In this document: positions 1 through 64,000 of the stretch, piece after piece | Numbering within the stretch: the stretch's first letter is position 1 | Layout: every line of letters starts with the position of its first letter | From: Natribaculum luteum | Lineage (GTDB): Archaea > Halobacteriota > Halobacteria > Halobacteriales > Natrialbaceae | Direction of reading: 5' to 3' | Length of the DNA stretch: 64,000 nucleotides | Assembly (NCBI RefSeq): GCF_023008545.1 | Contig: NZ_CP095397.1 | Span: 3,151,199-3,215,198, forward strand | Made by a program: the position numbers and the translations under genes | Notes under the pieces: model-generated | The model's input: the letters and a program-made list of their open reading frames with translations, nothing else | Told to the model about the DNA's origin: nothing | The model's database searches: none

Positions 1-858
1 CAGGCTCGAGAAGAAGTCGTCGAGCTCCAGCGCGAGGCGGGCCTCGACCGCGTCGTCGAGGGCCAGCTGCGCTGGGACGACATGCTCGCCCACCCGCTTG
101 CGGTACACGACGCCGTAGAGACACGCGGCATCGTCCGCTACTACGACAACAACAACTTCTATCGCGAACCCGTCGTCCAGGACGACCTCGACTTCTCGGG
201 CGACGTCGCTGGCGAACTCGAGTCAACCGCCGAACTGACCGACGATCTGCAGGCCGTCCTCCCCGGTCCGTACTCCCTTTTCGACCTCGCGACCGACGAA
301 CACTACGGCGACGAGGCCGACTTCCTCGCGGCGGTCGCCGACTTCCTCGCCGGCGAGGTCGAGGCGTTCCCCGACCACGAGACGCTGTTCCTGCTCGAGC
401 CCTCGCTCGTCGAGTCGGCTCCCGGCGACGGCCTCGACGAACGCGCCAGCGAGGCCATCGACGCCGTCGCGAGCGCGACCGACGCGGACGTCGTCGTCCA
501 GCCCTACTGGGGCGCACTCGAGGAGAAAGTCTACGCCCACCTGCTCGACGCCGACGTCGACGCCGTCGGCTACGACTTCGTGGCCGACCAGGACGACAAC
601 CTCTACAACATCCAGGAGTACGGCTCGAAAGGCGACGTCTCGCTCGGCCTGGCGGACGGCCAGAACACGCTCGTCGAGGACCCCGAGGCGCTTCGCGACC
701 GCGCCGAGTGGGTGTTCGAGCGGCTCCCGGTCTCCGAGTTCGAGACCGTCTACCTGACGACGAACACCGAGACGTTCTACCTGCCCTACGGCAAGTTCGA
801 GGAGAAACTCGCCGTCCTTGCGGAAGCCGCGGAACTCGCGGAGGTGACCCCAGCATGA
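1..858 (+). CDS. MetE-like protein, N-terminal-half paralogue (5' truncated)
   Basis: The reading frame is open from base 1, so the true start lies upstream; about 285 residues are visible. The sequence is of the cobalamin-independent methionine synthase (MetE) type: a TIM-barrel protein with motifs such as LPGPYSLFDLA and VVVQPYWGALEEKVY. No cysteine occurs in the visible part, so it lacks the His-X-Cys/Cys zinc site of the catalytic MetE barrel. Its stop overlaps the start of the next gene (ATGA), which does carry the zinc ligands. I infer that it supplies the folate-binding, N-terminal-barrel role beside that gene, as in the two-barrel bacterial enzyme. Function by homology is good; the exact division of labour is inference. 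Confidence 0.8.
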   Translation, partial: QAREEVVELQREAGLDRVVEGQLRWDDMLAHPLAVHDAVETRGIVRYYDNNNFYREPVVQDDLDFSGDVAGELESTAELTDDLQAVLPGPYSLFDLATDEHYGDEADFLAAVADFLAGEVEAFPDHETLFLLEPSLVESAPGDGLDERASEAIDAVASATDADVVVQPYWGALEEKVYAHLLDADVDAVGYDFVADQDDNLYNIQEYGSKGDVSLGLADGQNTLVEDPEALRDRAEWVFERLPVSEFETVYLTTNTETFYLPYGKFEEKLAVLAEAAELAEVTPA

Positions 859-1922
859 GCGACACGAAAGACCAGTTCCGACCCGACGACCACGAGAACG
901 ACCACTTCCTGCTGACGACCGTCGTCGGCAGCTACCCGAAGCCGAAGTGGCTGAACCGCGCCAGAGAACTGTACGAGGACCCCGACGCCGACTTCGACGA
1001 GGACAACTGGCAGGAGGCGAAAGACGACGCCGCACGCGTCATCACCGACGAGCACGAACGCGCCGGCCTGGATGCCGTCGTCGACGGCGAGATGCGCCGC
1101 AACGAGATGGTCGAGTTCTTCGCCCACCGCATCGAAGGCTACGAGTTCAACGGGCCCGTGAAGGTGTGGGGACACAACTACTTCGACAAGCCCTCCGTCG
1201 TCAGCGACGTCGAGTACACCGACTCGTGGCTCGTCGACGAGTACGAGTTCACCGCGAGCGCCACCGACCGCCCGGTCAAGGTGCCGATCACCGGCCCGTA
1301 CACGCTCGCGAGCTGGTCGTTCAACGAGGCCTACGACGACGACGAGGAACTCACCTACGCGCTCGCTGAGCTCGTCAACGAGGAGATCGAGAAGCTCGTC
1401 GACGCCGGCGCACGCTACATCCAGATCGACGAACCAGCGCTCGCGACGACGCCCGACGACCACGCCATCGTCGGCGAGGCGCTCGAGCGCATCGTCGCCG
1501 ACATTCCCGAGGACGTCCGCATCGGCCTGCACGTCTGTTACGGCGACTACTCCCGGATCTACCCGGAGATCCTCGAGTTCCCCGTCGACGAACTCGACCT
1601 GGAGCTCGCAAACGGAGACTACGAACAGCTCGACGTCTTCAAGGATCCCGAGTTCACGAAAGACCTCGCACTCGGCGTCACCGACGTTCACGTCGCCGAG
1701 GTCGAGTCGGTCGAACAGATCGAGGAGAACATCAGGAAAGGGCTCGAGATCGTTCCGCCGGAACAGCTCGTCGTTTCGCCGGACTGCGGTCTGAAGCTCC
1801 TGCCCCGCGACGTCGCCTACGGCAAGATGGAGAACATGGTCCAGGCGGCCCGTAACGTCGAGAAGGCCCTCGACGAGGGCGAGATCGACGTCGATCGGAC
1901 GGCTGCACCTGCGGACGACTGA
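855..1922 (+). CDS. metE: Methionine synthase, cobalamin-independent (catalytic barrel)
   Basis: A 355-residue protein transferring a methyl group to homocysteine to make methionine. The start at 855 is chosen because it overlaps the preceding stop (ATGA) and gives MSDTKDQF; a longer in-frame ORF beginning at 708 only extends into the previous gene. The start of the domain (TTVVGSYPKP) is typical of MetE C-terminal barrels. Zinc ligands are visible: His and Cys in GLHVCYGD, and Cys in VVSPDCGLK near the C terminus. The length is half that of bacterial MetE, which has two fused barrels; here the other barrel is encoded immediately upstream. The pair is presumably one operon. Confidence 0.9.
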   Translation: MSDTKDQFRPDDHENDHFLLTTVVGSYPKPKWLNRARELYEDPDADFDEDNWQEAKDDAARVITDEHERAGLDAVVDGEMRRNEMVEFFAHRIEGYEFNGPVKVWGHNYFDKPSVVSDVEYTDSWLVDEYEFTASATDRPVKVPITGPYTLASWSFNEAYDDDEELTYALAELVNEEIEKLVDAGARYIQIDEPALATTPDDHAIVGEALERIVADIPEDVRIGLHVCYGDYSRIYPEILEFPVDELDLELANGDYEQLDVFKDPEFTKDLALGVTDVHVAEVESVEQIEENIRKGLEIVPPEQLVVSPDCGLKLLPRDVAYGKMENMVQAARNVEKALDEGEIDVDRTAAPADD

Positions 1923-1928
1923 ACACAC

Positions 1929-2735
1929 TCACTCGTAGGTAAACAGTTGCACATCGCAGTCTGGACAGACCAGTTTTTCGGGAGGCGTCTCCCCGATCGG
2001 CGTCACCTCGCCACAGCAGGTTGACTGCGTGATCGTGAGGTCGCCGTCACAGAGCGGACAGCGCTCGAGGAGCGATCGCAACGGTCGTCCGGCGGCGAGT
2101 CGGATCGCGTCGTCGTCGACTCGTGGCTCGAGGGCGCGAGCTGCGGCGAGTTCGGCTACGGCGACGGCCTCGGGAAGCGAGACGAGGCCGGCCGGCCCGT
2201 CGAGGACGACCGACGACCGCCCCCAGTCCCGGCGGGGTCGAGCCTCGACCGCCGGCGGCGTCAGGTCGTCGGCGACGGCCGCGAGTCCCTCGAGGTTCCG
2301 ACCGGCCAGCGCCTGCATCTCCCGTCGCCAGTCGGCCCGAAACGACTCCTCGAGGAGAAACTCCTCGCCGCGGGGGACGACGACGCCGGCCTCGAGGAGC
2401 GCGGCGACGACCTCGTCGCCGGTCGGCGTGTCCGCCGTCCGACCCGGAAAATCGGCGTCGGACAGCGAGTCGGGTTCGTCGCGGTCGATCGCGCCGACCG
2501 GGAGCGCGGCGACCAGCCTCGGTGCGAATCGGGGCGTGTACGGCACGAGGTAGCCCCGAAGTCCGATCGCGGCGACGCCGACTGCGGTGACGACGGCCGC
2601 CGTCGCTCGTCTGCCGAGGAGTACCAGCCCCCCGGCCACGAGCGCCAGGACGGCCCCGTTCGCGATCGTACACGGCCAGCACCGGTCGTCCCCGGTGTAC
2701 TCGGGACGTCGAATCCGATCGAGCAAGTCAGCCAT
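1929..2735 (-). CDS. Conserved haloarchaeal membrane protein with C-terminal zinc ribbon
   Basis: A 268-residue protein of unknown function. The start MADLLDRIRRPEYTG at 2735 is preferred over an ORF start 135 bases upstream, because the extra residues are basic and unlike halophilic protein. An N-terminal CWPCTIANG motif is followed by two hydrophobic segments (about residues 22-70), then a soluble region and a C-terminal module with three cysteine pairs or clusters (CPLCDG, STCCGE, CPDCDV) that should bind zinc. It is convergent with the methionine synthase gene (6 bp between stops). The architecture suggests a membrane-anchored zinc-ribbon protein; I cannot name its role. Confidence 0.75.
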   Translation of the reverse strand: MADLLDRIRRPEYTGDDRCWPCTIANGAVLALVAGGLVLLGRRATAAVVTAVGVAAIGLRGYLVPYTPRFAPRLVAALPVGAIDRDEPDSLSDADFPGRTADTPTGDEVVAALLEAGVVVPRGEEFLLEESFRADWRREMQALAGRNLEGLAAVADDLTPPAVEARPRRDWGRSSVVLDGPAGLVSLPEAVAVAELAAARALEPRVDDDAIRLAAGRPLRSLLERCPLCDGDLTITQSTCCGEVTPIGETPPEKLVCPDCDVQLFTYE

Positions 2736-2946
2736 GTCGCGACCGTTCAGATGCCACCGTCTTGAGTGTAGCGCTGAAGACAACCTTTTTACAACGGCTG
2801 TTATATGCCATCGATAATGATTGTCGACGCAGCAACTCGCATGCGATCCCGAACGCGTCACTTCGAGCACTCGAGGCAGGACGACTGTCCGGCGGAATCG
2901 ACCTCGACGCGCGCAGCGACCGGCCGGGACGGTACGGTGGTATTCG
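2736..2946. other. Intergenic region between divergent genes
   Basis: 211 bp separate the zinc-ribbon membrane protein (minus) from the TrmB-type regulator (plus). An AT-rich stretch around 2785-2820 (TTTTTACAACGGCTGTTATATG) could hold promoter elements for either gene. No further gene is seen; the ORF that extends the regulator upstream to 2821 is arginine-rich and is rejected as coding. Confidence 0.4.
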
Positions 2947-4023
2947 ATGGACGGTGAGAACCTGATCGAGACGCTCGAGGACGCCGGACTCTCCCCTTAC
3001 CAGGCGGACGCGTTCGTCACGCTCCTCGAGCTCGGCTCCGCGTCGGCGACCGACGTCGCGAAGGCCAGTTCGGTCCCCGACCCGCGGATCTACGACGTCC
3101 TGCGTGACCTCGAGGAGAAAGGCTACGTCGAGACCTACGAGCAAGACAGCCTCCACGCTCGAGCGCACGATCCGGCGGAGGTCCTCTCGGACCTGCGGTC
3201 GCGGGCGAACCGGTTCGAGACCGCGGCCGACGAGATCGAAGAACGCTGGAGTCGTCCGGCGATCGAGGAGCACAAGGTGAGCATCGTCAAGCGCCTCGAC
3301 ACGGTCCTGACGAGAGCGGACGAACTGATCCGATCGGCCGAGAACCAGGTTCAGGTCGGGCTGACGCCCGCCCAGTTCGACGACCTCTCGGCGGCGTTCG
3401 CGACCGCACTCGAAAAGGGCGTCGACGTCAAGATCTGCCTGTTCCCCGACGAAGACGACGAGCCGGAGCTGCCGTCGGCCGAGACGCTGGCACAGACCTG
3501 CACGGAAGCGCGGTATCGCGACATCCCGTCGCCGTTCGTCGCGCTGGTCGATCGATCGTGGGTCTGCTTTGCGCCACACGGGAGCTCGACGAACCAGTAC
3601 GGCGTCCTCGTCAACGACCGGACTCACGCCTACGTCTTCCACTGGTACTTCCTGACGTGTCTCTGGGAGGTCCACGACCCGATCCACTCGGCCCGAACCG
3701 ACGAGTTGCCGATCACGTACGTCGACCTCCGACAGTGCGTCAGGGACATCGAACCGCTCCTCGAGGAGGATGCGACGATCGAGGCGACCATCGACGGTGC
3801 CGAGACGGACACGGCTCGCGAGGTGACGCTGTCTGGCACGGTGACGGGCGTGACCTACGCGGGCGTCTCGGCGGACGACGAACGCGCGACGCCACTCTCC
3901 CAGCTCGCCGGGGAGGCGTCGATCACTCTCGAGACCGACGAGGGGACGTACACCGCTGGCGGCTGGGGGGCGATGCTCGAGGACGTCGAGGCGATGCGAA
4001 TCACGATCGAGTCAATCGACTGA
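2947..4023 (+). CDS. TrmB-family sugar-responsive transcriptional regulator
   Basis: A 358-residue regulator. Residues about 1-75 form a TrmB-type winged helix (LSPYQADAFVTLLELG, then RIYDVLRDLEEKGYVE), followed by a short coiled linker and a large C-terminal sensor domain of the type that binds sugars in archaeal TrmB proteins. The ATG at 2947 puts MDGENLIETLEDAG at the N terminus; upstream codons in the same frame are not protein-like. It lies directly upstream of a sugar ABC transporter operon in the same orientation, so control of that operon is the natural inference. The ligand is unknown. Candidate operators are annotated at 4144 and 10370. Confidence 0.88.
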   Translation: MDGENLIETLEDAGLSPYQADAFVTLLELGSASATDVAKASSVPDPRIYDVLRDLEEKGYVETYEQDSLHARAHDPAEVLSDLRSRANRFETAADEIEERWSRPAIEEHKVSIVKRLDTVLTRADELIRSAENQVQVGLTPAQFDDLSAAFATALEKGVDVKICLFPDEDDEPELPSAETLAQTCTEARYRDIPSPFVALVDRSWVCFAPHGSSTNQYGVLVNDRTHAYVFHWYFLTCLWEVHDPIHSARTDELPITYVDLRQCVRDIEPLLEEDATIEATIDGAETDTAREVTLSGTVTGVTYAGVSADDERATPLSQLAGEASITLETDEGTYTAGGWGAMLEDVEAMRITIESID

Positions 4024-4143
4024 TCGCCGCTCGCATTCGTCGACTCCTCCTGGATCGATTCTTCGGTCGATCGACGTCGGTAGCGGCGCGGCTGGCTCCC
4101 TGTCGGTTGGCTCTGTCTCTCGTGCCCGTCGGGAATCATCTGG

Positions 4144-4160
4144 TTAACTACACCCGTTGT
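4144..4160. promoter_or_regulatory. Candidate operator, copy 1 (TAACTACACC-type motif)
   Basis: The 17-mer TTAACTACACCCGTTGT lies 48-64 bp before the binding-protein start, just upstream of its TATA box. A near copy (CTAACTACACCAATTGT) precedes the second sugar oxidoreductase gene at 10370. Fourteen of 17 positions match. The placement fits an activator or repressor site; the link to the neighbouring TrmB-type regulator is inference. Confidence 0.45.
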
Positions 4161-4174
4161 ACCTCACCCATTAA

Positions 4175-4183
4175 TTATAAATA
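4175..4183 (+). promoter_or_regulatory. TATA box of the sugar ABC transporter operon
   Basis: TTATAAATA ends 25 bp before the ATG at 4208. This spacing predicts transcription starting at or next to the start codon, that is, a leaderless mRNA as is usual in haloarchaea. The surrounding 4160-4207 stretch is strongly AT-rich against the GC-rich neighbourhood. Confidence 0.6.
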
Positions 4184-4207
4184 CATACTTCTCTCATACA
4201 GACAATC

Positions 4208-5674
4208 ATGAGTGATAGATACTCACAGGAAGCTGAACGAACTCACTCGAGCGTTTCGCGGCGAACGTTCGTCAAAGCAGCCGGTGCGAGTGGCGCAGCC
4301 GCCACGCTGGCTGGCTGTTACGGAGGAAACGGCGGCTCCGGTGACGCCGTCGTGGTTGGGATCGACCCGAACCTCGTCGAGAACGTCGGCGACCAGGTCG
4401 TGGACCTGATCGAGGAGAACGCGGAAGGCGACGTCGGGGTCGAGCTACAGGGCGGAGACCAGGACACGGGCGACCGTCGCAGTACCTACACGAACCTGCT
4501 CCAGGCGAACGAGACGGAACCGGACCTGCTCCTGATGGACAACGGCTGGGTGAACGTCTTCATTCAGCGGGGACATATCGCCAACCTCAGTGACACCCTC
4601 GACGACGACGACCTGTCTCTGATCGAAGACGAGTACTTCGAGTCGTTCACCGCGACGGCCCGGGATCCCGACAACGGCGATCTCTACGGCGTGCCGATTT
4701 TCCCGGACTACCCGACGATGCAGTACCGCAAAGACTACGCCCGGGAGGCCGGCTACTCCGACGACGACTTCGAGCAGTGGGCCACCGAGCCGATGACCTG
4801 GCAGGAGTGGGCCGAGGTCACCCAGGACATCGTCGAGAACTCGAGTGGAGAGTACGGCCTCGCGACCCAGTGGGACGTCTACGAGGGAACTGCCTGTTGT
4901 ACGTGGAACGAGGTCATGTCCTCGTTCGGCGGGGCGTACTTCGGCGGCTTCGACAACCTCTTCGGTCCGGTCGGCGAGCGTGACGTGACCGTCGACAGGC
5001 CCGAGTTCATCGAGGGACTGCGGATGATGCGAACGTTCGTCGCCGAGGAGCACGACGAGCACACGCTCGAGGAGTACCCGACCGGTGTCGCTCCCTCGGC
5101 GATCACCTCCTGGCAGGAAGAAGACGCTCGACAGGCGATCCTCGCCGGCGAAGCCGTAATGCAGCGCAACTGGCCCTACGCGATCAATCAGAACGTCGAG
5201 GTCGCAGACGATCCGATTCCGGTCGAGGACTACGGTGCGATGCCGGTTCCCTACGGCGTGACCGAAGACGAGGCCGCCCAGCCTGGAACCGGCGGGACGA
5301 CCGCCGCCCTCGGCGGCTGGCACCTCACGCTCAATCCCAACTCCGAGCGGACAGAGGACGCGGTCGCGGTCCTTCGGGCGACGATGCAAGACGACTTCAA
5401 CCTCGGCATGTTCGACATCTGGGGATGGATCCCGCCGAAGCCGCGCCTGTTCGACACCGACGAAGCAGCACAGGTCGAACCGATGGGCAACTACATGGAG
5501 ACGCTCCGCGTGGCCGGCGAGAACGCCATGCCCCGTCCCGTGACCACGGTCTGGCCGGACCAGTCTACGCTCATCGCCGAGGAGGTAAACAGCGCCGTCG
5601 CCGGAGACAAGAGCCCCGAGGACGCGGCCGCTGACCTCCAGACGGGCCTCGAAGAAATCGAACAGCAAGGATGA
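4208..5674 (+). CDS. Sugar ABC transporter, substrate-binding lipoprotein
   Basis: A 488-residue family 1 extracellular solute-binding protein. The N terminus carries a Tat signal (SRRTFVKAAG) and a lipobox (TLAGCYGG, Cys at about residue 37), so it is exported folded and lipid-anchored outside the membrane, as typical haloarchaeal binding proteins are. The mature part contains segments such as YGVPIFPDYPTMQYRKDYA and NPNSERTEDAVAVLRA that are typical of carbohydrate binding proteins. It is first in an operon with two permeases and an ATPase, the next gene overlapping by ATGA. The substrate cannot be read from the sequence; the adjacent sugar dehydrogenase-type genes make a mono- or disaccharide likely. 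Confidence 0.92.
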   Translation: MSDRYSQEAERTHSSVSRRTFVKAAGASGAAATLAGCYGGNGGSGDAVVVGIDPNLVENVGDQVVDLIEENAEGDVGVELQGGDQDTGDRRSTYTNLLQANETEPDLLLMDNGWVNVFIQRGHIANLSDTLDDDDLSLIEDEYFESFTATARDPDNGDLYGVPIFPDYPTMQYRKDYAREAGYSDDDFEQWATEPMTWQEWAEVTQDIVENSSGEYGLATQWDVYEGTACCTWNEVMSSFGGAYFGGFDNLFGPVGERDVTVDRPEFIEGLRMMRTFVAEEHDEHTLEEYPTGVAPSAITSWQEEDARQAILAGEAVMQRNWPYAINQNVEVADDPIPVEDYGAMPVPYGVTEDEAAQPGTGGTTAALGGWHLTLNPNSERTEDAVAVLRATMQDDFNLGMFDIWGWIPPKPRLFDTDEAAQVEPMGNYMETLRVAGENAMPRPVTTVWPDQSTLIAEEVNSAVAGDKSPEDAAADLQTGLEEIEQQG

Positions 5675-6684
5675 GCACCGGGCAACGGACCGACGGTCCC
5701 ACTCGAGAATCGAAGCGGTCGGGACCGCTCGTCGCGATCACGCGCTGGATGGAGAACCTCGGCGAGACGGGTTTCGCCTACCTGCTGTTGACGCCGGTGT
5801 TTCTCCTGCTGGGAGCGATCGCGCTGTATCCGCTCTTCCGGACGTTCGAACTGTCGATGCTTCAGAACGTCCTGGCGGATCCGGAGTACGTCGGTTTCGG
5901 TAACTACGTCGACCTGTTCACGGGCGAGGCCGATCCGCGACTCCCCGGAACGACCACGTTCCTCCCCGACGTCAGTATCGACGGGCAGTTCCCGTTCATC
6001 CACGTCGGCGGCCTGATGCGAAGCGCACTCGCTGTGACGCTCATCTTCACCGTCGTGAGCGTCTTCTTCGAGACGATCATCGGCTTCGGACAGGCGCTGG
6101 TGTTAGATCAGGACTTCCGCGGTCGGCGGTGGGTCCGCGTCGCGATCATCATTCCGTGGGCGATCCCGATCGTCATTCAGGGGATGATCTTCTACCTGAT
6201 GTTTCACCCGACTGCGGGGTTCCTGACCGACTACCTGGCCAGCTGGGGACTCGTCGCGCCGAAAAACACGCTCAACGACCCCTCGAGTTCACTGTTGATC
6301 GTCACCGTCGCCGACATCTGGAAGACGACGGCGTTCATGGCGTTGCTCATCCTCGCCGGCCTCCAGAGTATCGACCGGAGCCTCTACGACGTCGCGAAAG
6401 TTGCCGGCGCGAACCGCTGGCAGCAGTTCAAGCTGATCACGTTCCCGCTCGTCCTGCCGTCGCTCGGGATCGCGATCCTCTTCCGGACGATCGACGCCAT
6501 GCGGATCTACGGCCTCATCGACTCCGTCTCGAGTTGTACGGCCGTGCCGTCGCTGTCGTGTATGGTCGTCTCGACGTTCAATACGAACCGCGGCCTCGCC
6601 GCTGCGGTGGCGTTCGTCACGGCGGGAATCATCGGGATCGCCGTTCTGGGTGTGATCTATCAGCAGTACAAGGAGGGGCTCTGA
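5671..6684 (+). CDS. Sugar ABC transporter, inner-membrane permease 1
   Basis: A 337-residue MalF/UgpA-type permease with about six membrane helices. The signature EAA loop that docks the ATPase is present (LYDVAKVAGANRWQQFKLI, about residues 240-258). A polar insert between the first two helices (about residues 70-110) would face outward. The start overlaps the binding-protein stop (ATGA), and permease 2 begins one base after its stop, indicating translational coupling. It forms the heterodimeric channel with the next product. Substrate specificity is not deducible. Confidence 0.92.
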   Translation: MSTGQRTDGPTRESKRSGPLVAITRWMENLGETGFAYLLLTPVFLLLGAIALYPLFRTFELSMLQNVLADPEYVGFGNYVDLFTGEADPRLPGTTTFLPDVSIDGQFPFIHVGGLMRSALAVTLIFTVVSVFFETIIGFGQALVLDQDFRGRRWVRVAIIIPWAIPIVIQGMIFYLMFHPTAGFLTDYLASWGLVAPKNTLNDPSSSLLIVTVADIWKTTAFMALLILAGLQSIDRSLYDVAKVAGANRWQQFKLITFPLVLPSLGIAILFRTIDAMRIYGLIDSVSSCTAVPSLSCMVVSTFNTNRGLAAAVAFVTAGIIGIAVLGVIYQQYKEGL

Positions 6685-6685
6685 G

Positions 6686-7693
6686 ATGGCGACTACGTCC
6701 GAATCCGCGTCGCAGTCGACGGACGACGACCAGGGACCGCTCGAGCGGTGGACCCGCGGCGTCGTCACCGACCCCGACAGACGCAGCCGGCTGTACAGGG
6801 CGCTGTTCTACGTCGTGACGGCGTTTTTCCTCGTGACGACGCTGTTTCCCTTCTACTGGCTGCTGGTGCTGGCATTGACGCCGAACGGGCTGATCACGGG
6901 AGGTGACTGGACCGTCCCCGTCCCCGTCCTCGGCGAGGTGCTGTTCCCGACGCCACGGGGGTTCAACGTCGCCGCCTTCGTGGAGGTGTTCCAGCAGGTG
7001 CCGTTCCACCTCTACGTGTTCAACAGCTTCGTGCTCGCGACGACGACGACGATCATCGTCCTGGTCCTCGCGAGCCTCGCGGGGTACGTCTTCGGTCGCC
7101 TCGAGTTCCCCGGCCGCGGCGTGTTGATGCTCGCCGTGCTGGCGATCTCGTACTTCCCGCCGGCGGCGTTCCTGATCCCGCTTTTCGACGCGTTCCTCGG
7201 GAATCCGGTTACGGTGCCGTTCCTGGACGTCGAACTGTTCGCGCCGCCCCGGCTCGTCAACACGCCGGCGTCGATGATCATGCCGTTCAGCGCGCTGTTC
7301 ATGCCGCTGTCGATTTTCATCCTCACGACGTTCTACGCCCAGATTCCCGATGGCCTCGAGGACGCCGCACGCGTCGAGGGGACGACCCGACTCGGCGCGC
7401 TGTTTCGCGTGATCATGCCGCTTTCGGCACCCGGCGTCGCCACTGCGGCCGTGCTGACGTTCATCTCGGTGTACAACGAGTACTTCTTCAGCTCGATCAT
7501 GTCACTCCAGAACGAACCCCAGCAGTGGTCGCCGCTTGTGGGCGGCATCCTGAGCTACCAGACCCAGTACACGACCGATTACAACCTGATGGCGGCGGCG
7601 AGCATCGTCGGCGTGTTACCGATGCTGATTCTCGTCGTGGTCGCACAGGAGAAGATCGTCAGCGGACTCACCGCAGGAGCACTCAAAGAGTAA
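6686..7693 (+). CDS. Sugar ABC transporter, inner-membrane permease 2
   Basis: A 335-residue MalG/UgpE-type permease. An acidic cytoplasmic N terminus of about 30 residues precedes six predicted membrane helices (starting ALFYVVTAFFLVTTLFPF). The EAA loop reads LEDAARVEGTTRLGALFRV (about residues 228-246), and the C terminus ends KIVSGLTAGALKE, typical for this subfamily. It pairs with permease 1 and interacts with the ATPase gene that starts two bases downstream. Very likely correct as a family call; the substrate is unknown. Confidence 0.92.
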   Translation: MATTSESASQSTDDDQGPLERWTRGVVTDPDRRSRLYRALFYVVTAFFLVTTLFPFYWLLVLALTPNGLITGGDWTVPVPVLGEVLFPTPRGFNVAAFVEVFQQVPFHLYVFNSFVLATTTTIIVLVLASLAGYVFGRLEFPGRGVLMLAVLAISYFPPAAFLIPLFDAFLGNPVTVPFLDVELFAPPRLVNTPASMIMPFSALFMPLSIFILTTFYAQIPDGLEDAARVEGTTRLGALFRVIMPLSAPGVATAAVLTFISVYNEYFFSSIMSLQNEPQQWSPLVGGILSYQTQYTTDYNLMAAASIVGVLPMLILVVVAQEKIVSGLTAGALKE

Positions 7694-7695
7694 CT

Positions 7696-8883
7696 ATGGC
7701 ACGAGTAACACTCGACAACGTCACGAAACGCTACGAAGACGTCGTCGCGGTCGACGACATGAACCTCGAGATCGAAGACGGCGAGTTCGTCACCTTCGTC
7801 GGCCCTTCCGGCTGTGGGAAGTCGACGACGATGGAGACCATCGCCGGCCTCACGAAACCCACGGAGGGGACGATCCACATCGGCGACACCGACGTGACCA
7901 CCCTCCCGCCGAAAGATCGGGGGGTGGCGATGGTCTTCCAGAACATCGCCCTGTTCCCGCACATGGACGTCTACGACAACATCTCCTTCGGGCTTCGACT
8001 GCGGAAGTACGACACGGAAGTGATCGACCGCCGCGTCGAGCGGGCGGCCGACATCGTTCAGCTCGAGGGGATGTTAGATCGGATGCCCGACGAGATGTCC
8101 GGCGGCCAGCGCCAGCGCGTCGCCATCGCCCGCGCGATCGTCCGCGAGCCCGACGTCTTCCTGATGGACGAACCGCTCGCGAACCTGGACGCCAAGCTCC
8201 GCGTGCACATGCGCACGGAGCTCCAGCGCCTCCACAAGGAACTCGAGACGACGATCATCTACGTCACCCACGACCAGGCCGAGGCGATGACGATGTCCGA
8301 TCGCATCGCCGTCATCAACGCCGGCGAACTCCAGCAGATCGACCCCCCACTGACCTGCTACAACGAGCCGGCGAATCGGTTCGTCGCCGGCTTCATCGGT
8401 TCGCCATCGATGAACTTCGTCGAGGGCGAGGTGACGGCTGACGGCCTCCAGACCGACAACTTCGACGTCGAGTTCGATCCGACAGCCATCTCCGACGTCG
8501 CCGTCGGCGACGCCGTCACCATGGGGGTCCGACCCGAGGACGTCCACCTCGCAGACCGCGCCGAGACGCTGTCGAGCGCGTCTGCCGCCGTCGACGCCAC
8601 GACCGACGTCCTGGAGCCGATGGGCGACGAGATCTTCGTCTACCTCAGGCTCGACGACTCGAGCAGCCGAACGATGGACGGCGAAGTCGCGACCGCGTCG
8701 AACCAGCTGTTGATGAGCGTCGACCCCGACGCGGCCATCGACGAGGACGAACCGGTCGACGTCGTCCTCGATCGGTCGAAGGTTCACCTCTTCGACGTGG
8801 AGACGGGCGAGGCGATCTGCCACGGACTCGAGGCCCACGAAGCGAGTCCGCTCGCCGAGACGGAAACGGAGGGACAGCGATGA
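7696..8883 (+). CDS. Sugar ABC transporter, MalK/UgpC-type ATPase
   Basis: A 395-residue ATPase energising uptake through the preceding permeases. Walker A GPSGCGKST (about residues 37-45), signature SGGQRQRVAIARA and Walker B DVFLMDEPLANLD are intact, as is the switch histidine (TILYVTHDQAEAM-like stretch, here IIYVTHDQAEAM). The C-terminal 150 residues form the TOBE/MalK regulatory extension. The ATG at 7696 begins MARVTLDNVTKRYED; a longer frame from 7525 reads through the permease gene and is rejected. The stop overlaps the next small gene by ATGA. MalK-type ATPases can energise several permease pairs, so it may serve other loci too. Confidence 0.93.
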   Translation: MARVTLDNVTKRYEDVVAVDDMNLEIEDGEFVTFVGPSGCGKSTTMETIAGLTKPTEGTIHIGDTDVTTLPPKDRGVAMVFQNIALFPHMDVYDNISFGLRLRKYDTEVIDRRVERAADIVQLEGMLDRMPDEMSGGQRQRVAIARAIVREPDVFLMDEPLANLDAKLRVHMRTELQRLHKELETTIIYVTHDQAEAMTMSDRIAVINAGELQQIDPPLTCYNEPANRFVAGFIGSPSMNFVEGEVTADGLQTDNFDVEFDPTAISDVAVGDAVTMGVRPEDVHLADRAETLSSASAAVDATTDVLEPMGDEIFVYLRLDDSSSRTMDGEVATASNQLLMSVDPDAAIDEDEPVDVVLDRSKVHLFDVETGEAICHGLEAHEASPLAETETEGQR

Positions 8884-9083
8884 GCTCTCTCGTCCCGCTC
8901 GTCTACTACGGCGGCATGTTCGTCCTGTTTTTCTTCTGGATCTACGGGATCGCCTCGTTCGTCCTCGACGTAAAGAACAAGGTCGTCCCGGGGATCCGGC
9001 GGTACCGCCGCGGGAGGAAGAAACTCGCGGAGAAGCGACGCCGGGAGCGCGAGCACGAGGAAAAAGAGGAGCAGTTGTACTGA
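8880..9083 (+). CDS. Small single-span membrane protein coupled to the sugar transporter
   Basis: A 67-residue protein. One long hydrophobic helix (about residues 5-29, PLVYYGGMFVLFFFWIYGIA) is followed by a strongly basic then mixed-charge tail (RRYRRGRKKLAEKRRRERE) that should lie in the cytoplasm. The start overlaps the ATPase stop (ATGA), so it is translated together with the transporter. I recognise no named family. An accessory or assembly role for the ABC transporter is inferred only from coupling and topology. Confidence 0.75.
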   Translation: MSSLVPLVYYGGMFVLFFFWIYGIASFVLDVKNKVVPGIRRYRRGRKKLAEKRRREREHEEKEEQLY

Positions 9084-9126
9084 CCTCGAACGCAGAGGAT
9101 AACGGATATTACGAAATCAGCTGTAA

Positions 9127-10290
9127 ATGACTTCGACTCTCTCGACTGTACGGACAGGTATCGTCGGCCTCGGAAACATCGGCCACCACCACGCCGAGCG
9201 GCTCGTCGACCTCGGCGTGCCGCTGGTCGGCGGGATGGACGTCTCCGCCGAGGCACGCAGACGCTTCGCAACACGCTACGACGTCGACGTCTACGAGACT
9301 CACGAGGATCTCTTCGACGCCGTCGACGCCGTCGTCGTAACCACGCCCAACAAGTTCCACGAGGAGTACGCCGTCGACGCCCTCGAGCGGGGCCTGCACG
9401 TCCTCCTCGAGAAACCGCTCGCCCACAACGTAGAGAGCGCAGAACGCATCGCGAAAGCGGCGGCCGACTCGGACGCACAGTGTATGGTCGGCTTCAACAA
9501 CCGGTTCTCGAACGCCGTCCAGATCGTCAAAGACCGAATCGAACGTGGCGAACTCGGCCGAGTCACGCACCTCGAGGCCAACTACGTGCGCCGCCGTGGC
9601 GTCCCCGGACGGGGTTCGTGGTTCACCCGCCGCGACATCTCCGGCGGTGGTGCGCTCATCGACCTCGGCGTTCACGCGATCGACCTCGCGCTGTACCTGC
9701 TTGGCTACCCCGACGTCGAGGACGTCTCGGGCGTTACCAGATCTGAATTCGGTCCGCGAGACGATTACGCTTACCTCGAGATGTGGGGCGAGGACGACGG
9801 CCCGGAGGGGTTCGACGTGGACGACTCCGCGAGCGCGTTCGTCCGCTGTGCGGGCAACCGGGCGATCTCGCTCGAGACCGCGTGGGCGACCAACCGACCG
9901 GCCAACCACGAGTTCGTCGTCCGTGGCACCGACGCGGCCGCCCGGTTCGACCTCCTCGAGGGCGATCTCACGATCTATTCGGCGAGTTCGACCAGTCCCA
10001 ACCACCTGGAGGACACGAGCGTCGAAACGCGAGGGAACGACTCCCACGCCGACGAACAGGCGGCGTTCTTCGACGCGATCGCGAACGATCGACCGATCGG
10101 GAACGTCGAACACGCACTGACCGTCCAGCGCGTCATCGACGCGATCTACCGCTCGAGCGATGCCCGACGGACCGTCGCCGTCGCCGACAGCTCTCGCCGG
10201 CGGCCCGACGATCTGGCGGCCGAGGTCCGTGACGGCTCGGGCGAGACGAACGATCGGGCGCCGAAAGCCGCCCGCGACGACCTCGAGTAA
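9127..10290 (+). CDS. Gfo/Idh/MocA-family sugar oxidoreductase 1
   Basis: A 387-residue NAD(P)-dependent dehydrogenase. The N-terminal Rossmann domain has the dinucleotide motif VGLGNIGHHH (about residues 13-22) and the family EKP motif LLEKPLAHN with its catalytic-type lysine near residue 98. The C-terminal domain has the conserved GGGALIDLGVHAIDLALYL with the active-site Asp and His. It starts 43 bp after the small membrane protein gene in the same direction and is probably part of the sugar operon. Family members oxidise or epimerise sugars and inositols; the actual substrate is unknown. The last 40 residues are low-complexity, charged and poorly conserved-looking. Confidence 0.88.
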   Translation: MTSTLSTVRTGIVGLGNIGHHHAERLVDLGVPLVGGMDVSAEARRRFATRYDVDVYETHEDLFDAVDAVVVTTPNKFHEEYAVDALERGLHVLLEKPLAHNVESAERIAKAAADSDAQCMVGFNNRFSNAVQIVKDRIERGELGRVTHLEANYVRRRGVPGRGSWFTRRDISGGGALIDLGVHAIDLALYLLGYPDVEDVSGVTRSEFGPRDDYAYLEMWGEDDGPEGFDVDDSASAFVRCAGNRAISLETAWATNRPANHEFVVRGTDAAARFDLLEGDLTIYSASSTSPNHLEDTSVETRGNDSHADEQAAFFDAIANDRPIGNVEHALTVQRVIDAIYRSSDARRTVAVADSSRRRPDDLAAEVRDGSGETNDRAPKAARDDLE

Positions 10291-10369
10291 CGCCGTCACG
10301 AGACGTCCGTTCTCGCTCGAGCCGTTTCGGACCCGTTCGTCGGTCCGTCCCTCGATCTGACAGAAAATA

Positions 10370-10386
10370 CTAACTACACCAATTGT
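10370..10386. promoter_or_regulatory. Candidate operator, copy 2 (TAACTACACC-type motif)
   Basis: CTAACTACACCAATTGT lies 13-29 bp before the ATG at 10399, at the position where a TATA box would be expected. It matches the site at 4144 at 14 of 17 positions. At this position a bound protein would overlap the basal promoter, whereas copy 1 lies upstream of its TATA box, so the two sites could have opposite effects. The regulator identity is inference. Confidence 0.45.
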
Positions 10387-10398
10387 GAATGAGTTCAC

Positions 10399-11511
10399 AT
10401 GGCACTGGAAGTCGGCGTACTCGGGTATCGCTTCATGGGCAAGGCCCACGCCAACGCGCTCTCGCGGCTCCCGATGTTCTTCCCGGACGCACCGGCGGTC
10501 GAACGACGCGTGCTCGTCGGCCGCGACGAGGAGGCACTCGCCGAGGCTGCCGACCGCTTCGGCTTCGAATCGACGGCGACCGACTGGCGCGAGGTCGTCG
10601 ACGACGTCGACGTCTTCTACAACCTCGGCCCGAACCACGTCCACGCCGAGCCCTCGATCGCCGCGCTCGAGGCCGGTACGCCGGTCTTTTGCGAGAAACC
10701 GCTCGCTCCGACGCTCGAGACGGCCCGGGAGATGACCGACGCCGCACGTCGGGCCGGCGTCCCCGCCGGCTGTGCGTTCAACTATCGGTTCGTACCCGCC
10801 ATCCAGTACGCGAAAGAGCTGCTCGAGTCCGGCGAACTCGGCGAGATCCACCACGTTCGCGGCCGCTACCTGCAGGACTGGCTGGTCGATCCCGACGCGC
10901 CCTGGTCCTGGCGCAACGACGAGGAGATGGCCGGCTCGGGTGCCCTCGGCGACCTGGGTTCGCACACCGTCGACCTCGTGCGATTCCTCGTCGGCGAGAT
11001 CGATCGAGTCAGCGGCCACCTGCAGACGTTCGTCGACGAGCGGCCGGTGGAAGGCAGCGACGAAACCAGGCCGGTTACCGTCGACGACGCCTACTCGGCA
11101 CAGCTCGAACTCGAGAACGGCGCGATGGGGACTCTCGAGGCCTCGCGGTTCGCGACCGGCCACAAGAACGACCACACGATCGAGATCCACGGCTCCGAGG
11201 GCAGTCTGAAGTTCTCGCTCGAGCGGCTGAACGAACTCGAACTGCTCCGCGAGGACGACCGGGGCTACGAGACGATCCTCGTGACCGACGCGGACGACCC
11301 GTACGTCGACCACTGGTGGCCGCCGGGCCACGTCATCGGCTGGGAGCACACGTTCGTCCACGAGAACTACGAGTTCCTGACCGCGGTAGCGAACGAGGGC
11401 GCGTTCGAACCGAGCTTCGAGGACGGACTCGCCGCCCAGCGCGTCCTCGAGGCGATCCAGCGAAGTGACGACCGCGGCGAGTGGGTCGACCTCGACCGCG
11501 AGTTCGAGTAA
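10399..11511 (+). CDS. Gfo/Idh/MocA-family sugar oxidoreductase 2
   Basis: A 370-residue dehydrogenase of the same family as the gene at 9127 but clearly a distinct paralogue. It begins VGVLGYRFMGKAHANAL-like (GYRFMGKAH in the dinucleotide loop), has the EKP motif CEKPLAPT, and the C-terminal motif GALGDLGSHTVDLVRFLVG with Asp and His. It has its own short upstream region with the candidate operator and so may be transcribed separately from the transporter. Together the two dehydrogenases suggest two oxidation or epimerisation steps on the imported sugar. The substrate is unknown. Confidence 0.88.
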   Translation: MALEVGVLGYRFMGKAHANALSRLPMFFPDAPAVERRVLVGRDEEALAEAADRFGFESTATDWREVVDDVDVFYNLGPNHVHAEPSIAALEAGTPVFCEKPLAPTLETAREMTDAARRAGVPAGCAFNYRFVPAIQYAKELLESGELGEIHHVRGRYLQDWLVDPDAPWSWRNDEEMAGSGALGDLGSHTVDLVRFLVGEIDRVSGHLQTFVDERPVEGSDETRPVTVDDAYSAQLELENGAMGTLEASRFATGHKNDHTIEIHGSEGSLKFSLERLNELELLREDDRGYETILVTDADDPYVDHWWPPGHVIGWEHTFVHENYEFLTAVANEGAFEPSFEDGLAAQRVLEAIQRSDDRGEWVDLDREFE

Positions 11512-11618
11512 TCGGCCGCCGGGAGGACCACAGCGACGGTCACGTCCAGCGCCACTTCGCTGGCGGCGAGTGCATCTCGTACCGAGATACTTTTCATTTG
11601 CTCTATCGAAGTCAGCGT

Positions 11619-12305
11619 GTGCTGTCGGTCGAACTCCACGTACACTCGTCGTTGTCCTACGACGGTCGCGACCCGGTCGAGCTGATCTTAGAGCAGGCCG
11701 CGGCCGTCGGCCTCGACGCGATCGCGATCACCGATCACGACGAGATCGACGCGAGTCTCGAGGCAGTCGAGCGCGCATCGGAGTACGGCCTGATCGGGAT
11801 TCCCGGCATCGAAATCTCGAGCAAGGCGGGACACGTCCTCGGCATGGGGATCGACGAGGCCATCCCGCCCGGCCTGTCGTACGACGAGACGCTCGAGCGG
11901 ATTCGCGACCAGGGCGGACTGGCGATCGTCCCACACCCGTTCCAGGAGTCACGCCACGGCGTGATGGCACGGATTTCGCGATCGGAACTCGCGCGGGCGG
12001 ACGCGATCGAAGTCTACAACTCGCGACTCCTCACCGGCCGGGCGAACAGGCAGGCCGAACGGTTCGCCGAATCGCGCGACCTTCCGATGACCGCCGGAAG
12101 CGACGCCCACATCAGCGAGATGGTCGGGCAGGCGGTCACTCGCGTCGGCGCGAACGAGCAGAGTATCGGGGCGATCCTCGAGGCGATCGCCGACGGCCGA
12201 ACCTCGGTCGAGGGCAAGCGGACGCCCTGGCACATCAGCTTCCGACAGGCCGCCGGTGGTGCGAAACGACGGATGAAAAGTCGCGTCGCGGAGCTGTTCG
12301 AATGA
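11619..12305 (+). CDS. PHP-domain metal-dependent phosphoesterase
   Basis: A 228-residue PHP protein. I choose the GTG at 11619, giving MLSVELHVHSSLSYDG, because the family always begins with this metal-binding HxH strand and because an AT-rich TATA-like stretch (ATACTTTTCATTT) lies about 26 bp upstream; the frame extends to 11481 without protein-like sequence. Metal ligands are visible in ELHVHSS, ITDHDEID, VPHPF and GSDAHI. Relatives hydrolyse phosphoesters such as nucleoside bisphosphates. The stop overlaps the next start (ATGA), pairing it with the asparagine-synthetase-like gene. Confidence 0.85.
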   Translation: MLSVELHVHSSLSYDGRDPVELILEQAAAVGLDAIAITDHDEIDASLEAVERASEYGLIGIPGIEISSKAGHVLGMGIDEAIPPGLSYDETLERIRDQGGLAIVPHPFQESRHGVMARISRSELARADAIEVYNSRLLTGRANRQAERFAESRDLPMTAGSDAHISEMVGQAVTRVGANEQSIGAILEAIADGRTSVEGKRTPWHISFRQAAGGAKRRMKSRVAELFE

Positions 12306-13399
12306 CGATCCGTGGCACCGACGCGGAGACGGTTCGTGACGCCATCGAGAACGAGGACCCGCTGCCCGGAACGACGGGCTTCGCCGGCGAGGTCGACGGA
12401 CGGCTGGTGCGAGACGTCCTCGGGCGCGTGCCGCTGTTCGTCGAAGGCGGCGTCGACGAGCCGACGCCGGAGGAGTGGGCCTTCTCGCCGACCGACCTCG
12501 AGGAGCCGACCGCGTTCCCCGCGGGAACCGTCGCCGCAGACGGCGACTGGACCCACTGCTGGCAGCTCCCGAACCCGGATCCGGACACCGATCACGAGCG
12601 CGCACTCGAGCGGGTCGACCGGGCGATCCGAACCGCGACGGACGCGACGCCGGACGGAAACGTCGCGGTCGCCTTCTCCGGCGGCGTCGACTCCGCGCTC
12701 GTCGCGGAGCTACTCGACGCCCCGCTTTACGTCGCCGGCTTCCCGGACAGCCACGACGTCGAGGCAGCGCGGACGGCTGCCGAGGCGATGGGTCGCGAAC
12801 TGACGGTCGTCGAACTCGAGCCGGACGATCTGGAGCGAGCGACGCCGACGGTCGCACGGGCCATCGGGCGGACGAACGCGATGGACGTCCAGATCGCGTT
12901 GCCGCTGTTTCTCGTCGCCCAACGAGTCGCCGCCGACGGCTTCGACGCGCTCGCGGTCGGCCAGGGCGCGGACGAACTGTTCGGGGGCTACGAGAAGGTC
13001 GCCAGACTCGACCACCGGGTCGAGGCCGACACCGTTCGCGGTGCGGTTCGCGAACAGCTCCACACGCTCCCGGCGCAGTTGCCACGGGACGTGCTCGCGA
13101 TCGAGGCGGGAGGCGTCGACCCCATCGCGCCGCTGCTCTGCGACGCGGTCGTCGACGCTGCACTTCGGCTCCCAACCGAACTGCTCGTCGACGACGAGAT
13201 GCGCAAGCGGGGGCTCCGGATCGTGGCGTCGGCGTACCTCCCCGAGTCGGTCGCGAATCGGGAGAAGAAGGCAGTCCAGTACGGCAGCCTCGTCGCTCGA
13301 GAACTCGACCGACTGGCCCGTCAGGCGGGGTACAAACGCCGGATGGACGACCACGTCACGAAGTACGTCCGGTCGCTGCTCGCAGACGACGCGCTGTAG
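12302..13399 (+). CDS. Asparagine-synthetase-like ATP-dependent amidotransferase/ligase domain protein
   Basis: A 365-residue protein. The C-terminal two thirds are an asparagine synthetase (AsnB) synthetase domain: pyrophosphate loop AFSGGVDSALVAEL (about residue 122) and the later GQGADELFGGYEKV. The N-terminal 100 residues resemble only the latter part of a class II glutaminase domain (VLGRVPLFVEGG, FPAGTVAADGD); the Met-Cys-Gly N terminus with the nucleophile is absent. It would therefore need free ammonia, another amine, or a partner. The start at 12302 overlaps the PHP stop. A real AsnB or a ligase adenylating a different carboxylate are both possible. Confidence 0.82.
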   Translation: MTIRGTDAETVRDAIENEDPLPGTTGFAGEVDGRLVRDVLGRVPLFVEGGVDEPTPEEWAFSPTDLEEPTAFPAGTVAADGDWTHCWQLPNPDPDTDHERALERVDRAIRTATDATPDGNVAVAFSGGVDSALVAELLDAPLYVAGFPDSHDVEAARTAAEAMGRELTVVELEPDDLERATPTVARAIGRTNAMDVQIALPLFLVAQRVAADGFDALAVGQGADELFGGYEKVARLDHRVEADTVRGAVREQLHTLPAQLPRDVLAIEAGGVDPIAPLLCDAVVDAALRLPTELLVDDEMRKRGLRIVASAYLPESVANREKKAVQYGSLVARELDRLARQAGYKRRMDDHVTKYVRSLLADDAL

Positions 13400-13423
13400 G
13401 GGCCGGCTACCGACCGCTCGCCG

Positions 13424-13552
13424 TCAGGTCCAGACGCGAAGACACTCGGTCGAACAGAAGTGAAGTTCGACGTGTTCGTTGGGTTCGTCTTCGACGTAGG
13501 TCGTCAGCGTGTACGCGATTTCGTCCCCGGAAGCGCAGTTGTCGCACTTCAT
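13424..13552 (-). CDS. Small Cys-rich putative zinc-binding protein (42 aa)
   Basis: A 42-residue ORF reading MKCDNCASGDEIAYTLTTYV, then an acidic stretch and a C-terminal FCSTECLRVW. The two pairs CDNC and CSTEC fit one zinc site of the treble-clef or MYND-like sort common in tiny haloarchaeal proteins. The sequence is acidic and codon use is normal for the window, which supports real coding. It is convergent with the AsnB-like gene (24 bp between stops). Function unknown; too short for routine ORF calling. Confidence 0.65.
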   Translation of the reverse strand: MKCDNCASGDEIAYTLTTYVEDEPNEHVELHFCSTECLRVWT

Positions 13553-13708
13553 ACCCGGTCGCTCGACTCGAGGGGGCTTGAGTAAGTTGGGACTACCGAT
13601 CGGTGCAACTGTTCAAAAGCTGATTATACCGCGGTTAATATCCTGTAGAACCACGGCGTGTCGCGGCTGTTTCGGTGGCTGGCGCTCGAGTCGGTGCCGA
13701 ACCGGTGA

Positions 13709-14683
13709 TCAGGCGGGCGTGCCCTCCTCGGCCTCGAGTAGTTCGTGATATCGGTTGCGGATGGTCACTTCGGAGATGTTGGCGACCTCGCTGACCTCGT
13801 TCTGGGTGACCTTCTCGTTGGTCAGCAAGGCAGCGGCGTACACTGCAGCCGCTGCGAGGCCGACCGGAGACTTGCCCGAGTGGACGCCCTCCTCTTTTGC
13901 CGTCTCGAGCAGTCTGCGGGCCGTCCGCTCGGTCTCCTCCGAGAGGTCGAGGTCGCTTGCGAATCGTGGAACGTAGCTCACGGGGTCGGCGGGCTGGATC
14001 TCGAGGCCGAGTTCGCGAATCACGTAGCGGTAGGTGCGGGCGATTTCGTCCTTTTCGACGCGGCTCACCGCGGCGAGTTCGTCGAGACTGCGGGGGGTAC
14101 CGGCCTGGCGGGCCGCCGCGTACAGCGACGCGGTGGCGACGCCCTCGATCGAGCGTCCCGGCAGGAGGTTCTCGTCGAGCGCACGCCGGTAGATCACCGA
14201 CGCGGTCTCGCGGACGTTCTCGGGGAGGCCAAGCGCCGAGGCCATGCGGTCGATCTCGCCGAGTGCCTGCTTTAAGTTGCGCTCTTTGCTGTCGCGGGTG
14301 CGGAAGCGCTCGTTCCACGTGCGAAGGCGCTGCATCTTCTGGCGCTGGCGACTCGAGAGCGCCTTGCCGTAGGCGTCTTTGTCCTGCCAGCCGATGTTCG
14401 TCGACAGCCCCTGGTCGTGCATCATCTTCGTCGTCGGTGCGCCCACGCGACTCTTCTCGTTTTTCTCGGCGCTGTCGAACGCGCGCCACTCCGGCCCGCG
14501 GTCGATCTCGTCTTCTTCGACGACCAGGCCACACTCCTCACAGACCGTCTCGCCGTGCTCGGCGTCGCTCGTCAGCCGGCCACCGCACTCCGGACAGCGC
14601 GTTCGCTCGTCCGACGTCGTGGACTCGTCCGCCTCGGCCTCACGTTGCTCGCCGCTCCGAGTTCGGATGGGGGATTCCGTCAT
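13709..14683 (-). CDS. tfb: Transcription initiation factor TFB
   Basis: A 324-residue archaeal TFIIB homologue that bridges TBP-bound promoters and RNA polymerase. The N-terminal zinc ribbon is intact (CPECGGR and CEECGLV, about residues 30-52), followed by the B-finger region (EWRAFD) and two cyclin repeats, ending in a helix-turn-helix that reads the BRE (TQNEVSEVANISEVTIRNRY). The ATG at 14683 (MTESPIRT) is preferred to the frame start at 14737. Haloarchaea carry several TFB paralogues, and which one this is cannot be told here. It is divergent from gatC. Confidence 0.95.
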   Translation of the reverse strand: MTESPIRTRSGEQREAEADESTTSDERTRCPECGGRLTSDAEHGETVCEECGLVVEEDEIDRGPEWRAFDSAEKNEKSRVGAPTTKMMHDQGLSTNIGWQDKDAYGKALSSRQRQKMQRLRTWNERFRTRDSKERNLKQALGEIDRMASALGLPENVRETASVIYRRALDENLLPGRSIEGVATASLYAAARQAGTPRSLDELAAVSRVEKDEIARTYRYVIRELGLEIQPADPVSYVPRFASDLDLSEETERTARRLLETAKEEGVHSGKSPVGLAAAAVYAAALLTNEKVTQNEVSEVANISEVTIRNRYHELLEAEEGTPA

Positions 14684-14934
14684 TGTGTTGTGCGTGTGTG
14701 TAAATACACTGGAGAACTCTCTGACGCAAATACGCATAAGGACGAACGTGTCTTAACTATTTTGGTTGATTTACCAAGAATCCTTTTGAAACGTGGGTGT
14801 TTTGGTATCCACTAGACAAGCCCTATGACTATTTCGTCTGTCACTCTCTCTCACAATAGAACAGAAGATTCTCGGGACACCACCGATTCGGCGGTATCGA
14901 AACTCTTACTCCCCGCTGGCCGGTCCAGAAAAGT
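14684..14934. promoter_or_regulatory. Divergent promoter region, tfb / gatCA
   Basis: This 251-bp AT-rich gap lies between divergent tfb and gatC. For tfb, the sequence complementary to 14700-14709 reads GTATTTACAC at the spacing expected for a TATA box of a leaderless message. The stretch 14753-14800 (AACTATTTTGGTTGATTTACC and onward) is the most AT-rich part and may hold further control elements. No gene is seen. Confidence 0.45.
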
Positions 14935-15213
14935 ATGAGCGACGACGCCGTCAACCCGGAGGAAGTCCGCCACGTCGCGGCGCTTGCCCGGATCGACCTC
15001 GAGGACGCGGAGGTCGACCGCTTTACCGACCAGTTCGCGGACATCCTCGAGTACTTCGAGACGCTCGACTCGGTTCCGGAGGTCGAACGCGACGTCGAAC
15101 TCGCGAACGTGATGCGTCCGGACGAGGAACACGACTGTCTCGACAGCGAGGACGCCCTCCGGAACGCCCCGGAGAGCGAGGACGGCTACTTCAAAGGACC
15201 GAACGTCTCCTGA
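14935..15213 (+). CDS. gatC: Asp-tRNA(Asn)/Glu-tRNA(Gln) amidotransferase subunit C
   Basis: A 92-residue GatC. It has the family start VNPEEVRHVAALARIDLEDA and the C-terminal region with the short extended segment that wraps GatA (residues about 60-92, ending DGYFKGPNVS). GatC stabilises the GatCAB complex that converts misacylated Glu-tRNA(Gln) or Asp-tRNA(Asn) to the correct aminoacyl-tRNA. It is followed two bases later by gatA; gatB is not in the window. Confidence 0.92.
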   Translation: MSDDAVNPEEVRHVAALARIDLEDAEVDRFTDQFADILEYFETLDSVPEVERDVELANVMRPDEEHDCLDSEDALRNAPESEDGYFKGPNVS

Positions 15214-15215
15214 TC

Positions 15216-16484
15216 ATGTCGGAAAACATCTTCATCACCGAAGCAGAGATCGCCGGCGACGCCGAGGGCCCCCTCGCGGGCAAGACCGTCGCCGTCAAGG
15301 ACAACATTTCGACGGACGGCGTCCGGACGACCTGCGGGTCGCGGATGCTCGAGGAGTACGTCCCGCCGTACGACGCGACGGTCGTCTCCCGGCTAAAAGA
15401 CGCCGGCGCGACGATCGTCGGGAAGGCGAACATGGACGAGTTCGGCATGGGGACGACCACCGAGACGTCGTACTTCGGTGCGACGGACAACCCCGCGGCT
15501 CCGGGCCACGTCCCCGGCGGCTCATCCGGTGGCTCCGCCGCCGCCGTCGCCGCCGGCGAGGCCGACCTCGCACTCGGCTCTGACACCGGCGGTTCCGTCC
15601 GCTGTCCGGCCGCGTTCTGCGGCGTCGTCGGGATCAAGCCCACCTACGGGCTCGTCTCCCGATATGGGCTGGTCGCCTACGCCAACAGCCTGGAGCAGAT
15701 CGGCCCCTTCGCCCCGACCGTCGAGGAGGCCGCCGAACTGCTCGACGTGATCGCCGGCAGCGACGAGCGCGACGCGACCACTCGTACCGAGGGTGACGAC
15801 TCGAACTACGCCGCCGCGGCCGACGGCGACGTCGACGGGCTCTCGATCGGCGTGCCGACGGAACTCCTCGAGGGCGCGGACGAGGGCGTCGTCGAGACGT
15901 TCTGGGACGCGATCGCACGCCTGGAGGACCAGGGTGCGACCACCCACGAGGTCAGCCTCCCCTCGGTCGAACACGCCGTCGAAGCCTACTACGTGATCGC
16001 GATGTCGGAGGCGTCCTCGAACCTGGCACGGTTCGACGGCGTCCGGTACGGTCACTCGGGCGGCTACGACGGCAACTGGAACGAGGCTTTCGGGCGCGCA
16101 CGCGAGGAAGGCTTCGGCGACGAGGTCAAACGCCGCATCCTGCTTGGCACGTACGCGCTCTCGGCTGGCTACCACGACAAGTACTACAAGAAAGCCCAGG
16201 ACGCCCGCGCCTGGGTCAAACAGGACTTCGACGAGGCCCTCTCGGAGGCCGACGTCCTTGCCTCGCCGACGATGCCCGTCCCGCCGTTCGAACTCGGCGA
16301 GAGCCTCGACGATCCGCTGCAGATGTACCTCGCCGACGCCAACACCGTTCCCGTCAATCTCGCCGACCTGCCGGCGATTTCGGTTCCCGCGGGCGAAGCC
16401 GACGGCCTCCCCGTCGGACTGCAACTCGTCGGTCCCGCCTTCGGCGAAGAGCGGCTGATTCGGGCGGGCAGCGCGCTGGCGTAG
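15216..16484 (+). CDS. gatA: Asp-tRNA(Asn)/Glu-tRNA(Gln) amidotransferase subunit A
   Basis: A 422-residue amidase-signature glutaminase that releases ammonia for the GatCAB reaction. The catalytic triad is visible: Lys in AVKDNIS (about residue 28), the cis-Ser in PGGSSGGSA (about residues 99-107), and the Ser nucleophile in SDTGGSVRCPA (about residue 127). Length is slightly short of bacterial GatA, as is normal for haloarchaea. It is translationally linked with gatC. High confidence. Confidence 0.95.
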   Translation: MSENIFITEAEIAGDAEGPLAGKTVAVKDNISTDGVRTTCGSRMLEEYVPPYDATVVSRLKDAGATIVGKANMDEFGMGTTTETSYFGATDNPAAPGHVPGGSSGGSAAAVAAGEADLALGSDTGGSVRCPAAFCGVVGIKPTYGLVSRYGLVAYANSLEQIGPFAPTVEEAAELLDVIAGSDERDATTRTEGDDSNYAAAADGDVDGLSIGVPTELLEGADEGVVETFWDAIARLEDQGATTHEVSLPSVEHAVEAYYVIAMSEASSNLARFDGVRYGHSGGYDGNWNEAFGRAREEGFGDEVKRRILLGTYALSAGYHDKYYKKAQDARAWVKQDFDEALSEADVLASPTMPVPPFELGESLDDPLQMYLADANTVPVNLADLPAISVPAGEADGLPVGLQLVGPAFGEERLIRAGSALA

Positions 16485-16567
16485 CCGAGATCGGCCGTTC
16501 TCCTGGACGGCGGCTCGCTGCAAGAGCAAGTACAACCCTTGTCCGTCTTCTACTCGGATTTCCGTCG

Positions 16568-17134
16568 ATGAGCGAATCGAAATCACCGCTCGAGGGCGCG
16601 ACGGTCGCCATCGTCATCGCGCCGGCGGGAACCGAAGAGATCGAGTTCACGGAACCAAAGCGAGCCGTCTCCAACGCCGGGGCCACAGTCGAGGTCGTCG
16701 GGATCGAACCCGGCGAGGCACAGGCCGTCAACAACGATCTCCAGGAGAGCGACACGTACGAGGTCGAAACGACGTTCTCCGAGGCGTCGGCGGACGACTA
16801 CGACGCGGTGATCGTGCCGGGGGGAACCGTCGGTGCCGACAAACTCCGCGCCGACGAGGACGCGGTCGCCCTGCTTCGAGAGCACGTGACCACTGGCAAG
16901 CCCGTTGGCAGCATCTGTCACGGCCCCTGGACGCTGGTCGAAACGGGCGTCGTCGACGGCCGAACGCTGACGTCTTACCCCAGCCTGGAGACCGACGTCC
17001 GCAACGCTGGTGGCGAGTGGATCGACGAAGAAGTCGTCGTCGACGGCGGTGTGATCACCAGCCGCGGCCCCGACGACCTCGACGCGTTCTGCGAGACGAT
17101 CGTCGACGAGTTCGCGACGGCAGTGGATCGATAG
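16568..17134 (+). CDS. DJ-1/PfpI family protein
   Basis: A 188-residue single-domain protein of the class I glutamine amidotransferase-like fold. The nucleophile elbow is GSICHGPWTLVETG (Cys at about residue 118), with the family glutamate supplied earlier (GIEPGEAQ). Relatives include intracellular proteases, deglycases and stress chaperones; activity cannot be assigned more closely. It is monocistronic, with its own 83-bp upstream region, and ends 28 bp from a convergent gene. Confidence 0.85.
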   Translation: MSESKSPLEGATVAIVIAPAGTEEIEFTEPKRAVSNAGATVEVVGIEPGEAQAVNNDLQESDTYEVETTFSEASADDYDAVIVPGGTVGADKLRADEDAVALLREHVTTGKPVGSICHGPWTLVETGVVDGRTLTSYPSLETDVRNAGGEWIDEEVVVDGGVITSRGPDDLDAFCETIVDEFATAVDR

Positions 17135-17162
17135 GAAGTGAACGGACAGCGTCGCCGACCGA

Positions 17163-17513
17163 CTACTCCTGGTAGGCCAGGTTCATGATCCACTGGGAGA
17201 AGGCGTCGCTGTTGGGGTCGACCTCTTCTTCCCCGATGAACGGCGAGAGCATGTCGCCGGCCATGAGCAGGGTGAAATCGAGGTCCCGTGCGGTCGGCGT
17301 GATATAGTAGGTGTTGTGTCCGGCGTAGACCGTCTCCTCGCGGTCGACGAGGTCCTTCTCGACGAGCGATTCGACGATCCGGCTTCCCTTCCGCGAGGAG
17401 ACGTCGAGTTCTTTCCAGAAGTCGCTCTGGTGGATCCCGCCGGTCTCGCGGACGAGCTCGAGTCCTGCGCGTTCGTCTTCCGAGAGTTCGGCTTCGGCTT
17501 CCGAGATGCTCAC
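17163..17513 (-). CDS. Winged-helix DNA-binding protein
   Basis: A 116-residue protein beginning MSISEAEAELSEDERAG with the GTG at 17513 (another in-frame GTG lies three codons upstream). Residues about 10-70 form a MarR/Lrp-like winged helix (GLELVRETGGIHQSDFWKEL, then SRIVESLVEKDLVDREE), followed by a C-terminal tail (FTLLMAGDMLSPF). Proteins of this type are widespread in haloarchaea as presumed transcriptional regulators. It sits 76 bp downstream of the TANGO2-like gene on the same strand. Its target is unknown. Confidence 0.75.
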   Translation of the reverse strand: MSISEAEAELSEDERAGLELVRETGGIHQSDFWKELDVSSRKGSRIVESLVEKDLVDREETVYAGHNTYYITPTARDLDFTLLMAGDMLSPFIGEEEVDPNSDAFSQWIMNLAYQE

Positions 17514-17589
17514 GCAGACCACCTCTCGACCGTGCTCGCCGCTACTGGAAAGAGTGCGTCCATATTGCTACTCACGTACGGCGATCCGC

Positions 17590-18333
17590 TTAAACCTGCC
17601 CTTCGAGGCCAATCGGTTCGTGGGTCGTCCGACACGGCGGCCCGTCGGCGAACTCGTAGGTGAGTGTCTCGCCGAGCGTGATCAACGACGACGACCGCGT
17701 CCCGTACCCGTTCTCGTGGATGCAGACGCCGTACTCGTGATCGCCGAGCACCGCTTTCGCCCGCGAGAGCCACTCCTCGGCGCGTTCGCCTGACTCCGGC
17801 TCGAGCGCGCGTCGAACCTTCTTCGCGTTCTCCGCCTGCTGTCTGCCGACCTCGTCTCGGAACGACGGGATCGAGACGTGGTCGTCGAAGCCGACGTTGA
17901 CGACGACGTGGACGCCCGGCTCGAGAGCGACTCGCTCGAGCGAGCCGTCCCAGCCGAGCCAGATGGCGTCGTCCTCGTCCGCGACGACGAGGTGGAAGCC
18001 GTCGTACTCGTACTCCGCAGTGGTTCGCTCGACGACCGCCGCCGCCTCGCGCGCGGAGTCACACGCGAGGACGTCGGCAACGAGCAGTCCCCGCGACCGC
18101 TCTCCCGCAAGCTCCTCGTCGGTCCAGCGATTGGTGAGTCCCGCGAAGACGTCGTGTTCGTTGACACCGATCCACGTGCCGCCGGCTTCGGCGTCCTGCG
18201 GGGCGATCACGAGCGGGTCCTCGCGGTAGACGCCCGGCGGGACGAACGCACGCTCGAGCGATTCGTCACGGTTGGCGGCGACCGTAACTGGCGCGTCGTC
18301 GAAGACCTGCCACGCGAGAGTCAGGGTACACAC
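17590..18333 (-). CDS. TANGO2 / NRDE-family protein
   Basis: A 247-residue protein. The NRDE family begins Met-Cys and carries an N-terminal catalytic-like Cys followed by an NRDE motif; here the GTG at 18333 gives MCTLTLAWQ and then AANRDESLERAF (about residues 18-29), so this start is preferred over the frame extending to 18768. Other conserved pieces are GGTWIGVN and FAGLTNRW. The eukaryotic homologue TANGO2 is linked to haem and lipid handling; the archaeal role is unknown. It follows menE by 25 bp on the same strand and may be co-transcribed with the menaquinone operon. Confidence 0.85.
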   Translation of the reverse strand: MCTLTLAWQVFDDAPVTVAANRDESLERAFVPPGVYREDPLVIAPQDAEAGGTWIGVNEHDVFAGLTNRWTDEELAGERSRGLLVADVLACDSAREAAAVVERTTAEYEYDGFHLVVADEDDAIWLGWDGSLERVALEPGVHVVVNVGFDDHVSIPSFRDEVGRQQAENAKKVRRALEPESGERAEEWLSRAKAVLGDHEYGVCIHENGYGTRSSSLITLGETLTYEFADGPPCRTTHEPIGLEGQV

Positions 18334-18358
18334 GACTCGAGAGAGGGGTGCGTTCGGC

Positions 18359-19933
18359 TTAAATTTCCTCACCCGCGTCCGCCGCGTCGTCGTCCGTCGC
18401 GTCGACCCCGTCGCGCTTGAGGCGGTCGCGGACCGCCTCGCGGTCGACCGTCCCCGACGCCGTTCGGGGGACGTCCTCGGCAAATCCGATCGTCTTCGGG
18501 CGTTTGAACCCCGCGAGCCGTCCCTCGCAGTGGTCGAGCAGCGACTCGGGTGACGGTCGTTCGTCCCCCGGAACCACCAGCGCGGCGACGCGTTCGCCCC
18601 ACTCCGCGTCGGGGAGACCGACCACTGCCGCGTCGGCGACCGACGGATGAGCACGAAGGGCGTCGGCGACCTCGTCGGGGTCGACGTTCTCGCCGCCGGT
18701 GACGATCCGGTCGCTGCGCCGACCGCGTACCCACAGCCGTCCGTCGTCGTCGCGGTAGCCCGCGTCACCCGTGTGGAGGCCGTGCTCGTCGAACGCCGCG
18801 GCAGTCCGCTCGTCGTCGAGGTAGCCCGGCGTCACCGTCGGGCCGGCGACGACGATCTCGCCCGCCTCGCCCGGTTCGACCGGCTCGCCCGCGTCGTCGA
18901 CGATCGAGACGTCGGTGAACTCGAGCGGCTGACCGACGGTTCCCGGGTGGGCGGCCGCCTCCGCCGGCGTCGCCGTGGCGATCTGTGAGGCCGTCTCGGT
19001 CATCCCGTAGGTCGGGCAGGCGGGCACCTCGTGCTCGCGACAGCGATCGATCAGTTCCGTCGTGGCCGGCGCACCGCCGAGCAGGACGAACCGCAGCGAG
19101 TCGGGGGCGGACCAGCCGGCGTCGAGCAGTCGCGTCAGCATCGTCGGCACGAGCGAGACGCCCGTGATCCCGTACTCGTCGATCACTCGAGCGGTCGCGT
19201 CGGGGCCGAACTCGCGCTGGATCACGACGGCGGTTCCGTACAGCACCGAGCGAACGACCGGTGCCAGTCCGCCCATGTGGTACGTCGGCAGACAGCACAG
19301 CCAGCGGTCGTCGGGGAGGACGCCGAGTCGAAACGAAGACGCCGTCGCGCTCGCTACGAGATTCCCGACGGTCAGGCGGACGGCCTTCGGCTCGCCCGAA
19401 GTCCCCGAGGTGAACATAATCAGCTGTGTCGCGTCCCGCTCGAGCGTCGTCGGTGTCACGGCCGATTTGCCGCCCGTCGCGGTCGGATCGTCGGCCGCCG
19501 GTTCGTCGGTACCTGCGAGCGCCCGGACGCGCTCGTGTGTCGGCTCGTCGACCGAGTACAGCGGCCCGTCGACGAGCTCGAGTGCCAGCTGTTCTGTCTC
19601 GGCTTCACAGACGACCGTCTCGAGATCGGTCCGCTCGACTTTCGAGGCGAGTTCCGCTGCGGTCTCGCTGGCCGGCAGCGAGACGACGGTCGTCCCGGTT
19701 CGCATCGCGGCGAAGAAGACGACCGCGCTGGCCGGTCGCGTCCCCATCAGGACGCCGATTCTGCCGCCGGCTACGTCGGCGAGGCCGGCGGCGACGCGGT
19801 CGACGCGGTGGCTATACTCCCGGAACGTCCACCGCGTTCCCGTCTGGACGTCGATCAACCCCGTCTTCTCGGGCGTCGTGCTGGCTCTGTGCGTCAGCAG
19901 ATCCACCGTCGGCCAGTCGACTGGTTCTCGCAT
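18359..19933 (-). CDS. menE: o-Succinylbenzoate-CoA ligase
   Basis: A 524-residue ANL-superfamily adenylating enzyme that makes o-succinylbenzoyl-CoA in menaquinone synthesis. The AMP-binding loop is TSGTSGEPKAVRL (about residues 180-192); later motifs include YGMTETASQI, GDAGYRDDDG and the C-terminal lysine region FKRPKTIGF. The ATG at 19933 overlaps the menC stop (TAATG), which decides the start against an in-frame GTG twelve bases upstream. It is the last men gene of the cluster. Confidence 0.93.
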   Translation of the reverse strand: MREPVDWPTVDLLTHRASTTPEKTGLIDVQTGTRWTFREYSHRVDRVAAGLADVAGGRIGVLMGTRPASAVVFFAAMRTGTTVVSLPASETAAELASKVERTDLETVVCEAETEQLALELVDGPLYSVDEPTHERVRALAGTDEPAADDPTATGGKSAVTPTTLERDATQLIMFTSGTSGEPKAVRLTVGNLVASATASSFRLGVLPDDRWLCCLPTYHMGGLAPVVRSVLYGTAVVIQREFGPDATARVIDEYGITGVSLVPTMLTRLLDAGWSAPDSLRFVLLGGAPATTELIDRCREHEVPACPTYGMTETASQIATATPAEAAAHPGTVGQPLEFTDVSIVDDAGEPVEPGEAGEIVVAGPTVTPGYLDDERTAAAFDEHGLHTGDAGYRDDDGRLWVRGRRSDRIVTGGENVDPDEVADALRAHPSVADAAVVGLPDAEWGERVAALVVPGDERPSPESLLDHCEGRLAGFKRPKTIGFAEDVPRTASGTVDREAVRDRLKRDGVDATDDDAADAGEEI

Positions 19934-20979
19934 TACTCGTTCCACGCGCCCGAGACGCCAAGACCGTTACTTCCCGGGACGACGATCTCTCCGTCGATCA
20001 CCGGCGCGGGATCGGGTGCGAGGTCGGACGCGAGCAAGTCGCCGGTCGCCAGCCCACAGGCCGGCCCCTCGGGAAGCGATGCCGCGACGTGGACCGCGCC
20101 CGTCCTGGCGACGACCCCATCGATCGTCGTCGTGACGATCGGGGTGACGTCACACTCGAGCGCCCAGGCCCCGACCTCGCAGGCAACGTCGGGGCCGCCG
20201 AGCGCCATCGGTTTCAGGACGACGACGTCCGCGGCGTCGGCGGCCAGCACCGCATCGATCCCTCGCTCGACGACGGACTCGTCGACGCCGATCTCGACGC
20301 CCGCGTCGCGTACCTCGGCGTGGCCGGCCAGGTCGTCGACGGGAAGCGGCTGCTCGAGCAACGCGACGTCGCAGTCGGCGAACGCCGCGACCGCGTCGCG
20401 AGCCTCGTCTCGGTTCCACGCGCCGTTCGCGTCGGCTCGCAACTCGACGTCGGGGCCAACCGCCTCGCGCACCCGTCGAACCCGTTCGACGTCCGACTCG
20501 AGGGGCCGTGCGCCGACTTTCAACTTGAGCGTCCGGAACCCCTCCTCGACGGCTTCCCGGGCGGCGTCGACCGTCTCCGCTGGCGTCCCGTCGCCGATCG
20601 TGGCGTTCACCGGGACGTAATCGACGCGCTCGTCACCGCCGAGGTGGCGGTAGAGCGAAACCCGGTCGCGTTTCGCCCGGAGGTCCGACAGCGCGAGTGC
20701 GACGCCGTGTCTCGCCGCCGGCGCGTCCTCGCAGGCCGCGAGCAGCCGTCGACACGCCTCGTCTTCGTCGTCGGCCGTGACGGCCGCCGCCCGCTCGAGT
20801 GCGCGCTCGCACTCGACGCTGGATTCGGTCCACCCCGGAAGCGGCGTCGCCTCGCCGACTCCGTACTCGCCGTCGCCGTCGATCCGGACGAGAAAGCCCT
20901 CTCGCTGTGCGATCGGCCCGGCGGCCGTCTCGAGTTCGGTCGTCAACGCGAGCGAGAACGGGCGATAGGCGAGTTCCAT
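19933..20979 (-). CDS. menC: o-Succinylbenzoate synthase
   Basis: A 348-residue enolase-superfamily dehydratase making o-succinylbenzoate. Catalytic elements are visible: LKLKVG (Lys-X-Lys), the metal ligands in ADANGAW, LLEQPLP and GVDESV, and the second lysine in VVLKPMALGG. The ATG at 20979 overlaps the menA stop (TGATG); the much longer frame that reads back into menA is an artefact. It lies between menA and menE in one operon. Confidence 0.92.
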   Translation of the reverse strand: MELAYRPFSLALTTELETAAGPIAQREGFLVRIDGDGEYGVGEATPLPGWTESSVECERALERAAAVTADDEDEACRRLLAACEDAPAARHGVALALSDLRAKRDRVSLYRHLGGDERVDYVPVNATIGDGTPAETVDAAREAVEEGFRTLKLKVGARPLESDVERVRRVREAVGPDVELRADANGAWNRDEARDAVAAFADCDVALLEQPLPVDDLAGHAEVRDAGVEIGVDESVVERGIDAVLAADAADVVVLKPMALGGPDVACEVGAWALECDVTPIVTTTIDGVVARTGAVHVAASLPEGPACGLATGDLLASDLAPDPAPVIDGEIVVPGSNGLGVSGAWNE

Positions 20980-21908
20980 CAGAGGATCAGCCCCGCGGCA
21001 AACGTCACCGCGTAGAGCGCGAGCAGTTTCCCGGTCTGCTCGAGTGCAGGGTTGAGCGCCTCGCCGTCGGTTCGCGTCAGGATCGTTCGGGTCACGAGCG
21101 CGGCGTAGGGTAGCGTCACGAGCGGGAGCAGGACCGTCGGTTCGAATCCCCAGCCGAGCCAGAACCACGGCGGGACGACGTACGCCAGCGCGAGCATCGC
21201 GACGTACTCGAGGCGGCTGAACCGGTAGCCGAGGCGGACGGCGAGGGTGTTTTTCCCTGTCTCCGCGTCGGTCTCGAGGTCCCGGACGTTGTTCACGACG
21301 AGGATCGCCGTCGAGAGGCCGGCGATCGGGAGGCTGGCGACGAACGCCTCGAGCGTGATCGTCCCTTCGGGAATCGAGGTCGCGAGCGGGGCGGCGTATG
21401 CGGCGGCCTGGACGTAGAACGTTCCCATGACGGCGACGACGCCGAAGAAGACGAAGACGAACAGGTCGCCCAGTCCGTGGTAGCCAAGCGGGTACGGCCC
21501 GCCGGTGTAGGCCCACCCACAGAGCACGCTCACGAGGCCGATCACGAGGATCGGCAGACCACCGACGTAGACGAGGTAGGTGCCAGAGAGGACCGCGAGG
21601 CCGAACGTGACGACGGTCGCGCGTTTTACCTCCTCGGGCTCGATCAGCCCCGACTGGGTGACGCGAGTGAAGCCCTCGCGATCCTCCGTGTCGGCTCCCT
21701 TCACCGCGTCGTAGTAGTCGTTCGCGAAGTTCGTCCCCACCTGGATCAGCGCCGCGCCCACGAACGCCATCAGCGCCGGGAGGGCGGCGAAGACCTCCTC
21801 GTGGACGGCGAGTCCAGTCCCCACGATCACGGGCGCTGCGGCCGCCGGCAGCGTCTGGGGCCGGGCGGCCATCAACCACGCCTTCGTGCGTGATATCTCT
21901 GCAGCCAT
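20979..21908 (-). CDS. menA: 1,4-Dihydroxy-2-naphthoate polyprenyltransferase
   Basis: A 309-residue UbiA-superfamily membrane prenyltransferase attaching the isoprenoid tail to the naphthoquinol ring. Eight or nine hydrophobic helices are apparent. The first Asp-rich motif is [14 protein letters not shown] (about residues 60-73) and the second [15 protein letters not shown] (about residues 193-207), both needed for Mg-diphosphate binding. It is normally preceded by menB in an uninterrupted operon; here a menB fragment and the OsmC pair intervene. Confidence 0.93.
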
Positions 21909-21943
21909 TACTCGACTGTCACACTCGAGGACGTGTCAACGTT

Positions 21944-21959
21944 GGCATTCTCGAATGCC
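21944..21959. repeat. Short inverted repeat upstream of menA
   Basis: GGCATTC-TC-GAATGCC, arms of seven bases with a two-base centre, lies 36-51 bp upstream of the menA start, between menA and the menB fragment. It may be an operator or the site of a short stem. Its function is unknown. Confidence 0.4.
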
Positions 21960-21995
21960 GTTTTCGTCTCCGTCTCATTCCCTGCGGTACGTCCG

Positions 21996-22176
21996 TCAGT
22001 AGTGCCACGGGAACTCCGAAAAGTCCGGCTCGCAGCCCTCGACGAAGGCGTCCCGGCCTTCCTTCGCCTCGTCGGTCATGTATCCCAGACGCGTGGCCTC
22101 GCCCGCGAAGACCTGCTGGCCGACGAAGCCGTCGTCGGTCGCGTTGAGCGCATACTCGCGTACCCGCAAAACGCGA
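21996..22176 (-). pseudogene. Truncated duplicate of the menB 3' end
   Basis: The minus strand encodes a 3' fragment of menB with its own stop (TGA, complement of 21996-21998): DDGFVGQQVFAGEATR, GYMTDEAKEGRDAFVEG and PDFSEFPWHY match the intact menB at 23779 almost residue for residue, with a few changes (for example Cys for Arg in VEGCEPDF). Similarity begins at about 22176; no start codon or upstream menB sequence is present. Two blocks of more than 30 identical bases are shared with the intact gene. The fragment is on the menA side of the inserted OsmC genes. Confidence 0.85.
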
Positions 22177-22287
22177 CGATCGCCAGGATATCATGATGGA
22201 GAGGCCAGGTTCTCTAGAAAGACCCGATCGACGGTTCGAGCAGTCGAGGTCGACACGTGCTACGTGACAGTCGAACGTGACAACGTA

Positions 22288-22827
22288 TCACTCAGTGAAC
22301 GTCTGCTGAACGTCGACTGTAACTTCGTTCTCGAGGTTGTCCAGAATGGGCGACCGTGAGTGGGCGATTTCCTGTAATTTTTCGAGTTCGTCCACCGAGG
22401 CGGGTGACTCGATATGGGCAGTACACTCGATCTCATCGAAGCCGGGTCGTACGTCGTCGGTGAGCCCGAGGAGTCCACGCATATCGACGCTTCCTTCGAA
22501 CTCGAGGTGGATTTCGGAGATCGGAATGTCCTGCTTTGCACCGTGTGCGGCGTAGGTGATCGTAAGGCAGGTTCCGAGTGACGAAAGTAACTGCTCGAGT
22601 GCGTTCGGCGCGTCGCGATGTCCAAACAACGCACCTTCCATGGTAAACTCTGGAGACTCGACGAGTGTGCCGCCTTTCTCGATATCACTGACGGTGGTTT
22701 TACACGTCGTTTCGCCAGACCACTCCGTTTCTGCGAAAAACCTGAATTCGGCGTTTGCTGGGTCTTCCTCGGCAGCGGCGGTGAGCTGTTCGAACTTCTC
22801 TACGTCGATTCCGTTTTTCAGAGACAT
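22288..22827 (-). CDS. OsmC-family protein 1
   Basis: A 179-residue OsmC/Ohr-fold protein starting MSLKNGIDVEKFEQL. The family motif around the conserved cysteine is ALEQLLSSLGTCLTITYAAHG; another cysteine lies earlier (ETTCKTTV). OsmC/Ohr proteins reduce organic hydroperoxides with a cysteine pair. Here the earlier Cys is in a plausible, but not certain, partner position. The C-terminal region (PGFDEIECTAHIESPASVDE) fits the family. It is divergent from a paralogue at 23183 and interrupts the men operon. Local base composition is AT-richer than in the flanking men genes. Confidence 0.85.
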   Translation of the reverse strand: MSLKNGIDVEKFEQLTAAAEEDPANAEFRFFAETEWSGETTCKTTVSDIEKGGTLVESPEFTMEGALFGHRDAPNALEQLLSSLGTCLTITYAAHGAKQDIPISEIHLEFEGSVDMRGLLGLTDDVRPGFDEIECTAHIESPASVDELEKLQEIAHSRSPILDNLENEVTVDVQQTFTE

Positions 22828-23182
22828 GTGGATACTATCCAATATCATGTTGGGGCTAGATCGATTGTAAACCTCGTGGAAATCCACGTTGTTTCCGAAT
22901 GACGTTCCGGATACATATGAGAAAATAAGTTTATCAACGTCTGTGGTGTTCGGTGAAACTGCCACCGCTCGTTTGCGCTTACTGGCTATATCGAACAGAA
23001 TCGTGGGTTATTGCAGACTTCAATGACTGATACAGATAGCAAACGGTAACTGAAATACGCAATATTAGTTGTGAATACCGTTATGATGTTATTAGCCCTA
23101 AGTAAATATTCGGTACATATTGTGAACAGTTTCGAAAGGGTTATCGGCGATCGAGTAGGAGACAGTATTGTATTATTTGAGC
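22828..23182. promoter_or_regulatory. AT-rich divergent intergenic region of the OsmC pair
   Basis: This 355-bp gap lies between divergent OsmC genes and is much more AT-rich than the surroundings. Candidate TATA-like stretches are AAAATAAGTTTATC (about 22922) for the minus gene and AAGTAAATATTC (about 23100) for the plus gene. TTGTGAA occurs at about 23069 and 23122. No credible gene is seen; the ORF crossing 22986-23225 on the minus strand is not protein-like. Confidence 0.4.
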
Positions 23183-23731
23183 ATGACTGATGTGAATGGA
23201 CTCGACGTCGACGAACTCGGAGCACTAATTGAATCGGTCTCTGTGGAGCCCGAACGAGCGTCGTTCACGTTCCGCGCCGAAACCGAGTGGACTGGTGGTT
23301 TCACAAGCGAGACGCACATCGGCGACTTCGAACAGAACGGGACCACGGTCGAGTCACCGGAGTTCACCGTGACTGGCGACGAACCGGACGCACTGCTTGG
23401 AGAACGTACCGGTCCGAACGCGGTCGAACACCTCCTCGCTGCCATCGGATCGTGCCTCAGCGTAACCTACGCAGGCCACGCCGCCGCGAAGGGCATCCAG
23501 ATCGAAGACATGCGCTTCGAGTTCGAGGGCGACATCGATCTGCGGGGGTTCCTTGGACTGAGCGACGAGGTCCGAGCCGGCTACGAGCAGATTCGTGCCA
23601 CGACCTACATCGACGCCGATGCGTCGGACGAGGAACTTCACGAACTGCACGAGGAAGTGCTCGAGACGTCGCCGCTGTACGACAACGTGACGAACCAGGT
23701 TTCTCTCGACTTCGATCTCGAGTTTGCGTAA
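23183..23731 (+). CDS. OsmC-family protein 2
   Basis: A 182-residue paralogue of the gene at 22288. The family block reads AVEHLLAAIGSCLSVTYAGHA (Cys at about residue 91). This is the only cysteine in the protein, so the two-cysteine peroxidase mechanism of Ohr/OsmC is not available as in bacteria, and a YhfA-like non-peroxidatic role is possible. The ATG at 23183 (MTDVNGLDVDELG) is preferred to a TTG in the same frame at 23168. It is convergent with menB (47 bp between stops). Confidence 0.85.
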   Translation: MTDVNGLDVDELGALIESVSVEPERASFTFRAETEWTGGFTSETHIGDFEQNGTTVESPEFTVTGDEPDALLGERTGPNAVEHLLAAIGSCLSVTYAGHAAAKGIQIEDMRFEFEGDIDLRGFLGLSDEVRAGYEQIRATTYIDADASDEELHELHEEVLETSPLYDNVTNQVSLDFDLEFA

Positions 23732-23778
23732 TCGATCAGCAGCAGTATCGGATTTCCCTCCGGCGTCGGCCTCTTACC

Positions 23779-24666
23779 TTAATAGTGCCACGGGAACTCC
23801 GAGAAGTCCGGCTCACGCCCCTCGACGAAAGCGTCCCGACCTTCCTTCGCCTCGTCGGTCATGTATCCCAGGCGGGTCGCTTCGCCGGCGAAGACCTGCT
23901 GGCCGACGAAGCCGTCGTCGGCCATGTTGAACGCGTACTTGAGCATCCGCATCGCGTTCGGACTCTTCGAGTTGATCTCCTCGCCCCACTCCAGGGCGCG
24001 TTCCTCGAGTTCCTCGTGAGGGACGGCCTCGTTGACCATGCCCATTTCTTCGGCCTCCTCGGCGGAGTAGGTTTTCCCGAGGAAGAACACCTCGCGGGCT
24101 TTCTTCTGGCCGATCTGGCGGGCGAGATAGGCCGAGCCGAAGCCGGCATCGTAGCTACCGACGTCGGGGTCGGTCTGGAGGAACTTGGCGTGTTCCTCGC
24201 TCGCGATGGTGAGGTCGCAGACGACGTGCAGCGAGTGACCGCCGCCGACAGCCCACCCCGGCACGACGCAGACGACGACCTTCGGGATGTGGCGGATCAG
24301 CCGCTGGACCTCGAGGATGTGCAGTCGGCCCGCCTCCGACGCCCGTTCCTCGTCGCCTTCGTATTCGTAGCCCGCGTCGCCGCGGATCGTCTGGTCGCCA
24401 CCCGAGCAGAACGCCCAGCCGCCATCTCTCGGCGAGGGGCCGTTGCCGGTCAGCAGCACGCAGCCGACGTCGGTCTGCCGTTTCGCGTGATCTAACGCGT
24501 CGTACAGTTCGTCGACGGTTCCCGGTCGGAAGGCGTTTCGCACTTCCGGGCGGTCGAACGCGATCCGAACCGTGCCGGAGTCGACGGCCCGGTGGTACGT
24601 GATATCTCGAAAGTCGAAGCCGTCGATCGGTTCCCACTGTTCCTCGTCGAAGAGTTCCGAAACCAT
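23779..24666 (-). CDS. menB: 1,4-Dihydroxy-2-naphthoyl-CoA synthase
   Basis: A 295-residue crotonase-fold enzyme closing the second ring of the naphthoquinone. Typical MenB features are FCSGGDQTIRG (oxyanion and active-site region, about residues 84-94), PGWAVGGGHSLHVVCDLTIAS, SYDAGFGSAYLARQIG and the C-terminal PWHY. The ATG at 24666 (MVSELFDEEQWEP) is preferred over a basic upstream extension. The gene is intact; its last 60 codons are duplicated at 21996, on the other side of the OsmC genes. Confidence 0.94.
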   Translation of the reverse strand: MVSELFDEEQWEPIDGFDFRDITYHRAVDSGTVRIAFDRPEVRNAFRPGTVDELYDALDHAKRQTDVGCVLLTGNGPSPRDGGWAFCSGGDQTIRGDAGYEYEGDEERASEAGRLHILEVQRLIRHIPKVVVCVVPGWAVGGGHSLHVVCDLTIASEEHAKFLQTDPDVGSYDAGFGSAYLARQIGQKKAREVFFLGKTYSAEEAEEMGMVNEAVPHEELEERALEWGEEINSKSPNAMRMLKYAFNMADDGFVGQQVFAGEATRLGYMTDEAKEGRDAFVEGREPDFSEFPWHY

Positions 24667-24734
24667 CGTCCGAAGTTCGGGTCGGCGACCCAAAATAGGT
24701 TCTCGTCGACGCCACGACCGGCACACCCCGTTCG

Positions 24735-24827
24735 ATCCGCGACGACCCCAACGCAGCCGAGCAGTTCGAGCGCGTGACGACCGCGGAGGCGGTCCTCTCG
24801 GAAGCCGACCGGCTAGAGGCGGCTTAC
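24735..24827 (+). pseudogene. Possible J-domain (DnaJ-like) relic
   Basis: In the gap between menB and menD the plus strand reads DDPNAAEQFERVTTAEAVLS followed by EADRLEAAY, which fits the third helix and end of a J domain. A His-Pro pair, as in the diagnostic HPD motif, occurs just upstream but in another frame (CAC CCC at 24724-24729) and is followed by Val, not Asp. There is no start codon, a TAG lies at 24696, and the relic runs into the 3' end of menD. I read it as a decayed fragment; chance is not excluded. Confidence 0.4.
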
Positions 24828-26605
24828 GCGTCGTCGGCGACGGCGTCGCGGACCCGCCGCTCGAGGTCCTCCCGCCGCCGGTGGCTCGTCTCTGCGTCGA
24901 ACTCGACGGCGAGCACCTGCGTCCCGGGCGACGCGACCGACTCGCGGTAGACCGCGTCGAACGTCGTCGGCTCGACGCGGACGAACTCGAGGTCGTACAG
25001 CTCCTCGACGGCGTCGAACTCGAGGCCGTGGGGCGTCTTGAACTGCTCGGTGAACGGCGGGTCGTACTCCTCGATCGGCAACATGTGAAAGATGCCGCCG
25101 CCGTCGTTGTCGAGCAGGACGATCGTCGCGTCGACGCCGCAGCGTCCGAGCGCGAGCAGGCCGTTCATGTCGTGGTAGAACGCGAGGTCGCCGGTGACGA
25201 GCACGAGCGGGTCGTCCGTCGCGCTGCCCGCACCGAGGGCCGTGCTCGTGATGCCGTCGATGCCGCTGGCCCCGCGATTCGCGAGTACCGTCAGGTCGGC
25301 CGCTCGCGGCCGGCCGAAGCGGTCCGCGTCCCGGACCGGCATGCTGTTCGAGACGAACACCGTCGCTGGATCGGGCGCACTCTCGAGCACCGACGCGAGG
25401 ATCGCCCCCTCGAACGGTGTCGACTCGAGCGAGTCGGCCGCGAGCGCGTCGTCGCGGGCGTCCCAGTGGCGTCGTTCGGCCGCCCGGAACCGGTCGGCCC
25501 AGTCCGGATCGGTTTCGGTCCGGGCGTCGTCGGCCGCGAGGGCGTCCTCGCCCGACTCGAGGACCGTCGTGGGATCGGCCTCGACGAGGTCGGTCGCGGT
25601 GAACGTCGCCTCCCGCCAGTCGCCGGCGGGGTCGAGCAGGAACTGGCGGCAGTCGGCGTCCTCGAGGTACCGTCGTAGCGTCTTGGACGTCGGTGACGTC
25701 CCCATCCGGACGACGACGTCGGGGTCGGGGATCGCGTCGACGTAAGCGTCGTACCCGCCACAGACTGTGGCGTCCGCGACGTGCGGCCCGAACCGCACCG
25801 TCGAGAGGGGATCGGCCAGTACCGGCGCGTCGACGGCGGCGGCGAGGTCGGCGACCGCACGGGCGTCGACGCCTGCCGGATCGGCTGGCCCCGCGACGAC
25901 CAGCGGTCGAGACGCCGTCGCGAGCGCGGACGCGAGCCGTCGGACGTCGCCCTCCTCGAGTTGCGTCGTCCCACGCATCGTCTCGACGAACGGTCCGTCT
26001 CGCCCGCGGCCGGCGAGCGTCTCCTCGAATCCGGCTGGGACGTCGTCCGGGACGTCGACCGGCTCGAGGGGCTTGCGGAACGGGACGTTGAGGTGGACCG
26101 GGCCGGCCGGCACGCCCGTCGTCTCGGCGAGCGCTCGCGCGGCAGTCGTCCTGAGCATCCGCACCTTCCGTTCGTCGGCCTCGGGTTCGGGCAGTTCGGC
26201 GTACCACCTGACGGCGTCGCCGTAGAGTTTGACCTGATCGACGGTCTGGTTCGCGCCGCTGTCGCGCAGGTCGTGTGGCCGGTCGGCCGTGAGAACGAGC
26301 AGCGGCACGCGCGCCTGGCTGGCCTCGACGACCGCGGGGTGGAAGTTCGCCGCCGCGGTGCCGGAGGTGCAGACGAGTGCCGTCGGCTCACCGGTTCGTC
26401 GCGCCCGCCCGAGCGCGAAGTACGCCGCCGACCGCTCGTCTATGTGCGAGTAGACCTCGACGTCGGGATGGGTCGCGAACGCCACCGTAAGCGGTGTCGA
26501 CCTGCTCCCCGGCGCGATACAGACCGCCTCGAGGCCGCTCGCGACGAGTTCGTCGACTAAAACGTTCCCCCACAGCGTGTTTCGGTTCGGTGCCGTCATC
26601 GTCAT
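24824..26605 (-). CDS. menD: 2-Succinyl-5-enolpyruvyl-6-hydroxy-3-cyclohexene-1-carboxylate synthase
   Basis: A 593-residue thiamine-diphosphate enzyme that condenses 2-oxoglutarate and isochorismate. Visible motifs: APGSRSTPLTVAF near the N terminus, the cofactor glutamate region SHIDERSAAYFALG, CTSGTAAANFHPAVVEA, and the ThDP/Mg motif GDLAFYHDMNGLLAL to LLDNDGGGIF (about residues 455-490). The start at 26605 overlaps the menF stop (ATGA); longer frames into menF are artefacts. Second gene of the men operon. Confidence 0.94.
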   Translation of the reverse strand: MTMTAPNRNTLWGNVLVDELVASGLEAVCIAPGSRSTPLTVAFATHPDVEVYSHIDERSAAYFALGRARRTGEPTALVCTSGTAAANFHPAVVEASQARVPLLVLTADRPHDLRDSGANQTVDQVKLYGDAVRWYAELPEPEADERKVRMLRTTAARALAETTGVPAGPVHLNVPFRKPLEPVDVPDDVPAGFEETLAGRGRDGPFVETMRGTTQLEEGDVRRLASALATASRPLVVAGPADPAGVDARAVADLAAAVDAPVLADPLSTVRFGPHVADATVCGGYDAYVDAIPDPDVVVRMGTSPTSKTLRRYLEDADCRQFLLDPAGDWREATFTATDLVEADPTTVLESGEDALAADDARTETDPDWADRFRAAERRHWDARDDALAADSLESTPFEGAILASVLESAPDPATVFVSNSMPVRDADRFGRPRAADLTVLANRGASGIDGITSTALGAGSATDDPLVLVTGDLAFYHDMNGLLALGRCGVDATIVLLDNDGGGIFHMLPIEEYDPPFTEQFKTPHGLEFDAVEELYDLEFVRVEPTTFDAVYRESVASPGTQVLAVEFDAETSHRRREDLERRVRDAVADDA

Positions 26606-27936
26606 CGGAGTTCGTCGAGGACCGGTCGGAACTTCAACTGGACTTCGTCCCACTCCTCGTCGGGGTCGCTGTCGGCGACGATGCCGTTGCCCGCAAACAG
26701 TGTGACGGTCTCGTCGACCGCGACGCCGGAGCGAATGCCGACTGCGAACTCGCCGTCGCCGTCGCCGTCGAACCAGCCGATCGGTGCCGCGTACCAGCCA
26801 CGGTCGAACGTCTCGACGCTCCGGATCGTCTCCCAGGCCGCCTCGAGCGGCAGGCCGCCGACGGCTGGCGTCGGGTGGAGCGCCTCGACGATCTCGAGGA
26901 CGTGTCGGTCGTCGGCGAGTCGCGCCTCGATCGGCGTCTGCAGGTGCTGGATCGTCGCCAGCCGCCTGACAGTCTGGTCGCCGACCGTGACGTCGCGGGC
27001 GAGCGGTTCGAGTTGCTCCCGGATCGTCTCGGCGACGAGCTGGTGTTCGTGCTGGAACCGCTCGCTGTCGATCATCCGCTCGACGAGCGCGTCGTCTTCC
27101 TCCGGCGTCTCGCCACGCGGGACCGACCCAGCGAGCGCCTCGGTTTCGACGCGGTCGCCGCGCATCGAGACGAGCCGTTCCGGCGGCGCACCGAAGAACG
27201 TCCCGTCCTCGCCGTGGTCGATCATGAACCGATAACAGTTCGGATACTGGCGGCGCAACCGCTCGAGCGTCGCGGCGACGTCGACCGGCGTCTCGAGGTC
27301 GGCCGTCTGCGCCTGGGCGAGCACGACCTTCTCGAGGTCGCCGCCGCCGATTCGCTCGAGCGCCGTCTCGACCTGCTCGGTCCACTCCCCGGGGGTGGTC
27401 GATCGGCGGGTCGACGCGATGCCGGGTCCGGTCCCGCTCGGTCGCATCGCCGGGAGGTCGGCGAGCCGATCCCGCCAGTACTCGAGGGAGTCGACAGCGT
27501 CCGCCTCCGACTCCGCGACAGCCGTCAGCCACGTGCCGTCGTCGGCTCGCGTGACCTGAATCCGGGGGACGACGAACGACGCACCCTCGAATCCCTGCCA
27601 CGGCCCCGACGGCTCGTGACCGTCGTCGAAGGCGAGTCCACCGAAGGCGCGCGGTCGGCTGGCCGCCGGCCCGTCGTGGTCGAGGTCGGCGAACCGTCGG
27701 TCGGCCGCCGATCGGATCTGCTCGAATCGGTCCGCCCCGGTCGCCGTAAACTGTGCTGCGACGCCACAGCCGACCACCTCGAGTCCATCTGGCGTCGCCC
27801 ACTGCACGCGTGGGGTTCCGTCGACGTCCAGGACGGCACCGAAAGAGACGTCCTCGAGTTCGCTGCTCTGACTCACCAGCGCCCCGTCTCGGTTCGGTTC
27901 CGTCGCCAGTCGCCCGTCACCCGACGCTCGATCCAT
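26602..27936 (-). CDS. menF: Isochorismate synthase
   Basis: A 444-residue chorismate-utilising enzyme converting chorismate to isochorismate, the first committed step to menaquinone. Family motifs are in the C-terminal two thirds: EKVVLAQAQT, FFGAPPERLVS, TEALAGSVPRG, LHPTPAVGGLP and GWYAAPIGWFD, then the GIRSGVA and FAGNGIVADSDPDEEW stretch. It is first in the men operon; the promoter should lie in the 74 bp up to the next gene at 28011, where no clear TATA box stands out. Confidence 0.93.
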   Translation of the reverse strand: MDRASGDGRLATEPNRDGALVSQSSELEDVSFGAVLDVDGTPRVQWATPDGLEVVGCGVAAQFTATGADRFEQIRSAADRRFADLDHDGPAASRPRAFGGLAFDDGHEPSGPWQGFEGASFVVPRIQVTRADDGTWLTAVAESEADAVDSLEYWRDRLADLPAMRPSGTGPGIASTRRSTTPGEWTEQVETALERIGGGDLEKVVLAQAQTADLETPVDVAATLERLRRQYPNCYRFMIDHGEDGTFFGAPPERLVSMRGDRVETEALAGSVPRGETPEEDDALVERMIDSERFQHEHQLVAETIREQLEPLARDVTVGDQTVRRLATIQHLQTPIEARLADDRHVLEIVEALHPTPAVGGLPLEAAWETIRSVETFDRGWYAAPIGWFDGDGDGEFAVGIRSGVAVDETVTLFAGNGIVADSDPDEEWDEVQLKFRPVLDELR

Positions 27937-28010
27937 TGAAGATGCCTCAGGACCGTGCTGCCTTCAGCCTAACTATCTGCTATCGTGTGCGTCTGCCTCT
28001 CTCTGTCGGC

Positions 28011-28625
28011 CTAGCTGTATCGCTGCTCACGCCACGGGTTCGCCGTCTCCGAGTAGCCGCGTCGCTCCCAGTAGCCGAGTTCGGGTTCGGTGAGGAACTC
28101 GACGCCGTCGACCCACTTCGCTCCCTTGTAGGCGTACTTGTGTGGAGTGACGACTCGCAACGGGCCGCCGTGGTCCGACTCGAGCGGTTCGCCGTCGCGT
28201 TCCCACGCGAACAGCACTTCCTCGCGGAGGCAGTCCTCGAGCGGCAGGTCGGTCGTGTAGCCGTCCAGTGCCGAAAAGAGGACGTGACAGGCGTCGTCGT
28301 GGACTCCCGCACGCTCCGCGAGTTCGGGAAACGGGACGCCGGTGAACGCACAGTCGAACTTGCTCCAGCCGGTGACGCAGTGGAAGTCCTGGCGCTGGGT
28401 CTCGGCGGGCAGTTCTCGGAATTCGTCCCAGGAGAACGACAGCGGTTCGTCGACGGCCCCGGTGACGGTAAACTCCCAGTCGTCTCGGTCCCACGACGGC
28501 GTCGCACCCTTCGAGAGGACCGGGAACGCCGACGTCTCGCGCTGGCCCGGCGGGAGCCGGTCGCCGCCGAACTCCTCGTAGATGTCAGTGACGTCTTTCA
28601 CATGCGGGCGTTGGCGTCTGCTCAC
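28011..28625 (-). CDS. Sulfite-oxidase-fold molybdopterin oxidoreductase
   Basis: A 204-residue single-domain protein of the SUOX/MsrP catalytic-core family. The conserved molybdenum-ligand cysteine is in FHCVTGWSKFD (about residue 83), and GGPLRVVTPHKYAYKGAKW is the family signature near the C terminus. There is no signal peptide, so a cytoplasmic location is likely. The start is uncertain between GTG at 28625 (MSRRQRP) and GTG at 28601 (MKDVTDIYEEFGG); the second fits the family N terminus as well. Physiological substrate unknown. Confidence 0.83.
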   Translation of the reverse strand: MSRRQRPHVKDVTDIYEEFGGDRLPPGQRETSAFPVLSKGATPSWDRDDWEFTVTGAVDEPLSFSWDEFRELPAETQRQDFHCVTGWSKFDCAFTGVPFPELAERAGVHDDACHVLFSALDGYTTDLPLEDCLREEVLFAWERDGEPLESDHGGPLRVVTPHKYAYKGAKWVDGVEFLTEPELGYWERRGYSETANPWREQRYS

Positions 28626-28830
28626 GTAGGCTTACCGCTCGAGCCGTCCGGCCACCGGCGTCAGTTGTTCGACGCCGTGACCGTCTGGTGTCCCGTCGAA
28701 TAAACGCTCGATTCCCGCGACTGCACTGCCCTCGAAACCGACTGCAACGGTCGGACGACCGAGCCAACCTTCCGGTGGCTCGTGATACCCTCTTTATAAC
28801 GAAGTGGCGTCTCGCCGAGCGTCTTCCCGT

Positions 28831-29130
28831 ATGGCGAGCAAACAGCAGATGACAGAACAGGACATGTCCGGACAGACTGCACAGGAACTCGGCGAACAGG
28901 CGTTCGGGCCCGCGTTCCTCGCGTCGGCCGCGTCGGTCGGTCTGGCGTTGTACTACTTCTTCGTCCGCGGCGACCGCCAGCGAGGGCTGTTCGTTGGCCT
29001 CTGGGCGCCGACAATCCTCGGGTTCGCGGGGTACATCAACCAGCGAAAGATTCTCAGACAGATCGAGACGATCACCCAGCCCGGGACGACGCTGCGAAAC
29101 GCGATCGACTCGATGATGGGCAACCAGTGA
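28831..29130 (+). CDS. Small haloarchaeal membrane protein
   Basis: A 99-residue protein with two hydrophobic helices (about residues 27-46, GPAFLASAASVGLALYYFF, and 53-71, LFVGLWAPTILGFAGYI) and a C-terminal amphipathic tail. The ATG at 28831 (MASKQQMTEQDMSG) is preferred to a GTG at 28804. No family is recognised. Nothing nearby reveals a role. Confidence 0.65.
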   Translation: MASKQQMTEQDMSGQTAQELGEQAFGPAFLASAASVGLALYYFFVRGDRQRGLFVGLWAPTILGFAGYINQRKILRQIETITQPGTTLRNAIDSMMGNQ

Positions 29131-29299
29131 TCGCACCCCGCTGACGGTGGTGATCCCGGACGTCGGGGCGGTCTCGGCTACCGTCCCCCGACTCGAGGTC
29201 GCCGGCCCGAAGTAAGATTCCGCCCAGGCTCAAAAGGCTGAAAGAATGTTTTGGGTAAACGTATGTTTTCTTTTCCTTCAGAATATTATCCCCGTCAAG

Positions 29300-29308
29300 C
29301 TTAAATAC
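29300..29308 (+). promoter_or_regulatory. TATA box of the RHH gene
   Basis: CTTAAATAC ends 23 bp before the ATG at 29332 in an otherwise GC-rich context, at the spacing expected for a near-leaderless transcript. Confidence 0.5.
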
Positions 29309-29331
29309 CCCCTCGCCGAAACCCGAATCAG

Positions 29332-29544
29332 ATGCCGAAAGTAGAGATCACGATACCGGAACATCTCGAGATGCAGATCGCCCAGATGGTCGAGCGCGGC
29401 GAGTTCGTCAATCGAGAGGAGGCGATCGAAGACCTCCTGTCGACTGGCATCAAGGCGTACAAGACCAGCGGGCCGATGGACGAAGAGGAACCGGGACTCG
29501 AAGACGACGGAATGATGGGCCACGACGACGAGTACGTCTTCTAG
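29332..29544 (+). CDS. Ribbon-helix-helix (CopG-like) DNA-binding protein
   Basis: A 70-residue protein. The first 45 residues fit a ribbon-helix-helix fold: a beta strand (KVEITIPEHLEMQI), then two helices (FVNREEAIEDLLSTG). The C-terminal 25 residues are very acidic (DEEEPGLEDDG). Such proteins act as dimeric transcription factors. No antitoxin partner or toxin is adjacent, so a stand-alone regulator is more likely than a toxin-antitoxin system. Confidence 0.8.
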   Translation: MPKVEITIPEHLEMQIAQMVERGEFVNREEAIEDLLSTGIKAYKTSGPMDEEEPGLEDDGMMGHDDEYVF

Positions 29545-29577
29545 GCCCGTCTCGATCTCGACGTTTCTTCGTTTTCG

Positions 29578-29742
29578 TTACAGTCCGAGCAGCGGGAGCG
29601 CGAACGCGACCGCCAGTCCGACGAGCAGGACGACGAAGCCGACGCCGACGTCTCGGCTCGTGTACTCGCTCATCGGTGCCGTGGTTCGCCCCTCGTCGAC
29701 GTCGTGACCGACGTCTGCCGCGGAGTCGTGGTCGTCTGCCAT
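29578..29742 (-). CDS. Small single-span membrane protein (54 aa)
   Basis: A 54-residue ORF: an acidic N-terminal half (MADDHDSAADVGHDVDEG, then TSRD) followed by one C-terminal hydrophobic helix (VGFVVLLVGLAVAFALPLLG) ending at the stop. The tail-anchored layout, acidic composition and normal codon use argue for a real protein. The 33-bp gap to the convergent RHH gene is GC-moderate with a T-rich run. Function unknown; too short for standard ORF lists. Confidence 0.65.
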   Translation of the reverse strand: MADDHDSAADVGHDVDEGRTTAPMSEYTSRDVGVGFVVLLVGLAVAFALPLLGL

Positions 29743-29860
29743 GCGCGGGTGTTGCCCGCTGTCTCACTTAAACTCTCCTGAACGGCTCGCCACGGCTCGC
29801 CAGGGCCAGGTCGTGACCGCCGTTCGGATGGCATCTGGCCGAGACGGCGGTCGTGTGCTG

Positions 29861-30295
29861 TTAGTCCGTCCCGGCGCGTCGCTCGCCGGTGACGACGACC
29901 GGCCGGTCGGTGTTCCGAATCACCGACTGGGTGACGCTCCCGAACACCGCCTTTCCGACCGCGGACCGCTTTCGCCCGCCGAGGACGATCTCGTCGACCT
30001 CGAGGTCGTCGGCGCGGTCACAGATGTCCGCTGCGGCCTCGCCGCTGTCGTCTAAGACGTGGACCTCGACGCCGCGATCGTCCAGCACCTCGCGTGCGCG
30101 CCGGATCGAACCGACGCGCGTCGCGGACTTGAACTGTCCTAACTCTTCGGGCAACTCCTCGCCTTCGTCGCCGGTGAACACGAACAGCAGGTACGCACTC
30201 ACCTCGTCTCCAGCGCAGGGTAACGACGCGACGTAGTCGGCCTGTGCCAGCGCACGATCCTCGCTCGTGTCGATCGGTAACAGGACGCGATACAT
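29861..30295 (-). CDS. Universal stress protein (UspA family)
   Basis: A 144-residue UspA-fold protein. It begins RVLLPIDTSEDRALAQADY and ends with the nucleotide-binding pattern LGGRKRSAVGKAVFGSVTQS and VIRNTDRPVVVT, a good match to the G2xG9xGS motif of ATP-binding UspA proteins. The gene stands alone, divergent from hisF across 167 bp. Specific stress role unknown. Confidence 0.88.
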   Translation of the reverse strand: MYRVLLPIDTSEDRALAQADYVASLPCAGDEVSAYLLFVFTGDEGEELPEELGQFKSATRVGSIRRAREVLDDRGVEVHVLDDSGEAAADICDRADDLEVDEIVLGGRKRSAVGKAVFGSVTQSVIRNTDRPVVVTGERRAGTD

Positions 30296-30462
30296 ACGAT
30301 CCGATTGCGCGTCCTCGAGTATAAACGTACGACACGGTCTGTGTCCGAAAACGGTTCAGACAGTCGACACACTGACGACCGGCTCCGATTCGCCGAGTTT
30401 CGAGGCCTGCCAGATCCAGACGCCTTTACTATCCCCGGCGTGTACCTGCCCGTACCGATCAC

Positions 30463-31278
30463 ATGGGGCTGACCAAACGAATCATACCGTGTATCGACGT
30501 CGACCTCGACGACGACGGAAATCCGGCGGTCTACACCGGCGTCCACTTCGAGGACCTCGAGTACACGGGCGATCCGGTCGAGATGGCACGCCAGTACAAC
30601 GAAGCGGGGGCAGATGAATTCGTCTTCCTCGACATCACCGCCTCCGCCCACGGCCGGGAGACGATGCTCGGCGTCGTCGAGCAGGTCGCCGACGAGGTGT
30701 TCATCCCGCTTACGGTCGGCGGCGGCATCCGGACGACCGAGGACATCAAGGAAACTCTTCGCGCGGGCGCGGACAAGGTTTCGATCACGACCGGCGCACT
30801 CGAGCGGCCGGAACTGATCAACGAGGGTGCGTCGGCGTTCGGCAGCCAGTGTATCGTCATCAGCGTCGACGCGAAGCGACGGTACGACGAGGGTGGCGAG
30901 CACTACGTCGAGATCGACGGCGAATCCTGCTGGTTCGAGTGTACGAAGAAAGGCGGCCGCGAGGGGACAGGCGTCGACGTCGTCGAGTGGGCCCGCGAGG
31001 CCGAATCGCGGGGTGCCGGCGAACTGTTCGTCAACTCGATCGACAGGGACGGGACGAAAGACGGCTACGACGTCCCGCTGACGACAGCCGTCTGTGATGC
31101 CGTCGACACGCCGGTCATCGCGTCGTCGGGCTGTGGCAGCCCCGAACACATGTACGAGGTCTTCACCGAGGCCGGTGCCGACGCCGGACTCGCCGCGTCG
31201 ATCTTCCACTTCGGCGAGTACTCGATTCGCGAGGTAAAGGAGTACTTAGACGAGCGCGACGTCCCGGTTCGACTGTAG
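30463..31278 (+). CDS. hisF: Imidazole glycerol phosphate synthase cyclase subunit
   Basis: A 271-residue TIM-barrel cyclase of histidine (and AICAR) synthesis, working with the HisH glutaminase. Catalytic aspartates are visible in [10 protein letters not shown] (about residue 11) and VISVDAKRR (about residue 133); the phosphate-binding pieces are [24 protein letters not shown] and ASSGCGS. hisH is not adjacent, as is usual in haloarchaea where his genes are scattered. A TTTACTAT stretch about 30 bp upstream is a likely TATA box. Confidence 0.95.
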
Positions 31279-31344
31279 CCGACGGCCCGCCGGCGGCTTT
31301 CAGTTCCGCTACACTTTTGTGCCGTCGATCGAAGCTACGAACCA

Positions 31345-32178
31345 GTGAAGTGGCGGTGTACGTGGTGTGGGAAACCACACGAGACGAACGACCCACCGTG
31401 TGACAACTGCGGTCACGGCTCTTTCGAGCGCGCAGTCGTCCGCGAACCCGACCTCGAGACCGTCGACACGGGACCGGCGTACGTCTGGACCTGCACGGAC
31501 TGCGGCCGCGACCACGTCAAGAACTCGCCGCCCTGTTCGCGCTGTGGCAATCCGACCCTCGAGAAGCGAGAGCAGGACTACGCCGACGTCGAACGGGACC
31601 TCGAGACGCCGAGCTGGCTCGAGGTTGCAAAGCCGTACGCGCCGATTATCGCCGTCCTCGCGGTCGTGATCGGCCTCTTCGCGACTGGCGTCGTGCCGCT
31701 GTCGATGCTGCCCGGTATCGGCACGCCGACGCCCCCCGACGCACCGGGCGACGGCGAGGTGGCCGCCGGACTCGACCTGGAGACCGTCGAGACGGAAATC
31801 TACGACCGACTCGAGGACGAACGGCAGACAGAGGATGCCCCGACGCGAGCGTACGACGAGGGACTCGCCGCGTTCGCGGAGTATCGAAACAGGCAGATCG
31901 TCGTCGCCCACGTCGAAGACCGCGAGCCCGACGACCTGCCGGAGCTGTCCGACTTCGGAACCTCCTGTTCGGGCGATGTCGCCATCGGCTCGTCTCAAGT
32001 CGTCGCCGACGCTCCCGCTGCGTACGAAAACGAGTCCGAACTGGCGGCTGCCGTCGCGTCGGGACTACTGGAAAACCGTGCCTATCGGGCCGAAGCCCTC
32101 GCAGATCGCGACGCAGAAGCAGTCGACGTTCACGTCGGGCCGGACGACGAGGTGTTCGTCACGTACGTGGCCTGTTAG
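31345..32178 (+). CDS. Membrane protein with two N-terminal zinc ribbons
   Basis: A 277-residue protein started by GTG at 31345 (MKWRCTWCGKPHETND). Two zinc-ribbon units follow each other (CTWC ... CDNC, residues about 5-22, and CTDC ... CSRC, about 50-70). Then comes one membrane helix (about residues 95-120, YAPIIAVLAVVIGLFATGVVPL) and an outward-facing domain of about 150 residues. Its helix pattern (VETEIYDRLEDERQ, LAAFAEYRNRQIVVAHV) weakly recalls CAP/SCP-like domains. A TATA-like ACTTTTGTG lies about 26 bp upstream. Function unknown. Confidence 0.72.
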   Translation: MKWRCTWCGKPHETNDPPCDNCGHGSFERAVVREPDLETVDTGPAYVWTCTDCGRDHVKNSPPCSRCGNPTLEKREQDYADVERDLETPSWLEVAKPYAPIIAVLAVVIGLFATGVVPLSMLPGIGTPTPPDAPGDGEVAAGLDLETVETEIYDRLEDERQTEDAPTRAYDEGLAAFAEYRNRQIVVAHVEDREPDDLPELSDFGTSCSGDVAIGSSQVVADAPAAYENESELAAAVASGLLENRAYRAEALADRDAEAVDVHVGPDDEVFVTYVAC

Positions 32179-32190
32179 CGAGATCCGGAA

Positions 32191-32475
32191 TCAGGCAGCC
32201 GCCTCGAACGCCTCGCGAAACGCCGTCGTCTTCTCGCGGACGTTGACGGCGGCCTCCTCGAGTGCGTCGAGGGGGTCGACGCCGCCTTCGGTCTTGATCG
32301 TCAGGATCGGTTCGGTCTGCCCACCCGACTGCTCGGGGTTCATGTCGTAGGTCGCGGCGCTGACGTCGTCGTGCTCGAGCAGCGCCCCCTTGAGGACGTT
32401 CATGAACGTGTGATCCTCGCCGCCGATCTCGATCGATAGCTCGTCGTCGCTACTCTCAGTGACCCGCAGTTCCAT
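32191..32475 (-). CDS. rpoL: DNA-directed RNA polymerase subunit L (Rpo11)
   Basis: A 94-residue small polymerase subunit (eukaryotic RPB11 counterpart) that dimerises with subunit D during assembly. The family pattern is clear: [20 protein letters not shown], then [20 protein letters not shown] and the C-terminal helix ([20 protein letters not shown]). The ATG at 32475 is preferred over an upstream extension. It is divergent from the rhomboid gene (101 bp). Confidence 0.92.
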
Positions 32476-32576
32476 AGCGAGTCGTCCGTCCGTCAGCCGC
32501 TTGTACCTTTCGAAGCCGGTGGTGTCGTGCCGACGGATGTTAACCACTATACGGATCCGCGCGAAGGCTCGACCAC

Positions 32577-34385
32577 ATGCTCTCGCTCGAGTGGGTCCTC
32601 GGAGTGCTCGTCGTCGGCACGCTACTCGCGTCGATCGGAACCGTCAGGCTCCTCGAGCGCTCGAGCCGGCGGTGGGACGACGTGCTCCGCTCGCGGCTGC
32701 TCGGCGGCGTTCCGTGGGGGACGATCGTCGTGATCGCGTTCGTCCTCGCGGTGTACCTGTTCGTCCAGGACGGCATCAGCGACTTCCACGATCCGGTGAC
32801 GATACCCTACCGGGCCTGGTCGTATCTCTACCCGCTCGGGATAGCGACGGCGTCGTTCTCGCACGCCAGCTCGAGTCACCTGGTCGGCAACCTCGTCGGG
32901 ACGGCCGTGCTCGCACCCATCGTCGAGTTCGCCTGGGGCCACTACCCGCGTGACGGAGCCGAGTCGAACGGATCGTGGCGAACCAGTCCCTGGTTCCGGG
33001 CGTTCGTCGTCTTTCCGCTGGTCGTCGTCGTCGTTGGCCTCCTGACGAGCCTGTTTTCGATCGGTCCAGTGATCGGCTTCTCGGGGGTCGTCTTCGCGTT
33101 CGCCGGATTCGCGCTCGTCCGGTATCCCGTCGCGACCCTCGTCGCAGCGATCGGTGCGCAGGGGGCGGTGATGACCGTCTACAGGGCCCTGCGATCGCCG
33201 ATCAACGTCTACGTGGCGACGCCGAGTCCACCCTCACCGCCGTGGTGGGCGTCGATCGCCATCCAGGGTCACGCTCTCGGCTTCTTCGTCGGCCTTCTGC
33301 TCGCCGCCGTCGTCTTCAGCCGTCGCGGCTACCGGCCCGACCCGCTTCGCTTCTGGCTTGCAGTCCTCTTTTTCGGCTTCTCGAAGGCGCTGTGGGCGAT
33401 CTACTGGTTTCGCGGTGCGAACTCGTTCGTCCTGTATCGCGGCCCCGGCGTCGTCGTCGTCGTCGCGACCACGCTCCTGGTCACCCTCGCCGTGACCGCC
33501 TCCGACCGCCCACTGCTGCCCGACGCGCTGGTCGACCGCCTGCCGCTTCTCGCCCGGTCGACCGCCGATCGAACGCGCCTCGAGCGGATCCTCGAACTCG
33601 GACTGGCGAACGACGACTCGCTGTCCGGGTCGATTCGAACCCGTATCCGGGATCTCGCGCGCGGACCCCGATCGCGTACGGCAAGCAAACTCTCGAACGT
33701 CACCCGTCGCCAGTCCGCACTCGCCGTCGTCCTCGTCGTCGTCGCGCTCATCTCCGGGCCGGCGATTCCAGTGAACCTGTTCGTGGTCGACCAGGAGTCG
33801 ACGGCGGCGAACGCGTCCGTCACCGTCGAGGACTACACCGTCCGCTACGTCGAAGGCGAGGAGAACGAACTCGTCGGCGTCGTCGATATCTCGGCGTTCG
33901 GCGAGAACACGACGATCGAATCGAGCGGCGTCGTCGTCTCGAGTTCGTCGCGTAACATCTGGCTTGAGGCGGTGTCGGCCAACCGTCTCGCCTTCGAACG
34001 GAACGTGACCGTCGACGTCGGCGGTCCCGGCTGGCGGGAGACCGTCCACGTTCAGCGGGAGGGGTGGTCCGCCGTCGGCAACGACAGCGCCTACCAGATC
34101 TGGCTGTGGGCCGACGGCGACGACCGCCAGCTCGCGTACACGTCCGACCCCGTCCGGTCGGAGGTCCGCATCGACGGCAAACGCGTGACGCTCGTCCCCG
34201 ACGAGGGATCGTTCTCGATCGAAGTCGAGGACGACGACGCGGTCTCCGACGTCGCGCTCCCGGCCGAAAACGAGACGGTCGAGGCGGGAGGTATCTCCTT
34301 CGAGCGCGACGGCGACGCGATCTACGCCGCCTCGGACGGCACGTACGTCCAGGTCGCGAGCGAGGAAGGACGCGGCGACTACTGA
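32577..34385 (+). CDS. Rhomboid-family intramembrane serine protease with C-terminal ectodomain
   Basis: A 602-residue membrane protein. The N-terminal 320 residues hold the rhomboid core: HLVGNL (His-X-X-X-Asn in helix 2, about residue 101), the serine nucleophile in GFSGVVFAF (about residue 168), and the catalytic histidine in [10 protein letters not shown] (about residue 231). A cytoplasmic-looking basic linker (about residues 320-380) leads to another helix ([20 protein letters not shown]) and a beta-rich region of about 200 residues, presumably extracellular. Rhomboids cleave membrane proteins inside the bilayer; the substrate is unknown. The large C-terminal domain is unusual. Confidence 0.88.
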
Positions 34386-34771
34386 TCGCGACCTCGAGGG
34401 CGCGTCTCGACGTACCGTTCTGGCCACGCGGCGCACGCGGTCGCGTCGCCGAGCGATCGTGAGGTGACGCGACGACCTCGTGCGAGTCGGCTGGGGAGGC
34501 TCGAGGAGTGGGTGGGAGAAAGGGGCCGACGCGGTCGAGGACGGCGGGCGACGCCCTCTCGAACGAAGTGGGCGAGGGAGTAGCGAGACGCATCGGGTCT
34601 CGCAGAGCAAGGACCACAGGCCGGAGGCAGAGGACCACAGCGGGCCCCGACTCGAGCACGTCGGGGACTTTCTGGCTCGTCTTCGTTCCCGGCCTTCTGG
34701 CACGTCTCCGTTCCCGGTCTTCGAGCACAGCTGTCCTCGAGTACGCACGCGAAAACCGTCCCGTGTACGAA
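34386..34771. other. Intergenic region (386 bp), no gene seen
   Basis: The ORFs crossing here are arginine-rich and not halophile-like. The stretch contains short imperfect direct repeats: AGGACCACAG twice (about 34611 and 34630) and CGTTCCCGGxCTTC twice (about 34686 and 34707), and a run around 34558-34610 that resembles degenerate repeat-type sequence found between haloarchaeal genes. It separates convergent genes, so it may contain terminators or a small RNA; nothing can be assigned. Confidence 0.4.
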
Positions 34772-35392
34772 TCAGGCCCACTCGATCCGGAAGACCTCCG
34801 CCTCGAGTTCCCGCGACGCCTCCTCGTGGAACGGGAATCGACGCTCGAGATCGAACGTCGCGCGGAACGCGTGGGTGACGGTGCCGCCGTGATCCGCAGT
34901 GAAGGAGTCGACGAACTCCTGGCTGCCCTCGTTGTGTATCGTGTACGAGACTGCGGCGAGGTCGCTCGCCGCCTCGAGAAACGCACGGTCTGCACCCCGC
35001 TGGCCGCGCTGGGCACCGAAGGGTGGGTTCGAGACGACGGTTGTCGACGAGAGCGACAGCGGCGGCCGCGTCGCGTCGCCGCGCACCCAGTCGATCGGGA
35101 CTTCGACGCCGACGCGTGCTGCGTTTTCGCGGGCGCGTGCGAGCGCGTCCGCATCGACGTCGAGCCCGACGACGCGCTCGGGCGCGGCAAACGACGCGCC
35201 GATCGCGAGCATCCCGGTTCCCGTCCCCAGGTCGACGATGACGCGGTCTGTCAGGTCACCCTGCAGGGACGCGACGTGGAGGACGTGGGCGGCGACCTCC
35301 GGCGGCGTGAGATACTGCTCGAGGTCGACCGAAGGGTCGTCGAAGTCGGCGACGGACTCGAGTCGGCGGGCGAGGGTGCGCCGTGACGCCAT
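34772..35392 (-). CDS. METTL5-type N6-adenine rRNA/DNA methyltransferase
   Basis: A 206-residue SAM-dependent methyltransferase. It opens with a helical segment (LESVADFDDPSVDLEQYLTP), typical of METTL5/HemK-like proteins, followed by the SAM-binding motif VDLGTGTGMLAIGA (about residues 52-65) and the catalytic SNPPFGAQRG (about residues 119-128). NPPF is characteristic of amino-group methylation of adenine or glutamine; archaeal METTL5 relatives act on small-subunit rRNA. The gene follows the one at 35403 by 10 bp and is likely co-transcribed with it. Confidence 0.88.
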   Translation of the reverse strand: MASRRTLARRLESVADFDDPSVDLEQYLTPPEVAAHVLHVASLQGDLTDRVIVDLGTGTGMLAIGASFAAPERVVGLDVDADALARARENAARVGVEVPIDWVRGDATRPPLSLSSTTVVSNPPFGAQRGQRGADRAFLEAASDLAAVSYTIHNEGSQEFVDSFTADHGGTVTHAFRATFDLERRFPFHEEASRELEAEVFRIEWA

Positions 35393-35402
35393 CGCCCGAC
35401 GC

Positions 35403-35804
35403 TTACGCCTCGAGCGTAATGGGTGCGTCGAGATCGAACGTCAGCCCCTCCCTGTCTGCGCGTTCGGCACAGGCGGCGAGCGCGGGGCGGACCTTCTCGG
35501 GGTTGGCGATCGTCTCGCACTCGACCGTGATCGCACCGGCACCGAGAAACGAGGCTGCGCGGACGTAACTGCGGATCCGGTCGGCCTCCTCCTGGGTCTG
35601 CAGCGAGCAGTCCTCGTCGAACTGCGCTCGAACGGTCACTCTGGCGGGGAACAGTCCCTCGCGATTGAGTTCACGTTTGAGATCCCGCAGGTACGTCGGT
35701 GCCGTCGACTCGAGTGCGTCCGCCTCGAGGCTGACGGGGGTGACGTCTTCGGGCCGACAGCGTTCGATCGTTCGTTCGACGTCGATCGACGGGGTGGCGC
35801 TCAT
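35403..35804 (-). CDS. Conserved haloarchaeal hypothetical protein
   Basis: A 133-residue acidic protein starting MSATPSIDVERTIERCRPED at 35804. Mixed alpha/beta prediction: LKRELNREGLFPARVTVRAQ, RIRSYVRAASFLGAGAITVEC, then LTFDLDAPITLEA at the C terminus. No catalytic motif or zinc site is seen. It is the first gene of a probable two-gene unit with the METTL5-type methyltransferase, so a role in ribosome or rRNA biology is conceivable, but this is inference only. Confidence 0.65.
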   Translation of the reverse strand: MSATPSIDVERTIERCRPEDVTPVSLEADALESTAPTYLRDLKRELNREGLFPARVTVRAQFDEDCSLQTQEEADRIRSYVRAASFLGAGAITVECETIANPEKVRPALAACAERADREGLTFDLDAPITLEA

Positions 35805-35997
35805 CGACGAGGAATACATTGGCCGCATACAAAAACCTTAGCAAATGCTTGATGGTAATTACACTGCGGTGAGCGAGCCGACGATACCGTCGTCGTCGTC
35901 GTCCGATCGTCTCGTGACACGGCCGCCACGCGACTGTGCCACTGGTCGACATACCAGAATCGCATAGAATTAAGAACGTCTAGAAATAGAAGAACGT

Positions 35998-36180
35998 ATG
36001 GACGAGTGCCCTCGGTGTGGGTCACCGCTCGAGCGTCTGTCGCTGGGCGACGTCGAGACCATCGCCTGCAACCGGTGTGGGTTCGCCGACGTTCCAGTCG
36101 ACCACGAGAGCGAGGAGCGCGATCTCGAGTCCTGGCGAGACGCGCTCGAACGGTTCTACGAACAGTCGGACACCGCGTAG
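35998..36180 (+). CDS. Small zinc-ribbon protein (60 aa)
   Basis: A 60-residue protein: MDECPRCGSPLERLSLGDVE and CNRCGFADVPVDH give one complete CxxC...CxxC zinc ribbon, followed by a short acidic helix (ESWRDALERFYEQ). Such minimal ribbons are common in haloarchaea and may bind nucleic acid or partner proteins. An AT-rich stretch (GAATTAAGAACG, about 35967) lies near the expected TATA position. Function unknown. Confidence 0.72.
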   Translation: MDECPRCGSPLERLSLGDVETIACNRCGFADVPVDHESEERDLESWRDALERFYEQSDTA

Positions 36181-36241
36181 GATCGACCGTGACTCCTCGC
36201 CAGTCTCCGGGCAAACCGAACAGCGAAGAGAGAAAAATCGG

Positions 36242-37270
36242 TTACTCGTTCGCCGGCGCCGCTTCGGTCTCCTGCTCGTCGTCGTAGTCGACGTCTTCGT
36301 CCGAGCGAGCCGCGACGAGGCCACCGCGTGCGACGCTGTACAGCGGTTCGTCGGCGTGGGAGACGCCGCTGATCGAGAACGGAATGTTGGCGTCCTCGAG
36401 GTGGTCGCGGAACAGCGCCTCGAAGCCGCTGGGACTCGAGGTGCCGCCGGTGACGACGACGGGCACGTCCAGCCCTTCTTCGACGTCTTCGTCGTCGACT
36501 TCCGTGACGATGTTCTCGATGACGTAGTCGAGCAGGTTCTCGTAGTAGATCGACAGCGCACCCTCGACGCCGCCGACGTCGGTCGTGAAGTCGAGTTCGA
36601 AGTCGTCTTCCTTGATCGAGGTGACCTTGTCGACGGGCGTCCCGGTCGCACGGGCGGCCTGTTCGTCGATCCAGTCGCCACCGCGGGCGACGGAGAACTT
36701 CATGACGGGAACTGCGTAGTAGGAGAGACAGACGTTGGTCATGCCGGCACCGAAGCTGATGCCGAGACCGGTGAAGTTGTTGTCCGCGAGTTCGCTGTAG
36801 ATGACGGCCATCCCCTCGTTGATGGGTTCGGCGTCGTAGCCCATGTCGTTCAGGAACGACTCGATCGTCTTCTGGTGATACAGCGTCGAGAGATCCGAGT
36901 CGATCGGGTCGGCGGGCGTCGAGAAGTACAGTTTCTCGTCGGGATAGGCGGGTTCGCCGACGACCTGCTCGATGATGAGTTTCATCATCGGAATCGCGCT
37001 CTTCTCGTCCGACGAGAGGATCCCCTGGGACATCGGCCGTCGGGTCTCCTTGTTGAAGATGTTCGCGAAGTTCAGCGCATCGTCACCGACGACGTACACC
37101 TTGTCGTCCTTTCGAATGTGGAGCACTTCGCTTCGCGAGAGCATCTGCTCGGCCATGTCCGAGTACTCGATCTCTACGAAGGAGTTGCGCTGCTGCACGA
37201 ATACCGTGTCGTTACCATCCTGTTGTGCAGACAGGATGTTCATCGTTCCGACGTCTAGGCCTTTGGCCAT
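36242..37270 (-). CDS. Salactin-like actin homologue
   Basis: A 342-residue actin-superfamily protein. The ATG at 37270 gives [20 protein letters not shown] with the first phosphate motif (DVGT); the second phosphate motif is [14 protein letters not shown] (about residues 170-183), and the adenosine motif is [13 protein letters not shown] (about residues 278-290). Sequence and length agree with Salactin of Halobacterium salinarum, a dynamically unstable filament protein linked to chromosome partition. The acidic C-terminal tail ([18 protein letters not shown]) is unstructured. A strong TATA box precedes it. Assignment as MreB/actin fold is firm; Salactin orthology is a strong inference. Confidence 0.88.
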
Positions 37271-37292
37271 GTGTGGCCAAGGCGTCTGACAC

Positions 37293-37301
37293 ATTATAAA
37301 T
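37293..37301 (-). promoter_or_regulatory. TATA box of the Salactin-like gene
   Basis: The minus strand reads ATTTATAAT, 23-31 bp upstream of the ATG, predicting a leaderless transcript. The region up to 37360 (ATATTTTATTTATATC) is among the most AT-rich in this part of the window and may contain upstream control sites. Confidence 0.6.
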
Positions 37302-37395
37302 CTATGTGAATTACCTTCATCAGTTAACGTTCGAAACAATATTTTATTTATATCTCGTCAGAGAAGTTAATCGTCCGCAGTTCGGTTAGAGAACG

Positions 37396-38322
37396 CTAGA
37401 TGAGTCCGTCGTCGCCGAAGAGTCGCTCTTTGAGTCTGGCCAGCGGCCCCGTAATCGAACTCACGGCCCGGCCGTCGTCGCCGTCGGCGGCCTCCTCCGC
37501 TCGTTGCTGCTCGCGCAGTTCTTTCAGTTTCGCCGTCTGGTCGTCGACGGTCGAACTCGAGGTCGTGGTCTTCTTCTCGCCGCCTTTCAGCCCCTTCAGG
37601 CCGGCGACCTGTGCGTCGACACCCGTCGAGCGCGTCGTCTTCGCCTCGACGTCGATGTTGGCCTCGTCGAACTCGTGGTCGCTGAACGTCAGCCGTTTGT
37701 TGTCACTCTTTTCGACGCCGCCCCAGGAGAGTTCGACGCCATCCATCGCCTCGTCGATGTCGCTTTGGATCTCGTCGTCGGAGTACGACTCGCCTTCTTC
37801 GTCGTCGTCGCCGACTTCGACCGCCTCGACGGAGCGAGCCAGGTCGAGGTAGTGTGCGATGAGTGCGGCCCCGGTCGACGCGGTGATCGCCGCCAGGCCG
37901 ACGGCGTAGACGGCCACGACGTGTACCGTGCTGAAGTAGGTCTCGCTGCTCTCGTAGAAGTTCCAGTCGGACGGGTACAGCGACACGAACCCGGCAACGG
38001 CGACCAGCGTGATCGCCACGCCGCCGACCGAAGCGTACAGCACGCGCCGCTCGGCGGGCAGTAACACGACGATCGCGAGCATCGTCGCCGGAAGCGACAC
38101 CATCCCGAGTGCGTACGCGGGCTGGACCCACGCGAAGTACTCCGCCGACCGCGGCTCGAGTGTGCTGCTCCAGACGAAAAGCGCCAACGCTGCGACTGCG
38201 AGGCCGATCCCGCCCAGGAACAATCCGAACCCAATGTAGACGTCGGTTCGATCCTCCGGTTCGCCGATGTATCGGCGATAGAGGTCGAACAGATAGCCAT
38301 CCGTAGCCTGTTCGGCTGTCAT
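37396..38322 (-). CDS. Haloarchaeal membrane protein with acidic cytoplasmic tail
   Basis: A 308-residue protein. After a short N terminus (MTAEQATDGYLFDLYRRYIG) come four or five hydrophobic helices within residues about 25-170; the remaining 140 residues are soluble, acidic and partly low-complexity (GDDDEEGESYSDDE; KKTTTSSS), ending with FGDDGLI. The ATG at 38322 is preferred to a GTG two codons upstream. It is the nearest upstream neighbour of the Salactin-like gene on the same strand (125 bp apart). No named family is recognised with confidence. Confidence 0.72.
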   Translation of the reverse strand: MTAEQATDGYLFDLYRRYIGEPEDRTDVYIGFGLFLGGIGLAVAALALFVWSSTLEPRSAEYFAWVQPAYALGMVSLPATMLAIVVLLPAERRVLYASVGGVAITLVAVAGFVSLYPSDWNFYESSETYFSTVHVVAVYAVGLAAITASTGAALIAHYLDLARSVEAVEVGDDDEEGESYSDDEIQSDIDEAMDGVELSWGGVEKSDNKRLTFSDHEFDEANIDVEAKTTRSTGVDAQVAGLKGLKGGEKKTTTSSSTVDDQTAKLKELREQQRAEEAADGDDGRAVSSITGPLARLKERLFGDDGLI

Positions 38323-38419
38323 TGCCACCCCCTTTACCCTCCAGTACTATGACTTTTGGGCCAGGAGACTGGTAATTAAAAAAACAGGTTGGCTACCGAA
38401 GCGCAGATGCCCGACCCGC

Positions 38420-38794
38420 TCAGTCGTGACAGCAACCGCCGGCTTCGCCGCCGAAGTCGACCGCGAGCGGTTCCGAGATCACGTCGTTGATCGCAGCGAG
38501 TCGCGCGGCCAGTTCGTCTTTCGCCTCGAGGTACTCTGCCATGACGGGAATCGAGTGCAGTTCCTCCTGGGTCTGCTGGAGTTCCTGGAGGTCTTCCTGG
38601 GTCGCAGCTCCCGTCTGGCGGGCGAGCATGAACTCCTGGCGGATCTCCTCGAACTCGTCGATCTTTTCCTGGGCCTCCTCGGACTGTTCGACTGCTTTCT
38701 GGGTCCGCTCGAACGTCTCGTACTCGGGCAGTTCGGTGATCGCCTCGCCCAGTTCGCGACCGAGTTCCTCGACGCGGCTCGTCTCGATGCTCAT
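38420..38794 (-). CDS. YlbF-family helical protein
   Basis: A 124-residue, almost wholly helical protein (ELGRELGEAITELPEYETFE, then a long coiled segment EEIRQEFMLARQTGAATQED). This fits the YlbF/YmcA family, whose bacterial members form a complex that guides RNase Y-dependent RNA processing. The C terminus carries a glycine-rich tail with two adjacent cysteines (GGEAGGCCHD), which could take part in metal or disulfide chemistry. It is divergent from dph2. Confidence 0.8.
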   Translation of the reverse strand: MSIETSRVEELGRELGEAITELPEYETFERTQKAVEQSEEAQEKIDEFEEIRQEFMLARQTGAATQEDLQELQQTQEELHSIPVMAEYLEAKDELAARLAAINDVISEPLAVDFGGEAGGCCHD

Positions 38795-38914
38795 ACATCG
38801 ATTTGGGCGTCACGTGGTTTCAACCTGCCGGATCGACGACTCGACTCGCGACAGCGGATGGCGAACGACTGCCAAAGCGCCGACGTTATACGTTCGTGGC
38901 CGCAACGACGTATA

Positions 38915-39964
38915 ATGAGCCAGGAGTCGGAGTACAGCGAGGGCGACCTCCGAAACACCGGGATGAGTCTCAAACACGACCGTGAATGGGACTACGAACT
39001 CGAGCGAATCGTCGACGCCATCGAGGATCGCGACGCGAAGAAAGTCGGTCTGCAGTTCCCCGAAGGGCTGAAACGCCGCGGCCCGAACGTCGCCGACGAT
39101 CTGCGCGAACTCACTGACGACGACGTCACGTTCATGCTCTCGGGGCAGCCGTGTTACGGAGCCTGCGACCTCGATACGTACCTGATGAAACGCACCGACG
39201 TCTTCGTCCACTTCGGCCACTCGCCGATGAAAAATACGGAGAAGGTGATCTACGTCCCGCTGTTCTCGAACGTCGAGGTGACGCCGATCATGGAGGAGGC
39301 ACTCGAGACGCTCGAAGATCCGTCGGAAACCCCCGACGTCGGCCTCGTCACGACCGCCCAGCACATGAACCGATTCGAGGAGATGTGTGAACTCTTAGAG
39401 AAGCGGGGCTACGAGGTCCAGACTCGCCGCGGCGACGACCGGCTCACCCACGAAGGACAGGTGCTCGGCTGTAACTACGCGAGCGCGGACGTCCCCGCCG
39501 ACCAGGTGCTGTACGTCGGCGGCGGCAAGTTCCACCCGCTCGGGCTGGCGATGGAACACCCCGACAAGCACGTCGTCATCGCCGACCCCGTCAACAACGT
39601 CGTGACGGTCGCCGACACGGAGAAGTTCCTGAAACAGCGCTACGCGGCCGTCCACCGCGCGATGGACGCCGAGAAGTGGGGCGTCATCTTCTGTACCAAG
39701 ATCGGACAGGGCCGCTGGGAGGTCGCCCAGGACATCCTCGCGGACAACGACGACGCCTACCTCATCACGATGGACGAGGTCACGCCCGACCGCCTGCGTA
39801 ACTTCGACATGGACGCATTCGTCAACACTGGCTGTCCCCGGATCACGACCGACGACGGTCCCCGGTTCCACAAGCCGATGCTCACTCCCGGCGAGTACGA
39901 CATCGCCGTCGGGAACGAGCCCCTCGAGGAACTCAGTTTCGACACGTTCCACGGCACCTGGTAA
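38915..39964 (+). CDS. dph2: 2-(3-amino-3-carboxypropyl)histidine synthase (diphthamide step 1)
   Basis: A 349-residue archaeal Dph2, a noncanonical radical-SAM enzyme modifying a histidine of elongation factor 2. The three cysteines binding the 4Fe-4S cluster lie in SGQPCYGACD (about residue 78), VLGCNYA (about residue 185) and NTGCPRITT (about residue 308). The ATG at 38915 (MSQESEYSEG) is preferred over a frame that reads back across the ylbF gene. A GTTATACG stretch about 26 bp upstream is a likely TATA box. Confidence 0.93.
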   Translation: MSQESEYSEGDLRNTGMSLKHDREWDYELERIVDAIEDRDAKKVGLQFPEGLKRRGPNVADDLRELTDDDVTFMLSGQPCYGACDLDTYLMKRTDVFVHFGHSPMKNTEKVIYVPLFSNVEVTPIMEEALETLEDPSETPDVGLVTTAQHMNRFEEMCELLEKRGYEVQTRRGDDRLTHEGQVLGCNYASADVPADQVLYVGGGKFHPLGLAMEHPDKHVVIADPVNNVVTVADTEKFLKQRYAAVHRAMDAEKWGVIFCTKIGQGRWEVAQDILADNDDAYLITMDEVTPDRLRNFDMDAFVNTGCPRITTDDGPRFHKPMLTPGEYDIAVGNEPLEELSFDTFHGTW

Positions 39965-40054
39965 GCGGGCCGATCGGTCGCTCGACCCGCCGTCGCCTGG
40001 TCGCACTCGAGACGAAGCGGACTGATTTTACGTCCCTATCGACTAGGTGTAGAT

Positions 40055-41122
40055 ATGTCGGAAGAAACGGCCGATACGTCGGCAGAGACAGTCGAACACC
40101 GGAACGTCGTCGTCGCCGGATCGGGGATCTCCGGCCTGAGCGCCGCGATCTACGCGGCCCGGTCGAACAACGAGCCACTGGTCCTGGAGGGCGACGAACC
40201 GGGCGGCCAGCTCACACTGACGACCGACGTCGCGAACTATCCCGGCTTCCCCGAGGGGATCAGCGGACCCGACCTCGTCAACAACATGAAAGAGCAGGCC
40301 ACGCAGTTCGGCGCCGAGATCGAAAACGGCGTCATCGAGAGCGTCGACGCCTCCACTCGGCCGTTCGAGATCCGCCTCACGAACGGCGACGTCTACACGG
40401 CCGACGCCGTCATCGCCGCCTCGGGTGCCAGCGCCCGGACGCTCGGCGTCCCCGGCGAGGACGAACTCATGGGGTACGGCGTCTCGACGTGTGCGACCTG
40501 CGACGGCGCGTTCTTCCGCGACGAGGACATGCTCGTCGTCGGCGGTGGGGACGCCGCCATGGAAGAGGCGACCTTCCTCACCAAGTTCGCCGACACCGTC
40601 TACCTCGTCCACCGGCGCGAGGAGTTCCGCGCCGAAGACTACTGGATCGACCGCGTCCAGGAGAACGTCGACGAGGGAGCGATCGAGATCATGAGAAACA
40701 CCGAACTCGTCGAGATCCACGGCTCCGCCGAGGAGGGCGTCGACCACGTCACCCTCGTCCAGAACGACGAAGGCTATCCCTCCGAAAAGCGAGACGACCC
40801 AGAGACCGACGAGTTCGACTTCGACGTCGGGGCCGTCTTCCTCGCCATCGGCCACACCCCGAACACCGAGTACCTCGAGGGAACCGGCGTCGAGACGACC
40901 GACGACGGCTACCTCCGCACGCAGGGCGGCACCGGCGGCGGCCAGACCGAAACCGACGTCCCCGGCATCTTCGGCGCTGGCGACGTCGTCGACTACCACT
41001 ACCAGCAGGCCGTCACCGCCGCCGGCATGGGTGCACAGGCCGCCATCGACGCCGACGAGTACCTCGAGGACCTCGAGCGGACGACGGACGAGGCCGAGGC
41101 GGAGGCCGTCGCGGACGACTAA
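40055..41122 (+). CDS. trxB: Thioredoxin reductase
   Basis: A 355-residue FAD- and pyridine-nucleotide-dependent disulfide reductase. FAD motif VVAGSGISGLSAAIYAA (about residues 19-35), redox-active CATC (about residues 146-149, in VSTCATCDGAFF), NAD(P) motif VVGGGDAAMEEATFL, and C-terminal FAD motif GIFGAGDVVDYHYQQAVTAA. The C-terminal tail is acidic. It recycles thioredoxin or related small dithiol proteins. A TTTTACG-type TATA box lies about 28 bp upstream. Confidence 0.94.
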   Translation: MSEETADTSAETVEHRNVVVAGSGISGLSAAIYAARSNNEPLVLEGDEPGGQLTLTTDVANYPGFPEGISGPDLVNNMKEQATQFGAEIENGVIESVDASTRPFEIRLTNGDVYTADAVIAASGASARTLGVPGEDELMGYGVSTCATCDGAFFRDEDMLVVGGGDAAMEEATFLTKFADTVYLVHRREEFRAEDYWIDRVQENVDEGAIEIMRNTELVEIHGSAEEGVDHVTLVQNDEGYPSEKRDDPETDEFDFDVGAVFLAIGHTPNTEYLEGTGVETTDDGYLRTQGGTGGGQTETDVPGIFGAGDVVDYHYQQAVTAAGMGAQAAIDADEYLEDLERTTDEAEAEAVADD

Positions 41123-41334
41123 TACTGCCGGACGACAGTCACTGCACACTCGATCGTGTCTCACGGCCCGTCGCTGCTGGTGACGGCCGTTCGAGTACGA
41201 TCGACGGTAACGCGGTTCGTCCAGTAGTATACCCTCGCGTTCACCTCGACGGCGACGACCGACTGGCCGTACCCTCGAGTTTTCGCTTACACCGAACGAC
41301 AACACTTACCAGCTAGCTTCGCCCATCATCCCGC
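41123..41334. other. Intergenic region (212 bp), no gene seen
   Basis: Between trxB and the MBL hydrolase, both on the plus strand. No protein-like ORF and no clear terminator is seen; the promoter of the MBL gene is expected in the last 60 bp. Confidence 0.4.
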
Positions 41335-42168
41335 ATGATCGCGAGCGACTGGGACGACTGGCTGGTACGCGCCGTCGAAGACGCCGACCCGGACGGCGTC
41401 GCAGTCTGGTATCTTGGCTGTAACGGCTTCGTGGTGAAAGGCAGCGAGGGAACGACGATCTTCATCGACCCGTATCTCGGACTCGGCGACCCGCCACGAA
41501 CGGTGCGGATGATCCCCGTCCCGTTCGATCCCGCGGACGTCATCGATGCCGACGCCGTCCTCGCGACCCACGAACACACCGACCACGTCCACGGGCCGAG
41601 CCAGGCCCCGATCCTCGAGAACTCGGGTGCGACGTTCTACGCACCGGACGACAGCCTCGCGGTCGCACGCGACGAAGAGGCGTGGACCGACGAGTGGGAC
41701 GTCTCCGCCGACCAGTTCCAGGAAGTCGCCGAGGGCGATACCGTCGAGATCGGGGAGTTCACCGTTCACGTCGAAGTCGCCCACGACCCGGACGCGACGC
41801 ACCCGGTGAGCTACGTCATCGAGCACGACGCCGGGACGGTCTTCCACGGCGGTGACACGAAGCCGACCGAGGAGTTCGAGCGCGTCGGCTCCGAGTACGA
41901 CGTCGACCTCGGGATCCTCGCGTTCGGTACCGTCGGAACGATCCCGGACAAGCAGACCCGCGAACCCAAGCGCACTCGCTGGTACAACGACGAGAACCAG
42001 GCCGTCGAGGCCGCCGCCGCCCTCGAGTTCGATCGGCTCCTTCCGAGTCACTGGGACATGTGGCGCGGTCTGACCGCCGATCCGAAGGCGTTGTATCACC
42101 ACGCGAAGAGTTTCGCCTATCCGCGACGGCTCGAGCTCGTCGAGATCGGCGACCGTGTCGACCTCTGA
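41335..42168 (+). CDS. MBL-fold metal-dependent hydrolase (UlaG-like)
   Basis: A 277-residue metallo-beta-lactamase-fold protein. The zinc motif THEHTDHVHG is at about residues 78-87; further ligands are in VAHDPDATHPV, FHGGDTKP and PSHWDMWRG. The opening VWYLGCNGFVVKG and the overall order fit the L-ascorbate-6-phosphate lactonase (UlaG)/YtnP-like group. Substrate unknown; no sugar genes are adjacent. Confidence 0.85.
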   Translation: MIASDWDDWLVRAVEDADPDGVAVWYLGCNGFVVKGSEGTTIFIDPYLGLGDPPRTVRMIPVPFDPADVIDADAVLATHEHTDHVHGPSQAPILENSGATFYAPDDSLAVARDEEAWTDEWDVSADQFQEVAEGDTVEIGEFTVHVEVAHDPDATHPVSYVIEHDAGTVFHGGDTKPTEEFERVGSEYDVDLGILAFGTVGTIPDKQTREPKRTRWYNDENQAVEAAAALEFDRLLPSHWDMWRGLTADPKALYHHAKSFAYPRRLELVEIGDRVDL

Positions 42169-42241
42169 TCGGCTCGGCTGTAAGTCGCGAAACTGATACT
42201 GCCCGGTCCATTTATGGTAATGCTCTCTTAACGTGTGTTTC

Positions 42242-44026
42242 ATGAGCAACATCGCCGACACGGACGAGGACGTGGAGGTAAGCGACGACGGGTTGACCGT
42301 TCGAAAAGCATTCGTAGCGGACGAGTTTCCAGTTCCCGCGATTCGCTTCGAGATCGACTCAGAACGCGACGTTCCGGTTTCCTTTCGGCTGTCCGAACCG
42401 ATCCCCGAGTCGTTCCCGATGGACAACGTCGGGTTTCACCCGGAGTATCACAGCGACGACTGGACGGCCTTCCAGGACAACCACGTGGAGTTTACCGGGA
42501 CGGTCGACCCCGACGACTCCCTCGTGACAGTCTACGGCATCCGCCTCGGTGACGAGGACGACGCGGGCGACTTCCTGACCGAACCCACCATCGAGGACGT
42601 CCACACGGACGACGAAGTCTCACCCGACGCGGCGTCGGACGCCGAGGAGGTCGACGACACGACGATCGAGGACATCATCTCGGACGACCGAAACCAGGTC
42701 GTCAAAGACATGCTCAGCGGCGAGTCCGACTCGGTTCCCGGCCTCGACGTCGAATCGACGGACGAATCGACTGCTGACGACACAGAAGACGAATCGTTCG
42801 ACGACGCCGAGGACCTCGACCTCGACCTGGATGGCATCGACACCGACCCCGTCGACATCGACGAGGAGAGCGATGACGAGGACGACGTCCCCGACATCGA
42901 ACTCGGATTCGGCGAAGACGAGATTCCGGACGTCGACTTCGAAGACGAGGAAAGCGACGACGAGAGCGAGGAAGAGGAGCCAGAGATCGACCTCGACGTC
43001 GACGAGAGCGAGGAAGAGGAGCCGGAGATCGACCTCGACGTCGACAAGAGCGAGGAGAAGGAGCCGGAGATCGACCTCGACGTCGACGAAAGTGAGGAAG
43101 AGGAGCCAGAGATCGACCTCGGCGTCGACGAAAGCGAGGAAGAGGAGCCAGAGATCGACCTCGGCGTCGACGAAAGCGAGGAAGAGGAGCCAGAGATCGA
43201 CCTCGGCGTCGACGAAAGCGAGGAAGAGGAGCCAGAGATCGACCTCGGCGTCGACGAAAGCGAGGAAGAGGAGCCAGAGATCGACCTCGGCGTCGACGAA
43301 AGCGAGGAAGAGGAGCCAGAGATCGACCTCGACGTCGACAAGAGCGAGGAGAAGGAGCCGGAGATCGACCTCGGCGTCGACGACGAGAGCGAGGAAGAGG
43401 AGCCAGAGATCGACGACGCGGACGACGAGCACACGACGGACGAAGACGACGCAGCGTCTGCAGCCGAACCCACGCCGACGCCGCCGGCCGAACCGGTCGG
43501 CGTTCGACTCGCCGAGGAGATTCGCGACGGTCGAATCGACGACGAGGACCTCGAGGTGCTCCGGTCCGAACTCGACCTCGGACCGGCACCGAGCGAGATC
43601 GCGAAGATCGACCACCTGCAGTCTCGCATCGAGGAAGTCGCCGCCTACGCCGACGCCATCGAACGGTTCCTCGACGAGAACGGGACCGGCGACCAGCTCA
43701 TCCAGGAGTTCAAAGACGAACTGGCATCGTTCGAATCCGACCTCGCGTCGATGGACGACCGACTCGAGGAGACCGAATCGGAGGTCGACGACCTCGAGGA
43801 ACGAACCGACGCCGTCGAGTCGGACCTCGAGGCGACCGACGAGCGCATCGACGCCGTCGACGAGGACCTCGTGGCGGTCGGAGACGACGTCGACGATCTC
43901 ACAGACGAGTTCGAGGACCTCGAGGACGACGTCGACGACCTCGAGTCGAATCTCGAGGAAGTTCGCGAAGACGTCACCGACATCGTCGAGTGGCGGGACG
44001 AACTCGGCTCGATGTTTTCAGGGTGA
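42242..44026 (+). CDS. Acidic tandem-repeat protein with C-terminal coiled coil
   Basis: A 594-residue, extremely acidic protein starting at ATG 42242 (MSNIADTDEDVEVSDDG); a GTG three codons upstream is an alternative. Three parts are seen. Residues 1-120 look like a small beta-rich domain (LTVRKAFVADEFPVPAIRFE). Residues about 241-395 are eleven tandem 14-residue repeats of the type ESEEEEPEIDLGVD. Residues about 425-594 are helical, with long heptad-like coiled coil (LEETESEVDDLEERTDAVES). No membrane segment or signal peptide is present. A TATA-like CATTTATGG lies about 28 bp upstream. Function unknown; a cytoplasmic scaffold or structural role is a guess. Confidence 0.75.
   Translation: MSNIADTDEDVEVSDDGLTVRKAFVADEFPVPAIRFEIDSERDVPVSFRLSEPIPESFPMDNVGFHPEYHSDDWTAFQDNHVEFTGTVDPDDSLVTVYGIRLGDEDDAGDFLTEPTIEDVHTDDEVSPDAASDAEEVDDTTIEDIISDDRNQVVKDMLSGESDSVPGLDVESTDESTADDTEDESFDDAEDLDLDLDGIDTDPVDIDEESDDEDDVPDIELGFGEDEIPDVDFEDEESDDESEEEEPEIDLDVDESEEEEPEIDLDVDKSEEKEPEIDLDVDESEEEEPEIDLGVDESEEEEPEIDLGVDESEEEEPEIDLGVDESEEEEPEIDLGVDESEEEEPEIDLGVDESEEEEPEIDLDVDKSEEKEPEIDLGVDDESEEEEPEIDDADDEHTTDEDDAASAAEPTPTPPAEPVGVRLAEEIRDGRIDDEDLEVLRSELDLGPAPSEIAKIDHLQSRIEEVAAYADAIERFLDENGTGDQLIQEFKDELASFESDLASMDDRLEETESEVDDLEERTDAVESDLEATDERIDAVDEDLVAVGDDVDDLTDEFEDLEDDVDDLESNLEEVREDVTDIVEWRDELGSMFSG
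42962..43426 (+). repeat. Eleven tandem 42-bp repeats inside the acidic protein gene
   Basis: Each unit encodes ESEEEEPEIDL(D/G)VD. Units 4-8 are identical in protein sequence and nearly identical in DNA, while units 3 and 10 share a KSEEKEPEIDL variant and unit 10 has one extra codon. The reuse of the K variant near both ends suggests block duplication followed by expansion of the central unit. Such an array should vary in copy number between strains. Confidence 0.9.
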
Positions 44027-44153
44027 GCGGTCGCCGAGCGTAACTGGTTGTGCGGTTTGCCGGGCCTGGCCCGGTAACTTGCGACTCGCGTACGGCCGAC
44101 AGGAGACGCCCGAAACGCAACGCGTTTAGGCGTACGCCCTCGATTACTGCCCG

Positions 44154-45077
44154 ATGGGCGAGACGATTCCAGTAGCAGTCCCACGAAAAGGGCGTCCGCT
44201 CGAGTCGGTGTTCGATCGGCTGGCACGCCGGCTCGACGTCGCGTCGCTCGCGGACGACGTCATTTCGACGCTTCGACACGAGAAGGCCGTCACGAAAGGA
44301 ACGCTCGAGGCGGAGACCGACGACGTGTACCATCGTCTCGCTACCTACAGTAACGTCGACGATCCGACTGAACCGGAGTATACCCTCGTCCGCGACGACC
44401 GCGCCGGCAAGCCGCGTCGAATCGTCTTCGACAGCGTGAACGTGCCGATCGCCGGCATCCCCGGCGTCCCGGATGGCACCGTGTTACAGCTCGTCGGGAG
44501 AGAGGAGCCGTTTCGCGCGCTCCGGACCCACGAGTTCGCCCTCGCGTTCGACAGTGCGGACCTGATCCTGGAGGAGGTCGTCGACCTCCGCCCGGAGCCG
44601 CTCGATCAGATCGCAGACCTCAACGCTCGGATCGATCCGTCGGAGACCGACGTCCGGGTCGTGACGGGTCTGGGCGATACGGTGTATCACACACTGATGG
44701 CGACGCCGGAGACCGTACCGTCCTCGACGTCGCTCGATCGTGACTTCCTCGAGGAGTACACCGGGCCGCTGTGTATCGTGCCGCGATACGAGCGGCTCGT
44801 CCAGGCCGTCCTCGGGACGAGGGCGCTCGACGGCGTGACGTTCGAGTACCCTCCGACGAACGTCGAGGAGGAGGCGGCGATCGCGGAGACCGGACTGGGC
44901 GTCTACCTGACAGTGACGGGGTCCACCGCACGTGAGCACGGTCTGGTTCTCGGTGATCGCCTGTTTCCAAGCGAGACCGTGTTGATGGAGAATACGGTCG
45001 AGCGCTCGAGCGTCGTCGACGGCGTTCGGTCGCTGCTCGCCACGCCAGAGGTGGAGACGGCGCTGGCGCTCGAGTAA
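44154..45077 (+). CDS. HisG-like (ATP phosphoribosyltransferase-like) protein
   Basis: A 307-residue protein beginning IPVAVPRKGRPLESVFDRLA, which resembles the N-terminal strand and loop of HisG (usually VPNKGR). A second similarity is the region FALAFDSADLILEEVVDL, and RVVTGLGDTVYHTLMATP at the position of the HisG catalytic loop. The protein lacks other clear HisG motifs, so it may be a paralogue binding a different nucleotide or phosphosugar. No his genes are adjacent. Treat the name as fold-level only. Confidence 0.6.
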   Translation: MGETIPVAVPRKGRPLESVFDRLARRLDVASLADDVISTLRHEKAVTKGTLEAETDDVYHRLATYSNVDDPTEPEYTLVRDDRAGKPRRIVFDSVNVPIAGIPGVPDGTVLQLVGREEPFRALRTHEFALAFDSADLILEEVVDLRPEPLDQIADLNARIDPSETDVRVVTGLGDTVYHTLMATPETVPSSTSLDRDFLEEYTGPLCIVPRYERLVQAVLGTRALDGVTFEYPPTNVEEEAAIAETGLGVYLTVTGSTAREHGLVLGDRLFPSETVLMENTVERSSVVDGVRSLLATPEVETALALE

Positions 45078-45519
45078 TCGATCGCCCCCGCTGCCCGGTC
45101 TGTCCTGGCGTCGCTTCTCGCTGCCGAGTAGGACCCGCTCTCGGTGCTACCCTGGGCGTACCGGCGGCCGGTTTCCCGTTCCATCATACTACTGAGTCTC
45201 ACGGCACAGTTCGTCACTGCTGGAACCGGACACTGTATGGCAATCGTACCGGGAGTAGCCGACGTCTCATCTCCTCGAAACTGACTCTTACAGCCAACGT
45301 GGCACGTCGTAGACTGTCCGCACAGTCTGGCTTGACGACGGATCTGGGGCTGATCGCTCGACGAGCAGCGACGCTGACGTCGGTCCTCGGTCGAACTGGG
45401 CGGGCTATACGTGTGGATCGTCGCAGGTGTACGTCACGTCTCCACGCGCGGTCGACCGTGGGACGGTCGGGCCCCCATAACAATGAGGGGAGATGGATTC
45501 GGAGTCGATACGGTCTCGC
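45078..45519. other. Intergenic region (442 bp) upstream of the glycan region
   Basis: No protein-like ORF is visible. Near its end is a perfect hairpin-forming repeat CGACCGT-GGG-ACGGTCG at 45453-45469, followed by a C-rich/G-rich pair around 45470-45490 (CCCCCATAACAATGAGGGG). This could be a transcription or translation control element for the lipoprotein gene at 45520. Confidence 0.45.
45453..45469. repeat. Inverted repeat, seven-base arms, GGG loop
   Basis: CGACCGT-GGG-ACGGTCG lies 51-67 bp before the lipoprotein start at 45520. It is a perfect palindrome arm to arm. It may act as an mRNA hairpin or protein-binding site; no U-run follows, so it is not an obvious terminator. Confidence 0.4.
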
Positions 45520-46803
45520 ATGAAACGACGTACATACCTCGCGACTGCGTCGACGACCGCCGCGATCGCGATCGCCGGCTGCGCGGGCGGTATTGGAACG
45601 ACGGACGACACCGACGACCCCGACGAACCGAACGAGTCGGACGGCAACGAAACCGACGGTGACGGCGACGATCCCAGCGGTGACGACGACCTGCCGGAGA
45701 TGGTCGGCACCTTCGACGACTTCGAGGACCTGAGCGCGTGGGAGGCTGTCGCCGGTTCGCTCGAGGCGGACAGCGAGCGCATGTCGATGGGGTCTCAGTC
45801 GGCCCACCTGTCGATGGCCGAGTCCGAGACCCAGGCCAGAATCGTCCGCGAACTGTCCGAGCCGATCGACGTCGAGGGCGTCGTCCCCGGCCTGGCGCTC
45901 TCGACCGACAGTTCGACGAACGTGGTGATCCAGCTCCAGGACGCCGGCGGTGACTTCCACCAGTTCCTTCAGTACACCTACGATGGACAGCCGTTCGTCA
46001 GGCAAAACTTCGGACACACGGAGGTCACCGGTGACGTCGACCTCAACGAGATCACCGAGATCCACATCACCTTCTCGGGTGGCGACGACAACGAGAGTCA
46101 CCTCTGGGTCGACGACTTGCACTTCGTCCCCGGGGTCGAAGACGGCCGGGTGATGGTGCAGTTCCAGGGCGGGTTCGAGTCGGATTACACGCACGCGTTC
46201 CCGATCATGGAAGAGTACGACCTGACTGGAGCGACGTTCGTCGCTCCCGAGAGGATTCGCATCACCGACGAGGCGAGCGGCGATCGGATGACCGAGGACC
46301 AACTGGCCGAACTCGTGGACGCTGGCTGGTCGCTCGGCACCGTCGGTGCGCGAGGTCTCCAGCTACACCGGGTCGACTCCGACCAGGTCGAATCGGATAT
46401 CCTCGATCCCCTCGCGTGGTTCGAGGACAAAGGCTACGACGACGCGCAGTACTTCGCGTTCCCCGGCGGCCGGTACGACCCGGAGATGTACGAACTCGTC
46501 GGGGAGAACTACGATCTCGGCTTCGCGGGACGGTACATGTCACAGGGATGGGCGAGCAACCGGCTCAACATCACGCGCATCTCCGCGGATGCGGGCCAGC
46601 GAAACCTCAACGCTGACCAGCTGGTCGACATCCTCGACTGGACGGCCGAACACGGCGGTATCACGACGATCGTCTTCTACAAGATGGACCAGGAAGACGC
46701 CTCGGCGCTCGAGGCGATGGCCTCGCGTCTCGCGGAACACCGGTCTGCGGGTGATCTCGAGTTGATCACGCCGGGCGAGATCGCCAACGAGTACGTTCCC
46801 TGA
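45520..46803 (+). CDS. Polysaccharide-deacetylase-like lipoprotein, probably non-catalytic
   Basis: A 427-residue exported lipoprotein: MKRRTYLATASTTAAIAIAG then Cys (lipobox AIAGCAGG), with a twin-arginine start; an upstream ATG at 45493 is in frame but unneeded. An acidic linker (residues 25-65) leads to a jelly-roll-like region (about 70-210, FDDFEDLSAWEAVAGSLEAD) of carbohydrate-binding type, then a NodB-like barrel (about 213-427). In the barrel the usual Asp-Asp metal motif reads FQGGFESDY and the HxxxH motif is replaced by ARGLQLHRVD, so the metal site looks lost. A glycan-binding role at the cell surface is the best guess. Confidence 0.78.
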   Translation: MKRRTYLATASTTAAIAIAGCAGGIGTTDDTDDPDEPNESDGNETDGDGDDPSGDDDLPEMVGTFDDFEDLSAWEAVAGSLEADSERMSMGSQSAHLSMAESETQARIVRELSEPIDVEGVVPGLALSTDSSTNVVIQLQDAGGDFHQFLQYTYDGQPFVRQNFGHTEVTGDVDLNEITEIHITFSGGDDNESHLWVDDLHFVPGVEDGRVMVQFQGGFESDYTHAFPIMEEYDLTGATFVAPERIRITDEASGDRMTEDQLAELVDAGWSLGTVGARGLQLHRVDSDQVESDILDPLAWFEDKGYDDAQYFAFPGGRYDPEMYELVGENYDLGFAGRYMSQGWASNRLNITRISADAGQRNLNADQLVDILDWTAEHGGITTIVFYKMDQEDASALEAMASRLAEHRSAGDLELITPGEIANEYVP

Positions 46804-46948
46804 ACCGGGCCGTTCGTCGTGTACAGCTGACAGTCGCGCCGTCATCGAAGTAACAGCGCCCTAACTCTCGTTTTTACGGTGAACGTACGGAAGGCTGCTA
46901 TTTACTAAACCCTTCTTTCTAAAAGCATCTGAAGGGTTCAAAACAGTC

Positions 46949-47980
46949 ATGTATAAAGGTGAAACAGTCGGCGTCGTGGTCCCTGCGTACAACGAGGCAG
47001 GGTTCGTCGGCGAGGTCATCGAAACCCTTCCACCGTTCGTCGACCGAGCGTACGTCGTCGACGACCGATCGACCGACGACACGTGGCAGGAGATCCAGCG
47101 GACCGCGGATCGCGTCAACAATCGATCGGAGACCGTCTACTCCAACCAGATTCACGCCGACGGCGGCCAGGTGTTTTCGCCGCGAATCGAGGCGATTCGC
47201 CACGACCGAAATCGAGGCGTCGGCGGCGCGATCAAGACGGGGTACGCGCGGGCGTGTGAGGACGGAATGGACGTCGTCGCGGTGATCAACGGCGACGGAC
47301 AGATGGACCCGTCGATCCTCGATCGGATCATCGATCCGGTCGTCGAGGGACGGGCCGAGTACGCGAAAGGAAACCGACTGTCGAGTCGCGAACACCGCGA
47401 GGGAATGTCAACCTGGCGACTGTTCGGCAACACGGTGCTCACTTTCCTCACGAAGTTCGTCAGCGGTTACTGGCGGATGAACGATCCCCAGAACGGCTAC
47501 ACCGCGATTTCCGCACGCGCACTCGAGACGATCGACGTCGATCGCCTCTACGACGGGTACGGGTTCTGTAACGATCTGCTGGTCCACCTGAACGTCCACG
47601 ATATGCGCATCGAGGACGTCGAGATGGAGTCACAGTACGGGGACGAGACCAGCCACATCAGGTACTCGACGTTCGTTCCGAAACTCTCGTGGCTGCTGTT
47701 ACAGCGGTCGATCTGGCGGTACAATACCAAGTACGTCGTCGCCGACTTCCACCCGCTCGTCTTCCTGCTCGCACTGGGACTTGCGGGTGCGGGCGCCGGC
47801 GTCTTCTTCGCCGGTTGGTCGCTGGCGTCGGCCGGCGTCGTCTCAGTTCAGGGAATGCTGTCAGTCATCGTGATATTGCTCAGCGGCCTGTTCGTCACGC
47901 TCGCGATGGTCTTCGACCGCCTCGCGAACGAGCGACTGCAACCGCGCGTGAACGAGCCCGTCGGGAGGGGTGATCGATGA
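46949..47980 (+). CDS. GT2-family glycosyltransferase (dolichol-phosphate sugar synthase-like)
   Basis: A 343-residue glycosyltransferase. The GT-A domain starts VGVVVPAYNEAGFVGEVIE and has the nucleotide-sugar motifs VVDDRSTDDT and the DxD-type INGDGQMDP (about residues 112-120); acceptor motif NDPQNGYTAISA follows. Two C-terminal membrane helices (about residues 268-290 and 300-322) anchor it. This layout is that of DPM1/AglJ-like enzymes that load a sugar on dolichyl phosphate. An insertion (RSETVYSNQIHADGGQVFSP) lies in the N-terminal third. It overlaps the next gene by ATGA. Confidence 0.87.
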   Translation: MYKGETVGVVVPAYNEAGFVGEVIETLPPFVDRAYVVDDRSTDDTWQEIQRTADRVNNRSETVYSNQIHADGGQVFSPRIEAIRHDRNRGVGGAIKTGYARACEDGMDVVAVINGDGQMDPSILDRIIDPVVEGRAEYAKGNRLSSREHREGMSTWRLFGNTVLTFLTKFVSGYWRMNDPQNGYTAISARALETIDVDRLYDGYGFCNDLLVHLNVHDMRIEDVEMESQYGDETSHIRYSTFVPKLSWLLLQRSIWRYNTKYVVADFHPLVFLLALGLAGAGAGVFFAGWSLASAGVVSVQGMLSVIVILLSGLFVTLAMVFDRLANERLQPRVNEPVGRGDR

Positions 47981-49035
47981 ACGTCCTCTCTGTCGTCGGT
48001 GCCCGGCCACAGTTCGTCAAGGCCGCCGCGGTCTCACAGCGGTTGCGTCCGCGCCACGACGAGACACTCGTCCACACCGGCCAACACTACGATCCGGAAC
48101 TCTCGAGGGTATTCTTCGAGGAACTCGAACTCGACGAACCGGACTACAATCTCGAGGTCGGGTCGGGCCCGCACGCCCGCCAGACCGCGGAGATGATGGC
48201 CAGACTCGAGCGGATCGTCACCGACGAGCGTCCCGACGTCGTGCTCGTCTACGGCGACACGAACTCGACGCTCGCGGGTGCGCTCGTGGCCGCGAAGACG
48301 TCGCCGTCGCTCGCTCACGTCGAGGCCGGCCTCCGATCGGGCGACATGAGGATGCCCGAGGAGGTCAACCGGATCCTCACCGATCACTGTTCGGATCTCC
48401 TCTTTGCACCCAGTCGAGACGCCGCGCGCACCCTCGAGCGCGAGGGGATCGCCGACGGCGTCTCGGTGCCCGGTGACGTGATGTACGACACGCTCCTGGA
48501 GGTCCGCGATCGACTGGACGCGGTCGACCCCGACGGGATCGACGTTCCCGACGAGTACGTGCTCGCGACGGTCCATCGAGCTGGAAACACGGACGATCCG
48601 GACCGACTCTCGGAGATCGTCGACGGCCTGTGCCGGATCCCGCAACCGGTCGTCTTCCCTGCCCACCCGCGCACGGTCGACGCCCTCCACGAACACGGCC
48701 TCTGGGCGCGGGCGGCCGAGGGGATCGACGTCGTCGACCCCGCCGGCTACCTGACGTTCGTCCAACTCGTCAGCGAGGCCGACTGCGTCGCGACGGACTC
48801 CGGCGGCGTCCAGAAGGAGGCGTTCTACCTGGACACGCCGTGTGTCACGTTGCGCGAGACGACGGAGTGGCGAGAGACGGTCGAGGCGGGCTGGAACGTC
48901 CTCGTCGGCGCGGACGCGGGACGGATCGTCGACGCCGTCTACACCGCTGCCGATCCACCGTCGAAGCCGGACCTCTACGGGAACGGCAACGCAGCGGAGC
49001 GAATCGTCGCCGAACTCGAGCGGGAGGTCGAGTGA
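47977..49035 (+). CDS. wecB: UDP-N-acetylglucosamine 2-epimerase (non-hydrolysing)
   Basis: A 352-residue GT-B-fold epimerase interconverting UDP-GlcNAc and UDP-ManNAc. Motifs: VVGARPQFVKAAAVS (N terminus), TGQHYDPELS, VYGDTNSTLAGAL, HVEAGLRSGDMRMPEEVNR, and SGGVQKEAFYLDTPCVTLRE near the C terminus. The start overlaps the GT2 stop. It supplies a ManNAc-type precursor for the surface glycan encoded around it; no UDP-ManNAc dehydrogenase is in the window. Confidence 0.92.
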   Translation: MNVLSVVGARPQFVKAAAVSQRLRPRHDETLVHTGQHYDPELSRVFFEELELDEPDYNLEVGSGPHARQTAEMMARLERIVTDERPDVVLVYGDTNSTLAGALVAAKTSPSLAHVEAGLRSGDMRMPEEVNRILTDHCSDLLFAPSRDAARTLEREGIADGVSVPGDVMYDTLLEVRDRLDAVDPDGIDVPDEYVLATVHRAGNTDDPDRLSEIVDGLCRIPQPVVFPAHPRTVDALHEHGLWARAAEGIDVVDPAGYLTFVQLVSEADCVATDSGGVQKEAFYLDTPCVTLRETTEWRETVEAGWNVLVGADAGRIVDAVYTAADPPSKPDLYGNGNAAERIVAELEREVE

Positions 49036-49037
49036 AC

Positions 49038-50042
49038 ATGGACGACGGGCCCCGCTCACGGACGACGATCGATCTGCCCGACGAGTGTCGGCGAGAGCGA
49101 TCCCCGCTACCGTCGGACGCGTCGTTCGCCCTCTGTCTCACTCACGACGTCGACCGGCCGTACAAAGGAATCCGGTCGCTGTACTACGCGACCCAGGAAC
49201 GGCCGACGTACCACCTGCGGACCGCGCTCTCGTCGACGAACCCCTACTGGCAGTTCGAGGAGATCGCGGCGCTCGAGGATCGCCTGGGCGTTCGGTCCGC
49301 CTTCTACTTCCTGAACGAACAGCACCTGCTTTCCGACCGGCCGGTCGGCGACTGGCTCTCCCCGACGAACTGGGTCCAACACCTCGGTCGGTACGACATC
49401 ACCGCTCCCGAGATCGTCGACGCGGTCCGGAAACTCGACGCCGGCGGGTGGGAAGTCGGCCTCCACGGGTCGTACCACTCCCCGGACGACCGCAACCGGC
49501 TCCGCGAAGAGAAAGCGCAACTCGAGGCCGTTCTCGGCCGCCCGGTCGTGGGCGGGCGACAACACTACCTCCGACTCTCGGTGCCCGACACCTGGCGTCA
49601 CCACCGGGCCGTCGGGCTTCGCTACGACGCCAGTCTCGGCTCGAGTACGGACGTCGGTTTCCACGACGGCTACCGACCGCTCCGTCCGTTCGGCGACGAC
49701 TTCCTCGTGTTTCCCCTGACAATCATGGAGGAGGCACTCCCGGACCCCGGCACGCAGTTCGACGACGCCAGGGCCGCGTGTGAACGACTGATGCTCGAGG
49801 CAGCGGCCAACGACGCCGTCGTGACGGCCCTCTGGCACCCGCGCTATTTCAACGAACGGGAGTTTCCGGGGTACCGGAAGCTCTACCGCTGGCTCGTCGA
49901 ACGGGCGCTCGAACTCGACGCGTGGGTCGGGCCACCCCGGGACCTCTACCGGGAGTTCGCTTCCGAACCGGAAGCGACGCCCGTCGGTACGAACGCGAAC
50001 GCAGACGATCGCACGCCAATCGAGACAAACTCGACCGAATAA
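49038..50042 (+). CDS. Polysaccharide deacetylase (NodB-like), catalytically plausible
   Basis: A 334-residue cytoplasmic-looking protein. The NodB motif 1 is LCLTHDVDRPY (about residues 31-41), and motif 2 is GLHGSYHSPDD (about residues 141-151), giving the Asp and two His that bind the metal, unlike the degenerate lipoprotein at 45520. A later conserved stretch is LWHPRYF. Start: ATG at 49038, with an in-frame GTG at 49032 that overlaps the wecB stop (GTGA) as an alternative. It probably deacetylates an amino sugar of the glycan or its precursor. Confidence 0.84.
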   Translation: MDDGPRSRTTIDLPDECRRERSPLPSDASFALCLTHDVDRPYKGIRSLYYATQERPTYHLRTALSSTNPYWQFEEIAALEDRLGVRSAFYFLNEQHLLSDRPVGDWLSPTNWVQHLGRYDITAPEIVDAVRKLDAGGWEVGLHGSYHSPDDRNRLREEKAQLEAVLGRPVVGGRQHYLRLSVPDTWRHHRAVGLRYDASLGSSTDVGFHDGYRPLRPFGDDFLVFPLTIMEEALPDPGTQFDDARAACERLMLEAAANDAVVTALWHPRYFNEREFPGYRKLYRWLVERALELDAWVGPPRDLYREFASEPEATPVGTNANADDRTPIETNSTE

Positions 50043-50046
50043 CGCC

Positions 50047-51390
50047 ATGAGAGGAACAGCACTCATCGTCGCGATAGTGATCGTCACGTCGACGATCGGT
50101 GGAATCGCCGCTGGAACGCATCACCCTGCAGTCGCCGAGCCGGGTTCCGCGGACGTCGCCGCCGCACAGACGGCCGACTCCTACGTCGTCGAACAGGGAT
50201 CGTTCTGCGAACCGATCGAACCGCTGTCGTCCGGCGAGACGGTCGAGGAGTTCTACGACTACCGGAACCACGAGACGCATCCGCCGTCGGTCGACCGACT
50301 GTACAGCTCCTACGGCACCACCCACCTCCAGGAGGACGACACCAGTCAGCTCTTCCTCCACGAGGGGCCAAACGGCACGAGTCTCGTCGTCGTCAACGAT
50401 CGACTCGACGGCAACACCGGCGGCGGTGCGGCCACGTTCGAGTTCGTCGGGCTGCCTCGAGAGGCCGAGTGGGTCGTCCAGGACGACGACTACTCGGGCG
50501 CGACGGCGACGTTCGACGCCGGCGACGGCTGGGCGTCCGCGTCGTGGATCTGGACGCAGCACCGGACCGACGGCGGAGCGATCCGTGGTGGACTCGACGG
50601 CCAGTTCGCCGTGACGATCCATCCAGCGTTCAACGACGACGCCGAGTTCGACCCCGCCGATGACGATACCGTCGTCGGTGGCGACATCACCGACTGGGAC
50701 GTGCTCTCGGGCAGCGCCGAGAACCCCGACCGGACGTCGCTTCCGTCGCTCGAGGAGCCGGTGACCATCCGCTCTGGAACGTGCGACGACCCCTCGATCA
50801 CGTACGACCAGACCGACGACGGACTCACTGCGACCGTCGGTGACGGCGACGACGGCGATCAGGTCTTCCTCCGGCCCTCGTCCGGGCCGGACGACGGCGT
50901 CAGGTTCGAGCAGGTCGGCGTGACGACCGAAGGCGAACCGTTCTCGGTCACGTTCGCGGATCGCCACACGGAATCGGCCCCGGACGACGCCGAGACGCTC
51001 TCCTCGCTGACCGTCACCGGCGACGGCACACCCGAGGAGACCGAGACGACGATCGTCTTCAGCGTCGAGAAAGACCGACTCGAGGAGAGCGGCGTCGAAC
51101 CGGAGGACCTCGCACTGTACGAACGGGCGGGCGACGAGTGGCGACAGGTACCGACGTCGGTCCACGACGAATCGAACGAGTCCTACCAGTTCGTCGCGGA
51201 GGGCTCGACTGTCTCGTCGCTGGCCGTCGCCGAACAGCGACAGAACCTCGAATCGAGCGGCGGGACGGGGGGGAGCTCGACAGGTGGCGAGGACGACCCC
51301 GAATCTATGCGAGGGTTCGGGATCGTCGGGAGCGTCGGCGCGCTGCTGGCGATCGTCTGGCTATGGACGACGAGAAGGAGCAGCGAGTAG
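50047..51390 (+). CDS. Exported cell-surface protein with C-terminal anchor helix
   Basis: A 447-residue protein. A Sec signal peptide (residues 1-22, ALIVAIVIVTSTIGGIAAG) is followed by a long acidic extracellular part. Residues about 330-395 (IVFSVEKDRLEESGVEPEDL to VAEGSTVSSLAV) resemble the PGF-pre-PGF repeat found before archaeosortase sorting signals. The C terminus is a Gly/Ser-rich linker, then RGFGIVGSVGALLAIVWLW and a basic tail. This resembles a PGF-CTERM signal but with Arg in place of Pro, so processing by ArtA is uncertain. Its stop is 9 bp from a convergent gene. Confidence 0.75.
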   Translation: MRGTALIVAIVIVTSTIGGIAAGTHHPAVAEPGSADVAAAQTADSYVVEQGSFCEPIEPLSSGETVEEFYDYRNHETHPPSVDRLYSSYGTTHLQEDDTSQLFLHEGPNGTSLVVVNDRLDGNTGGGAATFEFVGLPREAEWVVQDDDYSGATATFDAGDGWASASWIWTQHRTDGGAIRGGLDGQFAVTIHPAFNDDAEFDPADDDTVVGGDITDWDVLSGSAENPDRTSLPSLEEPVTIRSGTCDDPSITYDQTDDGLTATVGDGDDGDQVFLRPSSGPDDGVRFEQVGVTTEGEPFSVTFADRHTESAPDDAETLSSLTVTGDGTPEETETTIVFSVEKDRLEESGVEPEDLALYERAGDEWRQVPTSVHDESNESYQFVAEGSTVSSLAVAEQRQNLESSGGTGGSSTGGEDDPESMRGFGIVGSVGALLAIVWLWTTRRSSE

Positions 51391-51399
51391 ACGACCTGG

Positions 51400-52557
51400 C
51401 TATCGATTTTCCGGCGACGGCGACTGACGCCGCCGACGTCGCCGCTCGCGTTCTTCCGCGTCGGCCGAGACTGGCTCTTCTCGAGGCTGCCCGAACGGGC
51501 GAACCGACTCGAGTCCCGCGACGCGTCCGCGGGCCGTCGCGACGTCGACGATGACCTCGGTGAGGTTGCTCTTCTGGGCGACGTACTCGTCGCGCCGTCG
51601 TCGCCACTCCTCCTCGACACCGTCCGCGTGGAGCAACACCTCTGCCCGCTCGAGCAGTTCGTCGAACGCCGCGACGTTGTAGATCAGTCCCTGCTCTTCG
51701 AGCTCGAGGAAGTTGCCCATGTCCGAGTCGCCGACGAAGGAGTTCGAGCGAATCGCGGGCGTCCCGAGGAGCGCAGCTTCCGTGACCATCGTCTGCGTGT
51801 CGGCGATCAGGAGGTCGGCCTCGGCGAGCGCGTCGTGCATCAGCGCCGGGTGGAGATCGAACGGCCGCGCCGGGAGGTCGTCGAACGCCATCTCGTCGCC
51901 CTCGTCGGAGACGAAGACTGTCGCGTACTCGCTTACCGTCTCGATCAGCCGACGGCGGCGAGCGTCCGTGATCCCCTTCTGTCCGACGTCGTGGTGCGAC
52001 CCGAACGCGTTCAGCCGGAGGATCACGTACGGGTCGTCGGACTCGAGGTCAAGCCGATCGCGAACCGTCGGATCCGGCGTGTACACGTCCGGGTGGAGGT
52101 ACGCACACTCTTTGAACCCCGAGAACACGTAGTGTGAGTCACCCAGCTCCTTCCGGATCGTGTCGGGCGTGAGGACGGCGCGGGCAAAGGGCGTCGAGAT
52201 CGCGTGGTCGATCGTCGTCGTTTCCGAGTCGATGATCAGGACAGTCGGCACGCCCAGCAACGCGCCGGTGTGTGCCGCGTATCCACCCATCCCGAACACG
52301 AGGTCGGGGTCGAACCGTCGTGCGTACCGTATCGCTCGCAAGTAGTGACCGGGCAGGCGAGCCAGCAGCGACCCCTTGGAGGTGTCACAGTAGCCGTAGA
52401 CCTCGTGTGGGAGGTTGTACCACTCGACCAGGTCGACGGTACAGCCGTAATCCCTGGCGAGCACGAGCACCTCGTGTCCCCGCTCGCGAAGCGACTGCAC
52501 GGCGTGTTTGTACAGGTGCACGTGCGCCGGCGTGTTCGCGAAAATCAAATACCTCAT
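51400..52557 (-). CDS. DUF354-family (GT-B-like) glycan biosynthesis protein
   Basis: A 385-residue protein. The N terminus MRYLIFANTPAHVHLYKHAV and the motif FGMGGYAAHTGALLGVPTVL, then ADTQTMVTEAALLGTPAIRSNS, are typical of DUF354 proteins, which share the GT-B fold of MurG and WecB. The C-terminal 40 residues are charged and arginine-rich (REEPVSADAEERERRRRRRQ). The role is probably in nucleotide-sugar or lipid-linked sugar chemistry. It is on the opposite strand from the adjacent glycan genes, sharing a divergent 150-bp region with the gene at 52708. Confidence 0.82.
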   Translation of the reverse strand: MRYLIFANTPAHVHLYKHAVQSLRERGHEVLVLARDYGCTVDLVEWYNLPHEVYGYCDTSKGSLLARLPGHYLRAIRYARRFDPDLVFGMGGYAAHTGALLGVPTVLIIDSETTTIDHAISTPFARAVLTPDTIRKELGDSHYVFSGFKECAYLHPDVYTPDPTVRDRLDLESDDPYVILRLNAFGSHHDVGQKGITDARRRRLIETVSEYATVFVSDEGDEMAFDDLPARPFDLHPALMHDALAEADLLIADTQTMVTEAALLGTPAIRSNSFVGDSDMGNFLELEEQGLIYNVAAFDELLERAEVLLHADGVEEEWRRRRDEYVAQKSNLTEVIVDVATARGRVAGLESVRPFGQPREEPVSADAEERERRRRRRQSPSPENR

Positions 52558-52707
52558 CCGGGTGCAGAGTACACGATCGGTCGTTTTGTTATGGCGCTCA
52601 TGTCCACACCACCCGCCGAGCGGGCGTCGATAACCTGGCCGCTAGTGAACCGGGGACGATCGGTAACGAGCGTATAGTAATGTGAATCGATTTCGAGGTG
52701 TCCGTAG

Positions 52708-54066
52708 ATGAACGTGCGACGACGACCTCCGGAACCTGCCGTACAGAGCCTTCTGAACGGGCTCGCTCCGCTCGAGTCGCTACGAGACGCCCGATCGCCG
52801 GCGAAGGGGGCGGCTACCGGCACGCCACGGCGACGTCGAGAGGAGGCATCTGACCGGTACCTCGAGGTGCTCGACGCGACGCTCGAGTACGCCCGTCGGC
52901 GAGACTACGTCGGTCCGGATTACGGGGATGGGTTGAGTAGTCGACTCCTTCAGGGCCTCCCGTTCGAGAACAGGTGGCTCAACCTGGCCGTCCAGGAGAC
53001 CGTAAAGCGCGCCCCGGTCGATATTCGGCCGCTCTTTCTCGTCGAGGAGCGTCGCAACTACAAGGGCGCCGCGCTGTTTACGATGGCGAACCTGAACTAC
53101 CACGCGCTGACGGCCGGTCGCCACTCGTCGGTCGACGTCGGGTTCGACCCCACAGCGGAGGCAAAGCGACTCGCGGACTGGCTCGTCGACGAGCGATGCA
53201 CCGGGTACAGCGGATTCTGCGGCGGTCACCGCCACGAGATCCAGCACCTCCACACCAAAGGAGTACCGAACGACGCCGACATCGTCTCGACCACGTACGC
53301 GGTCAAAGCCCTCTTGCGTGCCGCCCACCTCGACGAGGAGTACGCCGAGCTCGCTCGGACGGCGACCTCGTTTCTGGTCGAGGACCTGAACTACCGGGAG
53401 GTTCCGGCGGGGGCGAAGATCGACTACCACATGAACCACCCGTCGGACTCCTACACCATCAACGCGGCCGCACTCGGCGCACAGATGCTCGTCGACCTGT
53501 ACGAACGGTTCGGGGACGACGACCTCCGCGAGCGGGCGACGAAGATCCTGGATCACGTCGCCGCCCACCAGACCGACCTCGGCGGCTGGCCCTACCGGAT
53601 TCCCGCGTCGTCGTCGCACCTGTCGATGGACAACCACCACAACGGGTTCGTCGTCGAGTCCTTCCAGCGATATCGCGACGTCGTCGACGCGGATCGGTAC
53701 GCCGACACGCTCGCCGACGCCCTCGAGTTCTACCGCCACGAGCTGTTCGAGCCCAACGGGGCCCCGAACTTCGACGAGGAGAACGCCTATCCACGCGATA
53801 TCCACGCCAGCACGCAGGGACTGCTGGTGTTCACCCGCGAGGGCGACCTCGAGTTCGCCGAGCGGATCCTCCGGTGGGTGCTCGCGAACCTGCAGGTCGA
53901 GGAGGGACGGTTCTACTACCGACAGTACCGGTACCACACGAAACGGGTGACGCTGATGCGGTGGTGTCAGGCCTGGATGGCCTACGCGCTGTCGGAGTTC
54001 CTGCTGGCCGCTACGGAACGGTCGGGTTCGAACGGCGACAGATTGCAGACGGCAACACGATCATGA
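52708..54066 (+). CDS. Alpha/alpha-toroid protein of unknown activity
   Basis: A 452-residue soluble protein composed of repeated helical hairpins with conserved aromatic and His-rich loops: GYSGFCGGHRHEIQ, YHMNHPSDSYTINAAAL, LGGWPYRIP, SMDNHHNGFVVESF and NFDEENAYPRDIHASTQGLL. This pattern suggests an (alpha/alpha)6 barrel as in polysaccharide lyases, epimerases and glycosidases. No signal peptide or membrane helix is seen. Its stop overlaps the following glycosyltransferase start (ATGA). I infer a sugar-processing role, for example an epimerase or hydrolase. Confidence 0.7.
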   Translation: MNVRRRPPEPAVQSLLNGLAPLESLRDARSPAKGAATGTPRRRREEASDRYLEVLDATLEYARRRDYVGPDYGDGLSSRLLQGLPFENRWLNLAVQETVKRAPVDIRPLFLVEERRNYKGAALFTMANLNYHALTAGRHSSVDVGFDPTAEAKRLADWLVDERCTGYSGFCGGHRHEIQHLHTKGVPNDADIVSTTYAVKALLRAAHLDEEYAELARTATSFLVEDLNYREVPAGAKIDYHMNHPSDSYTINAAALGAQMLVDLYERFGDDDLRERATKILDHVAAHQTDLGGWPYRIPASSSHLSMDNHHNGFVVESFQRYRDVVDADRYADTLADALEFYRHELFEPNGAPNFDEENAYPRDIHASTQGLLVFTREGDLEFAERILRWVLANLQVEEGRFYYRQYRYHTKRVTLMRWCQAWMAYALSEFLLAATERSGSNGDRLQTATRS

Positions 54067-55229
54067 GCCGCTCGAGCACGCAGGCGACCCGGACGTCACT
54101 CGACCCGGACGGCGAGGCGAGCGCGTCGACGGCCGCGAGTCGGCGTCGGCACGCTCGAGGGACCAGTCCCGACCCCGAGGACGCTCGCGTGCTCGTCGTC
54201 ACGGGACTGTCACAGAAGAACGACCGCCACTACGGGCCGCTCGCGGACGTCGCCGACCGGACGACGCTCGTGTGTCTCGATCCGACGGTCGACGTCGACG
54301 ACGCGAACTGTGTCCCGACGCCGCAGGTCGGCCCGCGACTCGTTCGCGTCGTCGCCCTCTTTTTCGTCGCGCTCTACGAGGGGTACAGAAACGAGTACGA
54401 CGCGATCGCGTCGATCTCGCTTTTCCCGTACGGACTCTACGCGCTCGCGCTGAAAGCCGTCTACGGCTACCCCGCCCACCTCGGCATCATCGGCATCGAC
54501 CTCGACCACCACGCCCACCAGTGGTACGGCGGGATTCCGCGGTGGGCGTTCCGTCGCTTCGACGCCGTCTCCGTTCCCGGCCCCTCTCACGCCGAACGAC
54601 TCGCTCGCCTCGGCGTGTCGCGGGATCGCATCGAGATCCTGACGAACGCGATCGACGTCGACACCTACGCCCCCACGGACGCGGACGTCGAGACCGAGTA
54701 CGACTTCGTCTGGGTCGGGCGGTTCAGCGCGGAGAAAGACCCGATACGATTCGTCGAGGCGCTCGCCGAACTCGAGGCGACCGGAGCCGGGTTCCGGGCC
54801 GCCATGGTCGGCGACGGACCGCTTCGGGCGGACGCCGCAGACGCCATCGTCGCACGTGGGCTAGACGACTGTGTCGACCTCCCCGGCTGGGTCGACGACC
54901 CCGTCCGGTACTACCGACGATCGAACGCCTTCGTCCTCACCTCGCGTCGGGACGCGCTCCCGCTGGTGATGCTCGAGGCGATGGCGACCGGCCTCGCACC
55001 GATCGTTCCCTCGGTCGGTTCGATTCCGGACGTCGTCACCGACGGCGACGACGGCATCGTCGTCCCCGACCGCGAGCCTGCGACCTTCGCCGCGGCGATG
55101 GAGCGGTTCCTGGACGACCCCGACTATCGACGATCCGTCGCAGCGAACGCGACCGCCGTTCGATCGTCGTTCTCGCTCGAGCAGGCGAGCGACGACTGGC
55201 GGCGTATTCTGACGACGCTCGCGCGATAA
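54063..55229 (+). CDS. GT4-type (group 1) glycosyltransferase
   Basis: A 388-residue GT-B glycosyltransferase. The first 40 residues are low-complexity. Conserved pieces: ILTNAIDVDTYAPT, FVWVGRFSAEKDPIRFVEA, AAMVGDGPLR, and the C-terminal donor-binding ALPLVMLEAMATGLAPI with EX7E-like spacing. It adds a sugar to the growing oligosaccharide. The ATG at 54063 overlaps the toroid gene; a long upstream frame reads through that gene and is rejected. Confidence 0.88.
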   Translation: MSRSSTQATRTSLDPDGEASASTAASRRRHARGTSPDPEDARVLVVTGLSQKNDRHYGPLADVADRTTLVCLDPTVDVDDANCVPTPQVGPRLVRVVALFFVALYEGYRNEYDAIASISLFPYGLYALALKAVYGYPAHLGIIGIDLDHHAHQWYGGIPRWAFRRFDAVSVPGPSHAERLARLGVSRDRIEILTNAIDVDTYAPTDADVETEYDFVWVGRFSAEKDPIRFVEALAELEATGAGFRAAMVGDGPLRADAADAIVARGLDDCVDLPGWVDDPVRYYRRSNAFVLTSRRDALPLVMLEAMATGLAPIVPSVGSIPDVVTDGDDGIVVPDREPATFAAAMERFLDDPDYRRSVAANATAVRSSFSLEQASDDWRRILTTLAR

Positions 55230-55343
55230 GCGGCCCGAGCCGTGTCTCGAGAGCACGCAGTCGGCACTCGTCGACGACGCTCGAATAGGGAGGCGATTAC
55301 GAGGCGGTAACGACGTGATAACAAAACGAATCGTCACTGCACG

Positions 55344-56387
55344 ATGACTCACATGGAAATCGAACGACTGGATCTCGAGGAGTGGGGCGACGTACTGCCG
55401 AGATCTGGAGTCGAGGTGTTTCACGACCCCGACGCACTCGCCGTCCTCGACAGGCACACCGACGCCGAGTTGCGCCTGTACGGCGCGTACAAGGGACAGC
55501 AGGCGGTCGGCCTGCTGCCGGTGTTCGTCGACGAGAAGTCGGTCGGCGAGAAACCGATCGGGCGAACGGTCTTCTCGCCACCCGTCTCGCTCGGCGTTCC
55601 CCGTCTCGGGCCGATCGTCACCCCCAACAGTCCGAAACGGCGCAAACGCGAGCGGATCAACAGCCGACTGGCCGAGACGGTCGTCGACGAACTCGAGGTC
55701 GACAGGCGGTCGACGCTGTTCCGAATGACCTGTCCGCTTGGCTACGCCGATCCGCGACCCTACGGCTGGAACGACTTCGCGGTGACGCCGGAGTTCACGT
55801 ACGTCGTCGACCTCGAGGGCTGTACCGACCTCGAGGACGCCATGGCAGGGTTCAGCAAGAGCCTCAGAAACGAGATGCGCCGGTACGACGATCTCGATCT
55901 CTCGATCGAGACGGAGGGGATCGAATCCGCACTCCGGATCTACGACGACGTCGTCGCCCAGTACGAGGAGTACGGCGACACTGCGCCCATGTCCCGCCTC
56001 TTCCTGCGGGACCTGCTTTCGGCGCTCGACGACGATCGGTGGCGCGTGTACGTCGCCCGGACCCCCGACGGCACCTACAAAAGCGGAATCGTCACGCTCT
56101 TTTCCGACGACCTGGCGTACTACTGGCAGGGCGGCGTCACCGCGTCCTACGAGAACGTTAGCGTCAACAACCTCCTCCACCGCGTCATCCTCGAGGACCT
56201 CGTCACCGACCCCGACCTCGAGTCGGTGACGGGATACGACCTCGTCGGTGCGAACACCGAGCGACTCTGTGAGTACAAAGGGAAGTTCAACGGCGACCTC
56301 CGGCCGTACTACGTGATCGAGTCGTCCGGCCTCGAGATGACGCTGGCGAAATCGGCCTATCGGCGAGTTGTCGGCTCGCTCAAGTGA
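55344..56387 (+). CDS. FemAB/GNAT-fold acyl- or aminoacyltransferase
   Basis: A 347-residue protein with two GNAT-like halves. Family signs are the opening EVFHDPDALAVLDRHTDAEL, the central FSKSLRNEMRRYDDLD (the KxxRN-type motif common to FemAB and BioF2-like acetyltransferases), YYWQGGVTASYENVSVNNLL and DLVGANTERLCEYKGKFNG. Bacterial FemAB proteins add amino acids to the peptidoglycan peptide; related proteins acylate polysaccharides. Here it should modify the glycan. It stands between a glycosyltransferase and an ATP-grasp ligase, all plus strand. Confidence 0.8.
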   Translation: MTHMEIERLDLEEWGDVLPRSGVEVFHDPDALAVLDRHTDAELRLYGAYKGQQAVGLLPVFVDEKSVGEKPIGRTVFSPPVSLGVPRLGPIVTPNSPKRRKRERINSRLAETVVDELEVDRRSTLFRMTCPLGYADPRPYGWNDFAVTPEFTYVVDLEGCTDLEDAMAGFSKSLRNEMRRYDDLDLSIETEGIESALRIYDDVVAQYEEYGDTAPMSRLFLRDLLSALDDDRWRVYVARTPDGTYKSGIVTLFSDDLAYYWQGGVTASYENVSVNNLLHRVILEDLVTDPDLESVTGYDLVGANTERLCEYKGKFNGDLRPYYVIESSGLEMTLAKSAYRRVVGSLK

Positions 56388-56832
56388 GCGGTAGTGTCTC
56401 GAGGATTCGTCACGTCGATCGTACGTTCCATCTGATCCCTACCAGTACAGTTACGACAGCCTTCTCGCGGTAGGGATCCCCTGTAACACCGAAGACGCGG
56501 AGAACGTGAGGCGTTTTGCCCGGCAACGGGCGGTGACGAAGGCGGTAAAATGCGCGCGTGTTGTCGGCGAAACAGTGGACGAGTCGCTACCAGAATCGAA
56601 CGCTGGTGATTCGAAACTGAAGAGAGTACACTGTTCTTAACTAACGTTCAGAATTCGGTGACTGATACCATGGCTATCTCCGTCGTGGGACCGCGGGCTC
56701 TTTCAGCGGGTTCGAAGCGCCACGTCGACACCAGGACGGTCAGTCCGATCGGCGATACGAGACAGACGTTCCCGTTCACCGACACCGATTCGCGCAGCGA
56801 GCAGTCGACTCCGTTCCCGGCGGGTGGTCTCG
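56388..56832. other. Intergenic region (445 bp) between FemAB-like and ATP-grasp genes
   Basis: Mostly without a gene. A small possible ORF starts at ATG 56670 (57 codons, MAISVVGPRALSAG) and ends at 56843, overlapping the next start. It has an AT-rich, promoter-like stretch (GTTCTTAACTAACG) about 30 bp upstream but its composition is not clearly halophilic. It could be a leader peptide or noise. The region suggests that the ATP-grasp gene has its own promoter. Confidence 0.3.
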
Positions 56833-58047
56833 ATGAGCAGTGACGCGTGGGCCGATCGGTCGGTCGCCGTCCCGACGATCAGTGCACCGAGTAGCGTCGC
56901 GTGTCTCCGGTCGCTCGGTCGCCGGGGCATTCGAACGATTGCAGTTTCGGAACACGAACGCTCTCCGGCGGCCCGCTCGAAGTACTGCGACGAGACCGTT
57001 CCAGTCCCCGATCCACACGACGACCTGCTCGCGTACAAGGACGCCTTGCGATCAATCGCCATGCGACCCGACGTCGCCACGATCATCCCCGTTCGAGACG
57101 TCGACGTCTACGTCCTCTCGAAGTACCGCTCCGAGTTTCGAGACTACGTCGCGACGCCCTGGCCGGACATGGAGACGCTCGCGAAGACACACGACCGCGT
57201 CCAGCTCTTCGAGGCCGCCGAAAAAGCGGACGTCCCCATGCCGGAGACCGGGCTGCTCGACGAATCCAGAGACTGGGATCGCGAGTGGATCGTCAAGGCG
57301 CGGTACGCAGTCCTCGCCGACGAGTACGTCGATCACTACTCGCCGTCACAGTTCGTCGATCCACCGACGACCGAGTACCTCCGCCCGGGCGTCGAACCGG
57401 ATGTCGACGTCTTCCGACGGGAGATGCACCACGTCCCCTTGCTCCAGGAGTACGTCCCCTCCACCGACGAGTACGGGTTCTTCGCACTCTACGATCACGG
57501 CGAACCGGTCGCCACGTTCCAGCACCGGCAGATTCGCGCCTACAGCTACGCGGGCGGCCCGAGTTCGTTTCGCGAATCGGTCCGCATCCCGGCTCTCGAG
57601 AACGCTGGCCGGGACCTGCTCGACCAACTCGAGTGGCACGGACTCGCGATGGTCGAGTTCCTGCGAGACGACGACGGCGAGTTCAGGCTCATGGAGGTCA
57701 ATCCGCGATTCTGGTCGTCGTTGCCCTTCTCCGTCCAGGCCGGCGCCGACTTCCCGTACTACTACTGGCTGCTGGCCAACGGCGAGAAAGAGCGCATCGA
57801 CCACGAGTACGAGGCCGGAATCGCCGGCCACCTGCTGCGCGGCGAACTGCTCTACTTGCGTTCGATCCTGTTCGAAGACTACGAACTCACAGAGAAGCCG
57901 TCGTTCTCGAGCGCCCTGACGGACGTCCTGTGGTCGATCGTCGAACATCCACGGTTCGACTACGCGAGCACCGACGACGTCTGGCCGTTCGTCCAGGACT
58001 TACAGGACGCGTACGACTACTACAAGAATCGCGACTCCGTCAAGTGA
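56833..58047 (+). CDS. ATP-grasp carboxylate-amine ligase
   Basis: A 404-residue ATP-grasp protein. Residues 1-110 form the pre-ATP domain (VAVPTISAPSSVACLRSLGR, RGIRTIAVSEHE); ATP-binding residues lie in EWIVKARYAV (about residue 155), LLQEYVPSTDEYGFFALYDH and the metal-binding FRLMEVNPRFWSSLPFS (about residues 279-295). Such enzymes join a carboxylate to an amine through an acyl phosphate. Start ATG 56833 is chosen over an in-frame GTG three codons upstream. In this context it could couple an amino acid to a sugar acid. Confidence 0.85.
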   Translation: MSSDAWADRSVAVPTISAPSSVACLRSLGRRGIRTIAVSEHERSPAARSKYCDETVPVPDPHDDLLAYKDALRSIAMRPDVATIIPVRDVDVYVLSKYRSEFRDYVATPWPDMETLAKTHDRVQLFEAAEKADVPMPETGLLDESRDWDREWIVKARYAVLADEYVDHYSPSQFVDPPTTEYLRPGVEPDVDVFRREMHHVPLLQEYVPSTDEYGFFALYDHGEPVATFQHRQIRAYSYAGGPSSFRESVRIPALENAGRDLLDQLEWHGLAMVEFLRDDDGEFRLMEVNPRFWSSLPFSVQAGADFPYYYWLLANGEKERIDHEYEAGIAGHLLRGELLYLRSILFEDYELTEKPSFSSALTDVLWSIVEHPRFDYASTDDVWPFVQDLQDAYDYYKNRDSVK

Positions 58048-58214
58048 CGGCTGTCGGCGCAGAACGTATCACCAGGTCATCTCGCCGGTCCGTCCCACTG
58101 GTTTCTCGAGGACGTCCCGCAACACTTCTGGACGCCGTTCGAGGTCCGGTCGACTACTTCGTTTTACCGGCCCATCGAACGTTTTCGAGCGGCTCTTGTC
58201 TCGCGGTGACTGTG

Positions 58215-59813
58215 TTACTCCATGTAACCGAGGCCGCGTAACCGCTCTTCGACACCATCGAAGTCGTCGTCTCGCTGTGTATCGGTTGTTTCGTTGGCAT
58301 TTTGTCGAACTTCGACCGATCGAACCGCTAAATCACGACTCGTCTCGAGGAGTTCGTTCTGTACGGCTCCGTCGACGTTTTCCGGTATTGGTTCACCGAT
58401 ACTGTGTAACACCGTCGGAGCGACGTCCACGACGGAGAGATCCGCGACTGGATCACAGTCTTTGACGTTCGGGCCCCACGCGAAGAACACACCACGGCTC
58501 CGGTGACCGGCCATCTCGGTCTCGGCCGCGCTGAACACGGAGTCTGTTACGTTCGTCTTCTCCTCGTATCCGTCGTTCCCGACGACGACTAGATCCGGCG
58601 ACGCGGTATCTGTCGGGAACAGGTCGTCTCCGTCGGAGACGGTCACCACCTCTTCTCCCGTTTCCGGGTCAGTCAAATCTGAAAAAAGTGATGCCAGTTC
58701 CCGCTTCAGCTCCGGAACGTCTTCTGGGGGGACGATGCCGTGGCCGAAGCGATTCGAATCGTTGACGTAGATGTAGCTCGGTCCGTGAGCGAATGCGACG
58801 GTTTCCGAGAAATCCACGTCGTACAGGCCGTGATCGCCGGGTACGCGTTCCGCGATGCGGTCCACGAGCGGCTTTGGGAGGGAGTTGACGAACCGACCGT
58901 TGTCGACTCCAAACCGTTTCAGCGTCTCGAGGACGTTCGACTTCGTGATACCGAGCCTGGCGAGCGAACTTCGCGTACCATCCTGGCGCTTCCGCGCGAG
59001 ATAGCCGCCGTTCGCCAGCACGGCATTGAGATGAACGAGTGTCGATACTGGTCCGAATCCGTGGTCCGATACGACGAACAGATTAGCGTTTCGACCACTA
59101 ACGTACTCGATCACATCACCCAGAATGTCGTCGAGTTGTTTGTAGTGCTCGAGAATGACCTTTTCGTCCCAGATTAGGTGCTGAAGCCGATCGGGAGCCG
59201 TGTAGACGAAGAAAAATAATTGCCAATCCTCGATATCCATGAGCCGATTCATCAGCTTTCGACGCGCCGCGACGAGTGACGCGAGGTCGCTTTTGAACGC
59301 CGTTTCGTTCCCGTGGTAATCGTACCAGTTGAGTCCTATTTTGTAGTCTGGAATCTCCTCGCGGATCTCGTCGGCGAACTCGGGCGGATGCGTGAATCCT
59401 TCAGCCATTTGTGGCGAGACCATTCCGGCGACCATCCTGCCGTCGACGTCACCTGCGGGGTACGTCATCGGAACGTTACCCACGACTGCAGGAGACAGCT
59501 GTTGCCACAGCGGTGGTTGTCTCAGATCTTCACTCGTATTCATCCGCTGTGTGTGATCTGACTCCAGCCGTTGAAAGCCATAGATTCCGTGCTTGTCGGG
59601 CCAGACGCCAGTTGCAATCGATGGCCACGCAGTCGGCGTCATCGGCGGCACTGTGCTTTCTAACGGCCCTACTGCGCCGTCTTCGAAGAGTGTCTCAAAA
59701 TGCGGCAACTCCCCGACCTCGATCCATTTTCGGATGAGGTCCCACGGGACGCCGTCGATCCCAAGAACGAAGGCCCGTTCGGCACCGGCGGAGCTAGTAT
59801 GCGTATCTACCAT
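58215..59813 (-). CDS. Type I phosphodiesterase / alkaline-phosphatase-superfamily protein
   Basis: A 532-residue protein. Metal-binding and nucleophile regions: VLGIDGVPWDLIRK (first Asp), MTPTAWPSIATGVWP (Thr/Ser nucleophile area), VYTAPDRLQHLIWD, VVSDHGFGPVS (Asp-His) and MAGHRSRGVFFAWGP (His). This is the nucleotide pyrophosphatase/phosphodiesterase-like order common in archaeal polysaccharide clusters. No signal peptide or membrane helix is seen. Third-position GC is lower than in the genes to the left, and the gene is on the opposite strand. Possible substrates are phosphodiester- or phosphate-modified glycans. Confidence 0.85.
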   Translation of the reverse strand: MVDTHTSSAGAERAFVLGIDGVPWDLIRKWIEVGELPHFETLFEDGAVGPLESTVPPMTPTAWPSIATGVWPDKHGIYGFQRLESDHTQRMNTSEDLRQPPLWQQLSPAVVGNVPMTYPAGDVDGRMVAGMVSPQMAEGFTHPPEFADEIREEIPDYKIGLNWYDYHGNETAFKSDLASLVAARRKLMNRLMDIEDWQLFFFVYTAPDRLQHLIWDEKVILEHYKQLDDILGDVIEYVSGRNANLFVVSDHGFGPVSTLVHLNAVLANGGYLARKRQDGTRSSLARLGITKSNVLETLKRFGVDNGRFVNSLPKPLVDRIAERVPGDHGLYDVDFSETVAFAHGPSYIYVNDSNRFGHGIVPPEDVPELKRELASLFSDLTDPETGEEVVTVSDGDDLFPTDTASPDLVVVGNDGYEEKTNVTDSVFSAAETEMAGHRSRGVFFAWGPNVKDCDPVADLSVVDVAPTVLHSIGEPIPENVDGAVQNELLETSRDLAVRSVEVRQNANETTDTQRDDDFDGVEERLRGLGYME

Positions 59814-60109
59814 ATGTTTATACGTCGATATTGATTTGAATCCATTCCGCTTCTATTGTTATACAATGTATTCCACCGGACAATTTCACATTATAGGGAA
59901 GAATGCCACGCGTAGGAGTTCGCACCGAAAGGTCGATCATATCGTAGTGGATCAGCCAGATTATAACCAGGCGAGTTAGCTTCGTCCCTCAATTGGCTGT
60001 AAGCTGTCCACGAACGGGTTCGACGAACCGTTGGTTAGTGTCGATAACTCTCGAACCCACAAGCAGCTCACAACTGCACTGACGATCTCGGTACCAGTTT
60101 TACACACCT

Positions 60110-60129
60110 GTAAACGCTCGAGTTTACAG
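60110..60129. repeat. Inverted repeat TGTAAAC-N6-GTTTACA
   Basis: Seven-base perfect arms separated by GCTCGA, 222 bp before the GT61-type gene. The symmetry and A/T-rich arms are those of an operator for a dimeric regulator. No second copy was noticed. Confidence 0.4.
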
Positions 60130-60320
60130 ATTCACCTCGAGTGCGCCGTCGGTCGCCCGTTTGCCGTCGTGAGTGCGACTCCGCCACCGGAAAGTCGTAC
60201 CTAAACTACGATGGTGGGTCTAGCTGCGGGTGGGACATCGTCGACCGGTAGTCTCAACACCCTTCCGTTTTCACGACGGTTTCACCACCTCGAGTCGCTC
60301 ATCCGGAAGTGTGATCATAA

Positions 60321-60329
60321 TTAACTATA
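60321..60329 (+). promoter_or_regulatory. TATA box of the GT61-type gene
   Basis: TTAACTATA ends 22 bp before the ATG at 60352, consistent with a leaderless transcript. Confidence 0.5.
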
Positions 60330-60351
60330 TCGCTGCGAGTGTCTGTCACAG

Positions 60352-61521
60352 ATGACATTAGAGGCACTCATACGGAATATCGAGGAGAAGGGCTTCTCGT
60401 ACGCCAATACGCTCGTCACCCTCGACCGAAATCAGGTCACTCGAGAGGAGTTGTACGACTTATTCGTGAAGAACGGTTCGCTAATCGACTACGGCGAACC
60501 CGAGTCAGTGACGGTATCGGAGCCCGACGCCGTCGTCGAAGAACTGCCAGAAATGAATCGGTGGCAGGGGACGTATACGATATCGAAACCTTTCGTGGGT
60601 GTCGTAAACGATGCACGAATCGTCGGCTCCCCTCCGTTAGCAATCTCTGGCTCGAACTATATCGCAGACGCCTCCGTCAGCCCTAACGTTCAAACGCTCA
60701 ATGTGATCAAGTCGATTCCCCGTACCCCAAAGCGGATCGTCTCGGGCAACGGTAAGCGGGAACCCATCGAAGAGGGCGTCCTATTACACAACAGTTGGCA
60801 TGGTGGTTACTTCCACTGGGTTGCCGAAACGTTAACTCGATTGGAGGGTGTTGAAAAGTACATCGAGAGAACCGGTCGAAAGCCGAACCTAATCGTCGGT
60901 CCAGACCTGAACTCGTTTCAGGCAGAGTCGTTGGCATTGCTCGGCTACGATCGAGACGACCTGATTCACTGGCAATCTGCGTACTGCGAGGTCGAGCGTC
61001 TCGTCGTCCCATCGATGCGTCGAGAGATCGATCCACCGAATCCATCTCCGTTTTCACACTGGTGGCTCCGAAATACGCTTCGTCGACGGGCGCTCGATGA
61101 AATCGATACTTCTCGGTTTTCGAGTCGCGTTTACATCAGCCGCAACGATGCTGATACCCGCCGTGTGCTAAACGAGTCGGATCTTGCAACTGTACTCGAC
61201 AAGTACGGATTCGAAACCTACCAGCTTTCGAAGATGACGGTTGAAGAAACGATAGCGCTGTTCGCCCAGGCAGACTGTATCGTGGCACCACACGGTGCCG
61301 GTTTGGCGGATCTTATTTACACTGATGATGTGGCACTCATCGAGTTCATGCCAGAGGATAGAGTAAATGGTGTTTACTATATGCTGGCAAAACAGGTCGG
61401 AGGCTGGTATGGATACATCGGCTGTCAGACTCACGGTTCTGACATCACTGTCCCTCCTCAGCAACTCGAGCGGAGCATCACTGCTGCCATAGACCGTGAT
61501 CAGACTGCACAGACAGTATAA
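60352..61521 (+). CDS. GT61-family glycosyltransferase
   Basis: A 389-residue protein. The GT61 hallmarks are present: NSWHGGYFHWVAETLTRLE (about residues 147-165), SSRVYISRNDADTRRVLNE, LSKMTVEETIALFAQADCIV and the APHGAGLADLIYT motif (about residues 317-329). No membrane segment. GT61 enzymes transfer xylose, GlcNAc or other sugars. Codon use includes many A/T-ending codons, unlike the GC3-rich neighbours upstream, which suggests later acquisition. Confidence 0.85.
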   Translation: MTLEALIRNIEEKGFSYANTLVTLDRNQVTREELYDLFVKNGSLIDYGEPESVTVSEPDAVVEELPEMNRWQGTYTISKPFVGVVNDARIVGSPPLAISGSNYIADASVSPNVQTLNVIKSIPRTPKRIVSGNGKREPIEEGVLLHNSWHGGYFHWVAETLTRLEGVEKYIERTGRKPNLIVGPDLNSFQAESLALLGYDRDDLIHWQSAYCEVERLVVPSMRREIDPPNPSPFSHWWLRNTLRRRALDEIDTSRFSSRVYISRNDADTRRVLNESDLATVLDKYGFETYQLSKMTVEETIALFAQADCIVAPHGAGLADLIYTDDVALIEFMPEDRVNGVYYMLAKQVGGWYGYIGCQTHGSDITVPPQQLERSITAAIDRDQTAQTV

Positions 61522-61603
61522 TTCGAGTGCGATTCGATAGCTGTAATTCGACCGAGCGATTTCTGTAGCTGATCTAGTAATCAGCCCGACGATTCCTGAC
61601 TGA

Positions 61604-63199
61604 TCACTGATCCCGAGCGTTGTACTCGAGGTCGACGTTCGCGTCGCCCGACATCCAGAAGTCGGTGATGTCGCCGCTGAACCAGTACGCGTCGCGCCAG
61701 TTCGCGACAGTACCGCTGACCGACTGGCCGTCGATCACGTCGCCGTCGTCGATCGACGCGTCCCTGTGGTTGGCTTTAACGACCTCACCGCTCACCGAGA
61801 ACGAGTAGGACGTCAGACCGGATGCGTCGGTTCCATCGATGACCAGCGCGTGAGATGGCGTCGATTCTTCGCTCTTGACTTCTTCTCCACCGAACTCCGC
61901 CGGATCGATCTCTTCACCGTTCAGGTAGACGGTCGCGGGACCGTCCACATCGAGTTCGAGAAGATCGCCATCGAACGTGAAGGCGTCCTTCCAGTTGGCA
62001 ACGGTATGTTCGACGCTATTCGCGCCGTCGTCGAGCTCGAGTTCGGGATCGATCGCTGCGCCGTCGTGTTCAGACGGTTCGATCTCTCCCTCCACTGCAA
62101 ATCGGTAATCGGTCGCTTTCCAGTCGTCGCCCTGACCGCTACCGTCGAATACGAGGACGTTCTCCTGGGTTTCGTCTTCACTCTCGGATGGACCATCCGA
62201 AGTCGGCGCTGATGAAGAAGTCGATCCAGATGCCGCTTCTTCGGGTGACAACGGGACGCCGTCAATCTCGCTAGGATCAGTACGCGGTTCACGATCGGCA
62301 GACGTTCCGTTGATAGTAGCTCCACCGGCGTGTTTCCCGGTATCCTCGAAGTAGCAGTTTTCCGCAATCACCTCTGCGTTTCTCCCTTTCTTCCAGGCGC
62401 TGGCCCCAGCAACGATTGCACCGGGTGACCCATTCATCAAGTCACAGTCGTAGAGTTTTGTCTTTTCGTAGTACCCCCAAAATGGCCGAGAGTTATTCGC
62501 GGCAGTGTTACGAACGTCGCCGTCCATAATGCAATTCTTGGCATACGAACCCTCGGTCCCAAGCCGGACAGATCCAGCACCAGTCCGGAAGAAGTACGAG
62601 TCTTCGACACGGACAGTCCCTCCATTACCGGGGGCAGGGTGCTCTGGTCCGTTTCCTGGTGCGCTTCCGTAGATGTGGTTATCCGGCGTCGATTGGAAAT
62701 TGACGTTCCGAATTAAGAGATCGCCCGCGTGATTCGGTGCGACGAAGACCGGTGTTGCTGTCCCGCCGGTTCCAACGGCATTATTGAAGCCTGAAAGGGT
62801 ATACCCTTCGAAGTAGACGTTTTCAATAAGCGACTCGCTCGATGGTGACGTGTTTGCCACCGATATTTGGTTCCGCTTCTTGGGAGAATTGACGTTGCCG
62901 CGAACACCAATGTTCCGGACGGTCATATCGTCTCCGTGCATTCGGATTTGCCAATCTGCGTTATTGGCTGTGATGTCAATCAGATAGTTCTCGAAAGTCT
63001 CGCCTGGCTCGAGATTGTATGTCCACGTCTCTCCTGGTGAGACTTTGATGACTTCATAGTCATTATTGCTATCCTGTGCGGCAGCAGCACTTCCAGATAG
63101 ACTACCGACGAATGCAGCTGCAGTTCCAATCCCTTTAAGATATGTTCGACGATTTAACGATGTACTATCCTTTGGATCAGCACTCTGGTTCTTATCCAT
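61604..63199 (-). CDS. Exported right-handed beta-helix protein
   Basis: A 531-residue protein with a Tat signal (NRRTYLKGIGTAAAFVGSLS, cleavage after SAAAA at about residue 41). Residues about 45-300 have the irregular short-strand pattern of a parallel beta helix (LIDITANNADWQIRMHGDD, VRNIGVRGNV, LIRNVNFQSTPDN, AEVIAENCYF). An acidic Ser/Thr/Glu linker (about 310-345) follows, then two related domains of about 85-95 residues sharing VANWKDAFTFDGDL and VANWRDAYWFSGDI. Beta helices commonly bind or cleave polysaccharide; no lyase active site is recognised. It may act on the glycan made by the neighbours. Confidence 0.8.
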   Translation of the reverse strand: MDKNQSADPKDSTSLNRRTYLKGIGTAAAFVGSLSGSAAAAQDSNNDYEVIKVSPGETWTYNLEPGETFENYLIDITANNADWQIRMHGDDMTVRNIGVRGNVNSPKKRNQISVANTSPSSESLIENVYFEGYTLSGFNNAVGTGGTATPVFVAPNHAGDLLIRNVNFQSTPDNHIYGSAPGNGPEHPAPGNGGTVRVEDSYFFRTGAGSVRLGTEGSYAKNCIMDGDVRNTAANNSRPFWGYYEKTKLYDCDLMNGSPGAIVAGASAWKKGRNAEVIAENCYFEDTGKHAGGATINGTSADREPRTDPSEIDGVPLSPEEAASGSTSSSAPTSDGPSESEDETQENVLVFDGSGQGDDWKATDYRFAVEGEIEPSEHDGAAIDPELELDDGANSVEHTVANWKDAFTFDGDLLELDVDGPATVYLNGEEIDPAEFGGEEVKSEESTPSHALVIDGTDASGLTSYSFSVSGEVVKANHRDASIDDGDVIDGQSVSGTVANWRDAYWFSGDITDFWMSGDANVDLEYNARDQ

Positions 63200-63365
63200 G
63201 CAGTTCTCTCGTCAGAGATTCACTGTTGTCTAACATTCCATTAACCAGTTCTATCTTTATAACGCCACCAATAGAAGACCGATAAATACATATAATTATA
63301 TAACTATATATTTAGTACGAAAGAAATAGGCAATGAGATGGGAGAATTGATATATTATGGCCTAC
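63200..63365 (-). promoter_or_regulatory. AT-rich promoter region of the beta-helix gene
   Basis: 166 bp, strongly AT-rich (for example ATATAATTATATAACTATATA around 63290-63310). On the minus strand GTTATAAAG (63254-63262) is a good TATA box, about 55-63 bp from the start codon, which would give a leader of about 30 nt. No gene is seen. Confidence 0.45.
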
Positions 63366-64000
63366 GGCGCTGTCTAGTTTAGCACCTCCGCTGGTGTTTG
63401 TTTGTTGACTGACTGGTGAGGCCGTTGCGTGTTATAGTAGTGTACGAACTGCACAAGTCACTCACTGACGCTAGCCCGACTGCCCACCCACGAGGTATGG
63501 AAGCGGTCGATCCGTATTTTGAGCGTGTGAAACCATTTTTCGATTAAGTTTCGATCGACGTAGTCGAGTTGACTGCTCAACCCGAATCGAGAGAGGGTAG
63601 TTAGATACCCGTAGCTATCGACGAGAAACACAGCCTCGGAGAGATCGTGTTTCTCGGTCAGTCTGTGAACGAATGCAGCAGCTGGATCGGTGCCTCGTTG
63701 TCCGAAGACTGCGACATCAAGAATCAACCGTGAGTCGAGGTCTATTGCAGTTTACACCCAAGACCAGTCGTCGTTGATCTTGACATCGGTTTTATCAATG
63801 GCGACCCGCAACGGCTTTGCCGTCGGCGGGTCTTGTATGCTGTCTGCCAGCAGATGTATCCAATGCCAGATTTCTTGATGAGTGCGTTCTACGCCGATTA
63901 AGTGAAGAATCGCTTGTATCTCTCGAAGCGATCAACCGGAATTAGATACAGATATCAACGGTATCCGAGTTGTTCTAAGTGTTTTTTTGTCTCATCGTTG
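63366..64000 (-). mobile_element. IS6-family insertion sequence, decayed, running off the window
   Basis: GGCGCTGTCTAG at 63366-63377 fits an IS6-type haloarchaeal terminal repeat next to the transposase stop. The rest is a transposase remnant (see next entry). The other end lies outside the window, so target duplication and length cannot be checked. It borders the AT-rich accessory end of the glycan region. Confidence 0.7.
63374..64000 (-). pseudogene. IS6-family transposase pseudogene (5' part outside window)
   Basis: The minus strand reads in one frame LREIQAILHLIGVERTH, IWHWIHLLADSIQDPPTAKP, RVAIDKTDVKINDDWSWV, then VFGQRGTDPAAAFVHRLTEK and LDYVDRNLIEKWFHTLKIRI, ending QFVHYYNTQRPHQSVNKQTP, all typical of IS6-type DDE transposases. 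Three in-frame stops interrupt it: TGA at 63932-63934, TAA at 63752-63754 (where the family has Tyr), and TGA at 63458-63460 (probably former Trp). The element therefore cannot make a functional transposase. Confidence 0.8.

Follow-up and report, generated by a model that had tools for sequence, protein, structure and literature searches.

The window, a 64,000-nucleotide stretch of the Natribaculum luteum genome (contig NZ_CP095397.1, positions 3,151,199 to 3,215,198 of the forward strand), carries a gene for a 594-residue coiled-coil protein (P0001) that begins with an ATG, with a GTG in the same frame upstream at 42233. An acidic linker joins the N-terminal domain of this protein to its coil, and within the linker lies a tandem array of 42-bp units. 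In window coordinates, the gene, its parts and its surroundings are:

36242-38328, minus strand: volactin, a haloarchaeal actin (PF25216, E 8.5e-139; Pfam)
41335-42168, plus strand: upstream neighbour, an MBL-fold hydrolase (Pfam; 75 of 80 loci)
42242-44026, plus strand: gene of the coiled-coil protein, 594 residues, ATG start
42269-42598, plus strand: N-terminal beta-sandwich domain, residues 10-119, class-wide (structure models)
42659-42715, plus strand: short predicted helices within the linker, residues 140-148 and 151-158 (model, alignment consensus)
42890-42910, plus strand: motif copy PDIELGF, outside the array (alignment)
42959-43423, plus strand: array of eleven 42-bp units, DESEEEEPEIDL[DG]V with KSEEKE variants (TRF, unit split)
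43496-43570, plus strand: helical hub ahead of the coil, predicted helices 419-428 and 434-443 (model)
43589-44017, plus strand: coiled coil, predicted long helices 450-480 and 483-592 (model)
44154-45077, plus strand: downstream neighbour, 307 residues, no family above cut-off (73 of 80 loci)

The neighbour counts were taken over 80 named loci, some of which end at contig ends. The downstream protein has only a below-threshold match to HisG, as does its copy in Haloferax gibbonsii. Volactin shares its strand with a DUF7139 protein and with one that is YlbF-like (38420-38794).

The modelled N-domain has a mean pLDDT of 80.6, and the linker (approximately residues 122-415) is predicted to be mostly unstructured, the majority of its residues having a pLDDT below 50. 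Within it, the stretch 140-158 is conserved across the family in the alignment consensus and is modelled as weak helices (block pLDDT 52-62). The linker is 303 residues long, and its fraction of Asp and Glu, 0.51, is near the top of the family range of 0.29-0.52. The DNA of the coil contains tandem repeats of its own, of 21 bp (one heptad), at 43822-43945 (TRF). The earlier note on this DNA had described a small N-terminal domain followed by the array and a long coiled coil, a layout that the model bears out.

Tandem Repeats Finder placed the array at 42954-43414 (period 42, 10.9 copies, 93% match, score 762), and a unit-by-unit split gave eleven units starting at 42959, 43001, 43043, 43085, 43127, 43169, 43211, 43253, 43295, 43337 and 43382. 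Eleven units of 42 bp were indeed what the earlier note had claimed, between bounds (42962-43426) that lie within 3 bases of ours. Its more detailed description was likewise accurate: the central five units (4-8) share one protein sequence, DESEEEEPEIDLGV, with units 5-8 identical in DNA and unit 4 one nucleotide away from them, and the KSEEKE variant occurs on both flanks, in units 3 and 10, themselves only one nucleotide apart. Unit 10 has one additional Asp codon. Unit 11 diverges from the consensus after PEID, so that the full motif PEIDL is present in ten units. The 42-bp self-identity of the linker was 0.896, compared with 0.515 for the best of 2000 codon shuffles. The array is in frame, with a period that is a multiple of three, inside a single open frame.

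Knowing the layout of the protein, we asked how widely it is found. Its N-domain (the first 118-120 residues) was detected in 224 of the 242 genomes sampled from the class, representing 68 of 73 genera, and in 113 of the 121 sampled from the family Natrialbaceae, mostly as a single match per genome. Rows were hand-picked for diversity, with 20 (A1) and 45 (A3) for N-domain alignments and 34 for the full-length one (A4). Orthologues from Natrialbaceae, Halorubellaceae, Haloferacaceae and others have a common layout, in those that were read, and mostly common neighbours. By sequence, the coiled-coil protein thus belongs to a core haloarchaeal family. The suggested search for N-domain homologues was in this way fruitful, and the view that the protein falls into no known named family holds insofar as Pfam and NCBIfam contain no model that it matches at cut-off, although the protein is a member of a core family and not an oddity. 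No description of the family was found in those portions available to us of the literature on volactin, Natribaculum, haloarchaeal coiled-coil or acidic repeat proteins, HubP, the MinD4 polar cap, HVO_1624-1629, HVO_1631 and HVO_1634-1638.

Several single records deserve mention. The family is present in Haloferax, and gene counting in H. gibbonsii, with dph2 (HVO_1631) as anchor, places the H. volcanii orthologue provisionally near HVO_1626. The count ran from dph2 away from an ORF (L192:637-1254, minus strand) that is MinD-like by eye and adjoins a YlbF-like gene; it is possibly minD3 (HVO_1634 in H. volcanii). The Haloferax elongans orthologue (L199:7953-8894) reads only 314 residues, reflecting a truncation, a frameshift or a sequencing error. 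A contig labelled as an Elusimicrobia MAG (L176) has an N-domain identical in the tree to that of a Natrialbaceae MAG (L175) and is probably mis-binned. Some genera have 3-6 N-domain matches per genome (L090-L093 among such proteins); in some of these proteins the coil is followed by strongly hydrophobic stretches (Kyte-Doolittle maxima of 2.18 in L092 and 2.01 in L093), and others differ in their middle part.

Profile and fold searches yielded no family assignment. The whole protein gave 12 Pfam matches at E 0.005 and 22 NCBIfam matches, none reaching its cut-off; residues 1-239 matched no Pfam family at E 0.005, and the N-domain alone gave a single sub-threshold Pfam match at E up to 10. The C-terminal part alone was closest to DUF7310 (PF23991, E 1.8e-8, top among the best 25 of 52 Pfam matches), a coiled-coil region of unknown function, and the likeness is confined to the coil. 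Membership was rejected at 35.2 bits for the C-terminal part and 19.6 for the whole protein, against a cut-off of 40. Among the same best 25 of 52, the coil also approaches several other coiled-coil models, including that of the archaellum accessory protein FlaC (FlaC_arch, 25.7 bits, cut-off 27.8; 21.4 bits in the H. gibbonsii orthologue), which we likewise rejected. One orthologue record is annotated as an 'AAA family ATPase'; however, the SMC/Rad50-type model SMC_prok_A gave 37.9 bits against a cut-off of 729.4, in the coil region only, and since the window protein matches no ATPase model at cut-off, this annotation looks wrong. With the N-domain model, Foldseek matched nothing in the PDB at or below E 0.001, its top match being the mu-homology domain of delta-COP (E 1.9e-3), and VIA-align returned a top Z of 8.7 shared by several beta-sandwiches, cellulose-binding domains included; given these values, we drew no function from the fold. 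Searched as a profile against PDB sequences, the N-domain gave four matches, at E 0.69-0.9 only, and a PHROGs search a single match at E 0.065.

A major question is what the array unit consists of. The linkers of Natrialbaceae contain a short linear motif, P[DE]I[DE]L, of which we counted 63 copies in 43 linkers (38 of the 43 positive, both Natribaculum species being left out) compared with 0.2 copies in shuffles. This test took 70 of 81 proteins, the other 11 being truncated or having a hub that was not recognised. The reversed motif is absent from the same 43 linkers. When the proteins were read to their stop codons (77 rows, four having been lost to contig ends), 43 of 48 Natrialbaceae rows contained the motif, as did four of 29 rows from outside the family, all four from Halorubellaceae or Salinarchaeum. 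All 25 Haloferacaceae rows lacked it, the 314-residue L199 among them, and so did five Natrialbaceae rows. The first copy lies 34-109 residues past the PGL anchor in the Natrialbaceae rows, usually as PDIDLGF or near it, and many rows have a second copy such as PEIELDLE. Outside this gene, one motif turned up in 171,782 residues of acidic ORFs, which were taken from 50 of these loci as a mechanical, uncurated set with overlapping frames counted, and matched very acidic segments contained none, in a control of only 1,440 residues.

The conservation of the motif in the linker is therefore non-random: it is conserved, directional and nearly absent elsewhere, from which we infer a sequence constraint on part of the linker. 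Its absence from the 25 Haloferacaceae and five Natrialbaceae rows indicates that it is not needed for the core role of the family. The resemblance of the array unit to the motif is most simply explained if the unit is a duplicated form of it. Indeed, the window protein has a copy outside the array, PDIELGF at 42890, that aligns with the single motif copy of most Natrialbaceae and is, by sequence, a possible ancestor of the array unit. The earlier note had proposed a tunable spacer, a description that does not fit well, as the linker is of ordinary length (303 residues, family median 273) and its unit is a conserved linear motif instead of arbitrary filler.

Comparison with the sister species revealed how the array changes. 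The genus Natribaculum was sampled by two genomes, those of N. luteum and N. breve TRM20010, the latter being the nearest relative compared (98% for the N-domain). The N. breve array has nine units, as opposed to eleven in the window species. Between the two species, 341 of 354 bases are identical in the N-domain, 347 of 354 in the linker ahead of the array and 577 of 600 in the part after it, whereas the array has 334 of 381 identical (87.7%) plus 87 gap columns, compared with 96-98% in the flanks. The array is thus the fastest-changing part of the gene between the two species. Moreover, most interior units are closer to units of their own species than to those of the other, with the exception of N. 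breve unit 4, which is 1-3 bases from eight window units and 3-5 bases from most of its own neighbours. The difference in copy number together with this within-species likeness indicates that the array expanded or contracted and was homogenised after the species split, and the expansion and contraction proposed from the window alone hold at this level. We conclude that the array is real: a coding minisatellite, specific to the species, in which a conserved linear motif has been multiplied.

How could such an array be put to use? Our preferred reading, held tentatively and with somewhat less than even confidence, is that the protein is a conserved scaffold in which the linker motif docks partners and copy number sets valency. 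The beta-sandwich head, disordered acidic linker and coiled-coil stalk would form a scaffold conserved in haloarchaea, whose stalk probably self-associates. The Natrialbaceae linker would carry P[DE]I[DE]L as a docking site for a partner, and in Natribaculum the motif and its acidic spacer would have been multiplied by in-frame tandem duplication, unequal exchange and gene conversion, the added copies providing valency or reach. Copies in the N. breve array that depart from the motif (PGIDL twice, LEIDL once and PESDD at the end) argue against tight selection on each copy and hence against docking.

We favour valency only slightly over neutral slippage, which is almost as likely. On this view, selection would ask of the linker nothing beyond length, disorder and strong acidity, which would give solubility and reach in high salt; duplications would be tolerated, and the one in the window would have taken in the motif by chance. 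Consistent with slippage, the 66 complete genes have linkers of 182-458 residues (median 273) while the Asp plus Glu fraction stays within its range, the window linker being of ordinary length. TRF arrays scoring at least 100 occur in 21 of the 66 linkers (at least 200 in 10), with periods as varied as 42, 48, 51, 57, 72, 96 and 129. Arrays scoring at least 80 cover 10.4% of linker, 14.3% of coil and 0% of N-domain bases. The coil arrays have a period of 21, 42, 63 or 84 in 58 of 64 rows, and these heptad-based periods mean that coil and linker repeat in different ways. Many linker arrays are built of units without the motif, which no Haloferacaceae row contains at all. Within one named species, Natrinema thermotolerans, the records L148 and CP031304.1 show 22 differences over 2187 bases and none in length, but the best linker array of L148 scores only 68.

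Against chance inclusion stand the conservation, direction and near absence elsewhere of the motif, and the fact that two lineages have amplified that very part. The second lineage is the Natrinema hispanicum group, consisting of two records of N. hispanicum, N. limicola and Haloterrigena sp. H1 (3 copies in three of these members and 5 in the other), in which P[DE]I[DE]L is repeated on a 19-residue unit with a spacing of 18-22 residues. The group is a separate clade of the N-domain tree with a support of 100/98, in a tree of 115 columns with many weak forks, so the motif was probably amplified at least twice. Among Natrialbaceae linker arrays with a TRF score of at least 120, six of 18 hold at least two motifs (2.4 expected), but all six come from two lineages, so the excess may not reflect preferential amplification of the motif. 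The two records named N. hispanicum (L165 and L172) have 3 and 5 motif copies; their loci are about 91% identical and one genome per species was sampled, so that they probably represent different species.

The valency reading is compatible with other contents in the middle of the architecture. A paralogue in the same genome (L095:4880-6367; G000:C1, about 2491279-2492766), adjoining a diphosphomevalonate decarboxylase-like gene, has the hub and coil in common with the window protein (46% over 90 residues). Its middle matches the response-regulator-binding P2 domain of CheA with 24.4 bits (cut-off 23), and that of its N. breve counterpart with 26.5 bits; the sole other P2 match in the genome is an ORF that is CheA-like by eye, with an HPt-like start and an adjoining CheB-like gene. 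The P2-like match suggests that the middle part can carry docking modules.

By analogy with HubP and FimV, the protein might instead be an organiser of the pole or of cell shape, whose coil would assemble at a cell site and whose acidic repeats would recruit motility, chemotaxis or cytoskeletal proteins. This is improbable in our view. It would be in keeping with the P2-like domain, with the approach of the coil to FlaC_arch and with volactin, which is a cell-shape actin (PMC10869688) and is encoded near the coiled-coil gene in 47 of the 80 loci. HubP itself is described as mostly unstructured in its cytoplasmic region, where imperfect acidic repeats occur in numbers that differ from one close species to another (PMC12918733). 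However, the P2 match is weak and confined to the paralogue, the FlaC_arch match (among the best 25 of 52) is under its cut-off, and volactin was found in Natrialbaceae and Halorubellaceae loci only. LysM, moreover, is not one of the 8 families listed across 20 relatives, the N-domain being modelled as a beta-sandwich, and TPR, as found in FimV, is neither one of the 12 whole-protein Pfam matches nor among the best 25 of 52 for the C-terminal part. Finally, short-read assembly can lose or gain copies of near-identical units, but a copy number produced by assembly is highly implausible, since the array lies inside a 3.66-Mb contig of a 4.61-Mb genome in 3 contigs, is in frame with distinguishable edge units and has a homologous nine-unit counterpart in the N. 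breve chromosome NZ_CP095390.1, which is titled complete.

These findings give a core haloarchaeal family that has no Pfam or NCBIfam model at cut-off a short motif that can be tested. If the motif docks a partner, then nature offers a valency series, from one or two copies (36 of 48 Natrialbaceae rows) through 3-5 in the N. hispanicum group to the nine- and eleven-unit arrays of Natribaculum. As the family occurs in Haloferax, a genetic model, the gene could be deleted and the protein localised there, but the Haloferax rows are without the motif. More speculatively, and unlikely as we consider it, a core scaffold, possibly an organiser of pole or cell shape, could use repeat number to set how many molecules of a single client it binds, so that valency would evolve, perhaps quickly enough for strains to differ, with no change in head and stalk.

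How does this protein compare with known systems? The closest analogue by design, compared by layout only and not proposed as a homologue, is HubP/FimV, where conserved N- and C-terminal parts are likewise joined by a long, mostly unstructured acidic region. In HubP the likeness extends to acidic repeats that vary in number and sequence between close species, as the disordered acidic region of the coiled-coil protein also varies in repeat number. The copy number of the fimV tandem repeat is reportedly of importance in Legionella. By contrast, the coiled-coil protein starts with a beta-sandwich and ends in a coiled coil, and no transmembrane stretch was found in it or among the 81 family rows by Kyte-Doolittle hydropathy averaged over 19 residues (maximum 0.57 for the window protein and 1.45 for the rows). 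The second comparison is with coding minisatellites, which are in-frame intragenic tandem repeats: the array is like them in its in-frame unit, its species-specific homogenisation and its change of copy number between relatives, and differs from them in that the repeated unit is here a conserved linear motif of a core family.

Follow-up and report, generated by a model that had tools for sequence, protein, structure and literature searches.

What is made by a haloarchaeal gene cluster in which glycosyltransferases lie beside a FemAB-like protein, a polysaccharide-type deacetylase and an ATP-grasp ligase? The question is raised by positions 45520-61521 of a 64,000-nucleotide stretch, here called the window, from Natribaculum luteum (GCF_023008545.1, contig NZ_CP095397.1, 3,151,199-3,215,198, forward strand).

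Organization of the region

All of the enzymes that the original prediction placed within about 16 kb have been confirmed in the window as long intact ORFs with a haloarchaeal coding signal and family matches, the alpha/alpha-toroid protein by fold only (Table 1). Three genes absent from that prediction were also found: those for the deacetylase-like lipoprotein, the PGF-pre-PGF protein and the DUF354/MurG-like glycosyltransferase. The region is composite: the genes that run from the deacetylase to FemAB keep their synteny across relatives, while the ATP-grasp, phosphodiesterase, GT61 and right-hand secreted protein genes are variable. Beyond 58 kb the G+C content of the window drops to about 0.54, and the island that contains FemAB also contains several of its paralogues.

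Table 1. Genes of the region, in window coordinates, with strand and supporting family matches
Product	Position	Strand	Match
Deacetylase-like lipoprotein	45493-46803		
GT2 glycosyltransferase, C-terminal transmembrane region, distantly AglJ-like	46949-47980	+	PF00535 4e-16
Non-hydrolysing UDP-sugar 2-epimerase ("WecB"), read as UDP-GlcNAc3NAcA 2-epimerase, WbpI type	47977-49035	+	TIGR00236 6e-87
VimE-like CE4-type deacetylase	49032-50042	+	NF053580 (VimE model) 1.4e-14, 53.5 bits
Secreted PGF-pre-PGF protein	50047-51390	+	TIGR04213 2.3e-9
DUF354/MurG-like GT-B glycosyltransferase	51400-52557	-	PF04007 3.7e-10; TIGR01133 7e-7
Alpha/alpha-toroid protein, sugar-enzyme fold	52708-54066	+	Fold only
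GT4 glycosyltransferase	54063-55229	+	PF00534 1.2e-29; best NCBIfam TIGR03088, 88.5 bits
FemAB-like double-GNAT protein, candidate aminoacyl transferase	55344-56387	+	PF13480 6e-19
ATP-grasp ligase, outside the conserved unit	56824-58047	+	PF15632 6e-7
Phosphodiesterase	58215-59813	-	PF01663 2e-45
GT61	60352-61521		PF04577 3.5e-22

The last 4 bp of the GT2 gene are shared with the epimerase gene, next to which it also lies in other families; the GT2 protein has a hydrophobic segment at 262. It scores 64.8 bits against the AglJ model TIGR04182, far under the cut-off of 325, so that the idea of an Agl locus for N-glycosylation finds no support. The orthologues of the PGF-pre-PGF protein end in a PGF-CTERM, archaeosortase-type tail, with RGF in the window protein. 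An archaeosortase gene, ArtA, is present in the genome at C1:2342080, outside the block, and no exosortase was found among the annotated genes of the block.

Conserved partners of the FemAB gene

Linkage was counted over 66 fully flanked, named haloarchaeal loci, taking as neighbours all genes within 10 kb of FemAB. The deacetylase is such a neighbour in 61 of them, and in 32, spread over many genera, the two genes are directly adjacent on one strand; the DUF354/MurG-like gene is within reach in 45, and the ATP-grasp gene in 11. Occurrence was compared over 50 good genomes, with p values that ignore kinship: FemAB is associated with the deacetylase (20/21 against 8/29, p=1.4e-6) and with the toroid protein (p=4e-9), while no association was seen with the ATP-grasp gene (p=0.39). 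In two genomes that have no FemAB orthologue (G021 and G033), a FemAB paralogue lies about 250-270 bp from the deacetylase. The ATP-grasp gene, in most relatives, is more than 100 kb off, on another contig or absent, and two FemAB-positive genomes (G019 and G024) have none; even in the window a gap of about 440 bp separates it from FemAB. Across haloarchaea, then, FemAB travels with the deacetylase and the toroid protein rather than with the ATP-grasp ligase, and on linkage and occurrence together we reject the conserved FemAB/ATP-grasp pair that had been proposed.

The epimerase and its sugar

Among solved structures the best match of the epimerase is 8sxv, a UDP-2,3-diacetamido-2,3-dideoxy-glucuronic acid 2-epimerase (337 bits), ahead of the WecB proteins of M. 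jannaschii (292 bits) and E. coli (141 bits). Enzymes of the WbpI type can be told by a Trp, an Ala and a Tyr that stand in place of the Arg, the Leu/Met and the His/Gln, respectively, of UDP-GlcNAc 2-epimerases. The window protein carries all three, its Ala16, Tyr92 and Trp298 corresponding to Ala18, Tyr96 and Trp307 of the Thermus enzyme, and so do 37 of the 41 homologues in which all three positions are aligned; three more have Leu at the Ala position with the Tyr and Trp kept. A UDP-GlcNAc-type haloarchaeal homologue provides a built-in contrast, with Leu, Gln and Arg at these positions. We reject an assignment as a plain WecB on the top match and these residues, which point to a 2,3-diamino-uronic acid as the probable sugar; the ManNAc-type sugar of the original prediction would accordingly give way to 2,3-diamino-mannuronic acid as the probable product.

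Deacetylase, FemAB-like protein and toroid

The deacetylase scores 53.5 bits (61 bits for its counterpart at locus L046) against the VimE model NF053580, whose cut-off is 440; by score it is a member of the VimE superfamily and not the VimE equivalog. His38, Asp39, Asp41, His145, His178 and His269 are invariant among 79 homologues. The usual HxxxH motif, however, has a variable second His in this set, which makes the third metal ligand doubtful.

The structural model of the FemAB-like protein (pLDDT 87) matches FemABX-type structures in Foldseek (E 4e-12), its two fused GNAT domains matching FemX and FemA over most of the chain. It aligns with FemA, FemX and Sbb17 over 276-308 residues at Z 21.5-23.5 and 12-14% identity, compared with Z of at most 15.4 for MprF and at most 13.3 for CoA-dependent GNATs. 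The eleven best matches are all aminoacyl-tRNA-dependent FemA, FemX or Sbb17 structures, 6 Z units above the rest, and one matching structure is a complex with an amino sugar antibiotic intermediate. A Tyr311-Lys312-x-Lys314-Phe315 motif is present, in which Lys312 is invariant among 101 homologues and is a candidate counterpart of FemX Lys305, whose site has been described (PMC12945691). The protein is therefore a candidate aminoacyl-tRNA-dependent transferase, a fold by itself being no proof of a tRNA donor. Signal peptides and membrane segments were looked for in both the FemAB-like protein and the deacetylase and none was found, which fits a need for nucleotide- or lipid-linked substrates and for tRNA. 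Against TIGR03019 (cut-off 260 bits), 13 of 22 FemAB orthologues match weakly, at best with 32.9 bits, and the window protein does not match.

The AlphaFold model of the toroid protein (pLDDT 81) aligns at Z 30.0-29.7 with cellobiose 2-epimerase and a GH76 mannanase, and His304, Asp308, His311, Asp364, His366 and Trp419 are invariant among 68 homologues; the protein may possibly be a uronate epimerase or lyase. Sequence searches of the PDB with profiles of the FemAB-like protein, toroid and deacetylase gave nothing convincing, the best being a toroid match at E 0.005.

A proposed pathway

Homologues of WbpA, WbpB, WbpE and WbpD lie in the same operon as the block in Haloferax, Haladaptatus, Halorussus and others, and in 21 loci all four are found within 10 kb together with the epimerase, deacetylase and FemAB genes. 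Those of L046 match the NCBIfam models for nucleotide sugar dehydrogenase, archaeal UDP-GlcNAc 3-dehydrogenase, sugar aminotransferase and acetyltransferase, partly under the equivalog cut-offs. N. luteum has its own set at C1:3319493-3323505, unlinked, about 112 kb from the block. The window probably holds most of a widespread haloarchaeal gene set for a rare acidic diamino sugar that is then aminoacylated.

We consider it somewhat probable (about 0.55) that the block is a haloarchaeal version of the Wbp/Vim sugar pathway of bacteria. The genes present, their conserved linkage, the diagnostic residues and the folds were observed directly; from them we infer what every enzyme does, which amino acid is attached, what carries the sugar and what glycan results. 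The WbpA/B/E/D-type enzymes would convert UDP-GlcNAc to UDP-2,3-diacetamido-glucuronic acid, which the window epimerase would turn into the mannuronic form. The VimE-like deacetylase, acting in the cytoplasm, would take off one acetyl group, presumably at C-2, and the amine exposed in this way would receive an amino acid that the FemAB-fold enzyme takes from aminoacyl-tRNA. Three glycosyltransferases (GT2, DUF354-type and GT4) would incorporate the sugar into a surface glycan built on a lipid carrier, and the substrate of the toroid enzyme is probably either the uronic acid or the glycan chain. The free amino groups and amino-acyl decoration foreseen in the original prediction are supported here, the linked deacetylase and FemAB-fold transferase making amino-acyl decoration the best reading of this glycan gene set.

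Several observations weigh against a Wbp/Vim pathway. The haloarchaeal proteins resemble VimE and TIGR03019 only remotely in sequence, and the deacetylase motif has a variable second His. In N. luteum itself the Wbp genes are unlinked to the block, and many genomes that lack FemAB have genes of Wbp type too. The one haloarchaeal diacetamido-uronic acid polysaccharide that we found described, from Haloferax denitrificans, was reported as fully N-acetylated and gluco-configured (PMC3191746); the genome of that species (L126) nevertheless holds the whole operon.

The FemAB-like protein might instead be an acyl-CoA-dependent N-acyltransferase which, with the deacetylase, swaps acetyl for another acyl group and yields an N-acylated, non-aminoacylated diamino-uronic acid. 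PF13480 is indeed named as a GNAT acetyltransferase domain, and tandem GNATs that use CoA have the same general fold, at Z 13; given the Z gap below the tRNA-dependent structures, and an invariant Tyr-Lys pair that resembles the FemX Lys305 site, we regard this as rather unlikely. That the region is a variable exopolysaccharide or capsule island, with FemAB and the deacetylase acting on separate polymers and adjacent merely because glycan genes cluster, would suit the variable right-hand genes, the lower G+C and the FemAB paralogues, and seems improbable when the two genes are so often adjacent on one strand in many genera and are associated in presence and absence. Least credible, and very doubtful, is a functional pair of FemAB and ATP-grasp enzymes adding amino acids to a ManNAc-containing polymer: the two genes do lie side by side in this genus and in several genomes of Natrialba and its relatives, and an ATP-grasp ligase could form an amide on a uronic acid, methanococci having uronic acids with threonine amides (PMC2952790), but the linkage and occurrence data given above speak against it.

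Relation to known systems

The pathway proposed here resembles that of Porphyromonas gingivalis and Tannerella forsythia, where UDP-GlcNAc is converted to the diacetamido-glucuronic acid, 2-epimerised (a step proposed in T. forsythia), deacetylated and given an amino acid by a GNAT/FemAB-related protein, and where vimE and vimA homologues are adjacent (PMC7468200). VimE followed by VimA gives 2-N-seryl or 2-N-glycyl sugars in P. gingivalis, and the T. forsythia sugar is a mannuronic acid (PMC7468200). The haloarchaeal system differs in being archaeal, with a predicted product, in the remote sequence similarity of its deacetylase and FemAB protein, in its extra conserved toroid and DUF354 genes and in the lack of type IX secretion. 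XrtA/PEP-CTERM exopolysaccharide loci likewise combine FemAB (TIGR03019), deacetylase (TIGR03006) and glycosyltransferases beside a sortase-type substrate protein, here of PGF-CTERM type; however, the scores fall under both cut-offs, archaeosortase A is elsewhere and the block has no annotated exosortase. With the FemABX transferases (FemX, FemA, Sbb17/Orf11) the likeness is in the double-GNAT fold over the whole chain, and Orf11 glycylates an amino sugar intermediate (PMC12945691); sequence identity is low, the host lacks peptidoglycan, and donor and acceptor are predicted.

Archaea do make aminoacylated amino sugars and diacetamido-uronic acids, as in the N-glycyl-glucosamine wall of Halococcus and the N-glycans of Methanococcus (PMC4187196, PMC2952790), though the methanococcal threonine is on C-6, unlike the C-2 amine proposed here. 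No description of the haloarchaeal gene set, or of enzymes for aminoacylated archaeal glycans, was found in the openly licensed papers searched. The combination is not quite unprecedented: haloarchaea here follow the Wbp/Vim logic known from bacteria.

Gum-disease bacteria use a comparable exchange of acetyl for amino acid on a sugar to anchor proteins. One can speculate, at long odds, that the aminoacyl sugar is the acceptor to which an archaeosortase or other transpeptidase attaches PGF-CTERM proteins such as the block's own, just as T9SS cargo is joined to the linking sugar of Porphyromonas; this would be an independent haloarchaeal pairing with sortase-like anchoring. If the proposed pathway is correct, a tRNA-dependent amino-acid-on-sugar modification known from few bacteria would be widespread in Haloferax, Haladaptatus, Halorussus, Natrialba, Natrinema and others, and would give the aminoacylated glycans of archaea a concrete genetic route, one open to testing in Haloferax strains, which are genetically tractable.

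Gene content and layout

Every enzyme named in the original prediction has been confirmed as an intact ORF in this region of the 4.6 Mb haloarchaeal genome (G000:C1:3151199-3215198, on the Natribaculum luteum contig), along with three unlisted neighbours: a deacetylase-like lipoprotein, a secreted protein of the PGF-pre-PGF/PGF-CTERM type and a DUF354/MurG-like transferase. The lipoprotein, seldom kept near FemAB, is probably not an active deacetylase, since its NodB metal motifs appear degenerate (FQGGFESD, RGLQLH). Overlaps of about 4 bp join the GT2, epimerase and deacetylase genes, and likewise the toroid and GT4 genes, while a gap of about 440 bp separates FemAB from the following ATP-grasp gene. 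Toward the window's end G+C, about 0.65 before, drops to 0.50-0.56, and at third positions of the GT61 gene and of a secreted-protein gene there it is 0.60 rather than 0.84, which suggests recent acquisition.

Features in the window and, where a contig or locus is named, elsewhere in the same genome
Feature	Position	Strand	Remarks
Volactin	36242-37339	-	PF25216 1e-138; haloarchaeal actin-like family
Acidic protein, 597 aa	42233-44026	+	42% acidic residues; predicted coiled-coil C-terminal part; no convincing family
Deacetylase-like lipoprotein	45493-46803	+	PF01522 5.7e-8
ATP-grasp to phosphodiesterase stretch	56824-59813		
Low-G+C segment	58000-64000		
FemAB paralogue (L053)	C1:3226624-3227568		
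FemAB paralogue (L056)	C1:3275558-3276529		
Four Wbp genes together	C1:3319493-3323505		
f6/f12 example	L152 13611-15063		

Conservation and linkage

FemAB is 98% identical to that of the close relative Natribaculum breve, with orthologues (45-98% identity) in 22 of the 61 genomes searched. Within the Natrialbaceae the order deacetylase - PGF protein - DUF354 - toroid - GT4 - FemAB is syntenic; outside the family, the deacetylase frequently abuts FemAB. At the 66 of 80 named FemAB loci flanked on each side by 9 kb or more, the deacetylase lies within 10 kb in 61, DUF354 in 45, WbpB in 38, the epimerase in 37, the toroid in 36, WbpD in 34, WbpE in 31, WbpA in 30, ATP-grasp in 11 and GT61 in 5. 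Among 50 good genomes, with p-values that ignore shared ancestry, the deacetylase is present in 20/21 with FemAB versus 8/29 without (p=1.4e-6) and the toroid in 16/21 versus 0/29 (p=4e-9); ATP-grasp shows no phyletic association (15/21 versus 17/29, p=0.39). The proposed partnership of ATP-grasp with FemAB is thus not borne out. In G021 and G033, two genomes lacking the orthologue, the deacetylase has a FemAB paralogue about 250-270 bp away.

The ATP-grasp gene may belong to a separate module, since in relatives (L065, L068, L069, L080) it sits elsewhere, a few kb at most from the phosphodiesterase and sometimes from another deacetylase (family f19). Two FemAB paralogues in the same island as the window's FemAB, about 35% identical, each adjoin an alkaline-phosphatase-superfamily phosphodiesterase gene, a pairing found again at L043, L060, L071 and many named loci.

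Predicted activities

The epimerase best matches the Thermus UDP-GlcNAc3NAcA 2-epimerase (337 bits), with E. coli WecB a poor match (141), and has all three residues diagnostic of UDP-GlcNAc3NAcA 2-epimerases (PMC10622841). All three are also found in 37 of 46 homologues in the loci; three have Leu for Ala with Tyr and Trp kept, five keep Tyr and Trp with the first position unaligned, and the remaining one (L050, 43% identical) belongs to the UDP-GlcNAc type.

The FemAB model (pLDDT 87) aligns with FemA, FemX, Sbb17 and Sba18 at Z 21.5-23.5, versus at most 15.4 for MprF and 13.3 for CoA-using GNATs. All 101 homologues keep its Lys312, part of a Tyr-Lys-x-Lys-Phe motif and a candidate counterpart of the Lys305 used by FemX (PMC12945691). 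The 79 deacetylase homologues all share His38, Asp39, Asp41, His145, His178 and His269, whereas the second His of the usual HxxxH motif varies. Signal peptides and membrane segments are absent from both the deacetylase and the FemAB-like protein. The toroid model (pLDDT 81) is closest to cellobiose 2-epimerases and GH76 mannanases (Z about 30), and AGE-type epimerases and GH88-like and GH105 enzymes match too; conservation of His, Asp and Trp residues points to an enzyme.

At 21 named loci (Haloferax, Haladaptatus, Halorussus, Halostella, Salinibaculum, Halomicrococcus) an operon carries WbpD, WbpE, WbpB and WbpA, in many cases GT2, and then the epimerase, the deacetylase and FemAB. At one of these loci, L046, model hits for the four Wbp-type proteins are to a nucleotide sugar dehydrogenase, an archaeal UDP-GlcNAc 3-dehydrogenase and, at family level, a sugar aminotransferase and a hexapeptide N-acetyltransferase. 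WbpB homologues are widespread in haloarchaea and are no marker of the FemAB-deacetylase block. Two membrane proteins, f6 (small, starting MWPWEH) and f12, recur at many loci beside Wbp genes or the deacetylase and are candidate partners in the pathway.

Relationship to known pathways

WbpA/B/E/D make diNAc-GlcA in P. gingivalis and T. forsythia, where the proposed role of VimE is to free C-2 and VimA sets the choice between Ser and Gly for addition, the T. forsythia sugar being a mannuronic acid (PMC7468200). The haloarchaeal proteins fall under the VimE and VimA model cut-offs (the deacetylase matches the VimE model at 1.4e-14 yet falls far under) and so are not filed as such. Diacetamido-uronic acids in the EPS of Haloferax denitrificans are one archaeal precedent for the sugar, but that EPS is reported to lack amino acids, an argument against any simple operon-to-EPS link; methanococcal N-glycans are another, and N-glycyl-glucosamine in Halococcus walls is a precedent for an amino acid on an amino sugar. 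The original glycan interpretation is partly supported, its amino-acyl idea kept and its ManNAc-type sugar re-assigned. On paper the haloarchaeal gene set would operate like the Wbp/Vim pathway; what its enzymes do, which amino acid they add, the carrier and the finished glycan are all inferred.
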